Shown one piece after another: positions 1 to 64,000 of a stretch of 64,000 bases of DNA; position 1 is the first letter of the stretch, and each line of letters opens with the position of its first letter. Under the pieces are notes generated by a model that did no database searches, was not told the DNA's origin, and saw only the letters and a program-made list of their open reading frames with translations. The position numbers and the translations under genes are program-made. This DNA is from Solwaraspora sp. WMMA2065 (GTDB lineage Bacteria > Actinomycetota > Actinomycetes > Mycobacteriales > Micromonosporaceae): positions 5,394,001 to 5,458,000 of the forward strand of contig NZ_CP128361.1 of the NCBI RefSeq assembly GCF_030345075.1, given 5' to 3'.

Positions 1-204
1 CACCGCTGGTAGCCAGGAGGAGAACCATCAGCGACCTAATGAAGCAGTGCTCACGCCGCGACCGGGCGGGCACGACATCCCATCAGCGATCAACTCTCCA
101 CACCGACCAGCCGGGGCACGATCTTTCGTCAGGACTCGACGTCCAGGAACCCGGAGTGCTCACCGGCTGGCGGCTACCTACCCACCAGGAGTTTGCCGGA
201 TGGC

Positions 205-630
205 TCACTCCCAGAACTCATTAGGAACCGCGAGCGCAGCCAGCGAGTACAAGGCTTTGAGCGCGAAAGCTCGTCGCTCCAAGTCGGCCCTCCCGATCGT
301 TACGAGGTTGGTGGCGCAGTCGTCCACCCACCAGTCGAGTCCGCCTAGGTCGGCTTCCAGGCTACCGTCCACGTCGAAGCCAAGGTCGGTCGGTGAGACG
401 AGATGACCGAGTCGACGGCTGACCGCTTCGGCGAGGTAGCGAGGGGTTCGACCACTTGGCCGTACCCCTGCGACCCAGTGGCCGACGTGTGACCGATCGC
501 AGGATCGCAGGTCGTCGTTGTGCTCGCGGGCGATGACTCGAACTGCTGCGGCACAGGCATCGTATGACCACCGGCACGCCTTGATCATCTCCCGCAGTTG
601 CTCGTTGCGTTTCCTCTGCTGCCGTGTCAT
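205..630 (-). CDS. Truncated helix-turn-helix regulator-like protein
   Basis: This 141-residue product resembles the N-terminal DNA-binding part of large actinobacterial XRE/TPR-type regulators. It has the basic start (RQQRKRNEQLREM), an HTH-like block ending in HVGHWVAGVRP, and the conserved AEAVSRRLG segment. Members known to me continue for another 250-300 residues after a hydrophobic stretch like SLAALAVP, but here the frame stops four residues later. I infer that the TPR-like sensor part is missing through a nonsense change or a cut at an element edge. It diverges from the DivIVA-like gene cluster and probably belongs to the same accessory block. Whether the short form is functional is unknown. 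Confidence 0.55.
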   Translation of the reverse strand: MTRQQRKRNEQLREMIKACRWSYDACAAAVRVIAREHNDDLRSCDRSHVGHWVAGVRPSGRTPRYLAEAVSRRLGHLVSPTDLGFDVDGSLEADLGGLDWWVDDCATNLVTIGRADLERRAFALKALYSLAALAVPNEFWE

Positions 631-653
631 CCGCAGCCTCCCTGGTCGGACCG

Positions 654-727
654 GCGTTCAACGCGTTCAACGCGTCCAGTGTCCTCACAGGCTACCGGAG
701 GACGCCGACAATCCGTTTACTACAAAC
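654..727. promoter_or_regulatory. Repeats and palindrome upstream of the HTH gene
   Basis: Two adjacent copies of GCGTTCAAC (654-662, 663-671) and a diverged third copy (672-680) are followed by the near-palindrome GTTTACTACAAAC (715-727). They lie in the divergent gap between the regulator gene (start 630) and the DivIVA-like gene (start 897), where an autoregulatory operator would be expected. That role is inference from position and symmetry only. Confidence 0.3.
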
Positions 728-896
728 AGGTCCTGCCGCACCGGAGTAGAGCGCGGCGATGATCATTGGATGGCGAACGATTGTGCTTCGCGATTCGAAC
801 TACTAATCGGCTCATCCATAGATGCGAGTTGTCGATCAGCGTGGCCTCCCCTGGCTGTTGGCTGAGCGTTTGGTGTCGAGTTCGCGAGGAGAAGTC

Positions 897-1217
897 ATGG
901 AGCAGCGGAGCAGGCGGGGGCGGGTGGTGCCTCGGCAGGGCGTACTCGTGGAGCCGTGGCAGGTCAGGGCGGTGCAGTTCGAGACGCGGTGGCGTGGGCT
1001 GGACCCGGCGGCGGTGTACGCGTACCTGCGGCAGGTCGCCGATGTGCTGGACCGGCTCACCCGGCAGGCCGCCGTCGACCGGGCCGAGGCCGACCGGCTG
1101 CGCGAAGGGCTGCGGCAGTGGCGGCAACGCCACGTCGGCTGCCGCTTCAACGACCCGCCCGCCGGCGTCTACCAGTCGGAGCATCAGCGGCAGACCGGCA
1201 ACGGAGGCCACTGGTGA
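897..1217 (+). CDS. DivIVA-domain-like small protein
   Basis: A 106-residue basic protein. Its core (residues about 20-75) has the DivIVA pattern: a short beta region with FETRWRGLDPAAVYAYL, then a charged helix likely to form a coiled coil (RQAAVDRAEADRLREGL). The start at 897 is chosen because GAGGAGAA precedes ATG closely; a longer in-frame start at 822 lacks a ribosome site. The final GTGA is shared with the next gene, so the five small genes are probably one translationally coupled transcript. Short DivIVA-like proteins of this type are common in actinobacterial accessory clusters; their function is not established. Confidence 0.65.
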   Translation: MEQRSRRGRVVPRQGVLVEPWQVRAVQFETRWRGLDPAAVYAYLRQVADVLDRLTRQAAVDRAEADRLREGLRQWRQRHVGCRFNDPPAGVYQSEHQRQTGNGGHW

Positions 1218-1456
1218 GCGACGAACCGCGCTGGACCATCCACCTGCCGACCCGGCTCACTGACATCGAGGCCGCCGCCCGGTTCGCCGCCGCGCTGCGG
1301 GACTCGCTGGCCCACCTCGACGTCGTCGACTTCGCCGGCACCACGCTGTCGGCCACCGACCGCCCGTTGCTGCGTACCCGGGTATGGGGTGACGTCGACC
1401 CCGACCCGGCCGGCAGCGACCTGGTCAGCGACCGCACCGCGCCGGCCGATGGCTGA
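1214..1456 (+). CDS. Small hypothetical protein of the accessory cluster
   Basis: An 80-residue acidic protein with GTG start, overlapping the stop of the DivIVA-like gene by four bases and the next start by eight. Its N-terminal part (DIEAAARFAAALRDSLAHL) is predicted helical. No catalytic motif or membrane segment is visible and I do not recognise the family. The tight overlaps on both sides and strong third-position GC support it as a real gene. Confidence 0.55.
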   Translation: MSDEPRWTIHLPTRLTDIEAAARFAAALRDSLAHLDVVDFAGTTLSATDRPLLRTRVWGDVDPDPAGSDLVSDRTAPADG

Positions 1457-1652
1457 CCCCGTCCCCCGCCAGGTCGAGATCGATCACCTGACGGAGCTGG
1501 TCGACCGGCACGCGCCGCGCGCCGACGGCTGCGCCTGCGGCGACCCGCTCACCGCCGCTGGCCGCTGCTGGCGCACCGAGGTCGCGCTCACCCGGCTGCG
1601 CGACCTCGGTGTGCACGTCGCCGCCGTCGACCAGCCGGAGAACGCCGGATGA
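1449..1652 (+). CDS. Small Cys-containing hypothetical protein
   Basis: A 67-residue protein starting at ATG inside the previous gene (overlap 1449-1456). It carries HAPRADGCACGD and a later Cys (GRCWR), giving three cysteines and a histidine that could bind a metal, although no standard zinc-finger spacing is met. It ends in ATGA shared with the next gene, which supports the reading frame. Function unknown. Confidence 0.5.
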   Translation: MADPVPRQVEIDHLTELVDRHAPRADGCACGDPLTAAGRCWRTEVALTRLRDLGVHVAAVDQPENAG

Positions 1653-1864
1653 GCATGCACGTCCCCGTCCGCCCGAGCTGGGTCTGCGCCGGCTGCGGGC
1701 ATGCCTGGCCGTGCCTCGACAGCCGGCGACAACTCACGATCGAGTACGCCGACGCCCGCGTCTCCCTGTCGGTCTACCTCGCCACCAACATGGTCGAGGC
1801 GATGACCGACCTGCCGGCCGGGCACGGCTGCGACCTCTACTGGCGTTTTCTCGGCTGGCTGTGA
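1649..1864 (+). CDS. Small zinc-ribbon-like protein
   Basis: A 71-residue protein with WVCAGCGHAWPC near the N-terminus (CxxC plus a third Cys), followed by a segment with few charges that ends in an aromatic tail. Similar short proteins in Micromonospora genomes sit beside DivIVA-like genes and are often mislabelled flavin reductase; no flavin-binding motif is seen here. It overlaps the previous gene by ATGA and the next by GTGA, so it is part of the coupled cluster. Confidence 0.5.
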   Translation: MSMHVPVRPSWVCAGCGHAWPCLDSRRQLTIEYADARVSLSVYLATNMVEAMTDLPAGHGCDLYWRFLGWL

Positions 1865-2061
1865 TGTCGATGTCGATTTTGCGCCCCGGCGACGAACCGA
1901 TGCACTACGACGACGGCTCACACCGCTGGATCCCGCCCGACCCCGACTACGACCAGGAGATCTGGGAGAACCAGGTGCGTGAACACCAACACGAGCATCG
2001 CGGGCGTCCGGACCCACCCCCGCCCCGCTACCGCCTCATCCGGCGATCCGCCGCAAGGTGA
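1861..2061 (+). CDS. Small proline/acid-rich hypothetical protein
   Basis: A 66-residue protein, GTG start overlapping the previous stop; ATG codons at 1864 and 1870 are alternatives. The sequence is rich in D, P, R and H (HRWIPPDPDYDQE, then a basic C-terminus) and shows no recognised fold. It is the last gene before the tRNA-Pro locus, with about 50 bp to the tRNA terminator. Confidence 0.45.
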   Translation: MMSMSILRPGDEPMHYDDGSHRWIPPDPDYDQEIWENQVREHQHEHRGRPDPPPPRYRLIRRSAAR

Positions 2062-2111
2062 GAAACTGGACTGCACCAGCCAGGGCGCTCAGACACGCAG
2101 TTGGACATGCG

Positions 2112-2144
2112 AAGGGCCATATCGATGTGATCGACATGGCCCTT
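2112..2144 (-). terminator. Hairpin terminator after tRNA-Pro
   Basis: A 15-bp stem with one G:U pair and a 3-base loop (arms 2112-2126 and 2130-2144, each starting or ending with AAGGGCCAT/ATGGCCCTT) lies 4 bases past the tRNA 3' CCA on the minus strand. It is a strong factor-independent-type hairpin without a clear U tract, usual for high-GC actinobacteria. It may also stop transcription of the rightward small-gene cluster. Confidence 0.7.
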
Positions 2145-2148
2145 GACC

Positions 2149-2225
<77 letters not shown>

Positions 2226-2239
2226 AGGTCCGCTGGGCA

Positions 2240-2267
2240 ATACTAGCCCACCGGCTCGGCAGGGCAA
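2240..2267 (-). promoter_or_regulatory. Promoter of tRNA-Pro
   Basis: On the minus strand TTGCCC (2262-2267) and TAGTAT (2240-2245) are separated by 16 bp, and the -10 box lies 14 bp before the mature 5' end. This matches a housekeeping sigma-70-type promoter for a stable RNA. The tRNA is the only gene it could serve. Confidence 0.6.
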
Positions 2268-2368
2268 ATCCGGTATCCCCGGTGCGCCGCCGCCGGCCCA
2301 CGGGCGGCGCGTCACTGGGCCGCCGGCTGACGCAGGCTGACCTGCGTCGACGTTCGGTCAGCGTTGGA

Positions 2369-3262
2369 TCAGCGGGCGATCAACGTCAGCAAGGTGGCCT
2401 CCGGCGGGCAGGCGAACCGGACCGGCGCGGTCGGGTGGGTGCCCAGCCCGGCCGAGACGTGCAGCCACGAGTCGGTGCCCGGCCACCGGTGCAGGCCCTT
2501 GGCCATCGACCGGGGCAGGTCGCAGTTGGTGACCAGGGCGCCGACGAACGGCATGCAGACCTGCCCGCCGTGGGTGTGCCCGGCGAGCAGCAGGTCGAGC
2601 CCGTCGGCGGCCATCTCGTCCAGCACCCTGGGCTCGGGAGAGTGGGTGAGGCCGAGACTCAGGTCGGCCTCCGGCGACGGCGGGCCGGCGACGGCGGCGT
2701 AATCGTCGCGTTCGATGTGCGGGTCGTCCACACCGGCCGCGTCGATCAGCCGGCCGCCGGCCTTGAACGACGCCCGGCGGTTGTTCAGATCGTGCCAGCC
2801 GGCGCCGACCAGCACCTCGCGCAGCTCCTCGAACGGCAGGTCCGGGCCGGGTCGGTAGTCCCGCTCGGGCAGCAGGTAGCTCAGCGGGTTCTTCCACACC
2901 GGGCCGGTGTAGTCGTTCGACCCGAAGACGAACACGCCGGGTAGGTCCAGCAGGGGCTGCAGGGCCCGTAGCGCGCCCGGTACGGCGTCCGGGTGGGCGA
3001 GGTTGTCGCCGGTGACCACGACCAGGTCCGGGTCCAGCCCGGCCAGCGCCGCCACCCAGGCCTGTTTGCGCCGCTGGTCGGGCATCATGTGCATGTCCGA
3101 AAGGTGCAGGATGCGCAGCGGTTCTGCGTCCGGCGCGAGCACCGGCACGTCGAACCGGCGCAGGGTGAACATGTTGCGCTCGATGAGCGAGGCGTACGCC
3201 AGGGTGGCGGCGCCGAGTGCTGCGGTGCCGGCGGCGAGCCGGAATACGGTGCGCTTTCGCAT
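2369..3262 (-). CDS. Membrane-anchored metallophosphoesterase
   Basis: A 297-residue calcineurin-like phosphoesterase with an N-terminal hydrophobic segment (about residues 8-26) that should anchor it facing outward. Metal-ligand motifs are LSDMH (Asp56, His58), VTGDN (Asp86, Asn87) and AGHTHGG. The usual GNH(D/E) block reads GSND, as in some actinobacterial members. Position beside the ponA2-whiB4 block matches Rv3683 of M. tuberculosis. The start at 3262 is chosen because longer forms run into the divergent yqeY gene; a start at 3289 would abut yqeY. Substrate unknown, possibly an envelope phosphoester. Confidence 0.85.
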   Translation of the reverse strand: MRKRTVFRLAAGTAALGAATLAYASLIERNMFTLRRFDVPVLAPDAEPLRILHLSDMHMMPDQRRKQAWVAALAGLDPDLVVVTGDNLAHPDAVPGALRALQPLLDLPGVFVFGSNDYTGPVWKNPLSYLLPERDYRPGPDLPFEELREVLVGAGWHDLNNRRASFKAGGRLIDAAGVDDPHIERDDYAAVAGPPSPEADLSLGLTHSPEPRVLDEMAADGLDLLLAGHTHGGQVCMPFVGALVTNCDLPRSMAKGLHRWPGTDSWLHVSAGLGTHPTAPVRFACPPEATLLTLIAR

Positions 3263-3287
3263 GCCGACCAGGGTAGTTTGGCCACTC

Positions 3288-3743
3288 ATGAGCACCGTGA
3301 AGGACCGCCTGACCGCTGACATGCGGGCCGCGTTGAAGGCCCGGGACGAGCTGACCACCTCCACCCTGCGGATGGCGCTGGCCGCGATCGGCAACGCCGA
3401 GGTCGCCGGCAAGGCCAAGCGGGAGCTCTCCGACGAGGAGGCGTTGGCCGTGCTGACCAAGGAGGCGAAGAAGCGCCGGGAGGCGGCTGCGGCGTTCGCC
3501 GACGCCGGCCGGGTCGATCAGGCCGCCAAGGAGCGGGCCGAGGGCGAGGTGCTGGACCGCTACCTGCCGCGTCAGCTCGACGACGAGGCGTTGGCCGGCA
3601 TCGTCGCCACCGCACTGGCCGAGGGTGGGTTCACCGGCAAGGCGCAGATGGGCCCGGCCATGAAGGCGGCCCAGGCCGCGGTGGCCGGCCAGGCCGAGGG
3701 AGGCCGGGTGGCAGCCGCGGTACGCCGCCAGCTCGGCCTTTGA
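3288..3743 (+). CDS. GatB/YqeY domain protein
   Basis: A 151-residue YqeY-type protein. It has the family pattern: N-terminal helical domain (MSTVKDRLTADMRAALKARD, then a conserved LRMALAAIGNAEV segment), the KEAKKRREAAAAF helix, and the C-terminal tail domain (YLPRQLDDEAL with GPAMKAA). The same tail in GatB helps bind tRNA; stand-alone YqeY has an uncertain, tRNA-amidotransferase-related role. Length matches the family (about 150). It is divergent from the phosphoesterase with only 25 bp between starts, so the promoters must overlap. Confidence 0.9.
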   Translation: MSTVKDRLTADMRAALKARDELTTSTLRMALAAIGNAEVAGKAKRELSDEEALAVLTKEAKKRREAAAAFADAGRVDQAAKERAEGEVLDRYLPRQLDDEALAGIVATALAEGGFTGKAQMGPAMKAAQAAVAGQAEGGRVAAAVRRQLGL

Positions 3744-3777
3744 CCGGAAGCTGCGATAGGTGCCGAACTTGAAAGCC

Positions 3778-3812
3778 TATCGGGACTGCGAGTAGCTCCC
3801 GCAGTCCCGATA
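3778..3812 (+). terminator. Hairpin terminator after yqeY
   Basis: A 13-bp perfect stem (3778-3790 with 3800-3812; core ATCGGGACTGCG/CGCAGTCCCGAT) and a 9-base loop starts 34 bp past the yqeY stop. It also marks the left border between the core genes and the mobile-element island. Confidence 0.7.
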
Positions 3813-3990
3813 CAGTGAATGCCACTCAATACGTAAGCTCCATCGGAGCAGTTGCTTGCCTGGCCTTCAACGGCTCTTCTGAGTTGAGTGGGGTTCGCGG
3901 TTGACGGTGACCCTGGCGTAGAGGGCTCGCAGCCCTTCGGTGATCATCTGAGTGTCTAGATCGGATGTTCACAAGCGGAGAGCTGCGAGC

Positions 3991-4273
3991 ATGGTCAACA
4001 ATATGACCCGGCTGCTGGGCCTGGATGGTGGACCGGGTCAGGTTGGACCCCGACGGTGTCCCGGTGGTCGCTCTGTCTACCGCCGATGAGCAGGTACGAT
4101 GCCGCTCGGACTGCGGTGCGCGGGCCCGGCGGGTCAAGGACTGGGTGACGACCCGGCCCCGGGATCTGCCCGTGGCGAGCCGGGCGACGCGGTTACGGTG
4201 GCGCAAACGCCGCTGGCATTGCGACCAGGGTGGATGTCGACGCCGGACGTTCACCGAGCAGGTGGGCGGGTGA
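3991..4273 (+). pseudogene. ISL3-family transposase, N-terminal remnant
   Basis: Starting at MVNNMTRLLGLDG the reading continues only after a frameshift near 4030 into VDRVRLDPDG. It then shows the zinc-binding N-terminal domain typical of ISL3 transposases (CRSDCGARARRVKDW, TRPRDLPV, RLRWRKRRWHCDQGGC, FTEQ). It stops at 4273 with no catalytic DDE domain. The break lies just before the IS5-type element, so that insertion or later decay probably removed the rest. About 245 bp between yqeY and this remnant hold no other gene that I can see. Confidence 0.75.
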
Positions 4274-4306
4274 CGAACTTCCGGTGTGTCGCTGCCCGGC
4301 AAACAG

Positions 4307-4363
4307 CGAGGTCTCCGGTGGATGGCTTATCGACCAAGACGAACCATCGACACGGAGACCTCG
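4307..4363. repeat. 11-bp inverted repeat before the IS5-type transposase
   Basis: CGAGGTCTCCG (4307-4317) and CGGAGACCTCG (4353-4363) are perfect inverted repeats, and the right arm ends on the G of the GTG start at 4363. A hairpin here could mask the transposase start from read-through mRNA, a known way for IS elements to limit expression. It may instead be related to the left terminus of the element; the matching right terminus was not found. Confidence 0.45.
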
Positions 4364-5120
4364 TGACCAGCGTAGCGGTGACGAGGCGGCACGACCTGAC
4401 GGACGCTCAGTGGGCAGTCCTGGAGCCTCTCCTGCCCACCGCACGCCGGCCGGGCCGACCGCCCGCATCAACGAAACGGCAGCTCATCGACGCGATCCGG
4501 TGGCGGACCCGGGCCGGCGCCCCGTGGCGGGACATCCCCGACCACTACGGCTCCTGGGCGGCGGCGTACGCCCTGTTCCGCCGGTGGCAGCGCGACGGGA
4601 CCTGGGCCAGGATCCTGACCGCGTTGCAGGCCCTGGCCGACGCGGCGGGACGGATCGTCTGGGACGTGTCCGTGGACTCCACGATCAGCCGCGCGCACCA
4701 GCACGCCGCCGGAGCGCGTAAAAGGGGGATCTGCAGGCCGAACCGCCCGGCGGTACCGGGTCGGAACCCGACGACCACGCGTTGGGGCGTTCCCGTGGCG
4801 GACGGACCACGAAACTGCACCTGGGCTGTGAACAGGGACAGAAACCGCTGTCAATCGTGCTGACCGGTGGGCAGCGTGGCGACAGCCCGCAGTTCACGAC
4901 GGTCCTCGACCGAATCCGGGTGCCCCGGTTGATCCCGCACTCGACCCCGAGATCTACCAGCAGCGCCACGCGGTCGAGTGCGGGATCAACCGGCTCAAGC
5001 GCAACCGAGGCCGGCATCCCGGTGGTCAACCTGGACCGTGCCGTCGCGACCCGCTACGACAAACTCGCCGTCCGGTACGAGGCGACCGTGCAGGTCGCGG
5101 CGATCAACGAGTGGCTGTGA
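4363..5120 (+). pseudogene. IS5-family transposase, frameshifted and internally deleted
   Basis: The first frame (GTG at 4363) encodes the N-terminal helical domain (DLTDAQWAVLEPLLP, WRTRAGAPWRDIPD) and the first catalytic Asp (DVSVDSTISRAHQ). At AAAAGGGGG (about 4716-4724) the homologous reading moves to the -1 frame, as in two-ORF IS5 elements using programmed frameshifting. The middle part, with the second catalytic Asp, is missing after IRVPR. The third block ([17 protein letters not shown]) lies in another frame, a short foreign stretch follows, and the usual end ([17 protein letters not shown] to AINEWL) is back in frame. The transposase must be dead. Confidence 0.85.
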
Positions 5121-5426
5121 CCGACTTTGATACACGCCCTAGGGCTGTATGGTCACCACTCTCTGGGCCACGTCCAGGTGGATCCCTAGTGAATGCTGAC
5201 TGTTGGTGAACACTCAGGATCCGAGCGGTAGGGGCTGTTGTTCGGGGCCGGATCTCGTGAGTCCAGGCCTCAGTCCATCCATTGCGGTGGCTGGGGCTGG
5301 TGCCGGGACCTGCGCTTTCCTGGTTGATCACAGATGCGTAGGATCACCTCCACATCGCCGCCGGCGGCAGTCCGCTGCCCGTCCGGGTCACACCCCCGTC
5401 TCCTGTTCAGGTTCGCCACATCGGCG
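5121..5426. other. Non-coding stretch between IS remnant and GH9 gene
   Basis: About 300 bp without a convincing gene. A direct-repeat-like motif (TGAATGCTGACTGTTGGTGAACACTC at about 5190-5215 contains TGAA/TGAA) and the region around 5300 show no clear promoter. It probably holds the lost right end of the IS5-type element and the promoter of the large downstream gene. The reading frame of that gene stays open back to 5334, so its N-terminus could lie further upstream. Confidence 0.4.
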
Positions 5427-8400
5427 ATGAAGAGTTGGGTGCTGCAGTTGATGCAAACCCTAGTTTGGCTGCGAGCCAGACGTCGACCACTATGGACCTA
5501 TTGCGTTGCGCTCGCGCTGGTGGTCGTGCTGGTGGTGACCGGCCACGCACGACCCGTCGCGGCGCAGAGCGCGTCAGGCTGCGAATTCGGTGAATCGGCT
5601 CTCGAAGCTGGAGCGACCGGACCGGGTGAGGTCACGCTACGTATTGGTTGCGCCCGGGACATCGGGAGTTTCGGCGTGTTCGCAGAGCGCGACGACGACA
5701 TCGTCGCGATCCTGGAGTTCACCCCCGCCCGCGACGAGGCTGAGCTCCGCGAGATCCTGCAACGTCAGGTTGACGACGCCAACCAGGCGCGCGACGCGGG
5801 AGCCAGCCTGAGCTCGTACCTCCTCGCAAAGGCGGACGAGTTCGGGATCGGGTACTACGCGGAGCAGGACGAGGATATCGACTTCGACGGCGAGATTCAC
5901 CGGATGGCCAACCACCTGGTGATAGTGATCCCGCAGGCGGAGGTCGAGGCCGCGTGGAGTTGGATCGGCGTCCTGAAGAAGATCGCGCTGGCGTTGATCT
6001 TCTTCGGTGTCTGGGCGCTCGTCGAAGGCACCTGCGTTGCCTTCTTCGCGCCAGAGGCGCCGGTGGCCGCGGTGCTGTGCGGAGCCTTCGCGGGATTCAT
6101 CGCAGGCGGTGTACGGGAGTTGCTGTCGGCTGTCTTCGCCGGCAAGGAGATCAATAGCGACGTGTGGTCGGACGTACTCGGGACCGCGCTCGGCGGTGCG
6201 TTCGTCGGCGCGACCCTGCACGGTGCCATTCAGCTGGTCGAGTCGACTGTCCGGCCCATGTACGCCGCGCTGGGGAAGTTCCTGAGGGAGACCAGCCTCA
6301 AGGTGTGGAACTCGCTCAAGAGCCTCGTCAGCCACGCAGCCGACATGTTCACGGCCGAGGCCGCGGACGTCCTGCGCAAGGCAGTGGAGCTCGCAGCCCG
6401 GCACGGGATCGGAACGTTCGCGACCGGCAAGTGCCCCGGCTACGACCCCAGCTCCGGCAACGGCACTGGGCTCGGGTGGCAGGAACTCGGCCGGATGCAG
6501 GACGGCCTCAAGCGGCGCCTCGATCTGCTCGATAACGACAACAGCTCGGGCGAAACGGTATCGAGGACCAAACTGCAGTACGCGGACGTCGACGGCGACG
6601 GCCTGTCGGACCGGATCCTGGTCGCGGCGGCCGGACGCGCCGAACTGTCGCAGAACGTCGGGTGTGGCGAGGACGGCCAGCGGCTCTGGGCGCAGCGTAG
6701 TGACGCCGGACCGATCGAGGACATACTGGAGCAGTTCAACGCCGACCAGGTCCACTTCGGCGACCTCGACGGCGATGACCGAGCCGACCTTATCGCGGTC
6801 CTCGAGGCCAGCCAGTCACCGACCGGTGTCCCGATGATCCAAGCCTGGCGCAGTGAGTCGTCGATCAGCGACATCCGGTGGGCGGCGGGCAGCCAGGTCG
6901 CGGACAACCTCGGGTTCGCCGCTGCCGAGCGGCGCTTCTTCCTCGACATCGACGGTGACGGTGACAGCGACTACCTGACGGTCACTGCGGACAACACCGT
7001 GAGCGCCTGGGAGAACACCGCGTGGGGCCTGCCCGGGCCGGCTGATTGGAGCCGGATTGACGGCTTCGGGCATCCGGGCCAGGGACAGGGCGGCGGGAAG
7101 GTCTACTTCGCCGACGTCACCGGGGACGGCCGCGCGGATCTGCTCCTGGTCGACTACGTCACTGGCGGGGTCCAGGCATGGGAGAACGTCGGCAGCCCGT
7201 GGACCAGCTCGACCGGCTGGCGGTCACTGGGCACCATCCGGATGGGTGCGCCGCTGGCTGGTGGCTCCGGTGCGATCTTCAGCGACCTCGATGGCGACCA
7301 GGTCGCGGACCTGCTGCTGCTCGACAGCGTCGAGGGCGGCGTCGACGGTTGGCGGCTGCCGCGCTACGGGTCAGGCGAACAGGGGCCGGGCCAGCCAGGC
7401 GTACCGACCTCCCCGGAGCAGCTTCCGCCGGGGACGCTGCCGGCGTACAGCGGTGGTGATCCGCGTCCGCAGGTGACTGGCCGGCTGATTCAGAACAGCA
7501 ACTTCACCGGCAGCTTCAAACCGTGGTGGGTGAACGCGGGGATGACGCCGAAGGTGGACGGTGGGGTCTTCTGCGTGACCGCCCCGGCATCGGAGAAGCC
7601 ATGGGATGTGCTTGTCGGGCACAACAGCATCTACCTGCCACGAGGGAACTCCTACACGTTCCGGTTCCGGGTGCGGACCAGCGAGACGGTGCCGTTGGTG
7701 GTGCAGATCGCTCCGTTCGACAACCCGAACCACACGACGTACCTGGTCAAGTATCCGACCGTCACCGGCGGGGCGTGGCGGACCTACGAGTACACCTTCA
7801 ACACCAGCTTCAGCCAGGAGTACGTGCTGTCGCAGGTACAGTTCCGCCTCGGCGGGTCGGACCAGGCGTACGAGTTCTGCATGGACGACGTGACGCTCAA
7901 CGGTGCCAGCTACGTGTACCAGGCGCAGCGGGGTCCGGCGGTGAAGGTCAACCAGCACGGCTACCTGCCGCAGGGGCCGAAACGGGCGACGCTGGTGACG
8001 GACGCGGCGAACCCGCAGTCCTGGACGCTGCGGCGGGTCGGCGGCGGCGACGTGGCGACCGGGCAAACCGTCCCGGCCGGCTTCGACGGCTCGGCCGGCG
8101 CTTCGGTCCACCTGGTCGACTTCAGCTCGGTTACGGCGACCGGCCGGTTCGAGCTGGTGGTCGGTGGCCAGGCCAGCTACCCGTTCGACATCCGGACGGA
8201 CCTGTACGCGTCACTGCGAACGGACTCGATGCGGTTCTTCTACCCGAACCGGAGCGGCATCGCGATCGACGGCGGCATTGCCGGGGCGGAGTACGCCCGC
8301 CCGGCCGGGCATGTGGCGTCCTCGCCGGGCGGGGGCGACACTGCGGTGCCGTGCCAGTTCCCGCAGTCGTTCATGGACAACTGGACATGTGACTACACGC

Positions 8401-9656
8401 TGGACGTCACCGGCGGTTGGTACGACGCGGGTGACCATGGCAAGTACGTGGTCAACGGCGGCATCGCCACCTACCAGCTGCTCTCGGCGTGGGAACGGGC
8501 CGTGGCGGTGGGTCGGTCCGGGCCGCTGGGCGACTCCACCCTGGCGATCCCGGAGCGCGGCAACGGCGTGCCCGACATCCTCGACGAGGCCCGCTGGAAC
8601 CTCGAATTCATGCTGAAGATGCAGGTACCGGACGGGCTGCCACTGGCCGGGATGGTGCACCACAAGGTCCACGACGAGTCGTGGACCGGGCCGCCGATGC
8701 TGCCGCACCAGGACACGAAGCAGCGCGAGCTGCACCGGCCGTCGACGGCGGCGACGTTGAACCTGGCCGCGGTCGCCGCCCAGGGGGCGCGGCTCTACGC
8801 CCCGTACGACGCGGCCTTCGCCTCCCGGCTGCGGTCGGCGGCGCAGCGGGCCTACGCCGCGGCGCTGGCCAACCCGACGCTCTACGCGCCCAGGGCGGAC
8901 CGCTCCGGCGGTGGCCCGTACGCCGACAGCGACGTCACCGACGAGTTCTACTGGGCGGCGACGCAGCTGTACCTGACCACCGGCAGCGGGACGTACCTCG
9001 ACGCGGTGCGGGCCAACCCGTACCACACTGCGGGGGCGGCGTTCAACCAGAACGGCTTCTACTGGGGGCAGGTCGCCGCTCTCGCCCAGCTGGACCTGGC
9101 CCGCTTCGGCAGCGGACTGTCCGAGCAGGCGCAGATCCGCCATTGGGTGACGACCGCGGCGAACCGGCTGATCTCGTTCCAGCAGGCCGAACGGTTCGGG
9201 CAGACGTACACCCCGGCCAGCGGTCTGTACGACTGGGGATCGAACGCGTCGATCCTGAACAATCAGGTGGTGATCGCCACGGCGTACGACCTGACCGGCA
9301 ACACGATGTACGTCGACGCGGTGTTCGAGGCGTTCGACTACCTGTTGGGCCGCAACGCCCTCGGTCAGTCCTACGTCACCGGGTACGGCACCAACGACGC
9401 GAAGAACCAGCACAGCCGCTGGTACGCGAGGTCGTTCGACTCGACGCTGCCGAATCCGCCGGTCGGCTCGGTGTCCGGCGGGCCGAACTCCAGCCTGCAG
9501 GACCCGCTGTCGGCGTCCTGGCTGCACGGCTGCGCCCCCCAGTTGTGCTACGTGGACAACCTGGAGGCCTGGTCGACAAACGAGATCACCATCAACTGGA
9601 ACTCGGCGCTGGCGTGGGTCAGCGCCTTCGCCGCCGACGAGGCACCGCGCCGGTGA
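5427..9656 (+). CDS. Secreted FG-GAP repeat / CBM4-9 / GH9 cellulase chimera
   Basis: A 1409-residue protein. Residues 1-47 form a signal peptide (RARRR, hydrophobic core, cleavage near AAQ). Residues about 180-225 contain two membrane-like helices. Five FG-GAP/VCBS-type calcium loops follow at about 385, 444, 505, 561 and 618 (such as DVDGDGLSD, DIDGDGDSD). Then come a CBM4/9 domain (about 688-825), a CelD_N Ig-like domain (838-920) and a GH9 catalytic domain (926-1406) with DAGDHGKY (Asp1000, Asp1003), HSRW (His1329) and the acid Glu1386 in NEITINWN. Known GH9 enzymes cleave beta-1,4-glucans. GH9 proteins usually start with the CBM right after the signal peptide; the 640-residue FG-GAP part in front is unusual, and no ribosome site suggests separate translation of the cellulase. 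The start is uncertain (5334 or 5451 possible). Confidence 0.85.
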   Translation: MKSWVLQLMQTLVWLRARRRPLWTYCVALALVVVLVVTGHARPVAAQSASGCEFGESALEAGATGPGEVTLRIGCARDIGSFGVFAERDDDIVAILEFTPARDEAELREILQRQVDDANQARDAGASLSSYLLAKADEFGIGYYAEQDEDIDFDGEIHRMANHLVIVIPQAEVEAAWSWIGVLKKIALALIFFGVWALVEGTCVAFFAPEAPVAAVLCGAFAGFIAGGVRELLSAVFAGKEINSDVWSDVLGTALGGAFVGATLHGAIQLVESTVRPMYAALGKFLRETSLKVWNSLKSLVSHAADMFTAEAADVLRKAVELAARHGIGTFATGKCPGYDPSSGNGTGLGWQELGRMQDGLKRRLDLLDNDNSSGETVSRTKLQYADVDGDGLSDRILVAAAGRAELSQNVGCGEDGQRLWAQRSDAGPIEDILEQFNADQVHFGDLDGDDRADLIAVLEASQSPTGVPMIQAWRSESSISDIRWAAGSQVADNLGFAAAERRFFLDIDGDGDSDYLTVTADNTVSAWENTAWGLPGPADWSRIDGFGHPGQGQGGGKVYFADVTGDGRADLLLVDYVTGGVQAWENVGSPWTSSTGWRSLGTIRMGAPLAGGSGAIFSDLDGDQVADLLLLDSVEGGVDGWRLPRYGSGEQGPGQPGVPTSPEQLPPGTLPAYSGGDPRPQVTGRLIQNSNFTGSFKPWWVNAGMTPKVDGGVFCVTAPASEKPWDVLVGHNSIYLPRGNSYTFRFRVRTSETVPLVVQIAPFDNPNHTTYLVKYPTVTGGAWRTYEYTFNTSFSQEYVLSQVQFRLGGSDQAYEFCMDDVTLNGASYVYQAQRGPAVKVNQHGYLPQGPKRATLVTDAANPQSWTLRRVGGGDVATGQTVPAGFDGSAGASVHLVDFSSVTATGRFELVVGGQASYPFDIRTDLYASLRTDSMRFFYPNRSGIAIDGGIAGAEYARPAGHVASSPGGGDTAVPCQFPQSFMDNWTCDYTLDVTGGWYDAGDHGKYVVNGGIATYQLLSAWERAVAVGRSGPLGDSTLAIPERGNGVPDILDEARWNLEFMLKMQVPDGLPLAGMVHHKVHDESWTGPPMLPHQDTKQRELHRPSTAATLNLAAVAAQGARLYAPYDAAFASRLRSAAQRAYAAALANPTLYAPRADRSGGGPYADSDVTDEFYWAATQLYLTTGSGTYLDAVRANPYHTAGAAFNQNGFYWGQVAALAQLDLARFGSGLSEQAQIRHWVTTAANRLISFQQAERFGQTYTPASGLYDWGSNASILNNQVVIATAYDLTGNTMYVDAVFEAFDYLLGRNALGQSYVTGYGTNDAKNQHSRWYARSFDSTLPNPPVGSVSGGPNSSLQDPLSASWLHGCAPQLCYVDNLEAWSTNEITINWNSALAWVSAFAADEAPRR

Positions 9657-9663
9657 GCCACCG

Positions 9664-10280
9664 TCACCCATCGGTGATTCGTCGCTGATCTGTCGCTGAA
9701 AGCCGGCCGGCCCGCCCGGGAGAGATCCGGGCGGGCCGGCCGTTCAGCCGGGTCCGACGGCCCCTGCTGAGGACCGCGCCCGGCCGGTTGAGCTCGTCCT
9801 TGTACAGCCTGGACCTTGACCGTCTTGCCGTCGCGGTCAGGCTCCTCAGCGTTGATTCCCCGGCCGTGAAGCAGCATCCACGAACGCCACTGCGGGGAGG
9901 GCCAGACCTCCTGGACTCGGAGCCGGACCGGGCGCTTGCCGTCCACGTGGTCGCACTGCCGCAGCGCCACCAGATCACCGGGGCACACCAGAGCTTCGTC
10001 GTCAGGCATCGTCCGACGCTCCGTACGACTCGGCGGACTCGTCCTGGTCGTCGTGCGCGGGTATCCGGCGGTCATCAGCCCGGAGAGATGGAGTACGGCG
10101 CGGATCCGCCGGGCACTACTGGGGTCCCACCGGTCCAGGATGGCGATCGCCCGCAGGAACGGCCGGCAGGGGCCGGGTACGCCGCCGCACCGGTGGCACT
10201 CGCCGGTGGTCGGGTTCGGGATGTGGGTACGGGCGGTCGAGTTCGCGTCGTGGACCGCCCGGGACAGCTCGGGGGACCGT
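9664..10280 (-). pseudogene. Remnants of two small accessory genes
   Basis: Read leftward, the first remnant has HIPNPTTGECHRCGG with a CxxC plus Cys motif and a helical part (ILDRWDPSSARRIRAVL). Its natural end appears in another frame (DDQDESAESYGASDDA, stop overlapping the next ATG). The second starts at ATG 10009 (MPDDEALVCPGDLVALRQC), keeps RVQEVWPSPQWRSWMLLHG, and shifts frame near 9806, where LYKDELNRPG continues one base off. Their style is like the small cluster at 897-2061. The upstream end of the first is cut by the TnpB fragment. I infer both are decaying. Confidence 0.4.
9704..9742 (+). terminator. Hairpin terminator after the GH9 gene
   Basis: A perfect 16-bp stem (9704-9719 with 9727-9742, starting CGGCCGGCCCGCCCGG) with a 7-base loop lies 47 bp past the stop of the GH9 gene. 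Very stable; likely works in both directions. Confidence 0.8.
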
Positions 10281-10281
10281 T

Positions 10282-10567
10282 CGCCCGGGTGGACCGGTGG
10301 CTTCCGTCCACCCGGATGTGCTCGGACTGTGGCCGGATCAACGAGCGGATGGCGTTGGACGTGCGGTCGTGGGTCTGTCCGTGTGGCGGTCACCACGACC
10401 GGGACGTCAACGCGGCGATCAACATCAAGGCCGCCGGGCAGGCGGACTTCAACGACCGTGGAGCGCGGGTAGGACCGGGACCCGTCCCGGCACCGCGCGG
10501 TGAAACGGTAGCCCACCAGAACACCGCGCGTATCACGCGCGGCGTGGCTGGAATCGCCGCCGTTTAG
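10282..10567 (+). pseudogene. tnpB: TnpB (IS200/IS605 family) C-terminal remnant
   Basis: Only the last 90 or so residues of a TnpB remain: RWLPSTRMCSDCG and WVCPCGGHHDRDVNAAINI. These are the four-Cys zinc ribbon and the final RuvC Asp motif of this RNA-guided nuclease family. The first two RuvC motifs and the N-terminal half are absent; upstream DNA belongs to an oppositely oriented gene remnant. The fragment ends with the family's usual short tail and an intact element right end. Nuclease activity is not possible from this piece. Confidence 0.85.
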
Positions 10568-10584
10568 GGCGGCGAGGATGTCAA
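10524..10584 (+). mobile_element. Right end of an IS605-type element with two hairpins
   Basis: CCGCGCG/CGCGCGG (10524-10530 with 10536-10542) and TCGCCGCC/GGCGGCGA (10554-10561 with 10568-10575, loop GTTTAG) are followed by GAGGATGTCAA. This hairpin plus GGATGTCAA is the form I know at the right ends of many IS200/IS605-type elements. The same region encodes the 3' scaffold of the omega RNA in TnpB systems. The istB-like reading resumes right after it, so the element appears to have inserted into istB. Confidence 0.55.
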
Positions 10585-10757
10585 CCGTCTCACCCGACGC
10601 CGCCGAAGGCTTCTACCGCCTCGTTGACGCCGCCTACGAACGCCGCAGCCTCGCCGTCAGCTCGAACCTGCATTACGCCCACGTCGTCGTCATACAGGGC
10701 GACAGCTTCCGGCTCAACCAGGCCACCACCGGACAGCGGGTGAAATTACTGAACTGA
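10578..10757 (+). pseudogene. istB: IstB-like ATPase (IS21 family), C-terminal remnant
   Basis: The 59-residue reading carries SPDAAEGFYRLVDAAYERRS and AVSSNLH, then VVIQGDSFRLNQATTGQ. These correspond to the C-terminal part of IS21 IstB helper ATPases. A family-typical segment of about 20 residues between SSNLH and HAHVVV (the GFDELMPKT...DRLLHH region) is missing, so an in-frame internal deletion is visible. The ATG at 10578 comes from the IS605-type right end, not from istB itself. The ATPase domain is gone. Confidence 0.8.
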
Positions 10758-10995
10758 CCAGAAACACCACCCACGGCGGGGAACTAACTGGCCGCCGTTG
10801 GGGAGAACCGACGGCCGCCAGCGGGACATCCGCAGGCCGCGTTCGACAACCTGTTCACCGCCGTCCGCCCGGCACCCGGCTGACCACAGCGACACCGACG
10901 CGCGACCAGGCGGCCCGACCACACCACGAACCCCCGCCCCAACCCGGAACGACAACACCCGGAGCAAGCCGACCACGTGATCGGCGATTCGCCGC

Positions 10996-11389
10996 CCCCG
11001 AAATCTCCCAGTACCGAAACTATTCAACCGAGCTCAAGACGAGGGAGGAAGGCGAGCGGTACGGGTTCTCGCTGTGCCGCATCGACAGCGCCGGCACGCG
11101 CGACCAGACGTACGACCTGCTCGAAGTCATCCGGGTCGCCGTCGACCCACGTCAGCCGGAGAAGCTGGAGGAGAACCTGCGCGGCTGGGCGATCGCGACC
11201 CTGGCCGGCGGCCACGGGTTCGGCTGCTACCATGCCGCCTTCAGCACTCTCGACGAGGACGACCAGCCCGAGAGCGACCTCGGCAACCTCGACATCAACT
11301 GGTCCGGCTCGGAAGTTCTCGTACCGGGCGAGCAGGGGTTGAAGCGGACGGGCGGGCACCGATGTGGATCGGTGCCCGCCCGCCACTAG
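10996..11389 (+). pseudogene. Orphan C-terminal fragment of an unknown protein
   Basis: A continuous reading of about 130 codons with strong coding character (ERYGFSLCRIDSAG, QTYDLLEVIRVAVD, GWAIATLAGGHGFGCYHAAF, GNLDINWSG). It has no ATG, GTG or TTG near its beginning; the frame is simply open from the IS21 remnant side. I do not recognise the family. It is probably the 3' end of a core or island gene whose 5' part was removed by the insertions. Its last residues run through the hairpin terminator to the stop at 11387. The stretch 10758-10990 otherwise shows nothing. Confidence 0.45.
11349..11382. terminator. Bidirectional terminator after ponA2
   Basis: A perfect 15-bp stem with a 4-base loop (11349-11363 with 11368-11382; core GGGCGGGCACCGAT) lies 18 bp beyond the ponA2 stop on the minus strand. 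It is placed between convergent readings and can serve both. It also marks the right border of the mobile-element island. Confidence 0.8.
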
Positions 11390-11399
11390 ATTTCGCCAG

Positions 11400-13841
11400 T
11401 CAGTCGTCCGGGTTGCCCGGGTTACCGGGACGTCCCGGCCCGTTGCCCGGCCCACCGGGACCGTCACCGTCGCCCGGGCTCGGCTGGGCACCCTGGCCGT
11501 TGCTGACCCGGATGATCACCACTCCGCCCTTGATGGTGCGGCCGCTCGGGCTGGTGCCGGCGGCGGTGCCGGCCGGGCAGGTGGAGTCGACCGCACCGGA
11601 CCGGTCCACCTCGACCTCGAATCCGGCACCGGCCAGCCGGGACCGGGCGTTGTCGATCGACTGACACTGCACCCCCGGGATGGAGCGCTGCTCACCGCGG
11701 ACCAGTTTGCCGCTCGGTGCCTTGAACTGCTGCTTCTCCTTGCCCTTCATCGCGTCCCGCAGCGTCTCGTAGACCGCCGGGTTGACGATGTCGTGCGACA
11801 TGGTGGCGTTGGTGTCGGCCCAGTCCGGGTCGGCCAGCACCCCGGCGACGGCGAGCTGCTTGGTGGTCACCACCATGGTGGCGGTCTTCTCGGCGTCGGT
11901 GGTGCCGGTCTTGCCGGCCACCGGGTGCCCGACGATGCTGCGTACGCCACCGGCGGTGCGGCTCCGGCACTGCGACGTCGACGAGTTGTCACCGACCGGG
12001 CAGCGCGCCGCGTCGATCGCGGCCCGGGCCACCTCGGTGGAGACCACCTGCTTGCACTGCGGCTGGGCGATGTCCAGGCTGTTGCCGTCCTGGTCGCGGA
12101 TCTCCTTGACCGGGATCGGCTTGCAGTACTTGCCGTCGGCGGCGAGGGTGGCGTACGCGTTCGCCATCTCCAGCGGCGTGGTGCTGGAGACGCCGAGGGT
12201 GAAGGCGCCCCACTGGTTGGCACCCTCCGGGTCGGCGGCGAACCGGGCGTCGTTGGAGGCCCGGAAGGTGATGCCGAGGCGCTGCGCCACGTCGACGGCG
12301 GAGGCCGCGCCGACCCGCTCCTGCAGCGGCACGAAGTACGTGTTGACCGAGGCGCCGAAGGCGCTCCACATGTTGTGTACGCCGTTCATGCTGGAGTTGG
12401 CGTTCTTGGGGCAGTACTTGTTGGTGCCCGCGCAGGCGGCCGGGCTGCCCCGTTCGACAATGTACTTCGACTCGTACGGGCTCTTGGCGTTGATTGTGTA
12501 CTCCAGTGGGTAGCCCTTCTCCAGGGCCGCCACCAGCGGGAAGATCTTGAACGTCGAGCCGAACTGGTAACCGGTGATGTCACCGCCACCGGTCAGCAGC
12601 GGGTTCGTGGTGTTCGGGTAGGTGCCCCGGATGCCCTTGTCGGCTTTCTTCGGGTCGCTGGAGAGCTTGTTCTTCGGGTTGTCCGGGTCGTCGAGCTTGT
12701 AGTTGCGGTTGACCGCCATACCGCGTACGTACCCGGTGCCCGGCTCGACCGCCGCCACCATCAGCGCGTGCTTGCTGCCGGTCTTCAGCGCGTCCTCGAC
12801 GGCGTTCTTCGCCGCGTCCTGCGTCTGCAGGTCGAGGCTGGTGACGATGTGGTAGCCGCCGCTCTTGAGCCGCCGCTCCCGGTCGTAGCTGGTGGCACCG
12901 AACGTCTCCTGCTCCATCCACCAGCGGTAGAAGAAGTCGCAGAAGAAGCCCCAGTGGTTCTTGTTGGCGGCGACGCAGCCGTTCGGCGCGCGCTTGCCGT
13001 TGACGACCAGCTCGACGGCCTTGGCCTCGTCGGCTTCCTCCTGGGTGATCGCCCCGGTCTTGACCATGTTGTCGATGACGTAGTTGCGCCGGTCGACGGC
13101 CTGTGGGTAGCCACCCGGCGTGGTCGGGTCGAACGCCGTCGGGGCCTTGACCAGGCCGGCGAGCATGGCGGCCTCGTCGATGGTGAGGTCCGCCGGCTGC
13201 TTGCTGAAGTAGACCTGGCTGGCGGCGAAGACGCCGTACGCGCCGTTGCCGAACGGGGCGATGTTGAGGTAGCGCTCCAGCACCTCGTCCTTGGTCATCT
13301 CCTTGGTGAGCTGCATCGCGTACTTCATCTCGCGCAGCTTCCGGGCGTTGGTGTCCTCGGTGGCGGCGATCACGTCCTCGGGGTGGGTCGCCGAGTAGGC
13401 GATGGCCAGCCGGACGTACTGCATGGTCAGCGTCGAGGCGCCCTGGGTGGTCTCGCCGGCGCCCTGGTTGGCGACGAAGGCCCGGGCGACACCCTTGACG
13501 TCGACCCCGTTGTGCTCGTAGAAGTTGTGGTCCTCGGCCGCGATGATCGCCGCCCGCATGATCGGTGCGACGTCCTTGATCGGGACGTCGCGGCGGTTCT
13601 CGTCGTACATCGCGGCGAGCGTGGTCTTGCCGTCGGCGGCGTACAGGTAGCTGATCTGCGGCGCTCGCTTGACGGTCAGCTCGCTGGGCAGCTTGTCGAA
13701 GGTCTCCGCGCCTGCCTTGGCTGCCAGGCCAGACATCGCCACTGCGGGGAACGCGGCAGCGGCGACCACCACGCCGGCCAGCAGCCCACAGATCAGCAGC
13801 GATGCGGCGTTGGTCAGTGGGTTGTGGTCTCGCTTCCGCAT
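11400..13841 (-). CDS. ponA2: Class A penicillin-binding protein with PASTA domain (PonA2-like)
   Basis: An 813-residue bifunctional peptidoglycan synthase. A single N-terminal membrane helix (residues 13-36) is followed by a GT51 transglycosylase domain with AAEDHNFYEHNG (catalytic Glu103) and GASTLTMQYVR. The transpeptidase domain has GSTFK (Ser429, Lys432), ASVN and KTGTTD. One PASTA domain (about 715-780) and a Pro/Gly/Asp-rich tail follow. It polymerises and cross-links glycan strands outside the membrane. It lies divergent from wblA/whiB4, as ponA2 does in M. tuberculosis. ATG at 13841 is chosen; a longer open frame upstream has no ribosome site. Confidence 0.93.
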   Translation of the reverse strand: MRKRDHNPLTNAASLLICGLLAGVVVAAAAFPAVAMSGLAAKAGAETFDKLPSELTVKRAPQISYLYAADGKTTLAAMYDENRRDVPIKDVAPIMRAAIIAAEDHNFYEHNGVDVKGVARAFVANQGAGETTQGASTLTMQYVRLAIAYSATHPEDVIAATEDTNARKLREMKYAMQLTKEMTKDEVLERYLNIAPFGNGAYGVFAASQVYFSKQPADLTIDEAAMLAGLVKAPTAFDPTTPGGYPQAVDRRNYVIDNMVKTGAITQEEADEAKAVELVVNGKRAPNGCVAANKNHWGFFCDFFYRWWMEQETFGATSYDRERRLKSGGYHIVTSLDLQTQDAAKNAVEDALKTGSKHALMVAAVEPGTGYVRGMAVNRNYKLDDPDNPKNKLSSDPKKADKGIRGTYPNTTNPLLTGGGDITGYQFGSTFKIFPLVAALEKGYPLEYTINAKSPYESKYIVERGSPAACAGTNKYCPKNANSSMNGVHNMWSAFGASVNTYFVPLQERVGAASAVDVAQRLGITFRASNDARFAADPEGANQWGAFTLGVSSTTPLEMANAYATLAADGKYCKPIPVKEIRDQDGNSLDIAQPQCKQVVSTEVARAAIDAARCPVGDNSSTSQCRSRTAGGVRSIVGHPVAGKTGTTDAEKTATMVVTTKQLAVAGVLADPDWADTNATMSHDIVNPAVYETLRDAMKGKEKQQFKAPSGKLVRGEQRSIPGVQCQSIDNARSRLAGAGFEVEVDRSGAVDSTCPAGTAAGTSPSGRTIKGGVVIIRVSNGQGAQPSPGDGDGPGGPGNGPGRPGNPGNPDD

Positions 13842-14236
13842 CAAGGTCACCCAGTCAGGGTACGTGAGGGACTGAAGAGGTCGCCGTGTGGCGCACCTGT
13901 GCATTTCCTGCCGGCTCCGGCCTCGTTGTGCTAAACGCAGAGACCCGTCCGGCGGTTGTGGTCTCCGCCGCCTACTTTCCCCCCGGGAAGGTGTGGGTGG
14001 CGGGGTTTCCCCGTTTCCGCCTCGGGTACCCCTGCTCGGCAGAGCGCCCGGGAAGGGTGTTGTGTCCGGATAAGCGGATTTCGCCAATAACGTTGCGTAA
14101 TCACCCAACTACAGAACATGATGGTCCGGCGAGGATCGCACGGCGGCGTGCTGCGGGGGAAAGCAGCGTCAGCCGCCCGGCTTGCCGACTGACTCCACCG
14201 GTTGCAAGCGGAAATTGCTAGGGGGGACGTGGAACG
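13842..14236. other. Divergent intergenic region ponA2 / wblA
   Basis: A 395-bp region without a gene. It must hold the promoters of ponA2 (leftward) and wblA (rightward). A lower-GC patch at 14060-14125 (CAATAACGTTGCGTAATC) is the likely wblA promoter area, but I cannot fix -35 and -10 boxes. The long leader of more than 100 bases before wblA is typical of wbl genes, which are often controlled at the RNA level. Confidence 0.4.
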
Positions 14237-14533
14237 ATGGGCATGATCGCTGATTGGCCCAGCCTGGCGGCGTGCCAGAGCGGAGACCCGGACGCGTTGT
14301 TCGTGCAGGGCGCTGAGCAGAACGTGGCCAAGCGCATCTGCCGGGGTTGCCCGGTCCGGTACGAGTGCCTGGCCGACGCACTCGACAACCGGATCGAATT
14401 CGGGGTCTGGGGCGGCATGACCGAGCGGGAACGGCGGGCTCTGCTGCGCCGGCACCCGCAGGTGGCGAGCTGGCGCAGAATGTTCGAAGCAGCCATGCGG
14501 GACCGCGAAAAGGTGCTCGTCGCCACCAAGTGA
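14237..14533 (+). CDS. wblA: WhiB-family iron-sulfur regulator (WblA/WhiB4-like)
   Basis: A 98-residue Wbl protein. Four cysteines (13, 35, 38, 44) in the C-Xn-C-X2-C-X5-C pattern bind a [4Fe-4S] cluster. The family turn FGVWGGMTERERR (about residues 55-67) is followed by a basic C-terminal tail for DNA contact. Synteny (ponA2 on one side, paired ArsA ATPases on the other) matches whiB4 in M. tuberculosis and wblA in Streptomyces, where it affects redox response, development and antibiotic production. Wbl proteins usually act with the primary sigma factor. The assignment to this subgroup is from synteny. Confidence 0.9.
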   Translation: MGMIADWPSLAACQSGDPDALFVQGAEQNVAKRICRGCPVRYECLADALDNRIEFGVWGGMTERERRALLRRHPQVASWRRMFEAAMRDREKVLVATK

Positions 14534-14585
14534 TCCGCTGAACCGGGAGCTGTGCAGGACCAGAGGGAGCTGCGCGGGGCCAGGC

Positions 14586-15731
14586 TCAGCCGGCGACCGC
14601 GTGGCCGATCGTCCGTAGCCCGTCGATGTCATGCACGTCGGCGGGCTGCGCGCGGACGGTCGCCACCGGCACCTGCGGGAACGCGTCAGTGAACATCGCC
14701 GCGACTCGGCGCTCCCGCGCCGACTGCTGTGCCACCGCGGCGTGCACCCGCAGCACCCCGGCCGTCGCCGGATGCCCGCCGTCGCGGTCCAGCTCCTGCG
14801 CGGCGGACAGGCTCCGCTCGGCGGACAACCCGGGTACGGCCGGCTCGTGCACCCGGTTGAGCACCAGCCCGGCCAGCGGCATCCGCTCCGCGCCGAGCCG
14901 ACCGGCGAAGTACGCCGCCTCCCGTACCGCATCCGGCTCCGGCGCCGCGACCAGCAGGAACGCCGTCTCGTCGGCCTGCAGGACCCGGTACGTCTGCTCG
15001 GCCCGCTGCCGGAAACCGCCGAACATCGAGTCCAGCGCCGCCACGAAACCGGACAGGTCACTGAGCAACTGGGCGCCGAGGATCTTCTGCACCGCCCGGG
15101 AGAACACCCCGAACGACGCGGTCACCAGGCTGAACATACTTCGACCGCCGGCCCGGGCCGGTGCCAGCAGCAGTCGGAGCATCCGGCCGTCCAGAAAGCG
15201 CGCCAACCGGGCCGGTGCGTCCAGGAAATCCAGCGCGGACCGCGACGGCGGCGTGTCGACCACGATCAGATCCCACTCGCCACCGGCGTGCAGCTGGCCC
15301 AGCTTCTCCATCGCCATGTACTCCTGCGTACCGGCGAAGGTCGAGCTCATGGCCTGGTAGAAGGGGTTCGCGAAGATCTCGGCGGCCTTGTCGGTGTCGG
15401 TGTGCGCGAGCACCACCTCGTCGAAGGTGCGCTTCATGTCCAGCATCATGGCGTGCAACTCGCCGCCGCTGGCCTCCACCTCGATGCCCTTGACCTGCCG
15501 TGGGGTGTTGTCCAGCTCGGTCAGGCCCAGTGACTGCGCCAGCCGGCGGGCCGGGTCGATGGTGAGTACCACGGTGCGCCGGCCGTGCCGCTCAGCGGCG
15601 CGCAGCGCCAGGGCCGCCGCGGTCGTCGTCTTGCCCACCCCGCCGGCACCGCAGCAGACCACGATCCGCACGCCCGGATCGGCCAGGATCCGGTCGACGT
15701 CCAGCGGTGGCGCTGCGTGATCAGGAGGCAC
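14586..15731 (-). CDS. ArsA-like anion-transporting ATPase (Rv3680-like)
   Basis: A 381-residue deviant Walker P-loop ATPase: GAGGVGKTT (28-36) with the signature Lys, an IDPARRLAQSLG switch region, and DTPPSRSALDF (switch II). Unlike true ArsA it has one ATPase domain and lacks arsenite Cys triplets. It lies next to a paralogue of similar size; in mycobacteria the pair (Rv3679-Rv3680) forms a heteromeric ATPase involved in resistance to glycerol-linked and nitric oxide stress. Partner and substrate here are not visible. GTG start; the gene follows its partner by 37 bp and is co-transcribed with it. Confidence 0.88.
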   Translation of the reverse strand: MPPDHAAPPLDVDRILADPGVRIVVCCGAGGVGKTTTAAALALRAAERHGRRTVVLTIDPARRLAQSLGLTELDNTPRQVKGIEVEASGGELHAMMLDMKRTFDEVVLAHTDTDKAAEIFANPFYQAMSSTFAGTQEYMAMEKLGQLHAGGEWDLIVVDTPPSRSALDFLDAPARLARFLDGRMLRLLLAPARAGGRSMFSLVTASFGVFSRAVQKILGAQLLSDLSGFVAALDSMFGGFRQRAEQTYRVLQADETAFLLVAAPEPDAVREAAYFAGRLGAERMPLAGLVLNRVHEPAVPGLSAERSLSAAQELDRDGGHPATAGVLRVHAAVAQQSARERRVAAMFTDAFPQVPVATVRAQPADVHDIDGLRTIGHAVAG

Positions 15732-15768
15732 CAGTCGAGCGTATCGGGGTCGGCCCAGGATCCGCCGA

Positions 15769-16785
15769 TCAAGTCGCTGTGAGGTCGCTTCCAGCAGCTG
15801 GCCCGGTGCCGGTCAGCAACGCTGCGGCCAGCGTGTCCAGGCCCTCGCGGGTGACCCCGTCCGGCAGCAGCGGCAGCCGGACGATCGGCCGGCCCAACTC
15901 GACCAGGTCGGTCAGCAGCGAGTCCTCCAGCGCGCGGCGGGTGAGGTGCTCCTGTGCCTCGGCCCGCAGGCCGGTCACCGTCTCCCGGTCGGTCGGCAGC
16001 CCGGCTGCGGCCAGCCCGCGCCGTAGCTGCGTCTGGCCGACCGGTCCGTCAGCGAGCAGCGGCGGCCGGGCCGAGTTGACGATCACATTGCCCACCGGGA
16101 TGCCCAGCGCGGTCAGGTCGGCGACCGCGTCGAGGGTCTCCTGCACCGGCATCTCCTCCAACAGGGTCACCACGTGCACCGCGGTGATCGGCGAACGCAG
16201 CAGTACCGCGACGCCCTCGCTCTGCGTCTTGATCGGGCCGACCTTGGCCAGCCGGGCAGCCTCGGCGGTCACGTTCAGGAACCGGCCGATCCGCCCGGTG
16301 GGCGGTGCGTCGAGCACCACCGCGTCGTAGACCCGTCGCCGGTCCACCATCCGAGTGGTGGCCTCCTTCACCTTGCCGGTGAGCAGGACGTCGCGCAGCC
16401 CGGGGGCGATGGTGGTGGCGAAGTCGATGGCGCCCAGGCGCCGCAGCGCCCGCCCGGCCGCGCCCAGCTTGTAGAACATGTCGAGGTACTCCAGCAGCGC
16501 CTCCTCCGGGTCCACCGCCAGGGCGCGGACCTCGCCGCCGGCGGCCGAGGTGGTGATCCGGCGCTCCTGGTACGGCAGCGGCCCGAGGTCGAACAGCTGT
16601 GCGATGCCCTGGCGGCCCTCCACCTCGGCGAGCAGGGTGCGCCGGCCCGAGCCGGCCAGCGCGAGCGCCAGCGCGGCGGCGACACTGGTCTTGCCGGTCC
16701 CGCCCTTGCCGGTCACCACGTGCAACCGGGACGGCCAGCCGGGTACGGCGGCGACAGGTGACTGCTCGGTGACCCCCACGTCCAA
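15769..16785 (-). CDS. ArsA-like anion-transporting ATPase (Rv3679-like)
   Basis: A 338-residue paralogue of the downstream ATPase. It has GKGGTGKTS (26-34), LLAEVEGRQGIAQLF in the switch I region, and VVLDAPPTGRIGRF as switch II. TTG at 16785 or GTG at 16779 are both possible starts; the P-loop lies close enough for either. The pair is transcribed leftward, opposite to wblA. A complex of the two proteins is inferred from the mycobacterial homologues. Confidence 0.87.
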   Translation of the reverse strand: MDVGVTEQSPVAAVPGWPSRLHVVTGKGGTGKTSVAAALALALAGSGRRTLLAEVEGRQGIAQLFDLGPLPYQERRITTSAAGGEVRALAVDPEEALLEYLDMFYKLGAAGRALRRLGAIDFATTIAPGLRDVLLTGKVKEATTRMVDRRRVYDAVVLDAPPTGRIGRFLNVTAEAARLAKVGPIKTQSEGVAVLLRSPITAVHVVTLLEEMPVQETLDAVADLTALGIPVGNVIVNSARPPLLADGPVGQTQLRRGLAAAGLPTDRETVTGLRAEAQEHLTRRALEDSLLTDLVELGRPIVRLPLLPDGVTREGLDTLAAALLTGTGPAAGSDLTAT

Positions 16786-16807
16786 CCAGACTAGTGCGCG
16801 ACGCCGC

Positions 16808-17641
16808 TCAGTTGACGTCGCAGACGAACCAGCCGGACTTCTGCACCACCATGAAGCTGAGATCCTGCTCCGCGCTGCGCTCGTCCTCGGTGACCATGCG
16901 CACGGTGACCGAGACGACGGCCCGATCTTCGTCCTGCTCGTCGACGGTCGGCACGTTCCACTCGAACTGCGGGTTGCGGTACGTCGACGAGTAGCCCTCG
17001 ATCTCCTCCACCTTCTCGATCAGCGCGGACTCGTCCCGGGCCTCCCGGCAGACCAGGTCGGCCGCGGCCGTGACGTTCCGGTCGGTGTACACCGCCTGGA
17101 GGAACTCGTCCACGGCGGCGACCGGTTCGGCCGCGCCGCTACCCGTCTCCAGGTTGTTGATCACCAGGAACGCCGCGATGCCGCCACCACCGCAGAGCAG
17201 CAGCACCACACCGAGCACCACCGAGGTGATCAGCAGGCCACGTCGGCGGCCGGCGGCAGCTGCGGCCGGTGCGCCGGGAGTCGGCGGTACGGGCTGGCCG
17301 GGGGGTAACGGCTGTCCCGGTGACACCGGCTGGCCGGGCGGCGGTGGTACAGGCTGCCCGGGCGGCGGTGCGGACTGTCCCGGCGGAGGCGGGAACGGCG
17401 GGCCACCCGGTGCCGCCGCGAACGGTGCGCCGGCCGGCGGCGGGGCGTACGGCGACCGGTCCGGCGGCGGAACGAACGGCGGTGCGGTAGGACGCTGCCA
17501 AGGCGGCGGCGGGATCGACTGTCCCGGCCCTGCCGACTGCCCAGGCCCTGTCGGCTGTGCCTCGGTCGGCTGTGCGTCCGGCGCCGGTGGCTGTGCGTCC
17601 GGTGGCTGTGCCTCGCCACTGGGCGGTTGCGTCATCCTCAT
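16808..17641 (-). CDS. Proline-rich membrane protein with extracytoplasmic NTF2-like domain
   Basis: A 277-residue protein in three parts. Residues 1-130 are low-complexity, rich in P, Q, G and A, with repeats of the PPGQP(V/L)PP type. A single membrane helix lies at about 136-160 (LLITSVVLGVVLLLCGGGGI). The outside domain of about 110 residues (VDEFLQAVYTDRNVTAAADLVC, ending WFVCDVN) looks like an NTF2/lumazine-like fold and has two Cys that could form a disulfide. It sits 22 bp upstream of the ArsA pair in the same direction. Function unknown. Confidence 0.75.
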   Translation of the reverse strand: MRMTQPPSGEAQPPDAQPPAPDAQPTEAQPTGPGQSAGPGQSIPPPPWQRPTAPPFVPPPDRSPYAPPPAGAPFAAAPGGPPFPPPPGQSAPPPGQPVPPPPGQPVSPGQPLPPGQPVPPTPGAPAAAAAGRRRGLLITSVVLGVVLLLCGGGGIAAFLVINNLETGSGAAEPVAAVDEFLQAVYTDRNVTAAADLVCREARDESALIEKVEEIEGYSSTYRNPQFEWNVPTVDEQDEDRAVVSVTVRMVTEDERSAEQDLSFMVVQKSGWFVCDVN

Positions 17642-17784
17642 CCCCAGGTTTCAGGTCTCGTCGTCGGCGGACGGTAGCCGCCACCAGACGGTCAGGGTAT
17701 CTGGCCGACGCACCCGGCTCACCCTCCCGGCCGTTGGCCTTAGGCTGTGGCGGTTGCCGAATCAGAGCTAGGAGCCGTAACGCG

Positions 17785-17940
17785 ATGCAGAAGTGGGAGT
17801 ACGTCACCGTGCCACTGCTGGTGCATGCCACCAAGCAGATCCTCGACAACTGGGGTGAGGACGGCTGGGAACTGGTCACCGTGATCCCCGGTCCCAACCC
17901 GGACCAGCTGGTGGCGTACCTGAAGCGGCCCAAGTCGTGA
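17785..17940 (+). CDS. DUF4177-family small protein
   Basis: A 51-residue protein with the family core WEYVTVPLL, ILDNWGEDGWELVTVIPGP and a short tail. It is half of a compact alpha/beta fold; no catalytic residue is known. ATG at 17785 follows TAGGAG. Its last four bases are shared with the GTG of the RidA-like gene, so the two are translationally coupled, an arrangement also found in mycobacteria. Confidence 0.85.
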   Translation: MQKWEYVTVPLLVHATKQILDNWGEDGWELVTVIPGPNPDQLVAYLKRPKS

Positions 17941-18398
17941 CCGCCGGACCACACGCCCGCCTCGCTGAACTGGGGCTGAGCCTGCCGACTGTGGTCCCGC
18001 CGGTGGCCGCCTACGTTCCGGCGGTCCGCTCCGGTCAGCACGTCTACGTCTCCGGCCAACTGCCGATGGCCGACGGAGCGCTGCTCGCCGTTGGCAAGGT
18101 GGGTGCCGAGGTGACCCCCGAACAGGGCAGGGAGCTGGCCGGCCGGTGTGCGCTGAACGCGCTCGCCGCGATCGACGCCCTGGTCGGCCTCGACGCCGTG
18201 ACCCGGATCGTCAAGGTCACCGGATTCGTCGCCTCGACCGCCGGCTTCACCGGCCAGCCCGCCGTGATCAACGGGGCCTCGGAGCTGTTCGGCGAGGTCT
18301 TCGGTGACGCCGGCCGGCACGCCCGCAGCGCCGTCGGGGTGGCCGAACTTCCGCTCGGTGCGCCGGTCGAGGTGGAGGTCGTCGTCGAGGTCGCCTGA
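17937..18398 (+). CDS. RidA/YjgF-family protein (Rv3678c-like)
   Basis: A 153-residue RidA-superfamily protein with GQHVYVSGQLPM, ALNALAAIDALVGLDAVTRIVKVTGFV and a C-terminal GVAELPLGAPVEVEVVVEV. Canonical RidA deaminates reactive enamines/imines and uses an Arg in the C-terminal R-(S/T)-x(3)-V-x-x-LP segment; here the region reads HARSAVGVAELP and keeps an Arg. Members of this longer actinobacterial subgroup are not always deaminases. Next downstream is the metallo-hydrolase as in Rv3677c-Rv3678c. Confidence 0.85.
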   Translation: MTAGPHARLAELGLSLPTVVPPVAAYVPAVRSGQHVYVSGQLPMADGALLAVGKVGAEVTPEQGRELAGRCALNALAAIDALVGLDAVTRIVKVTGFVASTAGFTGQPAVINGASELFGEVFGDAGRHARSAVGVAELPLGAPVEVEVVVEVA

Positions 18399-18487
18399 TC
18401 CGGTGCGCACCGGCCTGGCGCAGGTCGGCACCCGAGCGGGCTGAAGAAGTCTCGGCGAAGTCACCGTACGGCCGTACCATCGCAGCC

Positions 18488-19342
18488 ATGACCGCGCACG
18501 TCACCACCCCCGCCGCGGCCCTGGCCAGCGATCTGCCGGGCTGGGCGACCCTGGTGCGGGCACCCAACCCCGGGCCGATGACGCTGGACGGCACCAACAC
18601 CTGGGTGCTGCGCCGGCCGGGCGAGCGGTACGGCGTCCTCGTCGACCCGGGTCCGGCCGACGCCGGGCATCTCGACCGGCTGGCGCAGCACGGCCCGTAC
18701 TCGATGATCCTGGTGACCCACGGGCACCCGGACCATGTCGAGGCGGTGCCGGCGGCCGCCGAGCGGTTCCAGGCCCCGGTCCGGGGCCTGACCGCCGACC
18801 ACCAGGTGCAGCAACCGGACCGGCTCGGCGACGGGACCGTGCTGGACGCCGCCGGCCTGACCGTCACCGTGCTGGCCACCCCCGGCCACACCGCCGACTC
18901 GGCCTGCTTCCTGGTCGCCGGGCCGGACGGGCGGCAGGCCGTGCTCACCGGCGACACCATCCTCGGCCGGGGCACCACCGTGGTGGCCTGGCCCGACGGC
19001 GACCTCGGCGACTACCTGACCAGCCTGCGGCGACTCGCGGCGTACGACGAGGTGACGGCGCTGCCGGGGCACGGCCCGGCGCTGGCCGACTGCGCCGCCG
19101 CCGCCCGGTTCTACCTGGCCCACCGGCAGGCCCGGCTGGACCAGGTCCGCCAGGTGGTGGCCCGGGGCGTGACCGCACCGGCGGCCGTCGTCGCCGAGGT
19201 GTACGCCACCGTCGACCGGGCGTTGTGGCCGGCCGCCGAGTGGTCGGTCCGGGCGCAGCTCGCCTACCTGCGCGGGCCGACCGACAGCGCGGCAGGTGAC
19301 CGGGAATCGACACCGGGGCGGACCGGGTTGGAACGGCAGTGA
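18488..19342 (+). CDS. Metallo-beta-lactamase-fold hydrolase (Rv3677c-like)
   Basis: A 284-residue hydrolase with the metal site THGHPDH (His78, His80, Asp82, His83), GHTADS (third His), LTGDTILG (bridging Asp) and LPGHGPA. The C-terminal helical region (VYATVDRALWPAAEWSVRAQLAYL) is that of the LACTB2-type group, some of which are RNA or thioester hydrolases. The substrate is unknown. The stop overlaps the next gene start (GTGA), tying it to the cyclase-like gene. Confidence 0.85.
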   Translation: MTAHVTTPAAALASDLPGWATLVRAPNPGPMTLDGTNTWVLRRPGERYGVLVDPGPADAGHLDRLAQHGPYSMILVTHGHPDHVEAVPAAAERFQAPVRGLTADHQVQQPDRLGDGTVLDAAGLTVTVLATPGHTADSACFLVAGPDGRQAVLTGDTILGRGTTVVAWPDGDLGDYLTSLRRLAAYDEVTALPGHGPALADCAAAARFYLAHRQARLDQVRQVVARGVTAPAAVVAEVYATVDRALWPAAEWSVRAQLAYLRGPTDSAAGDRESTPGRTGLERQ

Positions 19343-22300
19343 CCTGCCCGGTGTGCGGAACCGTCGCGGTACCCGGCGCGCGGTTCTGCCACAACTGCGG
19401 CGGCGCGCTGCCGGCGGCCGCCTTCCTGCCGGCCGCCGAACGCCGGGTGGTCACCGTGCTCTTCGGTGATTTGTCCGACTTCACCTCCTGGTCGGAGGAT
19501 CTCGACCCGGAACGGGTCGGTGCCGTCACCGACCGGGTGCTCGCCGCCCTGGCCGGGGCGGTCAAGACGTTCGGCGGGCACGTCGACAAGCTGACCGGCG
19601 ACGGGATCATGGCGGTCTTCGGCGCCCCGGTCGCCCACGAGGACGACGCCGAACGTGCCGTACGGGCCGCGCTCAGCATGCAGCGGGCGGTGCGTCGGGT
19701 GCTCGACGACGAGCGTGGCGGCGGTGCTCCGCTCGGCCTGCGGGTCGGCCTGAACACCGGTGACGTGGTCGCCGGCATTCAGGCTGCCATCGAGTACACG
19801 GTGATCGGCGACACGGTCAACACCGCCGCGCGGCTCGCCGACGCGGCGGCGGTCGGCGCGGTGTACGCCGGCGCCGGCACCGTCACCGGCACCCGGCACG
19901 TCGCCGCCTGGCGGGAGCTGCGCCCGCTGCGGCTGAAGGGCAAACGCGCCCCGGTCGAGGCGTACGAGCTGCTCGGTCTGCACGACGCGCCCGGCACCCG
20001 GTCGGGCATCGGCGACCAGGCCCCGTTCGTCGGGCGGGAGGCCGAGATCGGTCGGCTGGCGGGCCGGCTCACCGAGGTGATCGACCACGGCGATCCGCGG
20101 GTGCTGGTGCTCACCGCGGAGGCCGGCATCGGCAAGTCCCGGTTCGCCGTCGAGGTCGAGCGGTACGCCGCCGGCTACGACGTCGGCACCGGGCGGTACG
20201 CGGCGCCCACCGGCGCGCGGGTGCTGTCGGTACGCTGCGCCGCCTTCGGCGAGCGGCGTCGGCTGGCCCCGCTGGCCGACCTGGTGCGGATCGCGGCCGG
20301 GCTGCCCCGGGACAGCTCCACCGCGGTCACCCGCCCGGTGGTCGAGGAGCGGCTGCGTCGCCTCGGGCAGCGGCTGGCCCGGGTCCGTCCGGAACCGCCG
20401 CCGCTCTCCGTCGACCTGCTACTGACCCTGCTCGGGTACGCGGAGCCGCCCGCTGCCGCGCACCCGTCGTCCGGTCCGGCGGACCTGACCACGGACGCTC
20501 CGGTGCTCGACGCGGAGGCGATCCCGAGCGCGGTGGCCGACCTGCTCAGCGCCCTGGCCCGGGAGGCGCCGCTGCTGATCGTGGTCGACGACCTGCACGA
20601 CGCCCTCCCGGACACCGTCGAGGTGCTCGGCGAGACGCTGTCCCGGCTCACCGGTCCGGTACTGGTGCTGCTGCTCGGCCGACCCGAGCTGGTGCGTACC
20701 GCCGGGGTGCTGACCGGGGTGGCCGACGCCGAGGTGCACCCGTTGCCGCCGCTGCGCGGCGCCGACGCGGCCCGGCTGCTCACCTCGTACCTCGGCGGTG
20801 GGCGGCTGCCGCAACCCGACGTGGACCGGCTGCTGGCCACCGCTCAGGGCAACCCGTTCTACCTGGCCGAGCTGGTCACCCTGCTGATCGAGCGGGGCGC
20901 GCTGACCCGGACCGGTCCGTCGGCCGACGCCGACGCCGCCGGCGACGGCGCGGACTGGCGGCTGGCACCCGGCTCGTTGAGCAGCCGGCTGCTCTCCCGG
21001 GACCTGGCCGCGGTGCTGGCCGCCCGGATCGACGCGTTGCCGGCCGACGCCCGGTCGGTGCTGCGTGACGCCGCCGTGGTCGGCGACGTGGTACCGGACG
21101 GCACCCTGGAGTCGTTGCGGGACCGGCGGGACGGCCGGCCGGCGGCGGTGGTGGCGGTCGAGCTCGACCGGGCCGTCGAGGAGTTGCTGCAGCGCCGCAT
21201 GCTGCACCGGACCCGGGTCGGTTTCGCCTTTCCGACCCCGCTGATGCGGGAGGCGGCCTATGCCGGGATCGGCAAGGCCGACCTGGCGGAACGGCACGCG
21301 TGCCTGGCCCGGTGGGCGGCCGGGGCCGACGCGCCGGCGGCGGTCGGCACCGGCCCGGCGAGCGGTGGGCCGGGCGGGATGAGCCCGGCGCTGCGGGACG
21401 TGTTCGTCGCCGAGCACGTCGAACGGGCCGTCGGCCTGGCCGAGGCGGTCGGGCTGCGCCCGGACTCGGCGGCCCGCGCCGTCGGGCCGCTGGGGGTCGC
21501 GGCGCTGGGCCGGGCGGCCCGCCGGTCGATCGCGGTCGGTGAACCGGAGCTGGCCGTGGAGTACGCCGAGCGGGCGTCCGTGCTCGGCGGGGACGCGGTG
21601 CCGAAGGCCGACCGGCTGGTCTACGCCCGGGCGCTGCTGCAGACCGGCCGCCCGGCCGAGGCGCTGGCCACCGCTGAGAAGGTGCTCGCCAACGCCGGTG
21701 AGGACGCGGCTGCCCGGGCCGGTGCTCTGCTGGTGTCCGGTCGGGCCCACCGGGCGGTGGGCGACGCCGCCCGTGCGGTGGCGGTGTGGCGTGAGGCGTT
21801 GCAGGTGGCCACCGACGTCGGGCTGCCCGCCGAGCGGGCGGAGGCGATGCGCCGACTCGGGATGGCCGACTTCCTGGCCGGCCGGCTCAGCCGGGCGAGC
21901 AGCCGATTCGCTGCGGCGTACCAGGTGAACCTGGCAGCTGGCGACCGGCGTGGGCAGGCCTGGTCGTTGCAGAGCCTGGCGTGGGTGACCACGATGCGCG
22001 GCGACTTCGCCGGCGCCGACGCGGTGCTGAACCGGGCGGCGCGGCTGTTCGTCGAGCTGGACGACCCGGTGGGGCGGGCCTGGCTGCGGGGCACCACCGC
22101 GTTCGCCCGGCTGCTCTCCGGCCGGTTGGCCGACGCCCGCCGGTTGGCCCGGGTTTTCCTGCCGTTCGGCGAGCGGGTGGGGGAGGCGTGGGCGGTCGGC
22201 ACGCTCCGGGCGGTGGAGGCGTTCGCCGCGGCCGAGTTGGGTGAGTTGGCCGAGGCGGACCAGTCGGCGCGGCGCGCGTACCGGGATTTCGACAGCGCGG

Positions 22301-23022
22301 CCGACGACTGGGGTCGGGGCTTCGCGTTGCTGGCGCGGGGGGTGGTGGCGCGCGGGCTCGGCCAGTGGGAACACGCCGCCGATCTGCTCTCCGACGCGCT
22401 CGCCCAGGGCGAGCGAATCGATCACCCGTTGCTGATCGGGATGGCCGGGACGCTGCGCGGCTTCGTCGCCCTGCAATGCGGTGACGTGGCCGGTGCCGAG
22501 CGGTTGGCGCAGTCGGTGCTGACGTCGGTCGAACCGCACAACCCGTTGGCCGCCGTCCAGGTGGCGCCACGGGTGCTGCTCGCGTCGGCGCGGCTCGCAG
22601 CGGGTGACCCGCCGACCGCGGTCGGGTTGCTGGCACCGGTCGCGACCGCGATGGACAGCCCGGCGGTGTTGTTCTCCCGGCGTCAGACGTTGGCCCGGTA
22701 CGCGGCGGCGCTGCTCGCCGACGGGCAGCCGGAGCCGGCGCTGCACTGGGCCCGGCGGGCGTTGGACTCGCCGGCGGAGGACGTCCGCAGTCAGGTCGTC
22801 GGGTTCGGTGTGTTGGCCTCCGCGCTCGCCGCCAACGGCGAGCAGGTCGCGGCACGGCAGGCAGCTGACCGGGCGGTCAGTCTCGCGTACGGCACCGAGC
22901 AGGTCAGCGAGCGGGCGCCCGCCGAGGCGATCAGGTCCGCTGTGGATGACGGTGGCCTGGTCGGTGGGGTGGATCATGGCGGACCCGGGGATGCCGGCCG
23001 GGCGGCGCGCTCGCTAGCCTGA
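19339..23022 (+). CDS. Zinc-ribbon / class III cyclase / AAA ATPase / TPR protein
   Basis: A 1227-residue cytoplasmic protein. Residues 3-22 form a zinc ribbon (CPVCG, CHNCG). The class III nucleotide cyclase domain (35-210) has FGDLSDFTSW and KLTGDGIMAVFG (two metal Asp) and VIGDTVNTAARL. An AAA/STAND ATPase follows, with FVGREAEIGRL and the P-loop TAEAGIGKSR (about 258-265). The last 550 residues are TPR-like helices rich in Ala. It probably makes cAMP under control of ATP-driven regulation, but activity is not shown. GTG start, coupled to the hydrolase. It lies a few genes from crp, the likely cAMP receptor. Confidence 0.85.
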   Translation: MTCPVCGTVAVPGARFCHNCGGALPAAAFLPAAERRVVTVLFGDLSDFTSWSEDLDPERVGAVTDRVLAALAGAVKTFGGHVDKLTGDGIMAVFGAPVAHEDDAERAVRAALSMQRAVRRVLDDERGGGAPLGLRVGLNTGDVVAGIQAAIEYTVIGDTVNTAARLADAAAVGAVYAGAGTVTGTRHVAAWRELRPLRLKGKRAPVEAYELLGLHDAPGTRSGIGDQAPFVGREAEIGRLAGRLTEVIDHGDPRVLVLTAEAGIGKSRFAVEVERYAAGYDVGTGRYAAPTGARVLSVRCAAFGERRRLAPLADLVRIAAGLPRDSSTAVTRPVVEERLRRLGQRLARVRPEPPPLSVDLLLTLLGYAEPPAAAHPSSGPADLTTDAPVLDAEAIPSAVADLLSALAREAPLLIVVDDLHDALPDTVEVLGETLSRLTGPVLVLLLGRPELVRTAGVLTGVADAEVHPLPPLRGADAARLLTSYLGGGRLPQPDVDRLLATAQGNPFYLAELVTLLIERGALTRTGPSADADAAGDGADWRLAPGSLSSRLLSRDLAAVLAARIDALPADARSVLRDAAVVGDVVPDGTLESLRDRRDGRPAAVVAVELDRAVEELLQRRMLHRTRVGFAFPTPLMREAAYAGIGKADLAERHACLARWAAGADAPAAVGTGPASGGPGGMSPALRDVFVAEHVERAVGLAEAVGLRPDSAARAVGPLGVAALGRAARRSIAVGEPELAVEYAERASVLGGDAVPKADRLVYARALLQTGRPAEALATAEKVLANAGEDAAARAGALLVSGRAHRAVGDAARAVAVWREALQVATDVGLPAERAEAMRRLGMADFLAGRLSRASSRFAAAYQVNLAAGDRRGQAWSLQSLAWVTTMRGDFAGADAVLNRAARLFVELDDPVGRAWLRGTTAFARLLSGRLADARRLARVFLPFGERVGEAWAVGTLRAVEAFAAAELGELAEADQSARRAYRDFDSAADDWGRGFALLARGVVARGLGQWEHAADLLSDALAQGERIDHPLLIGMAGTLRGFVALQCGDVAGAERLAQSVLTSVEPHNPLAAVQVAPRVLLASARLAAGDPPTAVGLLAPVATAMDSPAVLFSRRQTLARYAAALLADGQPEPALHWARRALDSPAEDVRSQVVGFGVLASALAANGEQVAARQAADRAVSLAYGTEQVSERAPAEAIRSAVDDGGLVGGVDHGGPGDAGRAARSLA

Positions 23023-23068
23023 CTCCCACTGTGCTCCATCCTGGGCGCACTGTGGCCGGAGGAACCCG

Positions 23069-23521
23069 ATGAAGCTGCCCCGTTCGGTATCCGGATGGAC
23101 TGTCGCCGTGTTCGGGGCGATGGCCCTGCTGCTGGGCGCGGTCGGCCTGGCTCAGCCCGATGTCCTGCTCGTACTGCTCGGCTTCGACACGCTGCCCACC
23201 GGGGAGCGGGCGGCCGGCGACTACACCCGTACCTTCATGACGGCGTCGTCGATGGCCTCGTTCAACATGGGCGTCTACTACCTGTTGGCGTCGGTCACCG
23301 ACTGGCGACCGTTCTTCCTGTTCTCGGTGATCTTCCGGCTGGTCACCACGGTGGTCTTCACCGTGGTCGTAGTCGCCGAGGTGGCTCCGGTGCGGTTCGT
23401 CGGGGTGGCCGCCTGGGAAGGGCTGGGCGCGGTGGTGACCGGGGTGGCGTTGCTGACCGAACGTCGCCGCCGGGTCGGCGTACCGTCGCCCGGCACCGGC
23501 CGGTCGGCTGGCGACGGCTGA
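23069..23521 (+). CDS. Four-helix membrane protein, unknown
   Basis: A 150-residue protein with four predicted membrane helices (about 10-32, 58-75, 80-105, 108-127) and a charged tail (TERRRRV). It starts at ATG preceded by GGAGGAACC, a good ribosome site. Small integral proteins of this type are often annotated DUF-family; no motif defines a role. It follows the cyclase-like gene by 46 bp and precedes the kinase in the same direction, so one transcript is possible. Confidence 0.7.
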   Translation: MKLPRSVSGWTVAVFGAMALLLGAVGLAQPDVLLVLLGFDTLPTGERAAGDYTRTFMTASSMASFNMGVYYLLASVTDWRPFFLFSVIFRLVTTVVFTVVVVAEVAPVRFVGVAAWEGLGAVVTGVALLTERRRRVGVPSPGTGRSAGDG

Positions 23522-23575
23522 CCCGGGGGCCCGGGGTCGCCCCGGCTGTCCGGGGTCTTGGGTACCGTTTACCGT

Positions 23576-25270
23576 GTGAACGACAGACTGCCGAGCGCGC
23601 TGCCGTTCCCCACAGTGCCTGGACTGTCAGATTTGTCAGTCTTCGCCAGAGGCGGCTACGCCACCGTCTATCGCGCGGTCCAGGAGTCGGTCGGCCGGGA
23701 GGTCGCCGTCAAGGTGGAGAACCGGGCTCTGGACAACGAGCGGGACCAGCGCCGGTTCATGCGGGAGGCGCGTGCCGCCGGGCGGATGTCGTCCCATCCG
23801 CACGTGGTGGACCTCTTCGACGTCGGCGTCACCGGGGATCTCCATCCGTACCTGATCATGGAGATGTGCGACGGCTCGTACGCCGACCGGATGCGCACCT
23901 CCCCGCTGGACGCCTTCGAGGCCCGTGACGTCGGGGTCAAGATCGCGGACGCGCTCGCCGACGCCCACCATCTCGGCGTCCTGCACCGCGACGTCAAACC
24001 GGCCAACATCCTCTACTCCCGGTTCAACGAGCCGGCCCTGGCCGACTTCGGCCTGGCCGTGCTGGTCGAGCACCGCGACGCCTCGGTCACCCTGGAGGTG
24101 CTGACCCCGGCGTACGCGCCACCCGAGTCGTTCCAGCACCGTCCGCCGTCGGCCGCCGCCGACGTCTACGCGCTCTGCGCCACCCTGTACGCCATCATGC
24201 GCGGCAAGCCGCCACGCTGGGACGACGAGCGCAACCCGAGCCTGGTGGCTCTCCTGGAGATGTTCGACCGGCCGCTGCCGGACCTGCCCGGGGTCAACCC
24301 GGCGCTGACCGATGTACTACGCCAGGGAATGGCGAACGATCCCGCTGCCCGGCCTCCGGCGGTCGTGCTGCGGGACATGCTGGCGGCGGTACCGCTCGGT
24401 CAGCACTGGAGCCCGGCTGCCCCGCACCGGCCGCCGTTTTCAATCGCCCCGGTCTCCGGTGGGCCACCGTCCGGGTCGAGCAGCTGGGCCGACCCGACGA
24501 CCCCGGTGCCGTCCCGGCCGGAACGCAACCCGTCCTGGAGCGTTCCGGTGCCACCTCCGCCGGAGCCGGGCCAGGTGCCCGGGCAACGACCCGGCCCGCC
24601 CGGCCCGCCGCCGTCGGCTGCCGGCCCGTCGTCCGGCCCGTCGTCCGGCCGAACGGGTACCTCGCCCGACAACGCTGTCCGTTCCTGGCTGCGGACCCTC
24701 GCCGGCGGGCTCGGCCTGCTGGTGCTGCTCGCGATGACCAGCCTGGGCACCTGGATCGTCGCCAAGGGCTCCGGTCCCACCACGTTTCCCCCGATCACCG
24801 GAGCCGACCAGCGGACGACCGGTGCGGTGGCCAGTGAGAGCCCTGCCAGCGACCCCACCAGCGGCGGTCCGGCGGGCGCGGTGCTGCCGAACTGCCACCT
24901 GACGCTGCGACCGGAGCTGCGCTGTCCGGACGATCTTGAATGCTTCAACGGCCGGGTATCGAACTCTCCGCGTACCCTGACCGCGACCGCCTGCACCGGC
25001 CGGCACACCTGGGAGATGTTCGCGGTCGGTGAGCTGCCGACCCGGTTGCGGGCTGCCGACCATGCCACGATCCGGTCCGACCCGGCCATCGCCGAGGCCT
25101 GCGGGGCGGAGAGCTTCCGGCTGTTCACCCTGCGGATGGACGCCCACGACTGGCAGTACGCGGTGCTGCTGCCGGATCCGGCGGACCTCGCCGCCGGCGA
25201 CCACCGGTACCAGTGCCTGGCGGGCAAGGGGCCCGGCCAACTGTTCGGCCCGACCCTGGCCGCCCGGTAA
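23576..25270 (+). CDS. Ser/Thr protein kinase with one TM helix and outside domain
   Basis: A 564-residue Hanks-type kinase. It has the Gly-rich loop FARGGYATVYRA, VAVKVE (Lys46), HRDVKPANIL (Asp139) and ADFGLA (Asp157), then a Pro-rich linker, a membrane helix (about 370-390, LAGGLGLLVLLAMTS) and an outside domain of about 150 residues. That domain has several cysteines (NCHLTLRPELRCPDDLECF) and resembles septum-formation-type sensor domains. GTG at 23576 is preferred; the promoter-like TACCGT just before it suggests a near-leaderless mRNA. A TTG at 23558 would add six residues. Signal and targets are unknown. Confidence 0.85.
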   Translation: MNDRLPSALPFPTVPGLSDLSVFARGGYATVYRAVQESVGREVAVKVENRALDNERDQRRFMREARAAGRMSSHPHVVDLFDVGVTGDLHPYLIMEMCDGSYADRMRTSPLDAFEARDVGVKIADALADAHHLGVLHRDVKPANILYSRFNEPALADFGLAVLVEHRDASVTLEVLTPAYAPPESFQHRPPSAAADVYALCATLYAIMRGKPPRWDDERNPSLVALLEMFDRPLPDLPGVNPALTDVLRQGMANDPAARPPAVVLRDMLAAVPLGQHWSPAAPHRPPFSIAPVSGGPPSGSSSWADPTTPVPSRPERNPSWSVPVPPPPEPGQVPGQRPGPPGPPPSAAGPSSGPSSGRTGTSPDNAVRSWLRTLAGGLGLLVLLAMTSLGTWIVAKGSGPTTFPPITGADQRTTGAVASESPASDPTSGGPAGAVLPNCHLTLRPELRCPDDLECFNGRVSNSPRTLTATACTGRHTWEMFAVGELPTRLRAADHATIRSDPAIAEACGAESFRLFTLRMDAHDWQYAVLLPDPADLAAGDHRYQCLAGKGPGQLFGPTLAAR

Positions 25271-25666
25271 CCGACATCCGGCGCAAGTCCGGGCTGTCCG
25301 ACTTTCCACCCGGGGCGTCCGTTTCGTTGATTCGCGGGCGGTATCTCGTATTTTCCGGACGGTCCGACCCTGCCGCAGTGGTTCGTGCTCTGCGGCTGGA
25401 CGCTGGCCGGCTGCCTGCTGGCACTGCTGACCCGCAACCGTCCGTCGGCCCGTACCCGGTCGACGACCCCGCCGAGTACGGAGATCGCCTGATCCGGCCC
25501 GTTACGAAGATCCGCTGAAGCCCTCAGTACGAAGATCACCGGATCCGGCGCGGCGCAACTCGGCGGTGCCGGGTATTGCCGGGAACCACTACATTGAGCG
25601 GAGCCGGCAATGTGGACGGCTGCCCGACACGCAATCGATCCTGACTGTCGCAGTCGTGAGGTTGCC
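25271..25666. other. Gap between kinase and solute-binding protein genes
   Basis: Nearly 400 bp with no firm gene. One short reading ending at about 25492 (PTLPQWFVLCGWTLAGC, then LLALLTRN) could code a single membrane helix but has only an internal GTG. Local GC drops at 25330-25360 (CGTATTTTCC), and the promoter of the downstream lipoprotein gene probably lies at 25580-25650. Confidence 0.35.
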
Positions 25667-26617
25667 ATGACTGATAGATCCACCAAGTCACGCACGTACG
25701 TCGACCACCGTACCCGGCAGACTATGACCACGCTGGCGGTTGCCGCGACCTTGGTGCTGGTCGCCCTCGTCGCCTGTGAGGACAACCAGCCGCCGGACCG
25801 GCCGACCGTGCGGGATCTCCGGGAGGCCTCGACCATCAGCGACCAGACCGAGCTGCGCATCGGCGTCAATATCGACATTCCGCTGATGTCGTATCGGCGC
25901 AACAACTCCTACCACGGTTTCGACATCGAGATAGCCCGCTACATCGCCGACTCACTCGGCTTCGGCGACCAGAGCATCACGTGGGTGCCGCTGGACACCG
26001 AGGACCGGATCGAGAAGCTGCGCAGCGGCGAGGTCGACATCGTGGTGGCCAGCTTCTCCATCACCGAGGAACGGGAGAAGCGGGTCGGGTTCGCCGGCCC
26101 GTACCTGATCACCACACCCGAGGTGCTGGTCGCCACCGAGTTCGTCGACGAGATCACCACGATCACCGATCTGAACGACGAGGAGTACACCGTCTGCGTC
26201 GCCGGTGGCTCCACCACCGAGGCAATGCTCAGGGAACGGGGGATCCCGCACCAGCAGGCCGACAATCCGGCCGCCTGCCGGGACGGCGTCCTGGCCGGCG
26301 ACTTCCATGCGATGGTCTCCGACGAGACGATCCTCGCCGGACTCCGTTCGGAGAACCCCGACGAACTCGCCATCGTCGACATGCCGTTCGGCGTCGAGGA
26401 GGAGTTGGGCATCGGGGTGCCGGTCGAGGACGAGAACCTTCGCGACCTGGTCAGCTACTTCCTGGACAAGAGCTATCAACGGGACCAACGGGACGAAGCG
26501 AACGCCTGGGAGACGGCGTACAACAACCATCTGGGGCGGTGGCTCGGCGAGGCCAGCCAGCCCCGACCGGACGGCGCGCCCGACCTCGTCGACCACGACG
26601 ACAAGAACCGGCGGTGA
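25667..26617 (+). CDS. Solute-binding lipoprotein, amino-acid type (SBP_bac_3)
   Basis: A 316-residue extracytoplasmic binding protein. The signal sequence ends in a lipobox LVAC (Cys37). The mature part starts with ELRIGVNIDIPLMSYR and has GFDIEIARYIADSLGFG, the SBP family 3 signature, then VDIVVASFSITEEREKRVGFAGPY. These proteins bind polar amino acids such as Glu, Gln or Asp for ABC importers. No ABC permease or ATPase follows; instead a polytopic membrane protein starts in the overlapping TGA. Together with the kinase upstream this suggests a sensing role like GlnH. Confidence 0.87.
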   Translation: MTDRSTKSRTYVDHRTRQTMTTLAVAATLVLVALVACEDNQPPDRPTVRDLREASTISDQTELRIGVNIDIPLMSYRRNNSYHGFDIEIARYIADSLGFGDQSITWVPLDTEDRIEKLRSGEVDIVVASFSITEEREKRVGFAGPYLITTPEVLVATEFVDEITTITDLNDEEYTVCVAGGSTTEAMLRERGIPHQQADNPAACRDGVLAGDFHAMVSDETILAGLRSENPDELAIVDMPFGVEEELGIGVPVEDENLRDLVSYFLDKSYQRDQRDEANAWETAYNNHLGRWLGEASQPRPDGAPDLVDHDDKNRR

Positions 26618-27660
26618 CCGCCGCCGAGCGCCCGGTCGACGAGGCGGACCGGCGGAACCGGGCGGCGCAGCAGTTCTGGAGCGTGGTGGTCGGCGCTCCG
26701 GCGATCATTTCGGTGCTCCGGCTGGTCGTCGAGGCCGGCGGCGAGCTCCAGACCACCCTGCTGCTGGCCGCCAACGTCAACCCGGTGAACCTGGTCGCCG
26801 CCTTCGTCAGCACGGCGAGCCGGGTGGTCTCCGGTGCGATGATGGCCCTGTTCGCGATCAGCGCGGTGCTGACCGTCAGCGTCAACAACGACCAGCGGCG
26901 GTGGGCGCGACGACGACCGCCGTTGCTGGTCCGCTGGATGCGGGTGGTGCCCGTCTGGTTCCTGATCGTCACCCTGCTGGTCGCCGTCGTGACCTGGAAG
27001 ATCCTCTATCTGCCGCTGCTGCTGCCGGCGATCGCGGCCACCGCCCAGCTGCGCACCCGTACGGCGGACGAACGCGGCACGGCCGGGGACCCGCCGGACG
27101 GTGGCCGGACGAACCGGCTGACCCTGTTCGTCCTGCTGCTGATCGGCTACTACGGCCTGCTGGCGCCGACCCTGGCCGAGGCGGCGGTCACCGGTGAGTG
27201 GTTCGTGGCGCTGATCCTGGGCGCTCCACCGCTACTGGCTCTCGTCGTGACCGGCCCGGTGCTGCCCGGCACGGTGCACCTGCTGGTCGCGACCGGCCAG
27301 CTCACCGTCATGATCGCGCTGGCTTGGACGTCGTACTCGGTGGCCACCGCACCGGTGCTGCCCAGTACGGTGACCACCGTCGCGGTGTCGGGCGGGGAGA
27401 CCGAGCACATCCGGGGCAGCGTGATCGCGGTCGACGACGCGAGCGTGGCCATCCTGCAGGAACAGGGCGGTGTCCGGTACGTGCCGACCGACGACGTGGA
27501 GGCGCAGGTGCTCTGCCCGAGCGAGGCGGACCTGCCGCGCTACCGCCTCTGGGTGCACGGGTTCCACGTCGAGGACTCGCTGCTGCAGGCGTTGGGGCGG
27601 GAGGTCCGACCGGTCACCCCGGTGGACGCGGTCTGCCGGGCGACCGCCTCGGTGAGGTGA
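26614..27660 (+). CDS. Polytopic membrane protein paired with the binding protein
   Basis: A 348-residue protein, GTG start overlapping the upstream stop. It has about six to seven membrane helices (approximately 20-40, 70-90, 105-130, 165-185, 190-215, 220-245), then a cytoplasmic or outside domain of about 100 residues with ASVAILQEQGGVRYVPTDDVEAQVLC. It has no ABC permease EAA loop, so it is not a standard importer subunit. Coupling to the lipoprotein suggests a receptor pair; GlnX, partner of GlnH in mycobacteria, is the nearest analogy I know, but homology cannot be shown by eye. Confidence 0.65.
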   Translation: MTAAERPVDEADRRNRAAQQFWSVVVGAPAIISVLRLVVEAGGELQTTLLLAANVNPVNLVAAFVSTASRVVSGAMMALFAISAVLTVSVNNDQRRWARRRPPLLVRWMRVVPVWFLIVTLLVAVVTWKILYLPLLLPAIAATAQLRTRTADERGTAGDPPDGGRTNRLTLFVLLLIGYYGLLAPTLAEAAVTGEWFVALILGAPPLLALVVTGPVLPGTVHLLVATGQLTVMIALAWTSYSVATAPVLPSTVTTVAVSGGETEHIRGSVIAVDDASVAILQEQGGVRYVPTDDVEAQVLCPSEADLPRYRLWVHGFHVEDSLLQALGREVRPVTPVDAVCRATASVR

Positions 27661-27681
27661 GCCAACCGTTGCCCCGTCCGG

Positions 27682-27716
27682 GGCGGATCTGCCGCAGGTC
27701 CCCGGGCAGATCCGCC
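27682..27716. terminator. Terminator between convergent genes, before crp end
   Basis: A 12-bp stem (27682-27693, GGCGGATCTGCC, with 27705-27716) and an 11-base loop sits midway in the 62-bp gap between the convergent membrane-protein and crp genes. It can end transcription from both sides. Confidence 0.75.
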
Positions 27717-27722
27717 GCCGGG

Positions 27723-28400
27723 TCACACCCGGGCGCGCCTGGCGAGCCGCTCGGGGTCGAGGATGATGATGCTCTTGCCGTCGAGCCGCAGCCAGCCCCG
27801 GGAGGCGAAGTCGGCCAGCGCCTTGTTGACCGTCTCCCGGGAGGCCCCGACCAGCTGGGCGATCTCCTCCTGGGTGAGATCGTGGGTCACCCGCAGCACC
27901 CCGCCGTCGCGGGTGCCGAACCGGCCGGCCATCTGCAGCAGATTCTTGGCTACCCGCCCCGGTACATCGGTGAAGATCAGGTCGGCGAGGGCGTCGTTGG
28001 TCCGGCGCAGCCGTCGGGCAAGCACCCGCAGCAGCTGCTCGGCGATCTCCGGCCGATTGTTCAGCCAGGGCCGCAGCGCCTGCTTGCGCAGCCGGGCGAG
28101 GCGGGTGTCGGTGACGGCGGTCGCGGTGGCGGTACGCGGCCCGGGGTCGAAGAGCGACAGCTCGCCGACCATGTCCGACGGGCCCATCACGGCGATCAGG
28201 TTCTGCCGTCCGTCTGCGGCCCGCCGGCCGACCTTGATCTTGCCGGTGAGCACGATGTACAGGCTGTCACCCGGCTCACCCTCGTTGAAGACGACCTCGC
28301 CCTTGCGGGCGTCGATCGTCTCCATCTCCTTGGCGAGTGCCTCCGCGGCCTCCGGGTCCACGCCCTGGAAGATCCCGCTACGAGCCAGCACCTCGTCCAT
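27723..28400 (-). CDS. crp: Crp/GlxR-type cAMP receptor regulator (Rv3676-like)
   Basis: A 225-residue CRP. The N-terminal cyclic-nucleotide barrel contains [13 protein letters not shown] and [15 protein letters not shown] (Glu80, with the Arg-Thr pair that contacts cAMP phosphate). The dimer helix follows. The C-terminal winged helix carries [21 protein letters not shown] (about 174-194), where Arg-Glu-Thr are in the recognition helix. GlxR/Crp regulates large carbon and dormancy regulons in actinobacteria. Its place before nth, the thioredoxin-like gene, NUDIX and marP matches M. tuberculosis. Terminator at 27682-27716. Confidence 0.93.
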
Positions 28401-28618
28401 CGCGCACCTCCGCCTGCGCGGCGTCCGTTCCCCGGCACCCCAGCCGTGACCAGCCGCGCGCAGTCAGTCTAGGTGCACTCCGCCCCTGGCCGGATGCGCA
28501 CCCTCCGAATCTTGATCCAGGAGCGTAACCCAACAGGGTGGATCCGTCGTTAATATGCGGCACCGTGCACGCCGACCGGTCAGCGCCGTGCGACCGGCGG
28601 ACGCCGTATCGTCGACCG

Positions 28619-29386
28619 GTGTCTCCCGATGTCGCCCGCCCATGGTTCACCACCCGCACCGAGGACGGCCGGACCCTGCCGTACGCCTGCTGGGCGCTCA
28701 CCGAGCCGCTGCTGACCATCAGCTCCGCTCCGCTCGGCGGCGGGATCGGACTGCGCTGGTGGGTGATCAACGCGACCGTGCCGATGTCGTACCGCCGCGA
28801 CGACCCCGACACCCACCTCGTCGGTCTGGCCGAGCAAGCCGACCTGCGCGGACCCGGCGTCGGCCTGCTAACCGGGGTGGACGTGCGTCGGATGGTGACC
28901 CGCGACGAGGCCGGCGTGCAGGTGTGGGCGACCGTCGGGCTCGGCACCCCGGTGCTGGCCGCCGCACCCAGGACCGCCGGGCCACCGCCGGAGCAGGTCG
29001 GGACGATCAACATCGTCGCAGCGCTTCCGGTACGGCTCGGTGAGGCCGCCCTGGTGAACGCGGTCGCCACCATCACCGAGGCGAAGACCCAGGCGCTGGT
29101 CGAGCTCGGACTGCGGGCCACCGGCACAGCGACCGACGCGGTGGTGGTGCTCTGCCCGCCCGACGGGCCGGAGCAGCGGTACGGCGGTCCACGGTCGACC
29201 TGGGGCGGGCGGCTCGCCCGGGTAGCGCACGCGGCGGTACGTGGTGGCACCGCCCAGCGTGGTGGCACCGCCCAGGGTGGTGGCACTGCCCAGGGCGGTG
29301 GCGCGCCGGACCCGCAAGGACGGCAAATCGGACACGGGGACAAACCAGCCGGACGGTTGTCGTCGCCGGAGACTCCCGGCCGGTAG
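28619..29386 (+). CDS. cbiZ: Adenosylcobinamide amidohydrolase (CbiZ)
   Basis: A 255-residue CbiZ-type enzyme with the family blocks WWVINATVPMSYRRDDP, GVGLLTGVDVRRMV, VWATVGLGTP, GTINIVAALPVRLGEAALVN and ATGTATDAVVV followed by YGGPRSTWGGRLARVAHAAV. CbiZ removes the aminopropanol arm from adenosylcobinamide so the corrinoid can be rebuilt by the de novo pathway. No other cobalamin gene is near. GTG at 28619 is chosen (V-SPDVARPW); the frame stays open upstream to 28538. The C-terminus has an unusual repeat tail (see repeat at 29240). Confidence 0.85.
   Translation: MSPDVARPWFTTRTEDGRTLPYACWALTEPLLTISSAPLGGGIGLRWWVINATVPMSYRRDDPDTHLVGLAEQADLRGPGVGLLTGVDVRRMVTRDEAGVQVWATVGLGTPVLAAAPRTAGPPPEQVGTINIVAALPVRLGEAALVNAVATITEAKTQALVELGLRATGTATDAVVVLCPPDGPEQRYGGPRSTWGGRLARVAHAAVRGGTAQRGGTAQGGGTAQGGGAPDPQGRQIGHGDKPAGRLSSPETPGR
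29240..29293 (+). repeat. 18-bp tandem repeat in cbiZ 3' end
   Basis: Three near-identical 18-bp units (29240-29257, 29258-29275, 29276-29293), followed by a partial unit, encode GGTAQR or GGTAQG in frame. The reading continues past the normal CbiZ end with a Gly/Pro/Gln tail. Copy number could vary between strains. Confidence 0.85.
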
Positions 29387-29396
29387 GGTCACGCCA

Positions 29397-30572
29397 GTGA
29401 GTGACGCCCAGCGTGCCGCCCGGGGGCGCCGGCGGCAGGAGCCCGCCGCAGGCCGACCCGTTCTGTCGATCGTCGTGCTGACCGCCGTTCTGCTCGGTGC
29501 CGTGCTGGTCGGCATCGTCGCGCTCGGTGGGATCAACCGGTCCGGATCCGAACCGCAGTGGCAGTCCGCTGCGTCGCCGACCGCCACCGCGTCGCCGGAG
29601 CCGCAGGAGATCTCGATGTCGGCTACCGGTGACATCGTGCTCGGCAACGCCCCCGACCGCCTGCCGCCCGACGGCGGTGCCGGCTTCTTCGACTCGGTTT
29701 CCGAGGCACTCGCCGCCGACCTGGTGATGGGCAACCTGGAGGAGCCGCTGACGGTCGACACCGGGACTGGCAAGTGCGCCCCGGACGCCACCCAGTGCCA
29801 CCAGTTCCGGGCCCCACCCGAGTACGCGGCCCACCTGCGTGACGCCGGGTTCATGCTGCTCAACCAGGCCAACAACCACGGGTACGACTACGGCGAGGCC
29901 GGATACCGCAACACCCAGCAGACGCTGGAGGAGCACGGTCTGCGGCACACCGGCGCGCTCGATCAGATCACCGTGCTGGACGTCGAGGGGGTCAGCGTCG
30001 CGGTGGCCGGCTTCTCCTCGTATTCTCCGCCGAACAACAGCCTGATCAACCTGGACGCCGCGGCGGAGGTGGTCCGGCGCGCCGACGAGCAGGCCGACCT
30101 GGTCGTCGTGCAGGTCCACATGGGTGCCGAGGGAGCGGAGATGACCCGGGTCACCCCGGGCACGGAGCTGTTCGCCGGAGAGAACCGCGGTGATCCGATG
30201 GCCTTCGGGCGGGCGATGATCGACGCCGGGGCGGACCTGATCGTCGGCCACGGCCCGCACGTGCTGCGCGGCATGGAGTTCTACCAGGGCCGGCTGATCG
30301 CGTACAGCCTCGGGAACTTCGCCGGTGGCGGCGGTACGCTGAACAACACCGGCCGGCTGGGCTGGGGCGGGGTGCTGAAGGTGACCCTCGACCCGGACGG
30401 CGACTGGGTCGACGGTGAGTTTGTCGCCACGTACATGAACGGCAACGGTCTGCCCGTTGTCGACGAGCAACGCCGAGGGCTCGACCTGGTCCGGGAGTTG
30501 AGCGGGTTGGACTTTCCGCAGACCGGCGCCGAGTTCGACGATGACGGCACCATCTCGCCACCGTCGGACTGA
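29397..30572 (+). CDS. CapA/PGA_cap-family metallophosphatase, membrane-anchored
   Basis: A 391-residue protein. A basic start, a membrane helix (about 22-45) and a short Ser/Thr/Ala linker lead to a CapA-type domain: [53 protein letters not shown] and [11 protein letters not shown]. The family belongs to the calcineurin-like superfamily and includes PgsA/CapA proteins of polyglutamate capsule export; no other capsule gene is present. GTG start 10 bp after cbiZ, so co-transcription is likely. Substrate unknown. Confidence 0.85.
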
Positions 30573-30595
30573 CCCGCCGACGTAGGCTGGCCGGT

Positions 30596-31450
30596 GTGAC
30601 ACCGCCAGCCCCCCGAGCCGCGACCGCCCCGGCTGCGGCCACCGCAACTGCGGCCGCCGGGCCTGCGGCAGCCCGGGCCGTGCGTACCGAGACCGACCTG
30701 GGGCGTAAACGTCGTGCCCGGCGGATGGCGAGACTGCTGGCGCAGACCCATCCGGACGCGCACTGCGAGCTCGACCACGACGGCCCGCTGCAGTTGGCGG
30801 TCGCCACCATCTTGTCCGCGCAGTGCACCGACAAGCGGGTCAACGAGGTCACCCCGAAGCTGTTCGCCCGCTACCCGACGGCCGCCGACTACGCCGCCGC
30901 CGACCGGGCCGAGCTGGAGGAGCTGATCCGGCCGACCGGGTTCTTCCGCAACAAGGCCGGCTCGCTGATCCGGCTCGGCCAGGCATTGACCGAGCGGTAC
31001 GCCGGCGCGGTACCGCGCCGGCTGCCGCAGCTGGTCGAGCTGCCCGGGATCGGCCGCAAGACCGCGAACGTCATCCTCGGCAACGCGTTCGACGTCCCTG
31101 GCATCACCGTCGACACGCATTTCCAACGGCTGGTCCGCCGCTGGGCGTGGACCGACGAGTCCGACCCGGTGAAGATCGAACACGCGGTCGGCGCGTTGAT
31201 TGAGCGCCGGGACTGGACGATGCTGTCCCACCGGGTGATCTTCCACGGCCGACGGGTCTGCCACGCCCGTAAACCGGCCTGCGGCGCATGTGCGCTAGCC
31301 CCGCTGTGCCCGGCGTACGGCACCGGTCCGACCGCCGCTGCCGAGGCGGTGAAGCTGCTCAAGGGTCCCCGCGCGAGGGAGCTGGCCGAGCAGGCCGGAA
31401 TACCCGCCGACCTGGTGCCGGCGGCGGCCGTCACCGCCGAGGTGCCATGA
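30596..31450 (+). CDS. nth: Endonuclease III
   Basis: A 284-residue base-excision DNA glycosylase/AP lyase for oxidised pyrimidines. The helix-hairpin-helix [14 protein letters not shown] contains the catalytic Lys155; Asp173 lies in TVDTHFQRL. The [4Fe-4S] cysteines are 222, 229, 232 and 238 (C-X6-C-X2-C-X5-C). A 30-residue Ala/Thr/Pro-rich N-terminal extension precedes the conserved part, so a later start is possible. The stop overlaps the next gene (ATGA), as in other actinobacteria where nth leads this set. Confidence 0.95.
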
Positions 31451-32148
31451 GCGCCGGCCGCCCGTCGGGGCCTGGCCGTCAGCCCGGGCGTCGCCGTCGG
31501 CCGGGGCTAGGTCGCCGGCTCAGGCCGGGGCCGTTGTTCGCCGCCGCCCTGATGCCGTTGCTGCTGGCGGCGTCCGGTTGCACCACCGGCCCGGGTGCCG
31601 GGACGGGCGACGCTGCCGGAGCGTCCGGACCGGTCCCGTTCGCCGACTGCGCCGGCCTGACCGCACCGCCCGCTGCGGCCGCCGCCGCGCCGCAACCGTC
31701 GACCGACGTCGGTACGCCGGGCGGCGGCACCCCGCTGCCCGACATCAGCCTGGCCTGCTTCGCCGACGGGACGGTCGTTGACATCGCGGCGGTACGCGGA
31801 CCCGCCGTGATCAACTTCTGGGGCTCCTGGTGCCAGCCCTGCCGCAAGGAGTTGCCGGCGCTGCAACGCCTTGCCGACCGTACCGCCGGGCAGTTGCACC
31901 TGATCGGCGTCAACACCTACGACGACCGAGATCCCGCCGTCGCCGTCGCCGAGGATCTGGGGCTGCGGTTCCCGAGCCTGGTCGACCGGGAGCGGCAGCT
32001 GCTGCTGGCGGTCGAGCGGGTCGGCCTGCCACTGACCCTGTTCGTCGACGGAGACGGGGAGATCCGTCGGACGTACGAGGGTACGCTCGACGACGCCACG
32101 CTCGCCGACCTCGTCGAGCGCGAGTTGGGTCTGACGGTGGCCCCGTGA
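31447..32148 (+). CDS. Thioredoxin-like lipoprotein (TlpA/ResA type)
   Basis: A 233-residue protein with a twin-Arg-rich start, hydrophobic core and lipobox AASGC (Cys45). The thioredoxin domain has [13 protein letters not shown] (Cys130, Cys133), [19 protein letters not shown] and a cis-Pro loop [13 protein letters not shown]. It should reduce disulfides on the outside of the membrane, for example in cytochrome c or envelope proteins. Overlaps nth (ATGA) and the NUDIX gene (GTGA). Matches Rv3673c in order. Confidence 0.9.
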
Positions 32149-32900
32149 CCCACCCACTGCCCTCCGAACCGTTGCCGGCCTGGTGGCAGCCGCTGCTCAC
32201 CCGGGTGCGCTCCGCCCGTACCGCCGATTTCACCCGGGTGGCGACCCCGGCCCGGGGTGGTCGGCCAAGCGCGGTGCTGGTCCTGCTCGGCGAGCATCGG
32301 CCGGGTGAGCCCGACGTGCTGCTGCTGCAGCGGGCCGCGACCATGCGTAACCATGCCGGGCAGCCCGCGTTCCCGGGTGGCGCGGCCGACCCGGGCGACC
32401 GGGACGCGCGGGCGACCGCGTTACGGGAGGCCGAAGAAGAGGTCGGGCTGGATCCGGGCAGCGTCACCGTGCTCGCCCAACTGCCGCGGCTGTGGATACC
32501 GGTGAGTGGCTTCGTGGTCACCCCGGTGCTCGGCTGGTGGCATCGGCCACATCCGGTGCATCCCCGACAACCGGAAGAAGTGGCACATGTCACTCGATTG
32601 CCGGTTGATGAGCTGGTGGACCCGGACAACCGACTCCAGGTACGCCACCCGAGCGGCTGGGTGTCACCTGCGTTCCAGGTGCGCGGCATGCTCGTCTGGG
32701 GATTCACCGCCGGGGTGCTGTCCGCACTGCTGGACATGGCCGGTTGGGCCGGTGCCTGGCCGACCGGTCGGATCATTGACCTGCCGCCCGAGCCGTCGCC
32801 CGGTGGCGATCCGTCGGCCGCCGGTCTGCCCGACACGCTCGGTGACCGGGCCAGCGGCGATGCGGCAACTGTGGACGGCTCCGCCGGCCTGCCGGGCTGA
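32145..32900 (+). CDS. NUDIX hydrolase, CoA pyrophosphatase type (Rv3672c-like)
   Basis: A 251-residue NUDIX protein. The box PGGAADPGDRDARATALREA followed by EEEVGL is typical of CoA-diphosphatase-like members, in which an Asp stands in the usual first Glu position. An upstream LLLQRAATMRNHAGQPAFPGG motif fits the NuA/CoA subgroup. Predicted to hydrolyse CoA or a related nucleotide to two phosphates. GTG start overlapping tlpA-like stop. A Pro/Ser-rich tail of about 45 residues after the domain is not conserved. Confidence 0.88.
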   Translation: MTHPLPSEPLPAWWQPLLTRVRSARTADFTRVATPARGGRPSAVLVLLGEHRPGEPDVLLLQRAATMRNHAGQPAFPGGAADPGDRDARATALREAEEEVGLDPGSVTVLAQLPRLWIPVSGFVVTPVLGWWHRPHPVHPRQPEEVAHVTRLPVDELVDPDNRLQVRHPSGWVSPAFQVRGMLVWGFTAGVLSALLDMAGWAGAWPTGRIIDLPPEPSPGGDPSAAGLPDTLGDRASGDAATVDGSAGLPG

Positions 32901-32961
32901 CCGCCGGCCGCCACGTCCGTCTGCGGCCGGGCCGCTCGCCCGGTGCCCGTAGTCTTGACGG

Positions 32962-34140
32962 GTGTCCGCCGTCGACGTCGTGCTGCTGCTGCTTATGTTG
33001 GTCTTCGCGATCAGCGGTTACCGCCAGGGGTTCCTGATCGGGGTGCTGTCCTTCGCCGGGTTCATCGGCGGCGCACTGGTCGGTCTGCAGCTCGGGCCGC
33101 TGCTGGCTGAACAGTTCGTCGACACTGTGGCCCGGGTCGTGGTGTCACTGGTCGCAGTGTTCGGCCTCGCCGTCCTCGGCCAGGCACTGGCCGGCTGGGC
33201 CGGCTCCCGGCTGCGGCACGCCATCACCAGCCCGGTGGGGCGCCGGGCCGACGACCTCGGCGGGGCGGCGATCTCGCTGGTGGCGGTGCTGCTCGTGGCC
33301 TGGCTCGTCGCGGTGCCGCTGGGCTCCTCCGCGATGCCCGGCCTGGCCGGGGCGGTACGCAACAGCGCCCTGCTCAACGGCATCGACCGGGTGATGCCAC
33401 CGCAGGCGCAGGCGTTGTCCAACGCGCTGCGGGACACCGTCGACACCCGCGGCTTCCCGGACGTCTTCGGCGGGCTCACCCCGACCCGGGTCCGCGAGGT
33501 ACCGGCCCCGGACCCGGCGCTGGCCGGTTCCGAGGTGGTGGCGAACGCCCAGCGGTCGGTGGTCAAGGTGCTCGGCTCCGCGCCCCGCTGCTCCCGCCGG
33601 ATCGAAGGCTCCGGGTTCGTCTACGCCGAGGACCGGGTGATGACCAACGCGCACGTGGTCGCCGGTACGCAGACCGTGGCGGTGGAGGTTCTGGGCGAGC
33701 GGCACAACGGCCGAGTGGTGGTCTACGACCCGGAGCGGGACCTGGCGGTCATCTACGTGCCGAACCTGCCGGCTCCGGTGATGCCGTTCGCCGACCGTCC
33801 GGCCCCGTCCGGTGCCGACGCGATCGTGCTCGGCTTCCCGCTGGACGGGCCGTACGATGCGCAGTCCGCCCGGGTCCGCGACGTCGGACCGATTACCGGC
33901 CCGAACATCTACGATGACGGTGAGGTCCTCCGCGAGGTCTACACGATCCGTGCGTTGGTCCGGTCCGGCAATTCCGGTGGCCCGCTGGTCGCGGCCAACG
34001 GACTCGTGCTCGGGGTGATCTTCGCGGCGGCGGCGGACGACCCGAACACCGGATTCGCGGTCACCGCCGAGGAGGCGTCGTCGGTGGCGGTTCTGGGAGT
34101 ACGGAGCACCCGCCGGACCGCCACCGGGGAGTGTGCCTGA
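32962..34140 (+). CDS. marP: Membrane serine protease MarP (Rv3671c-like)
   Basis: A 392-residue protein: four N-terminal membrane helices (CvpA-like domain, residues 5-130) and an outside chymotrypsin-type protease. The triad is His231 (TNAHVVAG), Asp260 (ERDLAVIYV) and Ser338 (RSGNSGGPLV). Cys210 and Cys391 are placed like the redox-switch disulfide of mycobacterial MarP. In M. tuberculosis MarP processes the peptidoglycan hydrolase RipA and is needed for acid tolerance. The last 80 bp overlap the 3' end of the convergent mycosin gene. Confidence 0.92.
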   Translation: MSAVDVVLLLLMLVFAISGYRQGFLIGVLSFAGFIGGALVGLQLGPLLAEQFVDTVARVVVSLVAVFGLAVLGQALAGWAGSRLRHAITSPVGRRADDLGGAAISLVAVLLVAWLVAVPLGSSAMPGLAGAVRNSALLNGIDRVMPPQAQALSNALRDTVDTRGFPDVFGGLTPTRVREVPAPDPALAGSEVVANAQRSVVKVLGSAPRCSRRIEGSGFVYAEDRVMTNAHVVAGTQTVAVEVLGERHNGRVVVYDPERDLAVIYVPNLPAPVMPFADRPAPSGADAIVLGFPLDGPYDAQSARVRDVGPITGPNIYDDGEVLREVYTIRALVRSGNSGGPLVAANGLVLGVIFAAAADDPNTGFAVTAEEASSVAVLGVRSTRRTATGECA

Positions 34141-35455
34141 CGTCGCTGCGGGCAGCCACCGTCGTCATCCGCATCCGCCGGGCCAGCCAGCTGCCGACGA
34201 CCGCCGTGACCAGCAGCAGACCGCTGCCGAGCAGCCCCTGGCCGCCGCCTTCACTGCGCTGTCCGCTGATCGGCCCGATCGCCCATCCGGCTCCTTGGTC
34301 GCCGGTGTCCTGACCGCCCATCCGGGTCGAGCCGCCGGCCAACGTCGGCGCTGCGGACTCCAGACCGGGAGCTGGGCCGAAGCCGACCACACCCGGAGTC
34401 CGGTTGTCGTCGAGCGGATTGCGCGGCACCTCGTCGACCCCGTCGGTCAGCGCGGCCACCGGATCGACCAGGCCGAAGCCGTAGCGATCGTCCCGGCCCG
34501 GCGCGCCCATGTCGCGGGCGGTCTCGATGAGCCGGGTGACCACCGTGCCTGCCGACATCTCCGGGAACCGGGACCGGATCAGTGCTGCTGTCGCGGCCAC
34601 CAGCGGAGCGGCGAAGCTGGTGCCCTGCACCTGCCAGTAGCCGTCCGGTCGGGCGCCGACCAGCCCGGTGGCGGGTGCGGCGAGGACCGTCTCCGGCCCG
34701 GTGATCGAACCGGCCCACAGTTGCTCGCCACCCCGGTCCATCCCGGCGACGGCGACGACGCCTGGCTCCCGGGCTGGATACCAGACCCGCGACGTGCCGT
34801 TGGCCGAGATGTTGCCGGTGCAGGCGACCACCACGACGTCGCTGGCGAACGCGTAGTCCAGCGCGGCGGCCAGCGCCGGGCTGTCGCCGCTGCCGCCCAG
34901 CGACAGGTTGATCACCCGGGCCCCGTTGTCGACCGCCCAGCGGACCGCCTTGGCGACGACCAGCGCGTCGTCGTAGCGGTTCTCCTCGTCGAGCACCCGG
35001 ACCGGCAGAATCCGGGCGTCCGGGGCGAGCCCGAGTACCCCGTCCTCGTCGTCGTCACGGCCGGCGATCAGCGCGGCGACGGTGGTGCCGTGCCCGACCG
35101 GGTCGGACCAGCCGTCACCGTCGTCGACGAAGTCGATCCCGGGTAGTACCTGGCCAGCGAGGTCGATGTGGCTGGCGTCCACCCCGGAATCGATCACCGC
35201 GACCGTGACCCCGGCGCCAGTGGCGTACTGCCAGGCGGTGGTCGCCGACAATTCCCGCAACTGCCACTGTTCGTCCCGGATCGGGTCGTACCGGGCGGGA
35301 AGCGCGGCGCTCGCCGCGGCAGCGGAGCCCGTGCCGGTGCGTACCGGCTCGGGCCCGGGCGGCGCGGCCGGGCCGCTGACTGCGGTCACCAGGACCAGCA
35401 CCGCCCCGACGAGCCAACGGGCGGCGCTGCGTGGATGGCGCGGCAACGACGTCAC
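34061..35455 (-). CDS. mycP: Type VII secretion-associated subtilase (mycosin)
   Basis: A 464-residue S8 protease with a signal peptide (12-36), the triad Asp89 (VIDSGVD), His122 (GHGT), Ser280 (GTSFAAP), and a C-terminal membrane helix (LLGSGLLLVTAVVGSWLA) followed by a basic tail. Mycosins stabilise the ESX membrane complex and process substrates. The gene is 42 bp downstream of eccC. Its 3' end overlaps marP by 80 bp on the opposite strand. GTG start. The C-terminal tail after the helix is longer than usual (about 35 residues). Confidence 0.9.
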   Translation of the reverse strand: MTSLPRHPRSAARWLVGAVLVLVTAVSGPAAPPGPEPVRTGTGSAAAASAALPARYDPIRDEQWQLRELSATTAWQYATGAGVTVAVIDSGVDASHIDLAGQVLPGIDFVDDGDGWSDPVGHGTTVAALIAGRDDDEDGVLGLAPDARILPVRVLDEENRYDDALVVAKAVRWAVDNGARVINLSLGGSGDSPALAAALDYAFASDVVVVACTGNISANGTSRVWYPAREPGVVAVAGMDRGGEQLWAGSITGPETVLAAPATGLVGARPDGYWQVQGTSFAAPLVAATAALIRSRFPEMSAGTVVTRLIETARDMGAPGRDDRYGFGLVDPVAALTDGVDEVPRNPLDDNRTPGVVGFGPAPGLESAAPTLAGGSTRMGGQDTGDQGAGWAIGPISGQRSEGGGQGLLGSGLLLVTAVVGSWLARRMRMTTVAARSDVRHTPRWRSGGCSVLPEPPPTTPPRR

Positions 35456-35497
35456 AATCTGGCCTTCTCACCCCAGCAGACACTTGCTGCACGGAGG

Positions 35498-38400
35498 TTA
35501 CCGCGATTCTGCACTGTCAGAAGCAGTCTTGGGGGAAGCCGATAGCCGGTTCGCGACGCCGGTGGGCCCAGTCGGATCGGCCGCCGGCAGGTACGCCAGT
35601 TGCACCAGACGGATGCCGTCCCGGCGGGTGACCAGCCGACCTCGGCCGGGCGGTAGCGGCTCTGCGCGGACCCCGCCGACAAGTTGCCCCTCGTCGGGGT
35701 CGCCGGAGAGCACCAGGCCCGCGGCGGACGACTCGCGCAACTGCTGGACGAAGGGCTCGTACAGAGCCCGCCCGGCACCCCCGACGCGGCGGGCGAGCAC
35801 CAGGTGCAGGCCGACGTCCCGGGCGTGCACCAGGTACCCCAACAGCGGTTGGATCGGGTTCACCGACCCGGCCGCGACCAGATCGTAGTCATCGACCAGG
35901 ACGAACAGCTCGGGTCCGGTCCACCAGGAGCGGCCGGCCAACTGAGCGGCGGTGAGGTCCGGTCCGGGCAGCCGCCGACGTAGATGATCTGCGGCCGAGT
36001 CGATCAGGTCGGCGGTATGCGACGCGTTGCCGCCGTAGCCGATCAGGTGGTCGGAGTCCACCGCGCCGAGCAGGCTGCGGCGGTAGTCGACGATGATCAA
36101 CCGGGCCTGCTCCGGGGCGAACCGACCGGCGACGGTGGTGGCGAGGGCGCGCAGGAAACTTGACTTGCCGGACTCCGCTTCGCCGAACAGCAGCAGGTGC
36201 GGATCAGCGGCGAAGTCGATCGACACCGGTCGCAGGTCCGACTCGGCCAGCCCGACCTGCAGCCGGAGCCCGGCCGTGCCGGTGCGGTCCAACGCGGCGT
36301 ACGGCACCAGGCCCGGGAGCAGCCGGACCGGCGGTGCCGCCGGCCCTGCCCAGCCGTCGGCGATGGCATCGACCAGTGCGGCGGTGTCGGCCACCGCGGC
36401 GAGGAAGTGCAGGCCGTCGCTGGTGATCCCGCGGCCCGGCGACCCCGGTGGCACGTTGGCGGCCGACCGGTGCGACACCAGCGAATCGATCGGGTCACCG
36501 AGTCGCAGCTCCAGCCGGGAGCCGAACAGATCCCGCAGCGCCGGCCGGAAGTCAGCCCAGCGGGGTGCCGAGGCGACCAGATGCACCCCGTACGACAGGC
36601 CACGGGTGGCCAGGTCGGTGATCGACGGTTCCAGGTCGTCGTACTCGCCGCGCAGGGTGGTCCAGCCGTCGACGACCAGGAAGACGTCACCGTACGGGTC
36701 GTCCGGCGTACTGCCGGTGGCGGTCCCGGTCCCGGTCGCGCGGCGGGCGCGGTACGCGGCCATCGACTCCACCCCGTCCCGGGCGAACCGCCGCTCCCGG
36801 CTCGCGAGCAGGTCGGTGACCTCGGCGACGGTACGCCGTACCGTTGCCGGCTCGGTGCGGACCGTCACTCCGCCGACGTGTGGCAGGTCCCGCAGCCCGG
36901 CCAACGCCCCGCCGCCAAAGTCGAGGCAGTACACCTGCACCTCGGCCGGCGAACGGCTCAGCGCCAGGGCGCAGATCAATGTCCGGATCAGCTGGGACTT
37001 TCCGCTCTGCGGTGCGCCGACCACCGCGACGTGCCCGGCCGCCCCGTCCAGGTCCAGCCACAAGGGATCCCGGCGCTGCTCGTACGGCTTGTCGACCGCG
37101 GCGACGGCCACCCGCAGCTGTTCCGACCGGTCCGGGTCGGCCACGGCCGGGCCCCGACCGGGCACCAGCCGCACCGGACCGAGCAGGTCATCCAGCTGGG
37201 GCGGCTCGCCCAGCGGCGGCAGCCAGACCCGGTGCGCCGGTGGACCGTTCCGGGCCAGCCGGTCGACGCTCACCTCGAGCAGGCTGGCCCCGGTGCCCGA
37301 CGTGCCGGGCGCGGCCGACGGTTCGGGCCGGGTGGCGGCCGCCGGCACCGGGTGCGTCCGGAAGCCGTACAGCATGGGCGTCGAGCGGGGACCACCGGCC
37401 CGGCGCGGGGCCGGTCGGCGGTACGGCCCGGAGACGTAGGCGGCCCGGAACCGGACCGGTGCCCCGGTGCCGTACCGCAGGAAACCGTGACCCGGCTCGC
37501 GGGGCAGGTGGTACGCGTCCGGTACCCCGAGGACCGCCCGCGACTCCAGCGCCGAGAAGGTCCGCAGCCCGATCTGGTACGCCAGATGGGTGTCCAGTCC
37601 GCGCAACCGGCCCTCGTCCACCCGTTGCGAGGCGAGCACCAGGTGCATCCCCAGGGACCGTCCGACCCGGCCGATCTGCAGGAAGATGTCGATGAAGTCG
37701 GGCTTGGCGGTGAGCAGTTCGGTGAACTCGTCGCAGACGATCACCAGTGACGGCAGCGGCGGCAGGGTCTCGTCGGTCGGCTGTACCCGCAGGTAGTCCT
37801 GTCGGCTGGCCAGGTTGCCCGCCCGGCGCAGCAGCTGCTGGCGGCGGACCACCTCACCATGCAGCGCGTCGGCCATCCGGTCCACCAGCGGCAGCTCCTG
37901 CGCCAGGTTGGTGATCACCGCCGCGGTGTGCGGTAACCGGTCCAGCGCGGCGAACGTTGCTCCACCCTTGAAATCGATCAGGACGAGGTTCAACGACTCC
38001 GGCGGGTGGGTGAGAGCCAACCCGAGGACCAGCGTACGGAGCAGCTCCGACTTGCCGGAGCCGGTGGCACCGACCACCAGCCCGTGCGGCCCCATGCCGT
38101 GCAGCGCCGACTCCTTGAGATCGAGCTCGACCGGCTGCCCCTCGGCGGTGACCCCGAACGGGACCCGCAGGTGGCGGTCGACTGACGGGCTGCGGTCCGG
38201 TCCGGCCGTCGTCCACCAGCGGGCGCCGGCACCACCGCTGCCGAAGCCGAGCAGCTGGACCAGGTCCGCCTGGGCCACTGCGGCGGATCGGGCCGGCCCG
38301 CTGTTCGTCGCGAGCCGTAGCGGGGCGAGCTGGCGGGCGAGGGCCTCCGCTTCGACGACACCCAGCCCGTCGGCCGTCCCGGTGTCGATGGGCCCGGTCG

Positions 38401-39508
38401 ACCCACGGATGACCAGCCGACCGGACGGGCCGACCGACAGCTCCACGGTGACCCGGTCGAGTATCCGGGGTGCCGGTACGCCCACCTGGACCACGGTGAC
38501 GCCGTTTCCGCCGCCGTCGTTCGCTCCGGTCCTGTCGTTCGCTCCGGTCCCGTCGTTCGGCTGAGTGCCGTCGCACACCACCACGACGTGCGCGGGGGAC
38601 ATCGAGTCCAGCAGCCGAGCCAGCTCCGCTGCGCTGCCGGCGACCAACCGCAGCGGGCCGGTGGCGTCGGTGCGCTGCGGATGACCAGCGTGCGGTAGCC
38701 ACTTGACCCACTCCCACCGGTCGCGGCGGTCGGCCGGCGCGTAGATCGCGATGCGCAGGTCGTCCGGGGCGTGCAGGACGGCCAGCTGGGCCAGCACCGC
38801 GCGTACCAGCGCGGCCGGTGCCCCGTCCGGGGCATCGCCGTCCGGCCGTCCGACGACGAAGATCCGGGCGACGTCACGCAGCCCGACCACGATCGGCAGC
38901 CCCGGCACCACCGAGTACGAGTCGATGAACCGTCGTAGCGCCGCAGCAGTGAGCGGCTCGATCTCGTCCACAGGCCGGTCGTCGGCCGGTGGCACGAGCG
39001 GGGTGGCGAGTGGGCGTGATCCGACCCCGACCCGTACGGTCGCGAAATCCCGGTCGTGCGGTCGGCGCTCCCAGACCCGGCTGCTCGCCGCCGTCGACCA
39101 CAACCGATCGGGATCCGGGTACCGGTAGTTCAGTGCGGTCCGTTGCCGGTCCACGGTCCCCCGGACCTGGCCGCGTAGGCCGGCCAACTGCCGTAGGTAG
39201 CGACGCCGGGCCAGGTCGGTCGCGGACCGCGTGCCGGCACCGGGCGCGGAGTTCCAACTGGTCGCCAGCATGGCCAGCGTCGACACCCCGAACACCGCGG
39301 CCATCAGGTACGGGTAGACCCCGCCGTCGCGGCCCGGCAGCACTGCCATCGCCACCGATCCGCCGGCCATCGGCAGCAGGGCCAGCAGGCGTTGCCAGCG
39401 GCCGGAGTCCGGATCGGCGACCTGCGGAGGCGGGGGGATGCGGACCTCCCCGGCCGGGATCCCGGGTGCCGGACGACGCTCGGATCTGTTGAGGACGATG
39501 CCCGCCAT
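35498..39508 (-). CDS. eccC: EccC-type T7SS ATPase (EccCa-EccCb fused)
   Basis: A 1336-residue FtsK/SpoIIIE protein. Two N-terminal membrane helices (about 40-85) are followed by an EccC-specific region and three ATPase domains with P-loops GATGSGKSE (about 480), GAPQSGKSQ (about 830) and GEAESGKSS (about 1108). Walker B of the first is LVIVCDEF. In ESX systems EccC is the motor that recruits and drives Esx substrates. Here EccCa and EccCb are one chain, as in Firmicutes EssC and several actinobacteria. Start at ATG 39508, divergent from eccD by 103 bp. Confidence 0.93.
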   Translation of the reverse strand: MAGIVLNRSERRPAPGIPAGEVRIPPPPQVADPDSGRWQRLLALLPMAGGSVAMAVLPGRDGGVYPYLMAAVFGVSTLAMLATSWNSAPGAGTRSATDLARRRYLRQLAGLRGQVRGTVDRQRTALNYRYPDPDRLWSTAASSRVWERRPHDRDFATVRVGVGSRPLATPLVPPADDRPVDEIEPLTAAALRRFIDSYSVVPGLPIVVGLRDVARIFVVGRPDGDAPDGAPAALVRAVLAQLAVLHAPDDLRIAIYAPADRRDRWEWVKWLPHAGHPQRTDATGPLRLVAGSAAELARLLDSMSPAHVVVVCDGTQPNDGTGANDRTGANDGGGNGVTVVQVGVPAPRILDRVTVELSVGPSGRLVIRGSTGPIDTGTADGLGVVEAEALARQLAPLRLATNSGPARSAAVAQADLVQLLGFGSGGAGARWWTTAGPDRSPSVDRHLRVPFGVTAEGQPVELDLKESALHGMGPHGLVVGATGSGKSELLRTLVLGLALTHPPESLNLVLIDFKGGATFAALDRLPHTAAVITNLAQELPLVDRMADALHGEVVRRQQLLRRAGNLASRQDYLRVQPTDETLPPLPSLVIVCDEFTELLTAKPDFIDIFLQIGRVGRSLGMHLVLASQRVDEGRLRGLDTHLAYQIGLRTFSALESRAVLGVPDAYHLPREPGHGFLRYGTGAPVRFRAAYVSGPYRRPAPRRAGGPRSTPMLYGFRTHPVPAAATRPEPSAAPGTSGTGASLLEVSVDRLARNGPPAHRVWLPPLGEPPQLDDLLGPVRLVPGRGPAVADPDRSEQLRVAVAAVDKPYEQRRDPLWLDLDGAAGHVAVVGAPQSGKSQLIRTLICALALSRSPAEVQVYCLDFGGGALAGLRDLPHVGGVTVRTEPATVRRTVAEVTDLLASRERRFARDGVESMAAYRARRATGTGTATGSTPDDPYGDVFLVVDGWTTLRGEYDDLEPSITDLATRGLSYGVHLVASAPRWADFRPALRDLFGSRLELRLGDPIDSLVSHRSAANVPPGSPGRGITSDGLHFLAAVADTAALVDAIADGWAGPAAPPVRLLPGLVPYAALDRTGTAGLRLQVGLAESDLRPVSIDFAADPHLLLFGEAESGKSSFLRALATTVAGRFAPEQARLIIVDYRRSLLGAVDSDHLIGYGGNASHTADLIDSAADHLRRRLPGPDLTAAQLAGRSWWTGPELFVLVDDYDLVAAGSVNPIQPLLGYLVHARDVGLHLVLARRVGGAGRALYEPFVQQLRESSAAGLVLSGDPDEGQLVGGVRAEPLPPGRGRLVTRRDGIRLVQLAYLPAADPTGPTGVANRLSASPKTASDSAESR

Positions 39509-39523
39509 CGCGTCAGCTAACAC

Positions 39524-39531
39524 CTACGTAG
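39524..39531. promoter_or_regulatory. Palindrome between eccC and eccD
   Basis: CTACGTAG with partly symmetrical flanks (AACAC on the left, GTGTT on the right, one base off) sits in the divergent 103-bp gap, 16 bp before the eccC start and 81 bp before eccD. It could be an operator controlling both genes; inference from symmetry and place. Confidence 0.3.
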
Positions 39532-39611
39532 AGTGTTCCGCAATGGACCGGCGGTGGATGGCGGTCGCCGGTCCGGCACCGGTCCGGCCGTCGCGGCGTC
39601 GAGGAGGGGCG

Positions 39612-40961
39612 ATGAACGTGAGCCTGGCCAGGATCACCGTCTGCGGACCGCACCGCCGACTGGATCTCGCCCTGCCCGGACACGTGCCGGTCGCCGAGCT
39701 GCTGCCGGAACTGCTGCGGCACAACGGGGACGGGCTGGCCGACGACGGGGAACGGCACGGAGGCTGGGTGCTGCGTCGGGCGGACGGGGCGCCGGTGTCT
39801 GCCGGGCAGGCGCTGCGCCAGCAGGGGATCCGCGACGGCGACGTGCTGCATCTGGTGCCCGGGCGGACCTACTGGCCGGAGCCGGAGTACGACGACGTCG
39901 CCGAGGCGATTGCGGCCGCCGCCAGTCAGCAGGGCCGGACCTGGTCGGCCGCGACAACCAGAGGGTACGCGCTCGGCGCGGCCGGGCTGTGGCTCGGCGC
40001 GGGATGGCTGGTGCTGGTCGGGGCCGGCACCGGGACGGCCGAGCGGGCAAGGGTGGCGGTCCTCGTCGGGGCTGCGGTGCTCGCCGTCGGGGTACTGGCC
40101 GGACGGGTCTGGCGGGACGCGGCGGCCGGCGTCGTGCTCGGGGCCGGCTCGTTGCCGTACGCGTTCGCCGCCGGTCTGCTCGCTGCCGGCGACGGTGATC
40201 CGGTCGGGCTGCGTCCCGACGACTGGCCGACCGCCGCGGCCATGGCGACCGGGTTACTCGTGCTGCTGGGCACGGCGGTGACTGCCGGGGCTGCGGTGCC
40301 CGCCGGCGGGCCGATCTTCGTCGCCGTGGTGACCGTGGCTGGGCTCGGCTCGATGGCGGCCATCGCCGCGTCGACGGTCACCGGGGCGGCCGGCGCGGCG
40401 GCCGGACTGCTGGTGGTGGTCGGTTGCGGGGTCGGGTTGCTGCCCCGACTCGCCGTCCGGCTCGGCCAGGTGCCGACCGTCGTCGGGACGAGCGACCGGG
40501 TGCCGGGTGCCGTGGCCCGGGCCGAGCAACTACTCACCGGGATGCTGATCGGGTACGCCGCCGTCGGCGTCGCGGCCAGCGTGGTGCTGGCGCAGGTCGG
40601 CGGGGTGGTCGGGGTGGTGCTGGTCGGCGTCGTCGGGCTGGCGATGTCACTGCGCTCGCGGTCGTTCGTCAGTACCCGGCAGCGGCCGCCACTGCTTGTC
40701 GCGGGGGCAGCGGCCACGACACTGTCCGTGTTCGGCGCGCTGCCGGCGTACCTGCCGGTGTCGCCGTCGACGTTGGTCGTGGCCGTGGGCATGGTCGCGG
40801 TGTCGACCGCTGCGGTCGGTGCCCGGTACGCCGGCCGGTCACCGTCGCCGTACCTGAGCCGGGCGGCCGACCTGCTGGAGATCACCGCGCTGGTCAGCGT
40901 CGTTCCGCTGGCCGGTGCCGTCTTCGGGCTCTACCGGTGGGCCGTCGGGCTGCTCGGCTGA
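39612..40961 (+). CDS. eccD: EccD-type T7SS membrane protein
   Basis: A 449-residue protein. Residues 1-85 are a ubiquitin-like domain (LARITVCGPHRRLDLALPGH, GWVLRRADG, DGDVLHLVPG); then about eleven membrane helices, rich in Val, Ala and Gly. EccD forms the membrane wall of the ESX core complex. GAGGAGGGG lies 5 bp before the ATG, a strong ribosome site. EccB and EccE, the other core parts, are not in this window. Convergent with ppa across a hairpin. Confidence 0.9.
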   Translation: MNVSLARITVCGPHRRLDLALPGHVPVAELLPELLRHNGDGLADDGERHGGWVLRRADGAPVSAGQALRQQGIRDGDVLHLVPGRTYWPEPEYDDVAEAIAAAASQQGRTWSAATTRGYALGAAGLWLGAGWLVLVGAGTGTAERARVAVLVGAAVLAVGVLAGRVWRDAAAGVVLGAGSLPYAFAAGLLAAGDGDPVGLRPDDWPTAAAMATGLLVLLGTAVTAGAAVPAGGPIFVAVVTVAGLGSMAAIAASTVTGAAGAAAGLLVVVGCGVGLLPRLAVRLGQVPTVVGTSDRVPGAVARAEQLLTGMLIGYAAVGVAASVVLAQVGGVVGVVLVGVVGLAMSLRSRSFVSTRQRPPLLVAGAAATTLSVFGALPAYLPVSPSTLVVAVGMVAVSTAAVGARYAGRSPSPYLSRAADLLEITALVSVVPLAGAVFGLYRWAVGLLG

Positions 40962-40971
40962 GCAGCCCGAC
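40944..40971. terminator. Terminator spanning the eccD stop
   Basis: A perfect 12-bp stem (GTCGGGCTGCTC, 40944-40955, with 40960-40971) and GGCT loop lies over the eccD stop codon, 11 bp from the convergent ppa stop. It should end both transcripts. Confidence 0.75.
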
Positions 40972-40982
40972 GCCTGATCAGG

Positions 40983-41489
40983 TCAGTGGGCCGACTCGCC
41001 GCGCTCCAGGGCGGCCTCCCGGCGGCGGAACGACGCCTGGATCTCGGCCTCTGCCTCGACCCGGCCGACCCAGGTCGCGCCTTCGACCGACTTGCCCGGC
41101 TCCAGGTCCTTGTAGACGACGAAGAAGTGCTGGATCTCCAGGCGGTCGAATTCGCCGAGGTGGTGGATGTCGCGCAGGTGCTCCTGCCGGGGATCCTCGT
41201 ACGGCACGCAGAGCACCTTGTCGTCGGCGCCCTTCTCGTCCTTCATCCGGAACATGCCGATCGCCCGGCACCGGATGAGGCATCCTGGGAAGGTGGGTTC
41301 CGGTACGAGCACCAGTGCGTCCAGCGGGTCGTCGTCCTGCCCGAGGGTGCCCTCGATGAAACCGTAGTCGGCTGGATACTGCGTCGAAGTGAACAGGGTG
41401 CGGTCCAGCCGGATCCGGCCGGTCGCATGATCGACCTCATACTTGTTCCGGTGACCCTTGGGGATCTCAACCGTAACGTCGAAATCCAT
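40983..41489 (-). CDS. ppa: Inorganic pyrophosphatase
   Basis: A 168-residue family I soluble pyrophosphatase: [18 protein letters not shown] at the start, [11 protein letters not shown], the signature [10 protein letters not shown] with three Mg-binding Asp residues, and the C-terminal [11 protein letters not shown]. It hydrolyses PPi and drives biosynthetic reactions. Length is normal for bacteria. The start at 41489 gives the family's MDFDVT; a GTG six bases upstream is possible. Confidence 0.96.
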
Positions 41490-41637
41490 ACTCACGCTCC
41501 CTCGTCGCCCGCGCTGGCTACGGAAATAGAGCGGTACGCCGTCCGGGCGTTGCCCCGCCCGACCGTTTCGGCTCCCGCTCGCTTTGTGAACACAAGTAGT
41601 GTCGCCTAGTCCGTTCGTCAGTTGGGAGGTGGGGCCA

Positions 41638-43710
41638 GTGGGGAGGGAAGACTCACAGTCCGCTGGGGCCGTCGGTGAACCCGACCGGGCCGACGGAGCG
41701 CCAAGTCCCACGTCGGAGGGTAGTGGATCGTCCGCGAAAGGTGACCAAGTGGTCCCGCCGGAGGACTCTGCCGCCGCCCCGGCCGGTGCGCGCGATCCAG
41801 ATCCGACGGCATCGGGCCGGGCCGCTCCGCCGCCGGCCGCCCCGCCGCCGCCCACTGGGAACCCATCTGTTAAGGCAACCCCGCCGGCCACCGGGTCGGC
41901 GCCCGTGACCGGCCGGGCCAACGTGCCGGCCGTGTCCGGCGGCGCCGACGCGGCTCCGGCCGACGTCTCGGAGGGCGGCCACCGCGGACGCGCGTCGGTG
42001 CCGGCTCGTGGCACCGCCAGACCGGTTCCGCCGCCCGAGCCTGTACCGGCTGAGTCTGCGCCGACTGGCGGTGCACCATCCGGCTCGGCACCAGCTGCAC
42101 CATCCGGCGCTGCACCGTCCGGGTCGGCGCCGGCTCAGCCGGCGCCACCGGTTAGCCAGTCGTCACCTGACCGGCACCGCCGGGCCCGGCTGCTGACCGC
42201 CGCCGTCGCCGTCGTCGTCCTGCTGGCCGGTGGTACCTCGATCGCGGTACTCCGGCCGGGCCCGGTGGCCGGCTGGCTCGGTGCCGCCGAGGTGAGCCCG
42301 AGCCCGAGCATGTCCGCCGAGCCGACGCCGGGCCCGGTGCTGGCCGGGTTGGCCGCCGACGCCCCGATTCCCACCACGGCCGGGCTGACCGAGACCCTGG
42401 ACAAGGCGATCAACCGATCCGGCCTCGGTGACCGGGTGCACGTTTCGGTCCGGGACATGACGACCGGCGCGGTCCTGTACGGTCGCGAACCGGCGGCGCT
42501 GACCGTGCCGGCGTCGACCACCAAACTGGTCACCGCGGCGACGGTGCTGGCCGCGGTCGGGCCGACACACCGGATCACGACCCGGGTGGTCGCGGGAGCC
42601 GCGCCCGGCGAGGTGGTGCTGATCGGCGGCGGTGACCCGACCTTGTCGATCGATGACACCGGGTTCTATCCGGGGGCCGCCCGGCTCGACGTGCTGGCCG
42701 CCGCCACCCGTAGCGCCCTCGGTGACACGACGCCGACCAGGGTGCTGATCGACAGTTCGCTCTTCTCCGGACCGGCGTTCGGGCCCGGGTGGGACGACGA
42801 CATCCCGACCGGCGGGTACGCGGCCGCGATCACCGCGCTGATGGTGGACGGTGCCCGGACCGATCCCGCCGCAGCCAAGGGCTGGGCGCCGCGCTCGGCC
42901 GCACCGGACCTGGCTGCCGGCCGGGCCTTCGCCCGTGCTCTCGGGCTGCCGGCGGACGCGGTGGACACCACACCGGCCGGCTACACCGACCAGCTGCCGG
43001 GCTCGCCGACGCAGCCCGTCGGCGGCACCGACGCGGTCGCCAGCGCACCGACCACGTCGGCGACCGGGCAGCCGGCGACCCCCCACCGGTCGTCGGGGGC
43101 AAACCCCGACCAGCCGGCGGACGCCGGCCCGGGTGCCGAACTGGCCCGGATCGAATCGCCGCCGATGGCCCGGCTGGTCGAGATGATGCTCGCCGACAGT
43201 GACAACGTCCTCGCCGAAGCGCTCGCCCGGCAGGTCGCCATCGCCCGGGGCGAACCCGCGTCGTTCGCCGGGGCGGCGGTCGCGATGGACGCCGTACTGG
43301 CTGAACTCGGGTTGCCGGCCGACCAGAGCGACCTGTACGACGGCAGCGGCCTGTCCCGCAGCAACCGGGTGACCCCGGGACTGCTGACCGAGCTGACCGT
43401 GCTCGCCGGCAGCGGCGACCGTCCCGCGCTGACCGGGCTGTTCTCCGGTCTGCCGGTCGCCGCCTGGTCCGGCACCCTGCAGGGGCGGTACCAGACGGCG
43501 GACGCCCCGCAGCGGGTCGGCGCGGGCGTGGTGCGGGCCAAGACCGGGTCGTTGTCCGGCATCAACGCGTTGGCCGGCACGGTGACCACCGCCGACGGCC
43601 GACTGTTGGCGTTCGCGGTGCTGGCCGACGAGGTGCCGTTGCTCATCGACGCTGCCCAGGCCGGCCTGGACCGGATCGCCGCGACCCTGGCCCGGTGCGG
43701 TTGCCGTTGA
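41638..43710 (+). CDS. dacB: D-Ala-D-Ala carboxypeptidase, PBP4 type
   Basis: A 690-residue S13 peptidase. Residues 1-180 form a low-complexity cytoplasmic region rich in Pro, Ala, Gly and Ser (repeats such as APSGSAPA). A membrane helix follows (about 184-205). The penicillin-binding domain has STTK (Ser293, Lys296), SDN (521-523) and KTG (635-637), each with its family context ([28 protein letters not shown]). It trims peptidoglycan stem peptides outside. GTG at 41638 is chosen because GGAGGTGG precedes it; the frame is open upstream to 41599. The cytoplasmic leader is unusually long. Confidence 0.92.
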
Positions 43711-43761
43711 CCGGGGCATGATCACCAGGGTCGGCGGGCGTCACCCGGGTACGGTGGGTGC

Positions 43762-44835
43762 ATGGCGCAGTTCGTGGACTGGGATCTGGCCGCCGCAACC
43801 GCCGGCGCGCTGAGCAAGTCGGGGCCGAAGGCTTCGCTCGACGAAGCAACCGAGGTGGTCAACGACCTTCGCCGGCTGACCGACGAAGCGGCCGGACACG
43901 TCGTGGCGTACACCGGTCTGCAGGCCCAGGTCGCGCACCCGCCGGTGCGGGTGGTCGACCGGCGGGACTGGGCCGTCGCCAACATCGCCGGGCTGCGTGA
44001 CGTGATCACACCGCTGGTCTCCCGGGCGGCCGGTGACCGCCAGCCGGGCGCGCTCACCGACGCGATCGGTTCCCGGGTCACCGGGGTGCAGGCCGGCACG
44101 GTGCTCGGCTACCTCTCCGGCCGGGTGCTCGGCCAGTACGAGGTGTTCTCCGGTGACCCCGGCCAGCTGCTGCTGGTCGCCCCGAACATCGTCGAGGTGG
44201 AGCGCAAGCTGCACGCCGACCCGCGCGACTTCCGACTCTGGGTCTGCCTGCACGAGGTCACCCACCGCACCCAGTTCACCGCCGTGCCGTGGATGCGCGG
44301 GCACTTCCTGGGCCAGGTTCAGGCGTTCGTCGACGCCTCGCAGGCCGGTGGCGACAACTTCGTCGACCGGGTCCGGCGCGGCGTCGGCACCCTCGCCGAG
44401 TCGATCCGCGACCCGCAGAGCCGGGCCAGCGTGCTGGACATCGTGCAGACCCCGGCGCAGCGCGCCGTACTCGACCGGCTGACCGCGCTGATGACCCTGC
44501 TCGAAGGGCATGCCGAGTTCGTCATGGACGGGGTCGGGCCGGAGGTCATCCCGACGGTGGAGCAGATCCGGGCCGGCTTCAACCGCCGCCGCGAGGCCGG
44601 CAACCCGCTGGAGAAGGCGATCCGCCGGCTGCTCGGCGTGGACGTCAAGATGCGCCAGTACGCCGAAGGCCGCAAATTCGTGCACGGCGTGGTCGACAGG
44701 GTCGGCATGGCCGGTTTCAACAAGGTCTTCGACTCCCCGTTGACCCTGCCCCGGCTGGAGGAGTTGGGCGACCCGGACGCCTGGGTGGCCCGGGTGCATG
44801 GCCCGGTCTCCGGCTCGCCGCCGACCGTCGTCTGA
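43762..44835 (+). CDS. Zinc-dependent metalloprotease (DUF2342 / zincin_2)
   Basis: A 357-residue protein of the actinobacterial family often annotated F420-biosynthesis-associated or zinc metalloprotease. HEVTHRTQF (His164, Glu165, His168) is the HExxH zinc site; LLEGHAEFVMDGVG and KMRQYAEGRKFV are the family's downstream blocks. No signal peptide, so cytoplasmic. Activity in most members is unproven. ATG at 43762. It is followed by tilS, as in other actinobacteria. Confidence 0.9.
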   Translation: MAQFVDWDLAAATAGALSKSGPKASLDEATEVVNDLRRLTDEAAGHVVAYTGLQAQVAHPPVRVVDRRDWAVANIAGLRDVITPLVSRAAGDRQPGALTDAIGSRVTGVQAGTVLGYLSGRVLGQYEVFSGDPGQLLLVAPNIVEVERKLHADPRDFRLWVCLHEVTHRTQFTAVPWMRGHFLGQVQAFVDASQAGGDNFVDRVRRGVGTLAESIRDPQSRASVLDIVQTPAQRAVLDRLTALMTLLEGHAEFVMDGVGPEVIPTVEQIRAGFNRRREAGNPLEKAIRRLLGVDVKMRQYAEGRKFVHGVVDRVGMAGFNKVFDSPLTLPRLEELGDPDAWVARVHGPVSGSPPTVV

Positions 44836-44842
44836 GCCGCGG

Positions 44843-45970
44843 GTGCCCAGGCTCGCTCCGGCTGTCGCCGAGCTGCGTGTCGCGGTCCGGCGGATGCTGC
44901 GCGAGTACGCCGGCCGGCTGGTGCTGGTGGCCTGCTCCGGCGGCCCGGACTCATTGGCTCTGGCGGCCACGGTCGCGTTCGTCGCCCCCCGCTGCGGGGT
45001 CTGCGCCGGGCTGGTGACTGTCGACCACGGCCTGCAGGCGGGGTCCGCCGAGCAGGCCCGGGACGTGGCCGGCTGGGCGGCCGGGGCCGGGTTCGACCCG
45101 GTCGAGACCGTCGCCGTCGAGGTCGGTGCCGCCGGCGGCCCGGAGGCGGCGGCGCGGACCGCCCGCTACGCCGCGCTGACCCGGGTGGCCCACCGGCACC
45201 GGGCGGCCGCCGTGCTGCTCGGTCACACCCGCGACGACCAGGCCGAGACGGTGCTGCTGGCGCTGGCCCGGGGGGCCGGTCCGGCCGGCCTGTCCGGGAT
45301 GCCGCCGGCCCGCCAGGTGGACGGCGTCACGGTGCTGCGTCCGCTGCTGGACGTGGGGCGGGAGCAGACCCGGGCGGCCTGCGCGGCGCTCGGCCTCACC
45401 CCGTGGGCCGACCCGCACAACACCGACCCGGCGTACGCCCGAGCCCGGGTCCGGGCCGACGCGCTGCCGGCCCTGGTCGAGGCGCTGGGCACTGCGGTGG
45501 TGGCGAATCTGGCGCGGACCGCCACGCTGGTCGCCGCCGACAACACGACGCTGGACGGGCTGGCCGACGCCGCGTCGGACCGGGCCGCCACACCCGGTGG
45601 TGGGCTGGCGGTCCCGGTCCTGACCGAGCTGCCGGACGCGGTGCGGACCCGGGTGCTGCACCGCTGGGCGTTGCGGCTCGGTGCGCCGGCCGGGGCGTTG
45701 GCGTACCGGCACGTCACCGCTCTCGACGCACTGGTCACCCGGTGGCGTGGGCAGCGGGCGGTGCACCTGCCGGGTGGTATCGAGGTGCGTCGGGCCGGGG
45801 GTGAACTGTCGGCCGGCTCAGCCGACGGCGGTCCGGTCGCGGAACGTGCCACGGTACGCCTGGGGTGTGGCGCCGACCCGCCGGCTGAAGTGGTGCCGGA
45901 GGGTGGCGGCGTCGCCGAAGCCGCACCGCCGGGCCACCGTCTCCACCCCCAGGCTGGTCTCCTCCAGTAG
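44843..45970 (+). CDS. tilS: tRNA(Ile)-lysidine synthase, C-terminally extended
   Basis: A 375-residue N-type ATP pyrophosphatase: PP-loop SGGPDS (32-37), DHGLQAGSAEQA, GHTRDDQAETVLL and the tRNA-contact block NTDPAYARARVR. TilS converts the wobble C of the AUA-decoding tRNA-Ile to lysidine. The family core ends near VHLPGGIEVRRAGGELS; about 55 more codons run on antisense to the convergent AraC-type gene, overlapping by 153 bp. That tail (GADPPAEVVPEGGG and so on) looks like read-through, so the normal stop seems lost. GTG start. Confidence 0.88.
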   Translation: MPRLAPAVAELRVAVRRMLREYAGRLVLVACSGGPDSLALAATVAFVAPRCGVCAGLVTVDHGLQAGSAEQARDVAGWAAGAGFDPVETVAVEVGAAGGPEAAARTARYAALTRVAHRHRAAAVLLGHTRDDQAETVLLALARGAGPAGLSGMPPARQVDGVTVLRPLLDVGREQTRAACAALGLTPWADPHNTDPAYARARVRADALPALVEALGTAVVANLARTATLVAADNTTLDGLADAASDRAATPGGGLAVPVLTELPDAVRTRVLHRWALRLGAPAGALAYRHVTALDALVTRWRGQRAVHLPGGIEVRRAGGELSAGSADGGPVAERATVRLGCGADPPAEVVPEGGGVAEAAPPGHRLHPQAGLLQ

Positions 45971-46780
45971 CTGGCGGGCCAGCAGCACCCGCTGGCCGGT
46001 GAGCCAGTCGTGCGGCGTGGTGCCGGTCTCGGCCCGGAACCGGCGGGCGAAGGTACGCGGTGCCATGTGTGCCCGGGCAGCCAGTTCCTCCACGCTCATC
46101 GTGGTGTCCAGGTGCTGCTGCATCCATACCAGCACCGACTCCAGCGTGGCCGCTGTCGGGCTGGCCGCGATCGGCGTCTCGATGAACTGGGCTTGCCCGC
46201 CGGCGCGGTGCGGCGGCACCACCATCCGGCGGGCGAGTCTGGTCGCCAGGGCGGAGCCGTGCTCCTGGCGGACCAGATGCAGGCAGGCGTCGATCCCGGC
46301 GGCGGTGCCGGCGCTGGTCAGCACGTTGCCGTCGGCCACGTACAGCGAGTTGCACCGGATCCGGGCGGTCGGGTGGCGGCGGGCCAGCTCGTCGGCGTAC
46401 CGCCAATGGGTGGTGCATTCGCGGCCGTCGAGCAGGCCGGCGGCGCCGAGCACGAATGCGCCGGAGCAGACGCTGAGCAGGGTGGCGCCGCGGCGGTCGG
46501 CGGCGCGTAACGCGTCGACCACCGGTGCGGCGACGGCGTCGTGGAAGCTGGCCGCGGGCACGGCGACCAGGTTGGCGTCGGCGACCGGCCGCAGATCGGC
46601 GGTGGGTAGCAGCGAGAAGCCGGAGCTGGTGCGGACCGGGCCGCCGTCGACGGTGCAGACGTCGAAGCGGTATCCGGGGAAGCCGTCCGCGGTGCGGTCG
46701 TGACCGAAGACCTCGCAGACCACCCCGAGCTCGAACGGGGCTACGCCGTCGAGCGCGATCACCGCGACGGTACGAAGCAT
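45818..46780 (-). CDS. GlxA-type AraC-family regulator with DJ-1/PfpI domain
   Basis: A 320-residue regulator. The N-terminal DJ-1/PfpI-like domain (3-180) has LSVCSGAFVLGAAGLLDG, where the nucleophile-like Cys is in CSGAF. The C-terminal AraC domain (215-315) has two helix-turn-helix motifs, ending in CGFGDAATLRHHFSRRVG and TPQAYRG. Target and signal are unknown. The 3' end overlaps tilS on the other strand by 153 bp; the HTH part is normal, so tilS is the gene that has run on. Upstream is a short repeat region, probably with its promoter. Confidence 0.88.
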   Translation of the reverse strand: MLRTVAVIALDGVAPFELGVVCEVFGHDRTADGFPGYRFDVCTVDGGPVRTSSGFSLLPTADLRPVADANLVAVPAASFHDAVAAPVVDALRAADRRGATLLSVCSGAFVLGAAGLLDGRECTTHWRYADELARRHPTARIRCNSLYVADGNVLTSAGTAAGIDACLHLVRQEHGSALATRLARRMVVPPHRAGGQAQFIETPIAASPTAATLESVLVWMQQHLDTTMSVEELAARAHMAPRTFARRFRAETGTTPHDWLTGQRVLLARQLLEETSLGVETVARRCGFGDAATLRHHFSRRVGATPQAYRGTFRDRTAVG

Positions 46781-46896
46781 GCGACGAGTCTAGCCCACGG
46801 TGGCAGGATTTCGATGAACAGTGGCATCTCTGCCGCTGTTCGCTCAGTGGGCCGGCGCGCAGACTTGGTGTCGACGTCCGGTGCGCACCGGCGGCA

Positions 46897-46944
46897 CACC
46901 CATCGGGACCAGGGTGAACACACTCATCGGGACCAGGGTGAACC
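46897..46944. repeat. 24-bp tandem repeat upstream of small membrane gene
   Basis: Two copies of a 24-bp unit (46897-46920, 46921-46944; core ATCGGGACCAGGGTGAAC) differ by two bases; a weaker third copy (about 46945-46966) ends at the start of the next gene. The copies contain GTGAAC repeats that might be an operator or a slipped ribosome region. No gene is seen at 46781-46978. Confidence 0.75.
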
Positions 46945-46978
46945 TCCCGTCAGGACCAACGTGAAGGTGGCTGCCGCC

Positions 46979-47107
46979 ATGGAACTTCTTATCGTCGTGT
47001 CGATCATCCTGCTGCTCGCCGCCGCCTCGGCGGCCGGCCTCACCCGGGACAGTCGTGACTCGGCCGACTGGCGGCCGAGTCACGACGGTGTCCGCCGGCC
47101 CCGGTGA
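46979..47107 (+). CDS. Small single-helix membrane protein
   Basis: A 42-residue protein: MELLIVVSIILLLAAASAAG forms one membrane helix, then LTRDSRDSADWRPS, a tail typical of small proteins in Micromonospora near hpt. GTG at 46961 would add six residues. Function unknown; single-helix proteins like this may regulate membrane enzymes. Confidence 0.55.
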   Translation: MELLIVVSIILLLAAASAAGLTRDSRDSADWRPSHDGVRRPR

Positions 47108-47199
47108 CCGTCGGCTGGACCACCGTCACCCACCGGCGCCACGTGAGTATCCGCCGGCCCCGGTGTCGGCTGGCCGGCCGGATGCGGCAGGCTTGGCGC

Positions 47200-47775
47200 A
47201 TGGCTGACGGCTCCTGGTACGACGCCGACATCGACCGTGTGATCATTTCCGAGGAACAGATCCGCGACAAGACCGCGGAACTCGCCAAGCAGATCGCCAC
47301 TGACTACGCCGACGTGACGGGTGGACTGCTGCTGGTCTGCGTGCTCAAGGGCGCGGTCATGTTCATGGCCGACTTCGCCCGTGAGCTCGGCCGGCAGGGC
47401 GCTCCCGTCGAGTTGGAGTTCATGGCCGTCTCCTCCTACGGGCAGGGCACCACCTCCTCCGGCGTGGTCCGCATCCTCAAGGACGTGGAGCGGGACATCG
47501 CCGGTCGGCACGTGGTGGTGGTCGAGGACATCATCGACTCCGGCCTCACCCTGTCCTGGCTGCTGAAGTACCTGGCGTCCAGGTCGGCGGCGAGCGTGGA
47601 GGTGGTCGCGCTGTTCCGCAAGCCCGAGGCGGTCAAGGTGCAGGTCCCGGTGCGGTATGTCGGCTTCGACATCCCCACCGAGTTCGTGGTTGGCTACGGC
47701 CTGGACTTCGCCGAGCGGTACCGCGAGTTGCCCTACGTCGGGGTGCTCAAGCCCGAGGTGTACGGCCGCGGCTGA
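47200..47775 (+). CDS. hpt: Hypoxanthine phosphoribosyltransferase
   Basis: A 191-residue purine salvage enzyme. PRPP loop VVVVEDIIDSGLT (Glu109, Asp110), LKGAVMFMADF, and VGYGLDFAERYRELPYVG are the family blocks. It makes IMP or GMP from hypoxanthine or guanine. ATG at 47200 is chosen (MADGSWYDADI); the frame is open further upstream but without homology. The hpt-ftsH-folE order is conserved in actinobacteria. The 273 bp to ftsH show no other gene. Confidence 0.95.
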   Translation: MADGSWYDADIDRVIISEEQIRDKTAELAKQIATDYADVTGGLLLVCVLKGAVMFMADFARELGRQGAPVELEFMAVSSYGQGTTSSGVVRILKDVERDIAGRHVVVVEDIIDSGLTLSWLLKYLASRSAASVEVVALFRKPEAVKVQVPVRYVGFDIPTEFVVGYGLDFAERYRELPYVGVLKPEVYGRG

Positions 47776-48049
47776 CCGCCGCCGGTGTGTCAGCCGTCGG
47801 GAAACTCCTCGGGACGTCCAGGCCACTCCCAGGAAACAGCGCTACGGTATGCGGTGGCGCGGGTCAGCTGACCGCGCCGACGTGGGACCAGCGGACGGAG
47901 CGCGGGTCGACCGGGCTCGCGGACGCGCACCTCGTCACCACGGTGTACCTTCGAATGACCGTGGCGCTCGGTTGGCGCCCCGGAGTGGCTAACCAGACGG
48001 TCAGAACGTCGATCAGGAGGGTCCGGGCGCTGCGGCGCTCGACATACGT

Positions 48050-50085
<2,036 letters not shown>

Positions 50086-50089
<4 letters not shown>

Positions 50090-50769
50090 GCAGCCCTGAC
50101 CTACCGTCCAGCGCGTCGTCGACCGAACCGGACGACGACGCGCTGGACTATCTCGCCGCCCGACTGATCAACGGCAAACTCAACGGCACGCCGGTCGAAC
50201 GCTCCGTCGACCTGACCCGGATCGAGCGCGCCGTACGGGAGATCCTCATCGCCGTCGGCGAGGACCCGGACCGCGACGGGCTGCGCCAGACGCCGGCCCG
50301 GGTCGCTCGGGCGTACGCCGAGCTGCTCGCGGGCCTGCGGGCCGACGCGGCCCAGGTGCTCACCACCACCTTCGAGGCTGACCACGACGAGCTGGTGCTG
50401 GTCCGCGACATCGAGGTGATGTCGCTGTGCGAGCACCACATGCTGCCGTTCCGGGGCGTGGCGCACATCGGGTACATTCCCGGAGCGACCGGCCGGATAA
50501 CCGGCCTGTCGAAGCTGGCCCGCCTGGTCGAGGTCTACGCCCGGCGGCTACAGGTCCAGGAGCGGCTCACCTCGCAGATCGCCGACATGCTGATGAGCCG
50601 GCTGGAGCCGCGCGGTGTGGTCACCGTGCTGGAGTGCGAACACATGTGCATGGCGATGCGCGGCATTCAGAAGGCTGGTGCCCGTACCATCACCTCGGCC
50701 GTACGCGGTGTGTTCCAACGCGACGCCAAGTCCCGTGCTGAAGCGATGAGCCTGATCATCCACAGCTGA
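50086..50769 (+). CDS. folE: GTP cyclohydrolase I, probable CTG start
   Basis: A 227-residue FolE making 7,8-dihydroneopterin triphosphate for folate. Family blocks: [46 protein letters not shown] (zinc Cys/His), [22 protein letters not shown] and [10 protein letters not shown] (second zinc Cys). The first in-frame ATG/GTG/TTG is GTG at 50356, after the essential N-terminal helices. The open frame upstream contains none of these starts, but CTG at 50086 overlaps the ftsH stop as CTGA, matching the stop-start coupling seen elsewhere here. I infer CTG initiation; an unusual ATT/ATC start cannot be excluded. Confidence 0.85.
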
Positions 50770-50784
50770 CGCCAACTGCCCGAT

Positions 50785-51477
50785 TCACCCGAGCAGCGAG
50801 ATCAGCGCCGCCAGCACCAACGCCAGCACCAGCGGGACCGCGCAGACCAGCGCCCCCACCAACGGTGTGCGGTCCGGCCGCTGGCGCGGCCCGCCGAATA
50901 CGAAACCGACCGCCAGCCAGCCAAGGCCGAACGCGACCAGCGGCAGGACCAGCCCGCAGCCGAGCGCGTAGCCCAGCGGTGCCTGGTCTCCGGCGACCAC
51001 GAACATGGCCAACTGGATCATCAGGACGATCACCGCGAACGGCCCGTACACCAGCAGGTTGCGAAGCCACGGCGGGGGACCGCCAGACGGACCCGCCGCG
51101 ACGGCCAGGTCGCCGTTGGCGGCGTCGACCTGCGCGTGCGCTCGCGCGATCGCCGCCTGCCGGGCCGGCGACCCGACTGCCAAGGAGGCAGGCATCCGCA
51201 CTGCGGCACCGACCGAAGCCCCGGCTGAGGCACTGACCGCGGCGTGGACCGCGGCTACCTCCGGCGGCATCGGATTGAGCAGGCCAGGCGGTACGCCGAG
51301 CATGACCAGTTGACGCCGCTGGACAGCGAGCCGGTCGCGCAGCACCGTCAGGTCCATTGAGCGCCGGTCGCCAGCTGGACCGTCCGTTGGCCGCCCTTGG
51401 CCGTGGCGTAGCCGGGCCAACCGTCGGGCGGCCGCTACGTACTCCGCCCACTCGTCTCCGGTGCCGTTCCCAGTCAC
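50785..51477 (-). CDS. Four-helix membrane protein after the FtsK-like gene
   Basis: A 230-residue protein with GTG start overlapping the upstream stop (GTGA). The N-terminal half is helical and basic (DEWAEYVAAARRLARLRHG, then RDRLAVQRRQLVMLG), likely coiled coil. The C-terminal half has four membrane helices (from about residue 130). Coupled to the P-loop-less FtsK-like protein, it may dock it at the membrane. Family not recognised. Convergent with folE with 15 bp between stops. Confidence 0.6.
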   Translation of the reverse strand: MTGNGTGDEWAEYVAAARRLARLRHGQGRPTDGPAGDRRSMDLTVLRDRLAVQRRQLVMLGVPPGLLNPMPPEVAAVHAAVSASAGASVGAAVRMPASLAVGSPARQAAIARAHAQVDAANGDLAVAAGPSGGPPPWLRNLLVYGPFAVIVLMIQLAMFVVAGDQAPLGYALGCGLVLPLVAFGLGWLAVGFVFGGPRQRPDRTPLVGALVCAVPLVLALVLAALISLLG

Positions 51478-54272
51478 GCCGCGCCCTCCGCAGTGTCGGC
51501 TACGACGCGCCCCTCCCCGGTGTCGGCTACGACGCGTCCCTCCCCGGTGTCGGCCACGACGCGTCCCTCCCCGGTGTCGGTCCCGGTCCCGGCCGGTTGG
51601 AACGGGACGAAGACGGTGCGCCGGTCGGTCTGCGCGTCGTACAACAGACCACGTTGCGGGCGGGGGTGCCAAGCCGGCAGCCGGCCGGCGAACCCGACTG
51701 GCCCGGCCGTCGCGGCCTGCTCGGTCACCGGCCGGTCGAGCAGGACGATCCCGGAGATCAGGTCCGGACTGGGACCGAGAAATGCCAGGAACGAGTCCGG
51801 CTGCTCCCAGCCGGAGAGCAGATGGATGCCGCGGGCCGGCCCGGAGTCCAACAGGTTGCGCAGGCGGGCGGCGGCCGGCCCGCCGAGCTCGAGAACATCG
51901 GCGGTGGCGATGACCAGGTACGCGGGGCCGGCTGCGTCGCCCAGCGTCCGGAGAACCTCCAGATCCACCACCTCGGTCGGCTGACGGACGCCGACCGCTC
52001 GGGCGAGGTCGGTCAACTGCCGGCGGTCGTGTTCGCCCATCGACAGCAACAGGATGCGGGCGGTGCCGGGCTGGTGGTGTGCCGCGGCGCTGCGTACCAC
52101 CGTGGCCAGCAGGCTCGCGGTGCTCTCCCGGGAGCCGAAGATGGCGAGGTGGCGACCGGGGGCACGTTCGAACCGGAACTCCGCTGTCCGCCCCGGCAGC
52201 TCGACGGCCCGGCCGAAGAGTCCGGCTGGAGTGTCCGGCGGGTCGGCCAGCACCCGCTGGTAGGTCTCGTCCGATTCGAGCTCCGGCTGGAGGTAGCCGG
52301 CGAAGACCTGCGGCGGCCGGGCGTCGGCCGCACGGCGCGACCACAGCTGCCGGCGGAGCCCGGCCAACCCAGGCCGGTCCGTGTACGGATCCGGAAACAC
52401 GACGGTACGTTCGTGGCCGCGGGTCGCCCCACGCGGGCCGCCCAGCCCGCCGGCGGTGTTCACCACTGCCCGACCCGTCGGCAGCCCGACCGCGGCGTCG
52501 TTGCTCGGCTCCAGGAGCCAGTCACCGCCGGCCAGCACCACCCGGACCGGGAACTGGCTCAGCAGCGAATCCCGCCGCCACCAGCCACCGCCGGTCGACC
52601 CGCCGGCCGGATCGGGGCCGACCCAACCGCCTGAGCCCACCCAGCCGCCCGACCCGTCAGGCTCATCGGATCCGACGCTCTGCTCCGACCCGGGAGCTGG
52701 GCCGGTCCCGGAGTCGGCGATCAGCAGGTGGACTCCGCTGCCGCGCCCGCCCCTGGCGATCCGTTCGAGCAGGTCGAGTGACTCGTCGGCGACCGGTCCG
52801 GTCAGGTCCAGCATTGGGGCCGGATCCTTGAGCACGCAGAGAACGCGGGTCGTGCCCGTGGCGGCGGCGAGCTCGGCGAACCGGGTCGTCCCATTGCGGG
52901 TCGCCAGGAAGGAGCGCCGGTCGACCTCCGCCGCCACCTGACGCAGCACCGACAGTCCGTACTCCGGGTCGGCGTCCACCCCGGCCGTCGCGATGTGCGG
53001 CAGCCCGGACGGGTCGGTGACGCCGGGCAGCACGCTGGTGAACGACTCGCCGGGCGACAGGTCCACCAGATGCAGGGTCACCTCGGCGGGATCGTGCCGT
53101 ACCGCCAGCCCGTACAGGAGGGCGGTGAGGAACTGGTCCACCTCTGCGCCGGCCTGCCCGGCCACCAACCAGTGTGGGGTGATGTCGTTGAACCGGAGCA
53201 GGACCGGCCGGTGTCCGTCGAACCCCGCTGCGGCCACCAGCCCGTCGGCGGCGGATCCGGCGACCGTTCCGTCCGCCGGGTCGGGCAGCAGGTCGGTCAG
53301 CGGTGGACGGGCACCGACCTCGGACCGGGCGACGAGTTCCGCGCACACCTGGTCGATCAGCTGCTGGGGTGGCTGCCGGTCCAGGTACACCGGCGCGTCG
53401 AGACCGCCGAGGTGGTCGCCGCCCGCTCCGGCCGGCAGGTCGCGGAAGGTGTCCCCGGGCGGGTCACCGACCAGGACGTACGGATTCCGTAGCCGCACCA
53501 TGGTGCTGCACGGCAGGTCGGCGCGGGTCTGCTCGGTGTCCAGCGGAGGCGGCGGCCAGCCGGCGACGACCAGATGCAGGCCATGCTCGGGGCCCACTTG
53601 GGCAAGCCGGGCGATCCGGTCGAGCACGACACCGTCGGTGAGTTCGGGCAGCGAGGCGATTATCAGCAGCATGAACCGCCCCTGCCGGTGGTGCCGGGCG
53701 ACCGTCGGTCGGGCCGGTCGGATCCACTGCTCCGCCTCGGCCAGGGCGGCCCGCAGCCCGGTGACGTCGGTGGCGGCCGGGCGCAGCACGCCGGCCTCGG
53801 TCAACGGCCGGAAAGGGCCGAGCACGTCCTCGCCCGCGGCACCGACGCCGTCCACCGTGCGCACCGACACCCGTTCCGGCGGTACGGCGGCCAGCAGGCG
53901 GAGCAGCACGGCCCGCAGCAGCCCGGCGACCCGTCGGTCGCGGATGTCGCCGTCGAGCGTCAGATGCCCGCTGCCGAGGAACGGGACGACCACCGGGAAC
54001 CGGGCGTCGTCCAGTGGCTGGGCGATGCCGATCCGCAGGTGGCCGACGTGGTCGAGACCGCCCATCGGCATCGTCGGGGTCTGGGCGTCGAGCGGGGCAC
54101 CCCACCAGCCGGGGGCCAGCCGCGCTGCGAGGCTGCGGAGCTGCTCGGCGACCTCGTGCTGATCGGAGCCGGTGGTACGGCCGCCACCGGCCGCGTCAAC
54201 CTGGTCCAGCGCGGTGACGACGGCTGCCGCCGAGCGGTGCAGCGCGGCGGCGCGGTCCAGGTCCATGCCCAT
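51474..54272 (-). CDS. FtsK/EccC-like protein lacking P-loops
   Basis: A 932-residue protein laid out like the FtsK/SpoIIIE part of EccC. At the first ATPase domain HWLVAGQAGAEVDQFL (about 370) stands where HxLVAGTTGSGKSE is expected, so the Lys and Ser/Thr of Walker A are gone. The second site LAIFGSRESTASLLATVV (about 710) also lacks GKS. Folds and downstream strands (LHLVDLSPGES, VLCVLKDPAPML) remain. It probably acts as a non-hydrolysing docking or cargo protein. ATG at 54272 has AGGCAGG before it; GTG at 54281 is possible. C-terminal tail is made of repeats. Confidence 0.7.
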   Translation of the reverse strand: MGMDLDRAAALHRSAAAVVTALDQVDAAGGGRTTGSDQHEVAEQLRSLAARLAPGWWGAPLDAQTPTMPMGGLDHVGHLRIGIAQPLDDARFPVVVPFLGSGHLTLDGDIRDRRVAGLLRAVLLRLLAAVPPERVSVRTVDGVGAAGEDVLGPFRPLTEAGVLRPAATDVTGLRAALAEAEQWIRPARPTVARHHRQGRFMLLIIASLPELTDGVVLDRIARLAQVGPEHGLHLVVAGWPPPPLDTEQTRADLPCSTMVRLRNPYVLVGDPPGDTFRDLPAGAGGDHLGGLDAPVYLDRQPPQQLIDQVCAELVARSEVGARPPLTDLLPDPADGTVAGSAADGLVAAAGFDGHRPVLLRFNDITPHWLVAGQAGAEVDQFLTALLYGLAVRHDPAEVTLHLVDLSPGESFTSVLPGVTDPSGLPHIATAGVDADPEYGLSVLRQVAAEVDRRSFLATRNGTTRFAELAAATGTTRVLCVLKDPAPMLDLTGPVADESLDLLERIARGGRGSGVHLLIADSGTGPAPGSEQSVGSDEPDGSGGWVGSGGWVGPDPAGGSTGGGWWRRDSLLSQFPVRVVLAGGDWLLEPSNDAAVGLPTGRAVVNTAGGLGGPRGATRGHERTVVFPDPYTDRPGLAGLRRQLWSRRAADARPPQVFAGYLQPELESDETYQRVLADPPDTPAGLFGRAVELPGRTAEFRFERAPGRHLAIFGSRESTASLLATVVRSAAAHHQPGTARILLLSMGEHDRRQLTDLARAVGVRQPTEVVDLEVLRTLGDAAGPAYLVIATADVLELGGPAAARLRNLLDSGPARGIHLLSGWEQPDSFLAFLGPSPDLISGIVLLDRPVTEQAATAGPVGFAGRLPAWHPRPQRGLLYDAQTDRRTVFVPFQPAGTGTDTGEGRVVADTGEGRVVADTGEGRVVADTAEGAA
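51496..51576 (-). repeat. 27-bp tandem repeat at FtsK-like gene 3' end
   Basis: Three near-identical 27-bp units (51496-51522, 51523-51549, 51550-51576) encode copies of DTGEGRVVA in frame at the C-terminus of the FtsK-like protein; a partial unit follows. Such an expandable acidic/basic tail is likely to vary between strains. Confidence 0.9.
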
Positions 54273-54486
54273 GTCGACCACCTGCCTACCGCTGTACGGC
54301 AGCTCGTCCGCGAGCGCCGGTTGAGTTCAGACCTGAGACGGTATCCCAGCCGGTCCGCAGCCGGATGTGGGGTGACCGAGGTTTCCCGCCTGATCAGTAC
54401 TCGTCAGGGTGCTTCGCCGGATATGTGACCAATAAGGACTCGAACCGGCTATTCAGTCTCACGTTCGCGACGGATACTGTCGAGGG

Positions 54487-55041
54487 GTGGAGCAGACCCG
54501 GCCGGCGGCGGCCCCTGTACGCCGTGGACGGGTGCCCAGGCAGCGGATCGCTCCCGGCGTCGGAGTGCCGCCCGTGGTGCCACCCGGCCGCCGGCTACGG
54601 CTGGCGTTGGTGCTGGCTGCCGGGATCACCGCGCTGCTCTGCCTCGGCGGCGTCAGCGTCGCGTTCGTCCTCTACACCAGCGTCACCACCCCCGACCGGG
54701 GCACCCCCGAATCGACGACGCTGGGCTTCCTCGAGGCCTACCTGGTTCAGCGCGACGACACCGTCGCCGCACTCCACCTCTGCGAGGATTCGTCGATCGC
54801 ACCTCTTGCCGCCTACCGCGACAGCATCGTCGAGTGGGAGCAGCGCCAAGGGACGCTGTCCGCGATGACCATCGGGCAGCTCACTACCGAGAATGCCACG
54901 GACAGCGACGCGGTTCTGACGGTGGTGATCGAACGTCGGATGGCCTCCAGCGGCTTGATCAACAGGCTGACGGACCGCTGGCGGATCACTGCAGTGGACG
55001 AGGGCGACTGGCGGGTCTGCCGGGTGGACCGGCTGGATTGA
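54487..55041 (+). CDS. Single-helix protein with NTF2-like outside domain
   Basis: A 184-residue protein on the strand opposite to its neighbours. GTG start; residues 1-36 are basic and Pro-rich, then a membrane helix (about 38-62, LALVLAAGITALLCLGGVSVAF), then an outside domain with FLEAYLVQRDDTVAALHLC, TVVIERRM and a final WRVCRVD. The architecture is like the protein at 16808-17641: helix plus NTF2-like domain with two Cys. Function unknown; maybe an accessory of the adjoining membrane system. The 205-bp gap upstream probably carries divergent promoters. Confidence 0.65.
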   Translation: MEQTRPAAAPVRRGRVPRQRIAPGVGVPPVVPPGRRLRLALVLAAGITALLCLGGVSVAFVLYTSVTTPDRGTPESTTLGFLEAYLVQRDDTVAALHLCEDSSIAPLAAYRDSIVEWEQRQGTLSAMTIGQLTTENATDSDAVLTVVIERRMASSGLINRLTDRWRITAVDEGDWRVCRVDRLD

Positions 55042-55051
55042 CCGGTCGACG

Positions 55052-55654
55052 TCACTCCACCCAGACCAGATGGACCGGCAGTTCGATCGTCTCCGGCGGC
55101 TGACCCGTCCAAACCCACCGGTACCAGGCCAGCTCGGTGGCCGCCCGAACACAGATGTCCCCATCGGCGCCGGAGTGCAACTCGGTCACCGCGCGCAGGT
55201 CGCGGCGCTCCTGGCCGTCGTCCATGTGCACCAGCCGTCGGCCGACCAGCGGCCCCGCGTCAACCACCGGCACCGGAAAACGGGGTGCCGGGGCATCCAG
55301 CGACACGAGCCGGGACAGCACGTCGCCCCGCCCGGGGTCGGTCAGCGTGTCGTCCGGCTGCTCGACCCAGACCCGGTCGGCCGGTACCAGGGGGGCGAAC
55401 ACCTCCACCCCCTCCGATTCGGCCCGGTACCATTCCTGCTCCGGCAGCACCGGCACGTAGGTGCGGCTGCGCTGCACGACCTTCTCGTCGCCGCGCAGGT
55501 CGCCGCGCCATCCGGTGCCCGGCAGGCCAACCCAGACCCGCCGGCCGCGTAGCGTGGCTGCGACGGCGGCTGGCACCAGCGCTGTCGGTCGCGGCGGTCG
55601 AGGCGCCCAGTTCGGTTGATCCGCGAACGGGTCCGGCATCGGGTCCCGGGTCAA
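55052..55654 (-). CDS. Uncharacterised protein of the T4SS-like locus
   Basis: A 200-residue protein from TTG at 55654, chosen because GGAGG lies 8 bp before it; ATG at 55639 gives 195 residues. It has no membrane helix. Blocks: GRRVWVGLPGTGWRGDLRG, EQEWYRAESEGVEVFAPLVP, and a C-terminal ELAWYRWVWTGQPPETIELP. Many Trp and charged residues suggest a soluble binding domain. I do not recognise it. It follows the M23 hydrolase by 19 bp and is the last gene of the leftward run. Confidence 0.55.
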   Translation of the reverse strand: MTRDPMPDPFADQPNWAPRPPRPTALVPAAVAATLRGRRVWVGLPGTGWRGDLRGDEKVVQRSRTYVPVLPEQEWYRAESEGVEVFAPLVPADRVWVEQPDDTLTDPGRGDVLSRLVSLDAPAPRFPVPVVDAGPLVGRRLVHMDDGQERRDLRAVTELHSGADGDICVRAATELAWYRWVWTGQPPETIELPVHLVWVE

Positions 55655-55673
55655 CGCAGTTTCCTCCGGTCGG

Positions 55674-56801
55674 TCAGCCACTCTCACCGAGCGGCGCGCC
55701 CCGCTCCCGCATGAACGGCACCGGGTCGACGGCTCCGCGGCTGCTGCGGTCTGCGTTGAGATGGATCTCGTAGTGCAGGTGCGGGCCGGACGAGTTGCCG
55801 CTGGAGCCAACCTCGCCGATCACCTGTCCGGCGTCTACCAGGTCGCCTTCGCCGACTTCCGGCCGCTTCACCATGTGACAGTATCTCGTGATCACCTGGT
55901 CGGCGTGCAGGATGTCGACGAACCAGCCGCAGCCACCTTTGCTGGGCGAGCCGTCGACGTCGCAGTCGAGGCGGCCGTACTGGTCCGGGTCGCACCGGGA
56001 GACGATGACGCGGCCGGCCGAGGCGGCCCGGATCAGGGTGCCTTTCGGCTGGGCGATGTCCACGCCGTTGTGTCCGGGCCGGGAGCTGGTCCGGAAGCCG
56101 GACCCGACGTTGCCCGGCACCGGTCGGGTCCATCCTGAGGCGGCGACCTCGCCGTCGGCGGCGCAGCGCAGCAGCCCGTCCGGGCCGGCGACCGCGCGGG
56201 CCGCGCCGCCGGTGAGGATGTTGACGATCCGGGTCGCCAACGGTTCGTGCTTGGCGTACGCGTCCGGGAAGGCACTGACCTGCACCCGCTGGGCGGCGTC
56301 GGTCAGCGCCATCGTCTCCCAGCCGTCGATGGTCAGCAGCTTCTGGTAGAACTTCTGCGACGAGTACGCCGGATCCTGTAGCTGTACCGGGGTGCCCCAG
56401 CCCTGGCTGGGTCGCTGCTGGAACAGGCCGACCGAGTCGTGGTCGTTGCGGTCGCCGAGATGCCCCAGGTTCCGCAGTGCCGACTCCTGCATGGCGGTTG
56501 CCACCGCGATCACCCAGCCGCGCGGCGACACCGACAGCTCCGCGCCGGTGTTGATGATCACCGCCGCGTTGGCGACCTGGTCCGGCCCGTACGGCCCGAC
56601 CCGGGGCGCCTGGTCGGGGTCGACCGGGCCGTCCCGCCCGCAGCCGAAGGCGGCGAACAGCGCCGAATCCGGCTCGTCGTCGCTGAACAGCACCGCACCG
56701 ATCCCGCCGGTGCAGCAGAGCAGCACCAGCGTCGCGGTCAGCGCCACGGTCAGGGCGACGTGCCGGGCGGCGCGGGTCCGCATGCCGGGGCTGTCGTTCA
56801 T
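55674..56801 (-). CDS. Transglycosylase-like plus M23 endopeptidase, membrane-anchored
   Basis: A 375-residue cell-wall hydrolase. A membrane helix (about 12-33) leads to a lysozyme-like region with VATAMQESALRNL (catalytic-type Glu), HDSVGLFQQRPSQGW and an SAFPDAYAKH end. Then a peptidase M23 domain has HNGVDIAQPKGT (His, Asp) and HLHYEIH (His-x-His), with SKGGCGWFVDILHAD in between. It should cut glycan strands and peptide cross-links so that a secretion channel can cross the wall; VirB1/TcpG/CwlT proteins do this in T4SS. ATG overlaps the previous stop (ATGA). Confidence 0.85.
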   Translation of the reverse strand: MNDSPGMRTRAARHVALTVALTATLVLLCCTGGIGAVLFSDDEPDSALFAAFGCGRDGPVDPDQAPRVGPYGPDQVANAAVIINTGAELSVSPRGWVIAVATAMQESALRNLGHLGDRNDHDSVGLFQQRPSQGWGTPVQLQDPAYSSQKFYQKLLTIDGWETMALTDAAQRVQVSAFPDAYAKHEPLATRIVNILTGGAARAVAGPDGLLRCAADGEVAASGWTRPVPGNVGSGFRTSSRPGHNGVDIAQPKGTLIRAASAGRVIVSRCDPDQYGRLDCDVDGSPSKGGCGWFVDILHADQVITRYCHMVKRPEVGEGDLVDAGQVIGEVGSSGNSSGPHLHYEIHLNADRSSRGAVDPVPFMRERGAPLGESG

Positions 56802-57346
56802 GCCCGCACCCAGTCGACGCCGTCGACCAGCCACTGTCCGTCGGAGCCGGTCAACCGTAGCCGCAACGTACCGGAATCCACCTCGATCACCACCTCGACC
56901 AGATTCGTCGCGTACGAAATGACCGCCGGTTCACCGGTCAACCGCTCGGCCGGCACGGCCACCGGATCGACGCCGACCAGCTTCTCGGCCAGTTCCTCGG
57001 TGGCGTACGGCCGCAGCCCGGCGTGCCACTGCTCGGCGTCGAGGCCGCGATCGAGCCAGGCGGTCGCGAACGCGACGGCGACCGTCGGCGGATCTGCGGC
57101 ACCGGGGCTGGTCACCGGGTCAGGGGCAGGTGCCACCGACCGTATTCCGTCGTCACCGGCGGTCGGGTCGATGGTCAATGCCGGTTGTGGTCCGGGTGCA
57201 CCCAGCAGTGGCCCGCTGGTCCCGTCATCGCGGCCGACGACCTGACCGACGCCGACCACGCTGACCACGACGACGAGCAGCACGACCGCCAGCCCGACCC
57301 GGGACCGGAAGAGGAACCGGGTCAGCAAGGCGATGACGGGACGCAT
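56798..57346 (-). CDS. VirB8/TcpC-like small membrane protein
   Basis: A 182-residue protein: membrane helix at about 15-37 (VGLAVVLLVVVVSVVGVGQVV), short linker and an outside domain with VAFATAWLDRG and a C-terminal beta-rich part ending LVDGVDWVRA. The fold pattern (helix, NTF2-like domain) resembles VirB8 and TcpC proteins of conjugation systems, though sequence identity is too low to be sure. Linked by ATGA overlap to the hydrolase and by 6 bp to the VirB6-like gene. Confidence 0.6.
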   Translation of the reverse strand: MRPVIALLTRFLFRSRVGLAVVLLVVVVSVVGVGQVVGRDDGTSGPLLGAPGPQPALTIDPTAGDDGIRSVAPAPDPVTSPGAADPPTVAVAFATAWLDRGLDAEQWHAGLRPYATEELAEKLVGVDPVAVPAERLTGEPAVISYATNLVEVVIEVDSGTLRLRLTGSDGQWLVDGVDWVRA

Positions 57347-57352
57347 TCCGGG

Positions 57353-59281
57353 TCACCGAGCTTCGGTACGGATGCGCGGCTTCGGCGCCTCGTCGGGCTT
57401 GCGGGTGCTGTCGGGCCGGTAGACGGCGTACTGGTGCTCTTCGGCCGGGACGTCGGGCGCGGTCCACGTCGACGCGCGACGGGGTCGGCTCGATGGTCGG
57501 GGCGACCCGGGCTGGGCGGTGGGTTCGGAGCCGTCCTCCCGGCCGTCCGGCCGCTCCCTGGCCGGTCCGGTGCTGCCGGCACCACCGGCGGGTTTGTCGC
57601 TGCTCGGGTCCTCCAACCGGGCCTCCGGCCGCACCACGGTCTGCTTGACGACGGTCTGGTCCCGTCCGTCCTTGGACTTGACCACGACCTGTTCGGGCTC
57701 GCGGGTCTCCCGGGTTTCCCGGAAGTACCGCAGGTTCCACGAACTGCCGCCGCCGTCCCGGCCGCCAAGATCGGTGATCCGCCGGTACGGACGCAGCAGC
57801 AGCCAGCCGACCATGCCGCAGAGCCAGATCAGTACCACCTGCAGCCAGCCCGGCAGGGTGGGGGTGCTCATGATCAGGTCGACTGCGAACAGGTAGACGG
57901 CCGCCCCGGTGCCGAAGATCGCGATGTTGAAGACGGCGGCGACGACCGCGTTGCCGAGTCGACGCATCCCCGCGCCGGCCGGCCGGAGCAGACCGATGGT
58001 CCCGAGGATCGGCGCGGCGACGACCGCCCAACGGAACAGCAGGAATCCGAGCAGGACCAGCAGCGACGCGGCGAGGTCGAACATGGCGAACATGGCCGCC
58101 GCGAAGATGGCGATCAGGCCGGTGCCGACCCGGTCCATCTCCCGGATGCCCTGCAGATGCTCGTACGCCTCCGGATCCTCGGTCCGGATCTGCTCGGCGA
58201 CCGTCATCCACTGCTGGTTCTTCTGCGAGATGATGGCATCTCGGCGCTGCGGATCGGCTCGCATCACCTCGATTTCCGACCAGGTGAACGCCTGGGCGTC
58301 GTAGAGCGCGAAGCCGTACTTCTCGGCTGTCGGGCTGTCCGCCGAGCCAAGTACTCCGCGCAACCAGTTGCGGTACAACATGGCCGAGGTGATGGTGTCG
58401 CTGGCCCGGACCGCTGGCGGACGCTGATCGGTGCAGCGTTCGGCGTCAGCTTCCGGGCACTCTTCGGCCGGGATCTCGACGGCCCGCGGGCCGACGGCCT
58501 CGTGGACCACGCCCAGTGTGCTGGTCAGCGCCTCGTCCGCCAGGTTCGCCGAGCGGACCGGCCAGGCGGCGATCGCGGTCACCACCACCATGATCAGGAC
58601 CGCCCAGCCGGCCGTCGTGATCATGTTGCTCATGTCCGACTGACGTGACCGCCAGATCAGGTACAGGCCCACCACACAGAGGGTGATCAGCCCGAAGACC
58701 GTGAACACCTCTTCGTAGATCGCCGTGGTCGCCTGCGCCACCAGCGGGTCGGCCCAGGCGTACATGGTCCCCGGATCCCAGGCCCGTTCCCGGATCGCGT
58801 TGGACGCGCCGACGATCGCGGTGGCGACCATCATCTCCAGGTTGGCGACCCCGTTGAACACACCTACGTCGGCGTTCACCACCGAGGAGGCACATCCGCC
58901 GTTGAGGTCGTACGTCGGGAACCGGTAGCCGGCGTACCCATAGTTCATGTACAGCCCGCTGGCACCTTCGGTCTGCTCGGGCTGGGTGGCGAACCAACCG
59001 CCGAAGCCGGAGTCGGGGGCGCTCGGTGCTGGCGGGTCGAGGCACTGCGCGCGGGCCGAGCTGACGTCCTGCAGTCGGTCGAGACAGGCCCGGAAGTCGG
59101 CCTGCCAGGCCTCGACCGGACACAGGTCGGCCGGTGCCTGGGCGGGCAGTTGGGCGACCGGCCCGGCCGGGGCGGCCTGGGCCGGAGCGGCCGCGCCGAG
59201 TACCGGCCAGGAGATGCTCGCCACGGCGGCTGTCAGGACGGCGAGCAGGAGCGCGGTGCACCGGGTCGCGGTCCTCGCCAC
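57353..59281 (-). CDS. VirB6/TrbL-like polytopic membrane protein
   Basis: A 642-residue protein: signal peptide (1-37), a Cys-containing outside region (CPVEAWQADFRACLDRL), then six to eight membrane helices (from about residue 195: TVFGLITLCVVGLYLIW; 225; 375; 395; 435; 460). A cytoplasmic Pro/Arg-rich tail of about 140 residues follows. Long polytopic proteins next to a VirB4-type ATPase normally take the VirB6/TrbL role as the inner-membrane channel. It has two outside segments with short Cys pairs. Strict homology is not shown. Confidence 0.65.
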   Translation of the reverse strand: MARTATRCTALLLAVLTAAVASISWPVLGAAAPAQAAPAGPVAQLPAQAPADLCPVEAWQADFRACLDRLQDVSSARAQCLDPPAPSAPDSGFGGWFATQPEQTEGASGLYMNYGYAGYRFPTYDLNGGCASSVVNADVGVFNGVANLEMMVATAIVGASNAIRERAWDPGTMYAWADPLVAQATTAIYEEVFTVFGLITLCVVGLYLIWRSRQSDMSNMITTAGWAVLIMVVVTAIAAWPVRSANLADEALTSTLGVVHEAVGPRAVEIPAEECPEADAERCTDQRPPAVRASDTITSAMLYRNWLRGVLGSADSPTAEKYGFALYDAQAFTWSEIEVMRADPQRRDAIISQKNQQWMTVAEQIRTEDPEAYEHLQGIREMDRVGTGLIAIFAAAMFAMFDLAASLLVLLGFLLFRWAVVAAPILGTIGLLRPAGAGMRRLGNAVVAAVFNIAIFGTGAAVYLFAVDLIMSTPTLPGWLQVVLIWLCGMVGWLLLRPYRRITDLGGRDGGGSSWNLRYFRETRETREPEQVVVKSKDGRDQTVVKQTVVRPEARLEDPSSDKPAGGAGSTGPARERPDGREDGSEPTAQPGSPRPSSRPRRASTWTAPDVPAEEHQYAVYRPDSTRKPDEAPKPRIRTEAR

Positions 59282-59282
59282 G

Positions 59283-62200
59283 TCACACCTCCAGGTCGCT
59301 GAGCGCGGTCGGCAGACCGGCGGGTGCCGCCTGCGGCGTACCGGGTGTGGTGTCGAGGTGGTCGAGCAGTCCGTCCACGTATGAGACGTCCACCCGGACC
59401 TTCTGCACCCGACCGTCCACGTCGCGCATGATGAACTCCCGAAAGCCCAGTCGGCTCGCGGAAGAACTGTCTACGCTAGACAACGAGGCGAGCGTCGCCT
59501 CGTAACCGTCGTCGACCGGGACACGCAGCAGGCGCAGCGCCTCGGCGGCGATCTCCTCGTCCTCGGCGATCCGGCCGACGAAGACGGTGGAGACCAGGTT
59601 CTGCACGTCCAGCCCCAGGATGTCCCGTGGATTCTGCGACGAGACCAGCGCGGCCAGGTTCCACTTGCGGGAGTCGCGGGCCAGCCGGACCAGGAAGGAC
59701 CGGCCGGAGCGCCAGCCCTCCATGAAGTGCGCCTCGTCGAGGCCGACGAGCTTGCGTGACCCCATCGAGCCGCCGTAGCAGCGGCGTACCGCCAGCCGGT
59801 GGGCGGTGTGCAGCATCGGCAGAGCCAACGCCTCCTCGGCCGACCAGTACTCGCGTTCGATCTTCAGGTCGGGCAGCCGCAGCCCGGCCATGGTGATCAC
59901 GGTCAGCGCGGCGTCGGCACCGAGCAGGCCCGGCTCCGGCGAGCCGAAGAACAGCAGGGCCAGCGGCATCTCGGCGGTGTCCAGCAGCAGGTTGGCCAGC
60001 TCACGGCCGTCGTCGTCGAGCCCGCTGAGGCAGGCGACCACGTCGTCCAGCGTGGAGGTTTCTTCGGCGGGCACCTGGCGGACCGCGTGCCGCAGCAGGG
60101 TGGCCGTCGACGACTCCCGGGCCACCTGCGGCGGCACCAGCATCATGCAGATGTCCTGGACCAGCATCCGGCGTTCGGCCCGGGCGTTCGACACGGAAAT
60201 TTCGTACTCGCGGTCGCCGGCGGCTCCGGCGGCGAACTCGCCGCGCACCGGTGTGGGGATGAGAGAGTACGGTGCCAGGGTGCCCTGTTCGGAACCGGTC
60301 AGGTTGAGCACCCGCGAGTACGGCCGTAGCTCCGGCATGGCGCAGAGCCGGGCCAGCGGCCCGGACGGGTCGAGCAGGGTGACCTGCACGCCGCGCCGGG
60401 CGGCCAGGTAGCCGAGGGCGCCGAGCAGGGTCGACTTGCCGCCGCCCGGCTCGGCGACGAAGACGGCGAGCCCGGAACGTTCCCGGACCTCCATCGGGAA
60501 GTGCAGGTCGAGGAAGACCGGCCGGCGGCAGGTGCCGGCGGTCCGCCCGATCAGGTCGCCGCGCCGGTCGCCGACCGTCGACGCGGCCTGCGGCAGCGCG
60601 GCGGCCAGCAGGTTGACCGGCATCCGTCGGATGTATCCGGTGTTCGCCACCGGCTCCCCAGGGATGAACTCCCGGGCCAGCCAGTCCTGGTTCTTCGGAT
60701 GCTGCAGCGAGATGCGCATTTCCCGGGAGTACAGCTGGATCAGCCGGCGGGCCCGTTCAAGACACTCTTCGCGGGTCCGGCCACCGACGGCGATCCGGTG
60801 CCAGCCGTGCGCCCGGGCGGACTCGACCGGCAGGCCGGTGGTCATCTCGTCACCGATGTGCAGGGCCCGCTTGGCGAGCCGTTCCAGTTCCGGCGGCGCG
60901 TCGATGCCGTGCTCGGCGTAGTCCAGTTGCTGGGAGCGGATCATCCGGAGCCGGTGCTCCAGGTTGCGGAACGAGTCGGCCGGCCCGAGCAGGTCGATCC
61001 GGGAGGAGATCTCCATCGGCCACGGCAGCCGTTCGTGGAAGTGCATCCACGGCTCGTGGCGTTCCGGGATCTCCAGCGGCTCCATCCGGCCGACTGCCAG
61101 CACCGCGACGTGCCGCTCCTCGCCGGTCATCCGGTTGACCAGCTTGAGCGTCGAGCCGTACGGGGTCCGGTAGCGCTCGACCTGCTCGGTGAGGGCGAGC
61201 AGGTCGCCGCGGTCCCAGTTGCCGTTTCGGACCGGCGAGAGCATGGTTGGCGGGTTCATGCAGAGCGCGACCGACCGGTAGAGCAGCCATTCGAGTTCGC
61301 CAGCGGTGACCCGTCGACCCCGCATGCCGAAGGCACCCAGCACCTCGTCGAACTGCTCGACCATCCGGCCGAGCCGGCGGCGTTCGCTCTCGGCGACGCC
61401 GCGGCCGAACAGCCGCAGCACCCGTTCGGACAGTGAGTCGCCGAGCGACCGGCGGGCGAAGGTGATGCCCAGGTAGGTCTGCCCTTCGGCGTGGTTGACC
61501 GCCATCAGGTGCCGTTGCGCGGCGACCAGGTGGTCGGACCAGGAGACCGCGTCGGAGACGTTGGGCAGGGGGTTGCTGGTTAGCGAGTCGATGGTGCGGG
61601 CCCACTCGTCGGCCGGGAACGGCCGGGTCGTGCGGCGCAGGTGCACCCGGAATCCGGCCAGGCCGGCGTACTGCTCGGAGATGGCTGACAGCAGCACCTC
61701 CCGCTCGGCGTCGGGCCGGAACGCCCAGCGCACCTCGGGCAGCCAGTACCAGGCGGTCACGGTGTTCGGGGTGAAGGTGAGGTGGCCGGCGATCTCGGTG
61801 ATGGCGAGTTCGGCGGCCGGGTCCCGGTCGGTGAACTTGACCTTCGGGGGGCGGACCGGCACCGGCTTGATCAACTTGTCCGGCCGGTCGACCTCGGCGG
61901 CCCGCCGGCGGGCACGCTTGCCCTTGCCGCTGACCGGTGCATCGGCCGGCGCCGGCCGATGCACCGGTGCGGGTGCGGCGCGCTGTTGGGGCGCGGGCGC
62001 GGCGTGCTGCTGGGATGCAGCGTGCTGCGGCGTCGCCGGTAGCCGGCGTTGTGTCGGTGCGCCATCTTGCTGCGCTGCCTTGGCCCCGTGTGTCGGCTCG
62101 GGCCGGCTCCGAACGTGTTGCGCGGTCGGACCGGGCCGGCGGGTGGCGGCGGGCGGTGGCGGCAGGGCCGGTGCCGGTGGTGACGGTGGCACTGTGGACG

Positions 62201-62876
62201 CCGAGGTGGCCGGCTGGCCGTCACGAGGTGGGGCCGATTCGGCTGCCGGGGCCGGGTCGGCGGCGGTACGCGGGGTGGGCGTGGCGGCTCGACGCTGGAC
62301 CGGCGGTTCGGGTGGCGGGGCAGGGGGACCGGACAGCGCCGAGCCGATCGGCCCAGCGGGTGGGGTGTCCCCGGCCGACGCGTCGCCGGGGGTCCCCTGC
62401 GGATCGTGCCGGGCGGGCGGTCCGATGGCAGTCTGCTGCGCCGGCGGTGCGATGGCATCGTGCCGGGTGGGCGGTTCGATGGCGTCGGGCCGCGTCGGTG
62501 CTGCGATCGCGTCGTGTTGGGCCGAGCGCCGGATCGCCGTGCGTGGTGTGCGGCCCGGCTGATGGCCACCGGCCGGGCCGGCACCCGGGAAAAGGTCCAA
62601 GAAGGGCGAGTCGATGTCGGTGCTGTCGCTCATACCGGCTCTGGGATTGGGCACTGGTGGTGCCGGCGGCGGGGTTCGCGTTGGCCGGCTGCCGCGGGAT
62701 GCCGCGGGTGCCTGAAAGAAGGCGACCGCGCCGTGGCTGGGGCTGGTGACCAGTTCGGTGTCGGTCGACTCGTCCAGCTCGGCGGTGTCGTAGTCGGTCG
62801 ATCGCTTACCGTTACCGCTGGTGCCGGACGGCTGACCGGCCGGGTGGGAGGAGCCCGGCGGAAATGATCGACTCAT
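59283..62876 (-). CDS. VirB4/TraC-like conjugation-type ATPase with long disordered leader
   Basis: A 1197-residue protein. Residues 1-340 are low-complexity, rich in P, A and Q, with a nine-residue repeat (HDAIAAPTR-like) at about 115-155. The core has a VirB4 N-domain and the ATPase: VFVAEPGGGKSTLLGALG (about 804) and KLVGLDEAHFM (about 1041, Walker B), plus a C-terminal motif VSSQNPRDILG. VirB4 proteins power pilus or substrate movement in type IV systems. The leader is much longer than in known VirB4. ATG at 62876. Confidence 0.82.
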   Translation of the reverse strand: MSRSFPPGSSHPAGQPSGTSGNGKRSTDYDTAELDESTDTELVTSPSHGAVAFFQAPAASRGSRPTRTPPPAPPVPNPRAGMSDSTDIDSPFLDLFPGAGPAGGHQPGRTPRTAIRRSAQHDAIAAPTRPDAIEPPTRHDAIAPPAQQTAIGPPARHDPQGTPGDASAGDTPPAGPIGSALSGPPAPPPEPPVQRRAATPTPRTAADPAPAAESAPPRDGQPATSASTVPPSPPAPALPPPPAATRRPGPTAQHVRSRPEPTHGAKAAQQDGAPTQRRLPATPQHAASQQHAAPAPQQRAAPAPVHRPAPADAPVSGKGKRARRRAAEVDRPDKLIKPVPVRPPKVKFTDRDPAAELAITEIAGHLTFTPNTVTAWYWLPEVRWAFRPDAEREVLLSAISEQYAGLAGFRVHLRRTTRPFPADEWARTIDSLTSNPLPNVSDAVSWSDHLVAAQRHLMAVNHAEGQTYLGITFARRSLGDSLSERVLRLFGRGVAESERRRLGRMVEQFDEVLGAFGMRGRRVTAGELEWLLYRSVALCMNPPTMLSPVRNGNWDRGDLLALTEQVERYRTPYGSTLKLVNRMTGEERHVAVLAVGRMEPLEIPERHEPWMHFHERLPWPMEISSRIDLLGPADSFRNLEHRLRMIRSQQLDYAEHGIDAPPELERLAKRALHIGDEMTTGLPVESARAHGWHRIAVGGRTREECLERARRLIQLYSREMRISLQHPKNQDWLAREFIPGEPVANTGYIRRMPVNLLAAALPQAASTVGDRRGDLIGRTAGTCRRPVFLDLHFPMEVRERSGLAVFVAEPGGGKSTLLGALGYLAARRGVQVTLLDPSGPLARLCAMPELRPYSRVLNLTGSEQGTLAPYSLIPTPVRGEFAAGAAGDREYEISVSNARAERRMLVQDICMMLVPPQVARESSTATLLRHAVRQVPAEETSTLDDVVACLSGLDDDGRELANLLLDTAEMPLALLFFGSPEPGLLGADAALTVITMAGLRLPDLKIEREYWSAEEALALPMLHTAHRLAVRRCYGGSMGSRKLVGLDEAHFMEGWRSGRSFLVRLARDSRKWNLAALVSSQNPRDILGLDVQNLVSTVFVGRIAEDEEIAAEALRLLRVPVDDGYEATLASLSSVDSSSASRLGFREFIMRDVDGRVQKVRVDVSYVDGLLDHLDTTPGTPQAAPAGLPTALSDLEV
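62411..62520 (-). repeat. 27-bp tandem repeat in the VirB4-like gene
   Basis: About four imperfect 27-bp units encode HDAIAAPTR, PDAIEPPTR, HDAIAPPAQ and QTAIGPPAR in frame in the disordered leader. Boundaries are approximate. Confidence 0.7.
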
Positions 62877-62940
62877 GCCATCGCCTCACGCCGCCGGCCG
62901 GCCGGGTGGACAGCGGCTGCGGTTCGGTGGTCGGTGCGGG

Positions 62941-63303
62941 TCATGCCAACTCCTCCCGGATCCGGATGTGGCTGGCGATCAGTCGCGGGTCTCGCTGTTC
63001 AGTGGCGGGTTCCCTGGTGCGGCGCCAGTCGGTGAGGGCGGTCCGGACCACCATCCGGGCGGGCCGATCCGGGTCGACGTACCGGAAGATGAAGGAGGTG
63101 GTGACGATCGCCAGCGCGATCTCCCAGGCGGGGAAGAGTTCCACGGTGAAGGTGAACGCCCAGTGGATGAACATGTAGAGCGGTACGAGGAGGATGAACA
63201 CTCCGTACTGTGCATACGGCAGGTGGATCGGCAACGTGTAGCCGGGCGGGCCGAGGTAGACCAGCCGGGCGCGGTAGATGTCGTCGTCGGTACGCAGCCG
63301 CAT
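62941..63303 (-). CDS. PrgI/VirB3-like two-helix membrane protein
   Basis: A 120-residue protein with two membrane helices (about 32-50 and 57-75) and a basic C-terminal part (YVDPDRPARMVVRTALTDWRRTRE). Proteins with this shape placed directly before a VirB4-type ATPase are PrgI (Gram-positive) or VirB3 equivalents and bind the ATPase to the membrane. 64 bp separate it from the VirB4-like start and 15 bp from the previous gene. Confidence 0.6.
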   Translation of the reverse strand: MRLRTDDDIYRARLVYLGPPGYTLPIHLPYAQYGVFILLVPLYMFIHWAFTFTVELFPAWEIALAIVTTSFIFRYVDPDRPARMVVRTALTDWRRTREPATEQRDPRLIASHIRIREELA

Positions 63304-63318
63304 CCTGTGCCCCGCGCT

Positions 63319-63645
63319 CTATTCGAACATCAGGTTGATGAGGTAGTCGCCGACGAAGAAGAGCGTCGCCGCTCCGGCGATGAACGCCAGACCCACGATC
63401 GCGATCGCGGAGCTGGTCAGGACCTTGGAGATCTCGCCCTTGCTGGCCCGGCCGATGAAGATCACGCCCAGCACGGCAAGCAGGATCGGCGCGACCTTGC
63501 TGGCGAGGAAGGAGACAACGCCCTCGGTGTTGAAGCCGGTCGGCGCCGGGTCCGGCTCGCCAGCCGGCGCGGCCAGCAACGGAAGCGTGTCGACCACGGA
63601 CGCCATGGCGGCGTTGACCGTGTCGACGAGCGTTGTTTCGATCAT
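63319..63645 (-). CDS. Pilin-like (VirB2-type) two-helix protein
   Basis: A 108-residue protein: a weakly polar N-terminus, then two membrane helices (about 50-70, SKVAPILLAVLGVIFIG, and 80-100). VirB2/TrbC pilins have two helices after a signal peptide and come early in T4SS loci; here the pilin-like gene is first in the leftward run. ATG at 63645 follows GGGGAGGTTCCC, a strong ribosome site. No homology to a named pilin could be recognised. Confidence 0.55.
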   Translation of the reverse strand: MIETTLVDTVNAAMASVVDTLPLLAAPAGEPDPAPTGFNTEGVVSFLASKVAPILLAVLGVIFIGRASKGEISKVLTSSAIAIVGLAFIAGAATLFFVGDYLINLMFE

Positions 63646-63976
63646 GGGAACCTCCCCGGTGTGCGGCCGGCGAAGCCGGGGCACTGCAGTTGTCCAGCCT
63701 CACGGACGTGTCGGGTCGTGCCGCGAGTTTCGACCCTGCGTCCGGCGATCACCGCGTACGGTGATGATTTGTGGGCTTTTTGTCCAACTTCAGCCCTTCT
63801 CCTCGACGTTGCCCTCGCTGACCACCAGCAACTGCAAAGCGTACGGGCCACCCCTGTCTGGTACAAGCTGCGTGCAACTCGACCGACAGCGCCGCCGTGC
63901 CGCCGTTGTCTGGTTCGAGAGTACCCAGCATGCCCTCTGCCGGCCGACACCGAGCCGCGCCGGTACCGTCCTATCC
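63646..63976. other. Divergent regulatory gap at the right end
   Basis: A 330-bp region with lower GC at 63760-63800 (GATTTGTGGGCTTTTTG). It should hold the promoter of the T4SS-like operon. A short minus-strand reading (63749-63931) and another ending at 63790 (LQLLVVSEGNVEEKG) show no clear start or homology, so no gene is called. Confidence 0.4.
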
Positions 63977-64000
63977 GTGACCGATCTGCTGCGGCCGGCC
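63977..64000 (+). CDS. Start of a rightward gene cut by the window end
   Basis: GTG at 63977 opens VTDLLRPA and runs to the window end. TACCGTCCTATCC just before it resembles actinomycete promoters close to leaderless starts. Only eight codons are visible, so no product can be named. Confidence 0.35.

What the first reader, a model, noticed from the sequence alone, without database searches (positions are those of the whole stretch)
5427..9656. FG-GAP repeat region fused to a GH9 cellulase
A single open frame carries a signal peptide, two membrane-like helices, five calcium-loop FG-GAP repeats, a CBM4/9 and a complete GH9 enzyme. FG-GAP repeats in integrin-like propellers bind ligands; in front of a cellulase they are unusual. 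The five-repeat number suggests an incomplete propeller, and the join near residue 680 is a Pro/Gly-rich linker, as if two genes recombined in frame.
Basis: partly seen in the sequence, partly recalled or inferred. Interest (0 to 1): 0.7.

Follow-up and report, generated by a model that had tools for sequence, protein, structure and literature searches.

The report
Cellulase family with exchangeable front ends
An actinobacterium carries a probably borrowed gene for a cellulose-cutting enzyme whose front half is swapped in relatives for quite different parts, and which lacks the DNA switch that marks most related cellulase genes compared here.

Summary
The ORF is real: signal peptide, hydrophobic N-module, five FG-GAP repeats, CBM4/9, CelD_N and an apparently intact GH9 enzyme in one frame. 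It is not a fresh in-frame accident. Micromonospora sp. HNM0581 has the same 1440-codon frame (93% nt), two more genomes have the same order, and a third apparently has it split over two contig ends. The GH9 half belongs to a clade of 11 genes found in 10 of 354 family genomes, with three kinds of head: N-module (5), CdtB-like nuclease domain (5), PI-PLC-X (1). The same five-repeat module also joins an N-module to a GH18 chitinase, so five is its conserved number. The N-module matches no known family here and also heads GDSL esterases and GH43 enzymes. In the window genome the gene lies on a lineage-specific insert of about 7.6 kb with transposon remnants, probably acquired from or shared with Micromonospora. 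CebR boxes mark 32 of 35 other GH9 genes but 0 of 10 clade genes. Most likely it is a secreted, membrane-associated cellulase used outside cellulose nutrition; an effector role against cellulose-walled cells is possible but unshown. Both structure predictions failed, so propeller closure stays open.

The parts
   Evidence: Met at 5451 shared with L016, L077 and L078 leaders
5451..5564 (+). signal peptide (basic n-region, hydrophobic core, AxA-like end; judged by eye)
   Evidence: hydrophobic stretch 2.15
5565..6386 (+). N-module: undescribed domain with conserved Cys and a hydrophobic, Gly-rich stretch
   Evidence: profile A1; no Pfam hit over cut-off; 20 of 354 family genomes
5949..6089 (+). 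possible hydrophobic hairpin (segments 5949-6005 and 6033-6089); invariant Cys 203 and 218 flank a Pro-containing turn in the second
6561..7391 (+). five-repeat FG-GAP module
7431..7472 (+). linker GTLPAYSGGDPRPQ, kept under all head types
7485..7814 (+). CBM4/9
7929..8171 (+). CelD_N Ig-like domain
8205..9620 (+). GH9 catalytic domain, CbhA-like (1ut9, E 8e-148)
8433..8435 (+). second Asp of the DAGD motif (catalytic base by homology, role recalled)
9582..9584 (+). Glu of the NE motif (catalytic acid by homology, role recalled)
   Evidence: aligned to CbhA chains
3746..11350 (.). stretch absent at this place in six genus-mates (bounds differ by up to about 300 bp between mates)
   Evidence: GC 68.1% against 71.9% in the rest of the window
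4396..5120 (+). broken IS4/IS5-type transposase
   Evidence: PF13340 94.8 bits at 4396-4614; DDE_Tnp_1 piece below its cut-off (20.2/23) at 4803-4925
10271..10426 (+). TnpB-type zinc-finger remnant
   Evidence: PF07282 51.3 bits

Best explanation
A probably horizontally acquired, secreted GH9 cellulase of the CbhA type, belonging to a small Micromonosporaceae clade built as head + five-repeat FG-GAP + CBM4/9-CelD_N-GH9. Shown: the architecture, its conservation and selection, different heads on one GH9 clade, the lineage-specific insert, and the absent CebR box. Inferred: the N-module associates with a membrane through its hydrophobic stretch, most simply holding the enzyme at the producer's surface; the FG-GAP module acts as calcium-stiffened spacer or binder; the CBM finds glucan; GH9 cuts cellulose. 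Because the clade lacks the mark of the cellulose-nutrition regulon, the enzyme is probably used for contact with cellulose-bearing surfaces (plant, alga, oomycete, biofilm) and not for bulk feeding.
For: Domains over Pfam cut-offs; the DAGD and NE motifs are intact in 11 of 11 clade members and align to CbhA. The same order occurs in HNM0581, G374 and G299. Low dN/dS in all four domains. The clade groups apart from the 15 other GH9 rows in the tree (91/100), and types A and B each form one branch. The four domains are 91-97% identical in HNM0581 (signal peptide 67%, spacer 86%), while the neighbouring PBP is only 68% identical between the same two genomes. The stretch is missing at this place in 6 of 6 genus-mates, and the N-terminal half and close GH9 copies were not found in those genomes. 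CebR box: 32 of 35 other GH9 genes against 0 of 10 clade genes (Fisher p = 9e-8, rows not independent). The N-module also precedes GDSL, GH43 and GH18 enzymes, as a localisation module would.
Against: No assay, expression or localisation data. The hydrophobic segments of the window copy are only moderately hydrophobic and the topology is ambiguous. Absence of a CebR box does not exclude another cellulose-responsive regulator; two of the five type B genes have a LuxR-type AAA regulator directly downstream. Three of the 35 other GH9 genes lack the box too. Structure prediction failed.
Confidence: 0.5

Rival explanations
1. Secreted effector against cellulose-walled cells: GH9 (or GH18 for chitin walls) opens the wall, FG-GAP and CBM bind, and the exchangeable head (CdtB-like nuclease, PI-PLC-X, membrane-inserting N-module) injures the cell beneath.
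For: Three kinds of head on one conserved GH9 clade; CdtB-like heads keep nuclease-type motifs (roles recalled); no CebR box in 10 of 10; patchy distribution and transposon remnants beside the window copy and the HNM0581 copy.
Against: The N-module also heads GDSL and GH43 enzymes; no neighbour recurs across types as a partner or immunity gene would; no target-cell data.
Confidence: 0.2
2. Ordinary plant-biomass cellulase, anchored or multi-domain, under a regulator other than CebR.
For: The GH9 half is a standard CbhA-type enzyme; the N-module also occurs with esterases and GH43, families typical of hemicellulose breakdown; LuxR-type regulators lie next to two type B genes.
Against: It lacks the CebR box that 32 of 35 other GH9 genes carry; CdtB-like and PI-PLC heads have no obvious role in biomass breakdown.
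Confidence: 0.25
3. Accidental fusion or decaying gene, as 'two genes recombined in frame' would suggest for this genome.
For: Transposon remnants on both sides.
Against: Same frame in HNM0581, same order in further genomes, dN/dS 0.10-0.17 in the domains.
Confidence: 0.03

Closest known systems
Clostridium thermocellum CbhA/CelK-type GH9 cellobiohydrolases (PDB 1ut9; NCBIfam CelK NF049990)
   Same: CelD_N + GH9 align over nearly the whole 1ut9 chain (5-604 of 609); CelK model matched at 91-809 of 889
   Different: 582.5 bits against the CelK equivalog cut-off of 1700; the 1ut9 chain has no room for N-module or FG-GAP
FG-GAP / integrin-alpha-type beta-propellers; nearest solved sequences are Tc-toxin B subunits (YenB, TcdB2), weak, E 2e-4
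   Same: FG-GAP calcium loops
   Different: five repeats, not the seven recalled for integrin-type propellers; the matches cover one to two repeats only
GDSL esterases with FG-GAP repeats (FusH type, NCBIfam NF000157)
   Same: FG-GAP part of the window protein matches FusH model positions 258-494; some relatives join N-module + GDSL + FG-GAP
   Different: window protein has no GDSL domain; 49.9 bits against an equivalog cut-off of 999
Cytolethal distending toxin B family (heads of type B relatives only)
   Same: L081 head: NCBIfam family E 1e-42, PDB CdtB chains E 4e-29
   Different: below the equivalog cut-off (145.9 against 189); fused to FG-GAP-GH9; the window protein has no such head

Membership tests
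GH9 cellulase | GH9 catalytic domain over the Pfam cut-off | tested here: met
   321.5 bits against 27.7
GH9 cellulase | catalytic Asp (DAGD) and Glu (NE) | tested here: met
   roles recalled, positions aligned to CbhA
GH9 cellulase | activity on cellulose | not testable with these tools
   no assay
FG-GAP repeat protein | FG-GAP repeats with calcium loops | tested here: met
Integrin-type seven-bladed propeller | seven repeats | tested here: not met
   five, conserved in all 11 aligned copies
Integrin-type seven-bladed propeller | closed propeller fold | tested here: inconclusive
   models of pLDDT 34.5 and 40.0
CebR cellulose regulon | CebR box at the promoter | tested here: not met
   none at the gene within 3 mismatches; in the whole window only two 3-mismatch sites, at 3420 and 24835, fewer than chance; the three other GH9 genes of this genome have a box
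Polymorphic toxin or effector | exchangeable toxic domain with a constant part | tested here: inconclusive
   different heads shown; toxicity of any head not tested
Polymorphic toxin or effector | adjacent immunity gene | tested here: inconclusive
   ORFs of 80 aa or more beside the clade loci and the GH18 locus compared with each other: shared neighbours only within pairs; a small or unrelated immunity gene would be missed

The most novel reading that the evidence does not exclude
A family of 'wall-breaching' effectors: a GH9 cellulase (GH18 in a sister protein), cut loose from cellulose nutrition, carries exchangeable heads through cellulose (or chitin) walls of eukaryotic neighbours by means of a shared five-repeat FG-GAP coupling module; in the window protein the head is an undescribed membrane-inserting N-module.
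Probability: 0.18. Interest if true: 0.8.

Novelty: new variant of a known kind. Interest (0 to 1): 0.52.

Why it matters
If right, it shows cellulases recruited out of the nutritional regulon into a modular, horizontally moving family in which the same GH9 is paired with a membrane domain, a CdtB-like nuclease or a phospholipase. It gives a concrete system for asking how actinobacteria attack or touch cellulose-walled organisms, defines a new N-terminal domain found on several kinds of hydrolase, and defines a discrete five-repeat FG-GAP module suited to structural work.

Tried and rejected
Fresh in-frame recombination in this genome: rejected (same frame in HNM0581). Sequencing error hiding a stop: rejected. 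Incomplete propeller: not supported, since five is conserved; closure undecided. Structure: two AlphaFold jobs (window + L016 only) gave pLDDT 34.5 and 40.0 and were not searched further. Viral contigs: the FG-GAP profile found no relative. Plasmids: 20 records, all Streptomyces, below 60% identity, none covering 80% of the query. Outside the family: the N-module profile rang in 1 of 396 phylum genomes, the window's own, and the GH9 half at E<=1e-250 likewise only in its own. The genome searches scored only the best candidates per genome (about 2 to 7), so copies can have been missed.

Set aside before counting: N-module matches in G030 and G381 (L136, L137; partial) and a lone 289-aa protein in G121 (L133) were not counted as architectures; G197 (L095, 649 aa, no Pfam hit) matched only and is not among the 20. 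CebR count: the 35 other GH9 genes are those that searches returned as loci, so they lean towards the best-scoring; L025 and L031 were dropped as duplicates of L002 and L003; L079 was left out because its gene start is not on its contig (its possible other end, L138, has no box); L003, L072 and L083 had shortened upstream stretches. When whole type B proteins were scanned at E<=0.01, Exo_endo_phos was not listed; it was when heads were scanned alone, except L084.

Literature: no held paper has FG-GAP+GH9+cellulase, FG-GAP+Micromonospora, or FG-GAP+glycoside hydrolase+propeller+carbohydrate-binding. FG-GAP+chitinase gave 8 and FG-GAP+cellulase 5; of these I read passages of PMC8767351 only (no fusion mentioned there) and listings of the rest. 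Searches were seen as listings; I read passages of PMC4898821.
Full report
What is there. The open frame 5334-9656 (+) encodes 1440 residues. Pfam places FG-GAP_3, CBM_4_9, CelD_N and GH9 in order, each above its curated cut-off. Five calcium loops lie at residues 387, 446, 507, 563 and 620 counted from the Met at 5427; none of 5000 residue shuffles of the region yields five. The leaders of the window, HNM0581, G374 and G299 share a Met that corresponds to 5451, so that is the likelier start. The catalytic domain aligns with CbhA cellobiohydrolase (1ut9, E 8e-148). The Asp (DAGD) and Glu (NE) motifs are intact in 11 of 11 clade members.

It is not alone. A pattern scan of bacterial genomes with the first 378 residues, which finds close relatives only, returned one, Micromonospora sp. 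HNM0581, with the same 1440-codon frame. HNM0581 is taken to be G331 because the contig has the same length (163,124 bases). DNA identity is 92.9% over 5264-9663 and stops at both ends of the gene. The proteins are 94% (N-module), 91% (FG-GAP), 95% (CBM + CelD_N) and 97% (GH9) identical with dN/dS of 0.16, 0.17, 0.16 and 0.10; the signal peptide (67%), spacer (86%) and linker (93%) give 0.33, 0.33 and 0.38. The whole chain is therefore kept by selection, its front end most loosely.

The GH9 clade. Among 354 genomes of the family (up to about three candidates scored in each), the GH9 half has 11 places in 10 genomes at 75-100% identity; the next best listed are at 55% or less. A tree of these 11 with 15 other rows puts the 11 together (support 91/100), with type A (97/99) and type B (99/100) each on one branch. 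Heads: type A, N-module + FG-GAP (window, G331, G374, G299; G252 has FG-GAP-GH9 starting at one contig end and an N-module running into another contig end, left unjoined). Type B, CdtB-like nuclease domain + FG-GAP (G366, G371, G259, G233, G370): the NCBIfam CdtB family matched 2 of 2 tested (E 1e-42 and 2e-39, both below the equivalog cut-off); Pfam Exo_endo_phos is over its cut-off in 4 of 5 heads, L084 missing, and was not listed when whole type B proteins were scanned; L081 matches solved CdtB chains at E 4e-29. Type C, PI-PLC-X without FG-GAP (G374 C43). A linker of the form GTLPxYxGGxPxPQ is present in 11 of 11, so the exchange point lies upstream of it.

The FG-GAP module. The same five-repeat module aligns over its full length in 10 GH9 proteins (5 type A counting G252, 5 type B) and in a protein of G351 whose tail is a GH18 chitinase (258 bits, cut-off 29.6). 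The fifth loop is degenerate in type B and in the GH18 protein. Related GDSL and GH43 proteins show other repeat numbers, from one or two to about nine by crude counts. Five is thus a fixed property of this module. Two AlphaFold runs, restricted to window and HNM0581 sequences, were of no use (pLDDT 34.5 and 40.0).

The N-module. Aligning 13 N-modules gives four invariant positions, among them two Cys (window residues 203 and 218). No Pfam or NCBIfam model and no solved structure matches convincingly. A profile finds it in 20 of 354 family genomes and, in a sample of 396 genomes of the phylum, only in the window's own. Tally of the 20: GH9 proteins 5 (G000, G331, G374, G299, G252 by contig end); GDSL, six with FG-GAP and two with fn3, 8 (G259, G315, G350, G110, G220, G269; G373, G143); GH43 with or without GDSL and FG-GAP 3 (G166, G342, G343); GH18 1 (G351); a lone 289-aa protein 1 (G121); partial matches inside other proteins 2 (G030, G381). 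The FG-GAP match in G315 is below the Pfam cut-off (18.5/26.9). All clear partners are hydrolase families, which favours a localisation role.

Acquisition. In the six other genomes of the genus the YqeY and metallophosphatase genes (window 2369-3743; Pfam) lie next to the penicillin-binding protein whose 3' end is near window 11400: about 0.1 kb or less apart in four (G001, G005, G006, G003), with 2.2 kb of other DNA between in G004 and about 4 kb in G002. The stretch that holds our gene is not there in any of the six; G002 shares one 285-bp piece (window 11044-11325). The stretch has 68.1% GC against 71.9% for the rest of the window and carries a broken IS4/IS5-type transposase and a TnpB-type zinc-finger remnant. 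The PBP is 68% identical between this genome and HNM0581, while the gene's four domains are 91-97%. Transfer from, or a shared source with, Micromonospora is the simplest reading.

Neighbours. An all-against-all comparison of ORFs beside the clade loci and the GH18 locus found close shared neighbours only in pairs: G374 with G299 (an SDR-like gene, some kilobases away, 94%), G366 with G233 (a LuxR-type AAA regulator directly downstream, 82%; Pfam) and G366 with G371 (a gene upstream, 88%). The remaining matches between loci are distant (31-37%, for example SDR-like genes of G374, G299 and G252) or pieces of transposon-like genes. Nothing is shared between the window and another clade locus; the window and the GH18 locus share only a short piece (window 4025-4273, 63%) that lies next to the transposase remains, and G374's PI-PLC locus shares a 63-aa piece with the GH18 locus. 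An effector with a constant partner gene is therefore not indicated, though a small immunity gene would be missed.

Regulation. CebR, the repressor of cellulose genes in Actinobacteria, binds TGGGAGCGCTCCCA (PMC4898821, passages read). Within -500 to +150 of the first possible start codon, 32 of 35 other GH9 genes from this genome, genus and family have this box (27 perfect, 5 with one mismatch; missing in L062, L068 and L072, the last with a cut upstream stretch). Of 10 clade genes none has it within two mismatches, nor within three from -600 to +200 (L083 had only 154 bases upstream), nor anywhere in the fetched loci or window 1-20000 within two. Fisher p = 9e-8, with the caution that rows are related and that the other genes are those that the searches returned as loci. 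The three other GH9 genes of the window's genome all have the box (one with a mismatch). The clade has left, or never joined, the cellulose regulon.

Mechanism. Shown: architecture, conservation, different heads on one clade, insertion, absent CebR box. Inferred: secretion; membrane association through the hydrophobic stretch; FG-GAP as spacer or binder; glucan binding by the CBM; cellulose cleavage. I favour a membrane-associated cellulase used on living or structural cellulose and not for feeding (0.5). That CdtB-like and PI-PLC heads occur in the same slot keeps an effector reading open (about 0.2), against which stand the missing partner gene and the plain hydrolases that share the N-module. 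An ordinary biomass enzyme under another regulator remains possible (0.25).

Novelty. No held paper has FG-GAP together with GH9 and cellulase, or with Micromonospora; five mention FG-GAP and cellulase somewhere, of which one was opened at the passages. Each domain except the N-module is known; the combination and the range of heads make a new variant of a known kind.

Noticed in passing
L081-L085 (G366, G371, G259, G233, G370): Relatives in Micromonospora carry a CdtB-like nuclease head in front of FG-GAP and GH9 on one chain.
   Followed up: partly
L081 205-3162 and L084 7982-10861: LuxR-type AAA regulators, 82% identical, lie directly downstream of two type B genes; possible alternative control to CebR.
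   Followed up: partly
L080 3956-7465: PI-PLC-X domain fused to CBM4/9-CelD_N-GH9, in the same genome (G374) as a type A protein.
   Followed up: partly
L135 7234-10299: N-module and the same five-repeat FG-GAP module fused to a GH18 chitinase.
   Followed up: partly
L092, L093: N-module + GH43 + GDSL + about eight FG-GAP repeats on one chain of about 1400 residues.
   Followed up: no
L016 5723-8116: LamG-type (Laminin_G_3) protein directly downstream of the HNM0581 copy; no related ORF was found beside the other copies.
   Followed up: partly
L137 7234-10746 and L136 4840-9099: Weak N-module matches, mostly over the hydrophobic stretch, inside what looks by eye like an RHS-type protein and a large protein of another kind; may be compositional.
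   Followed up: no
window 3746-11350: Lineage-specific stretch beside a conserved YqeY-metallophosphatase-PBP locus, with transposon remnants.
   Followed up: partly
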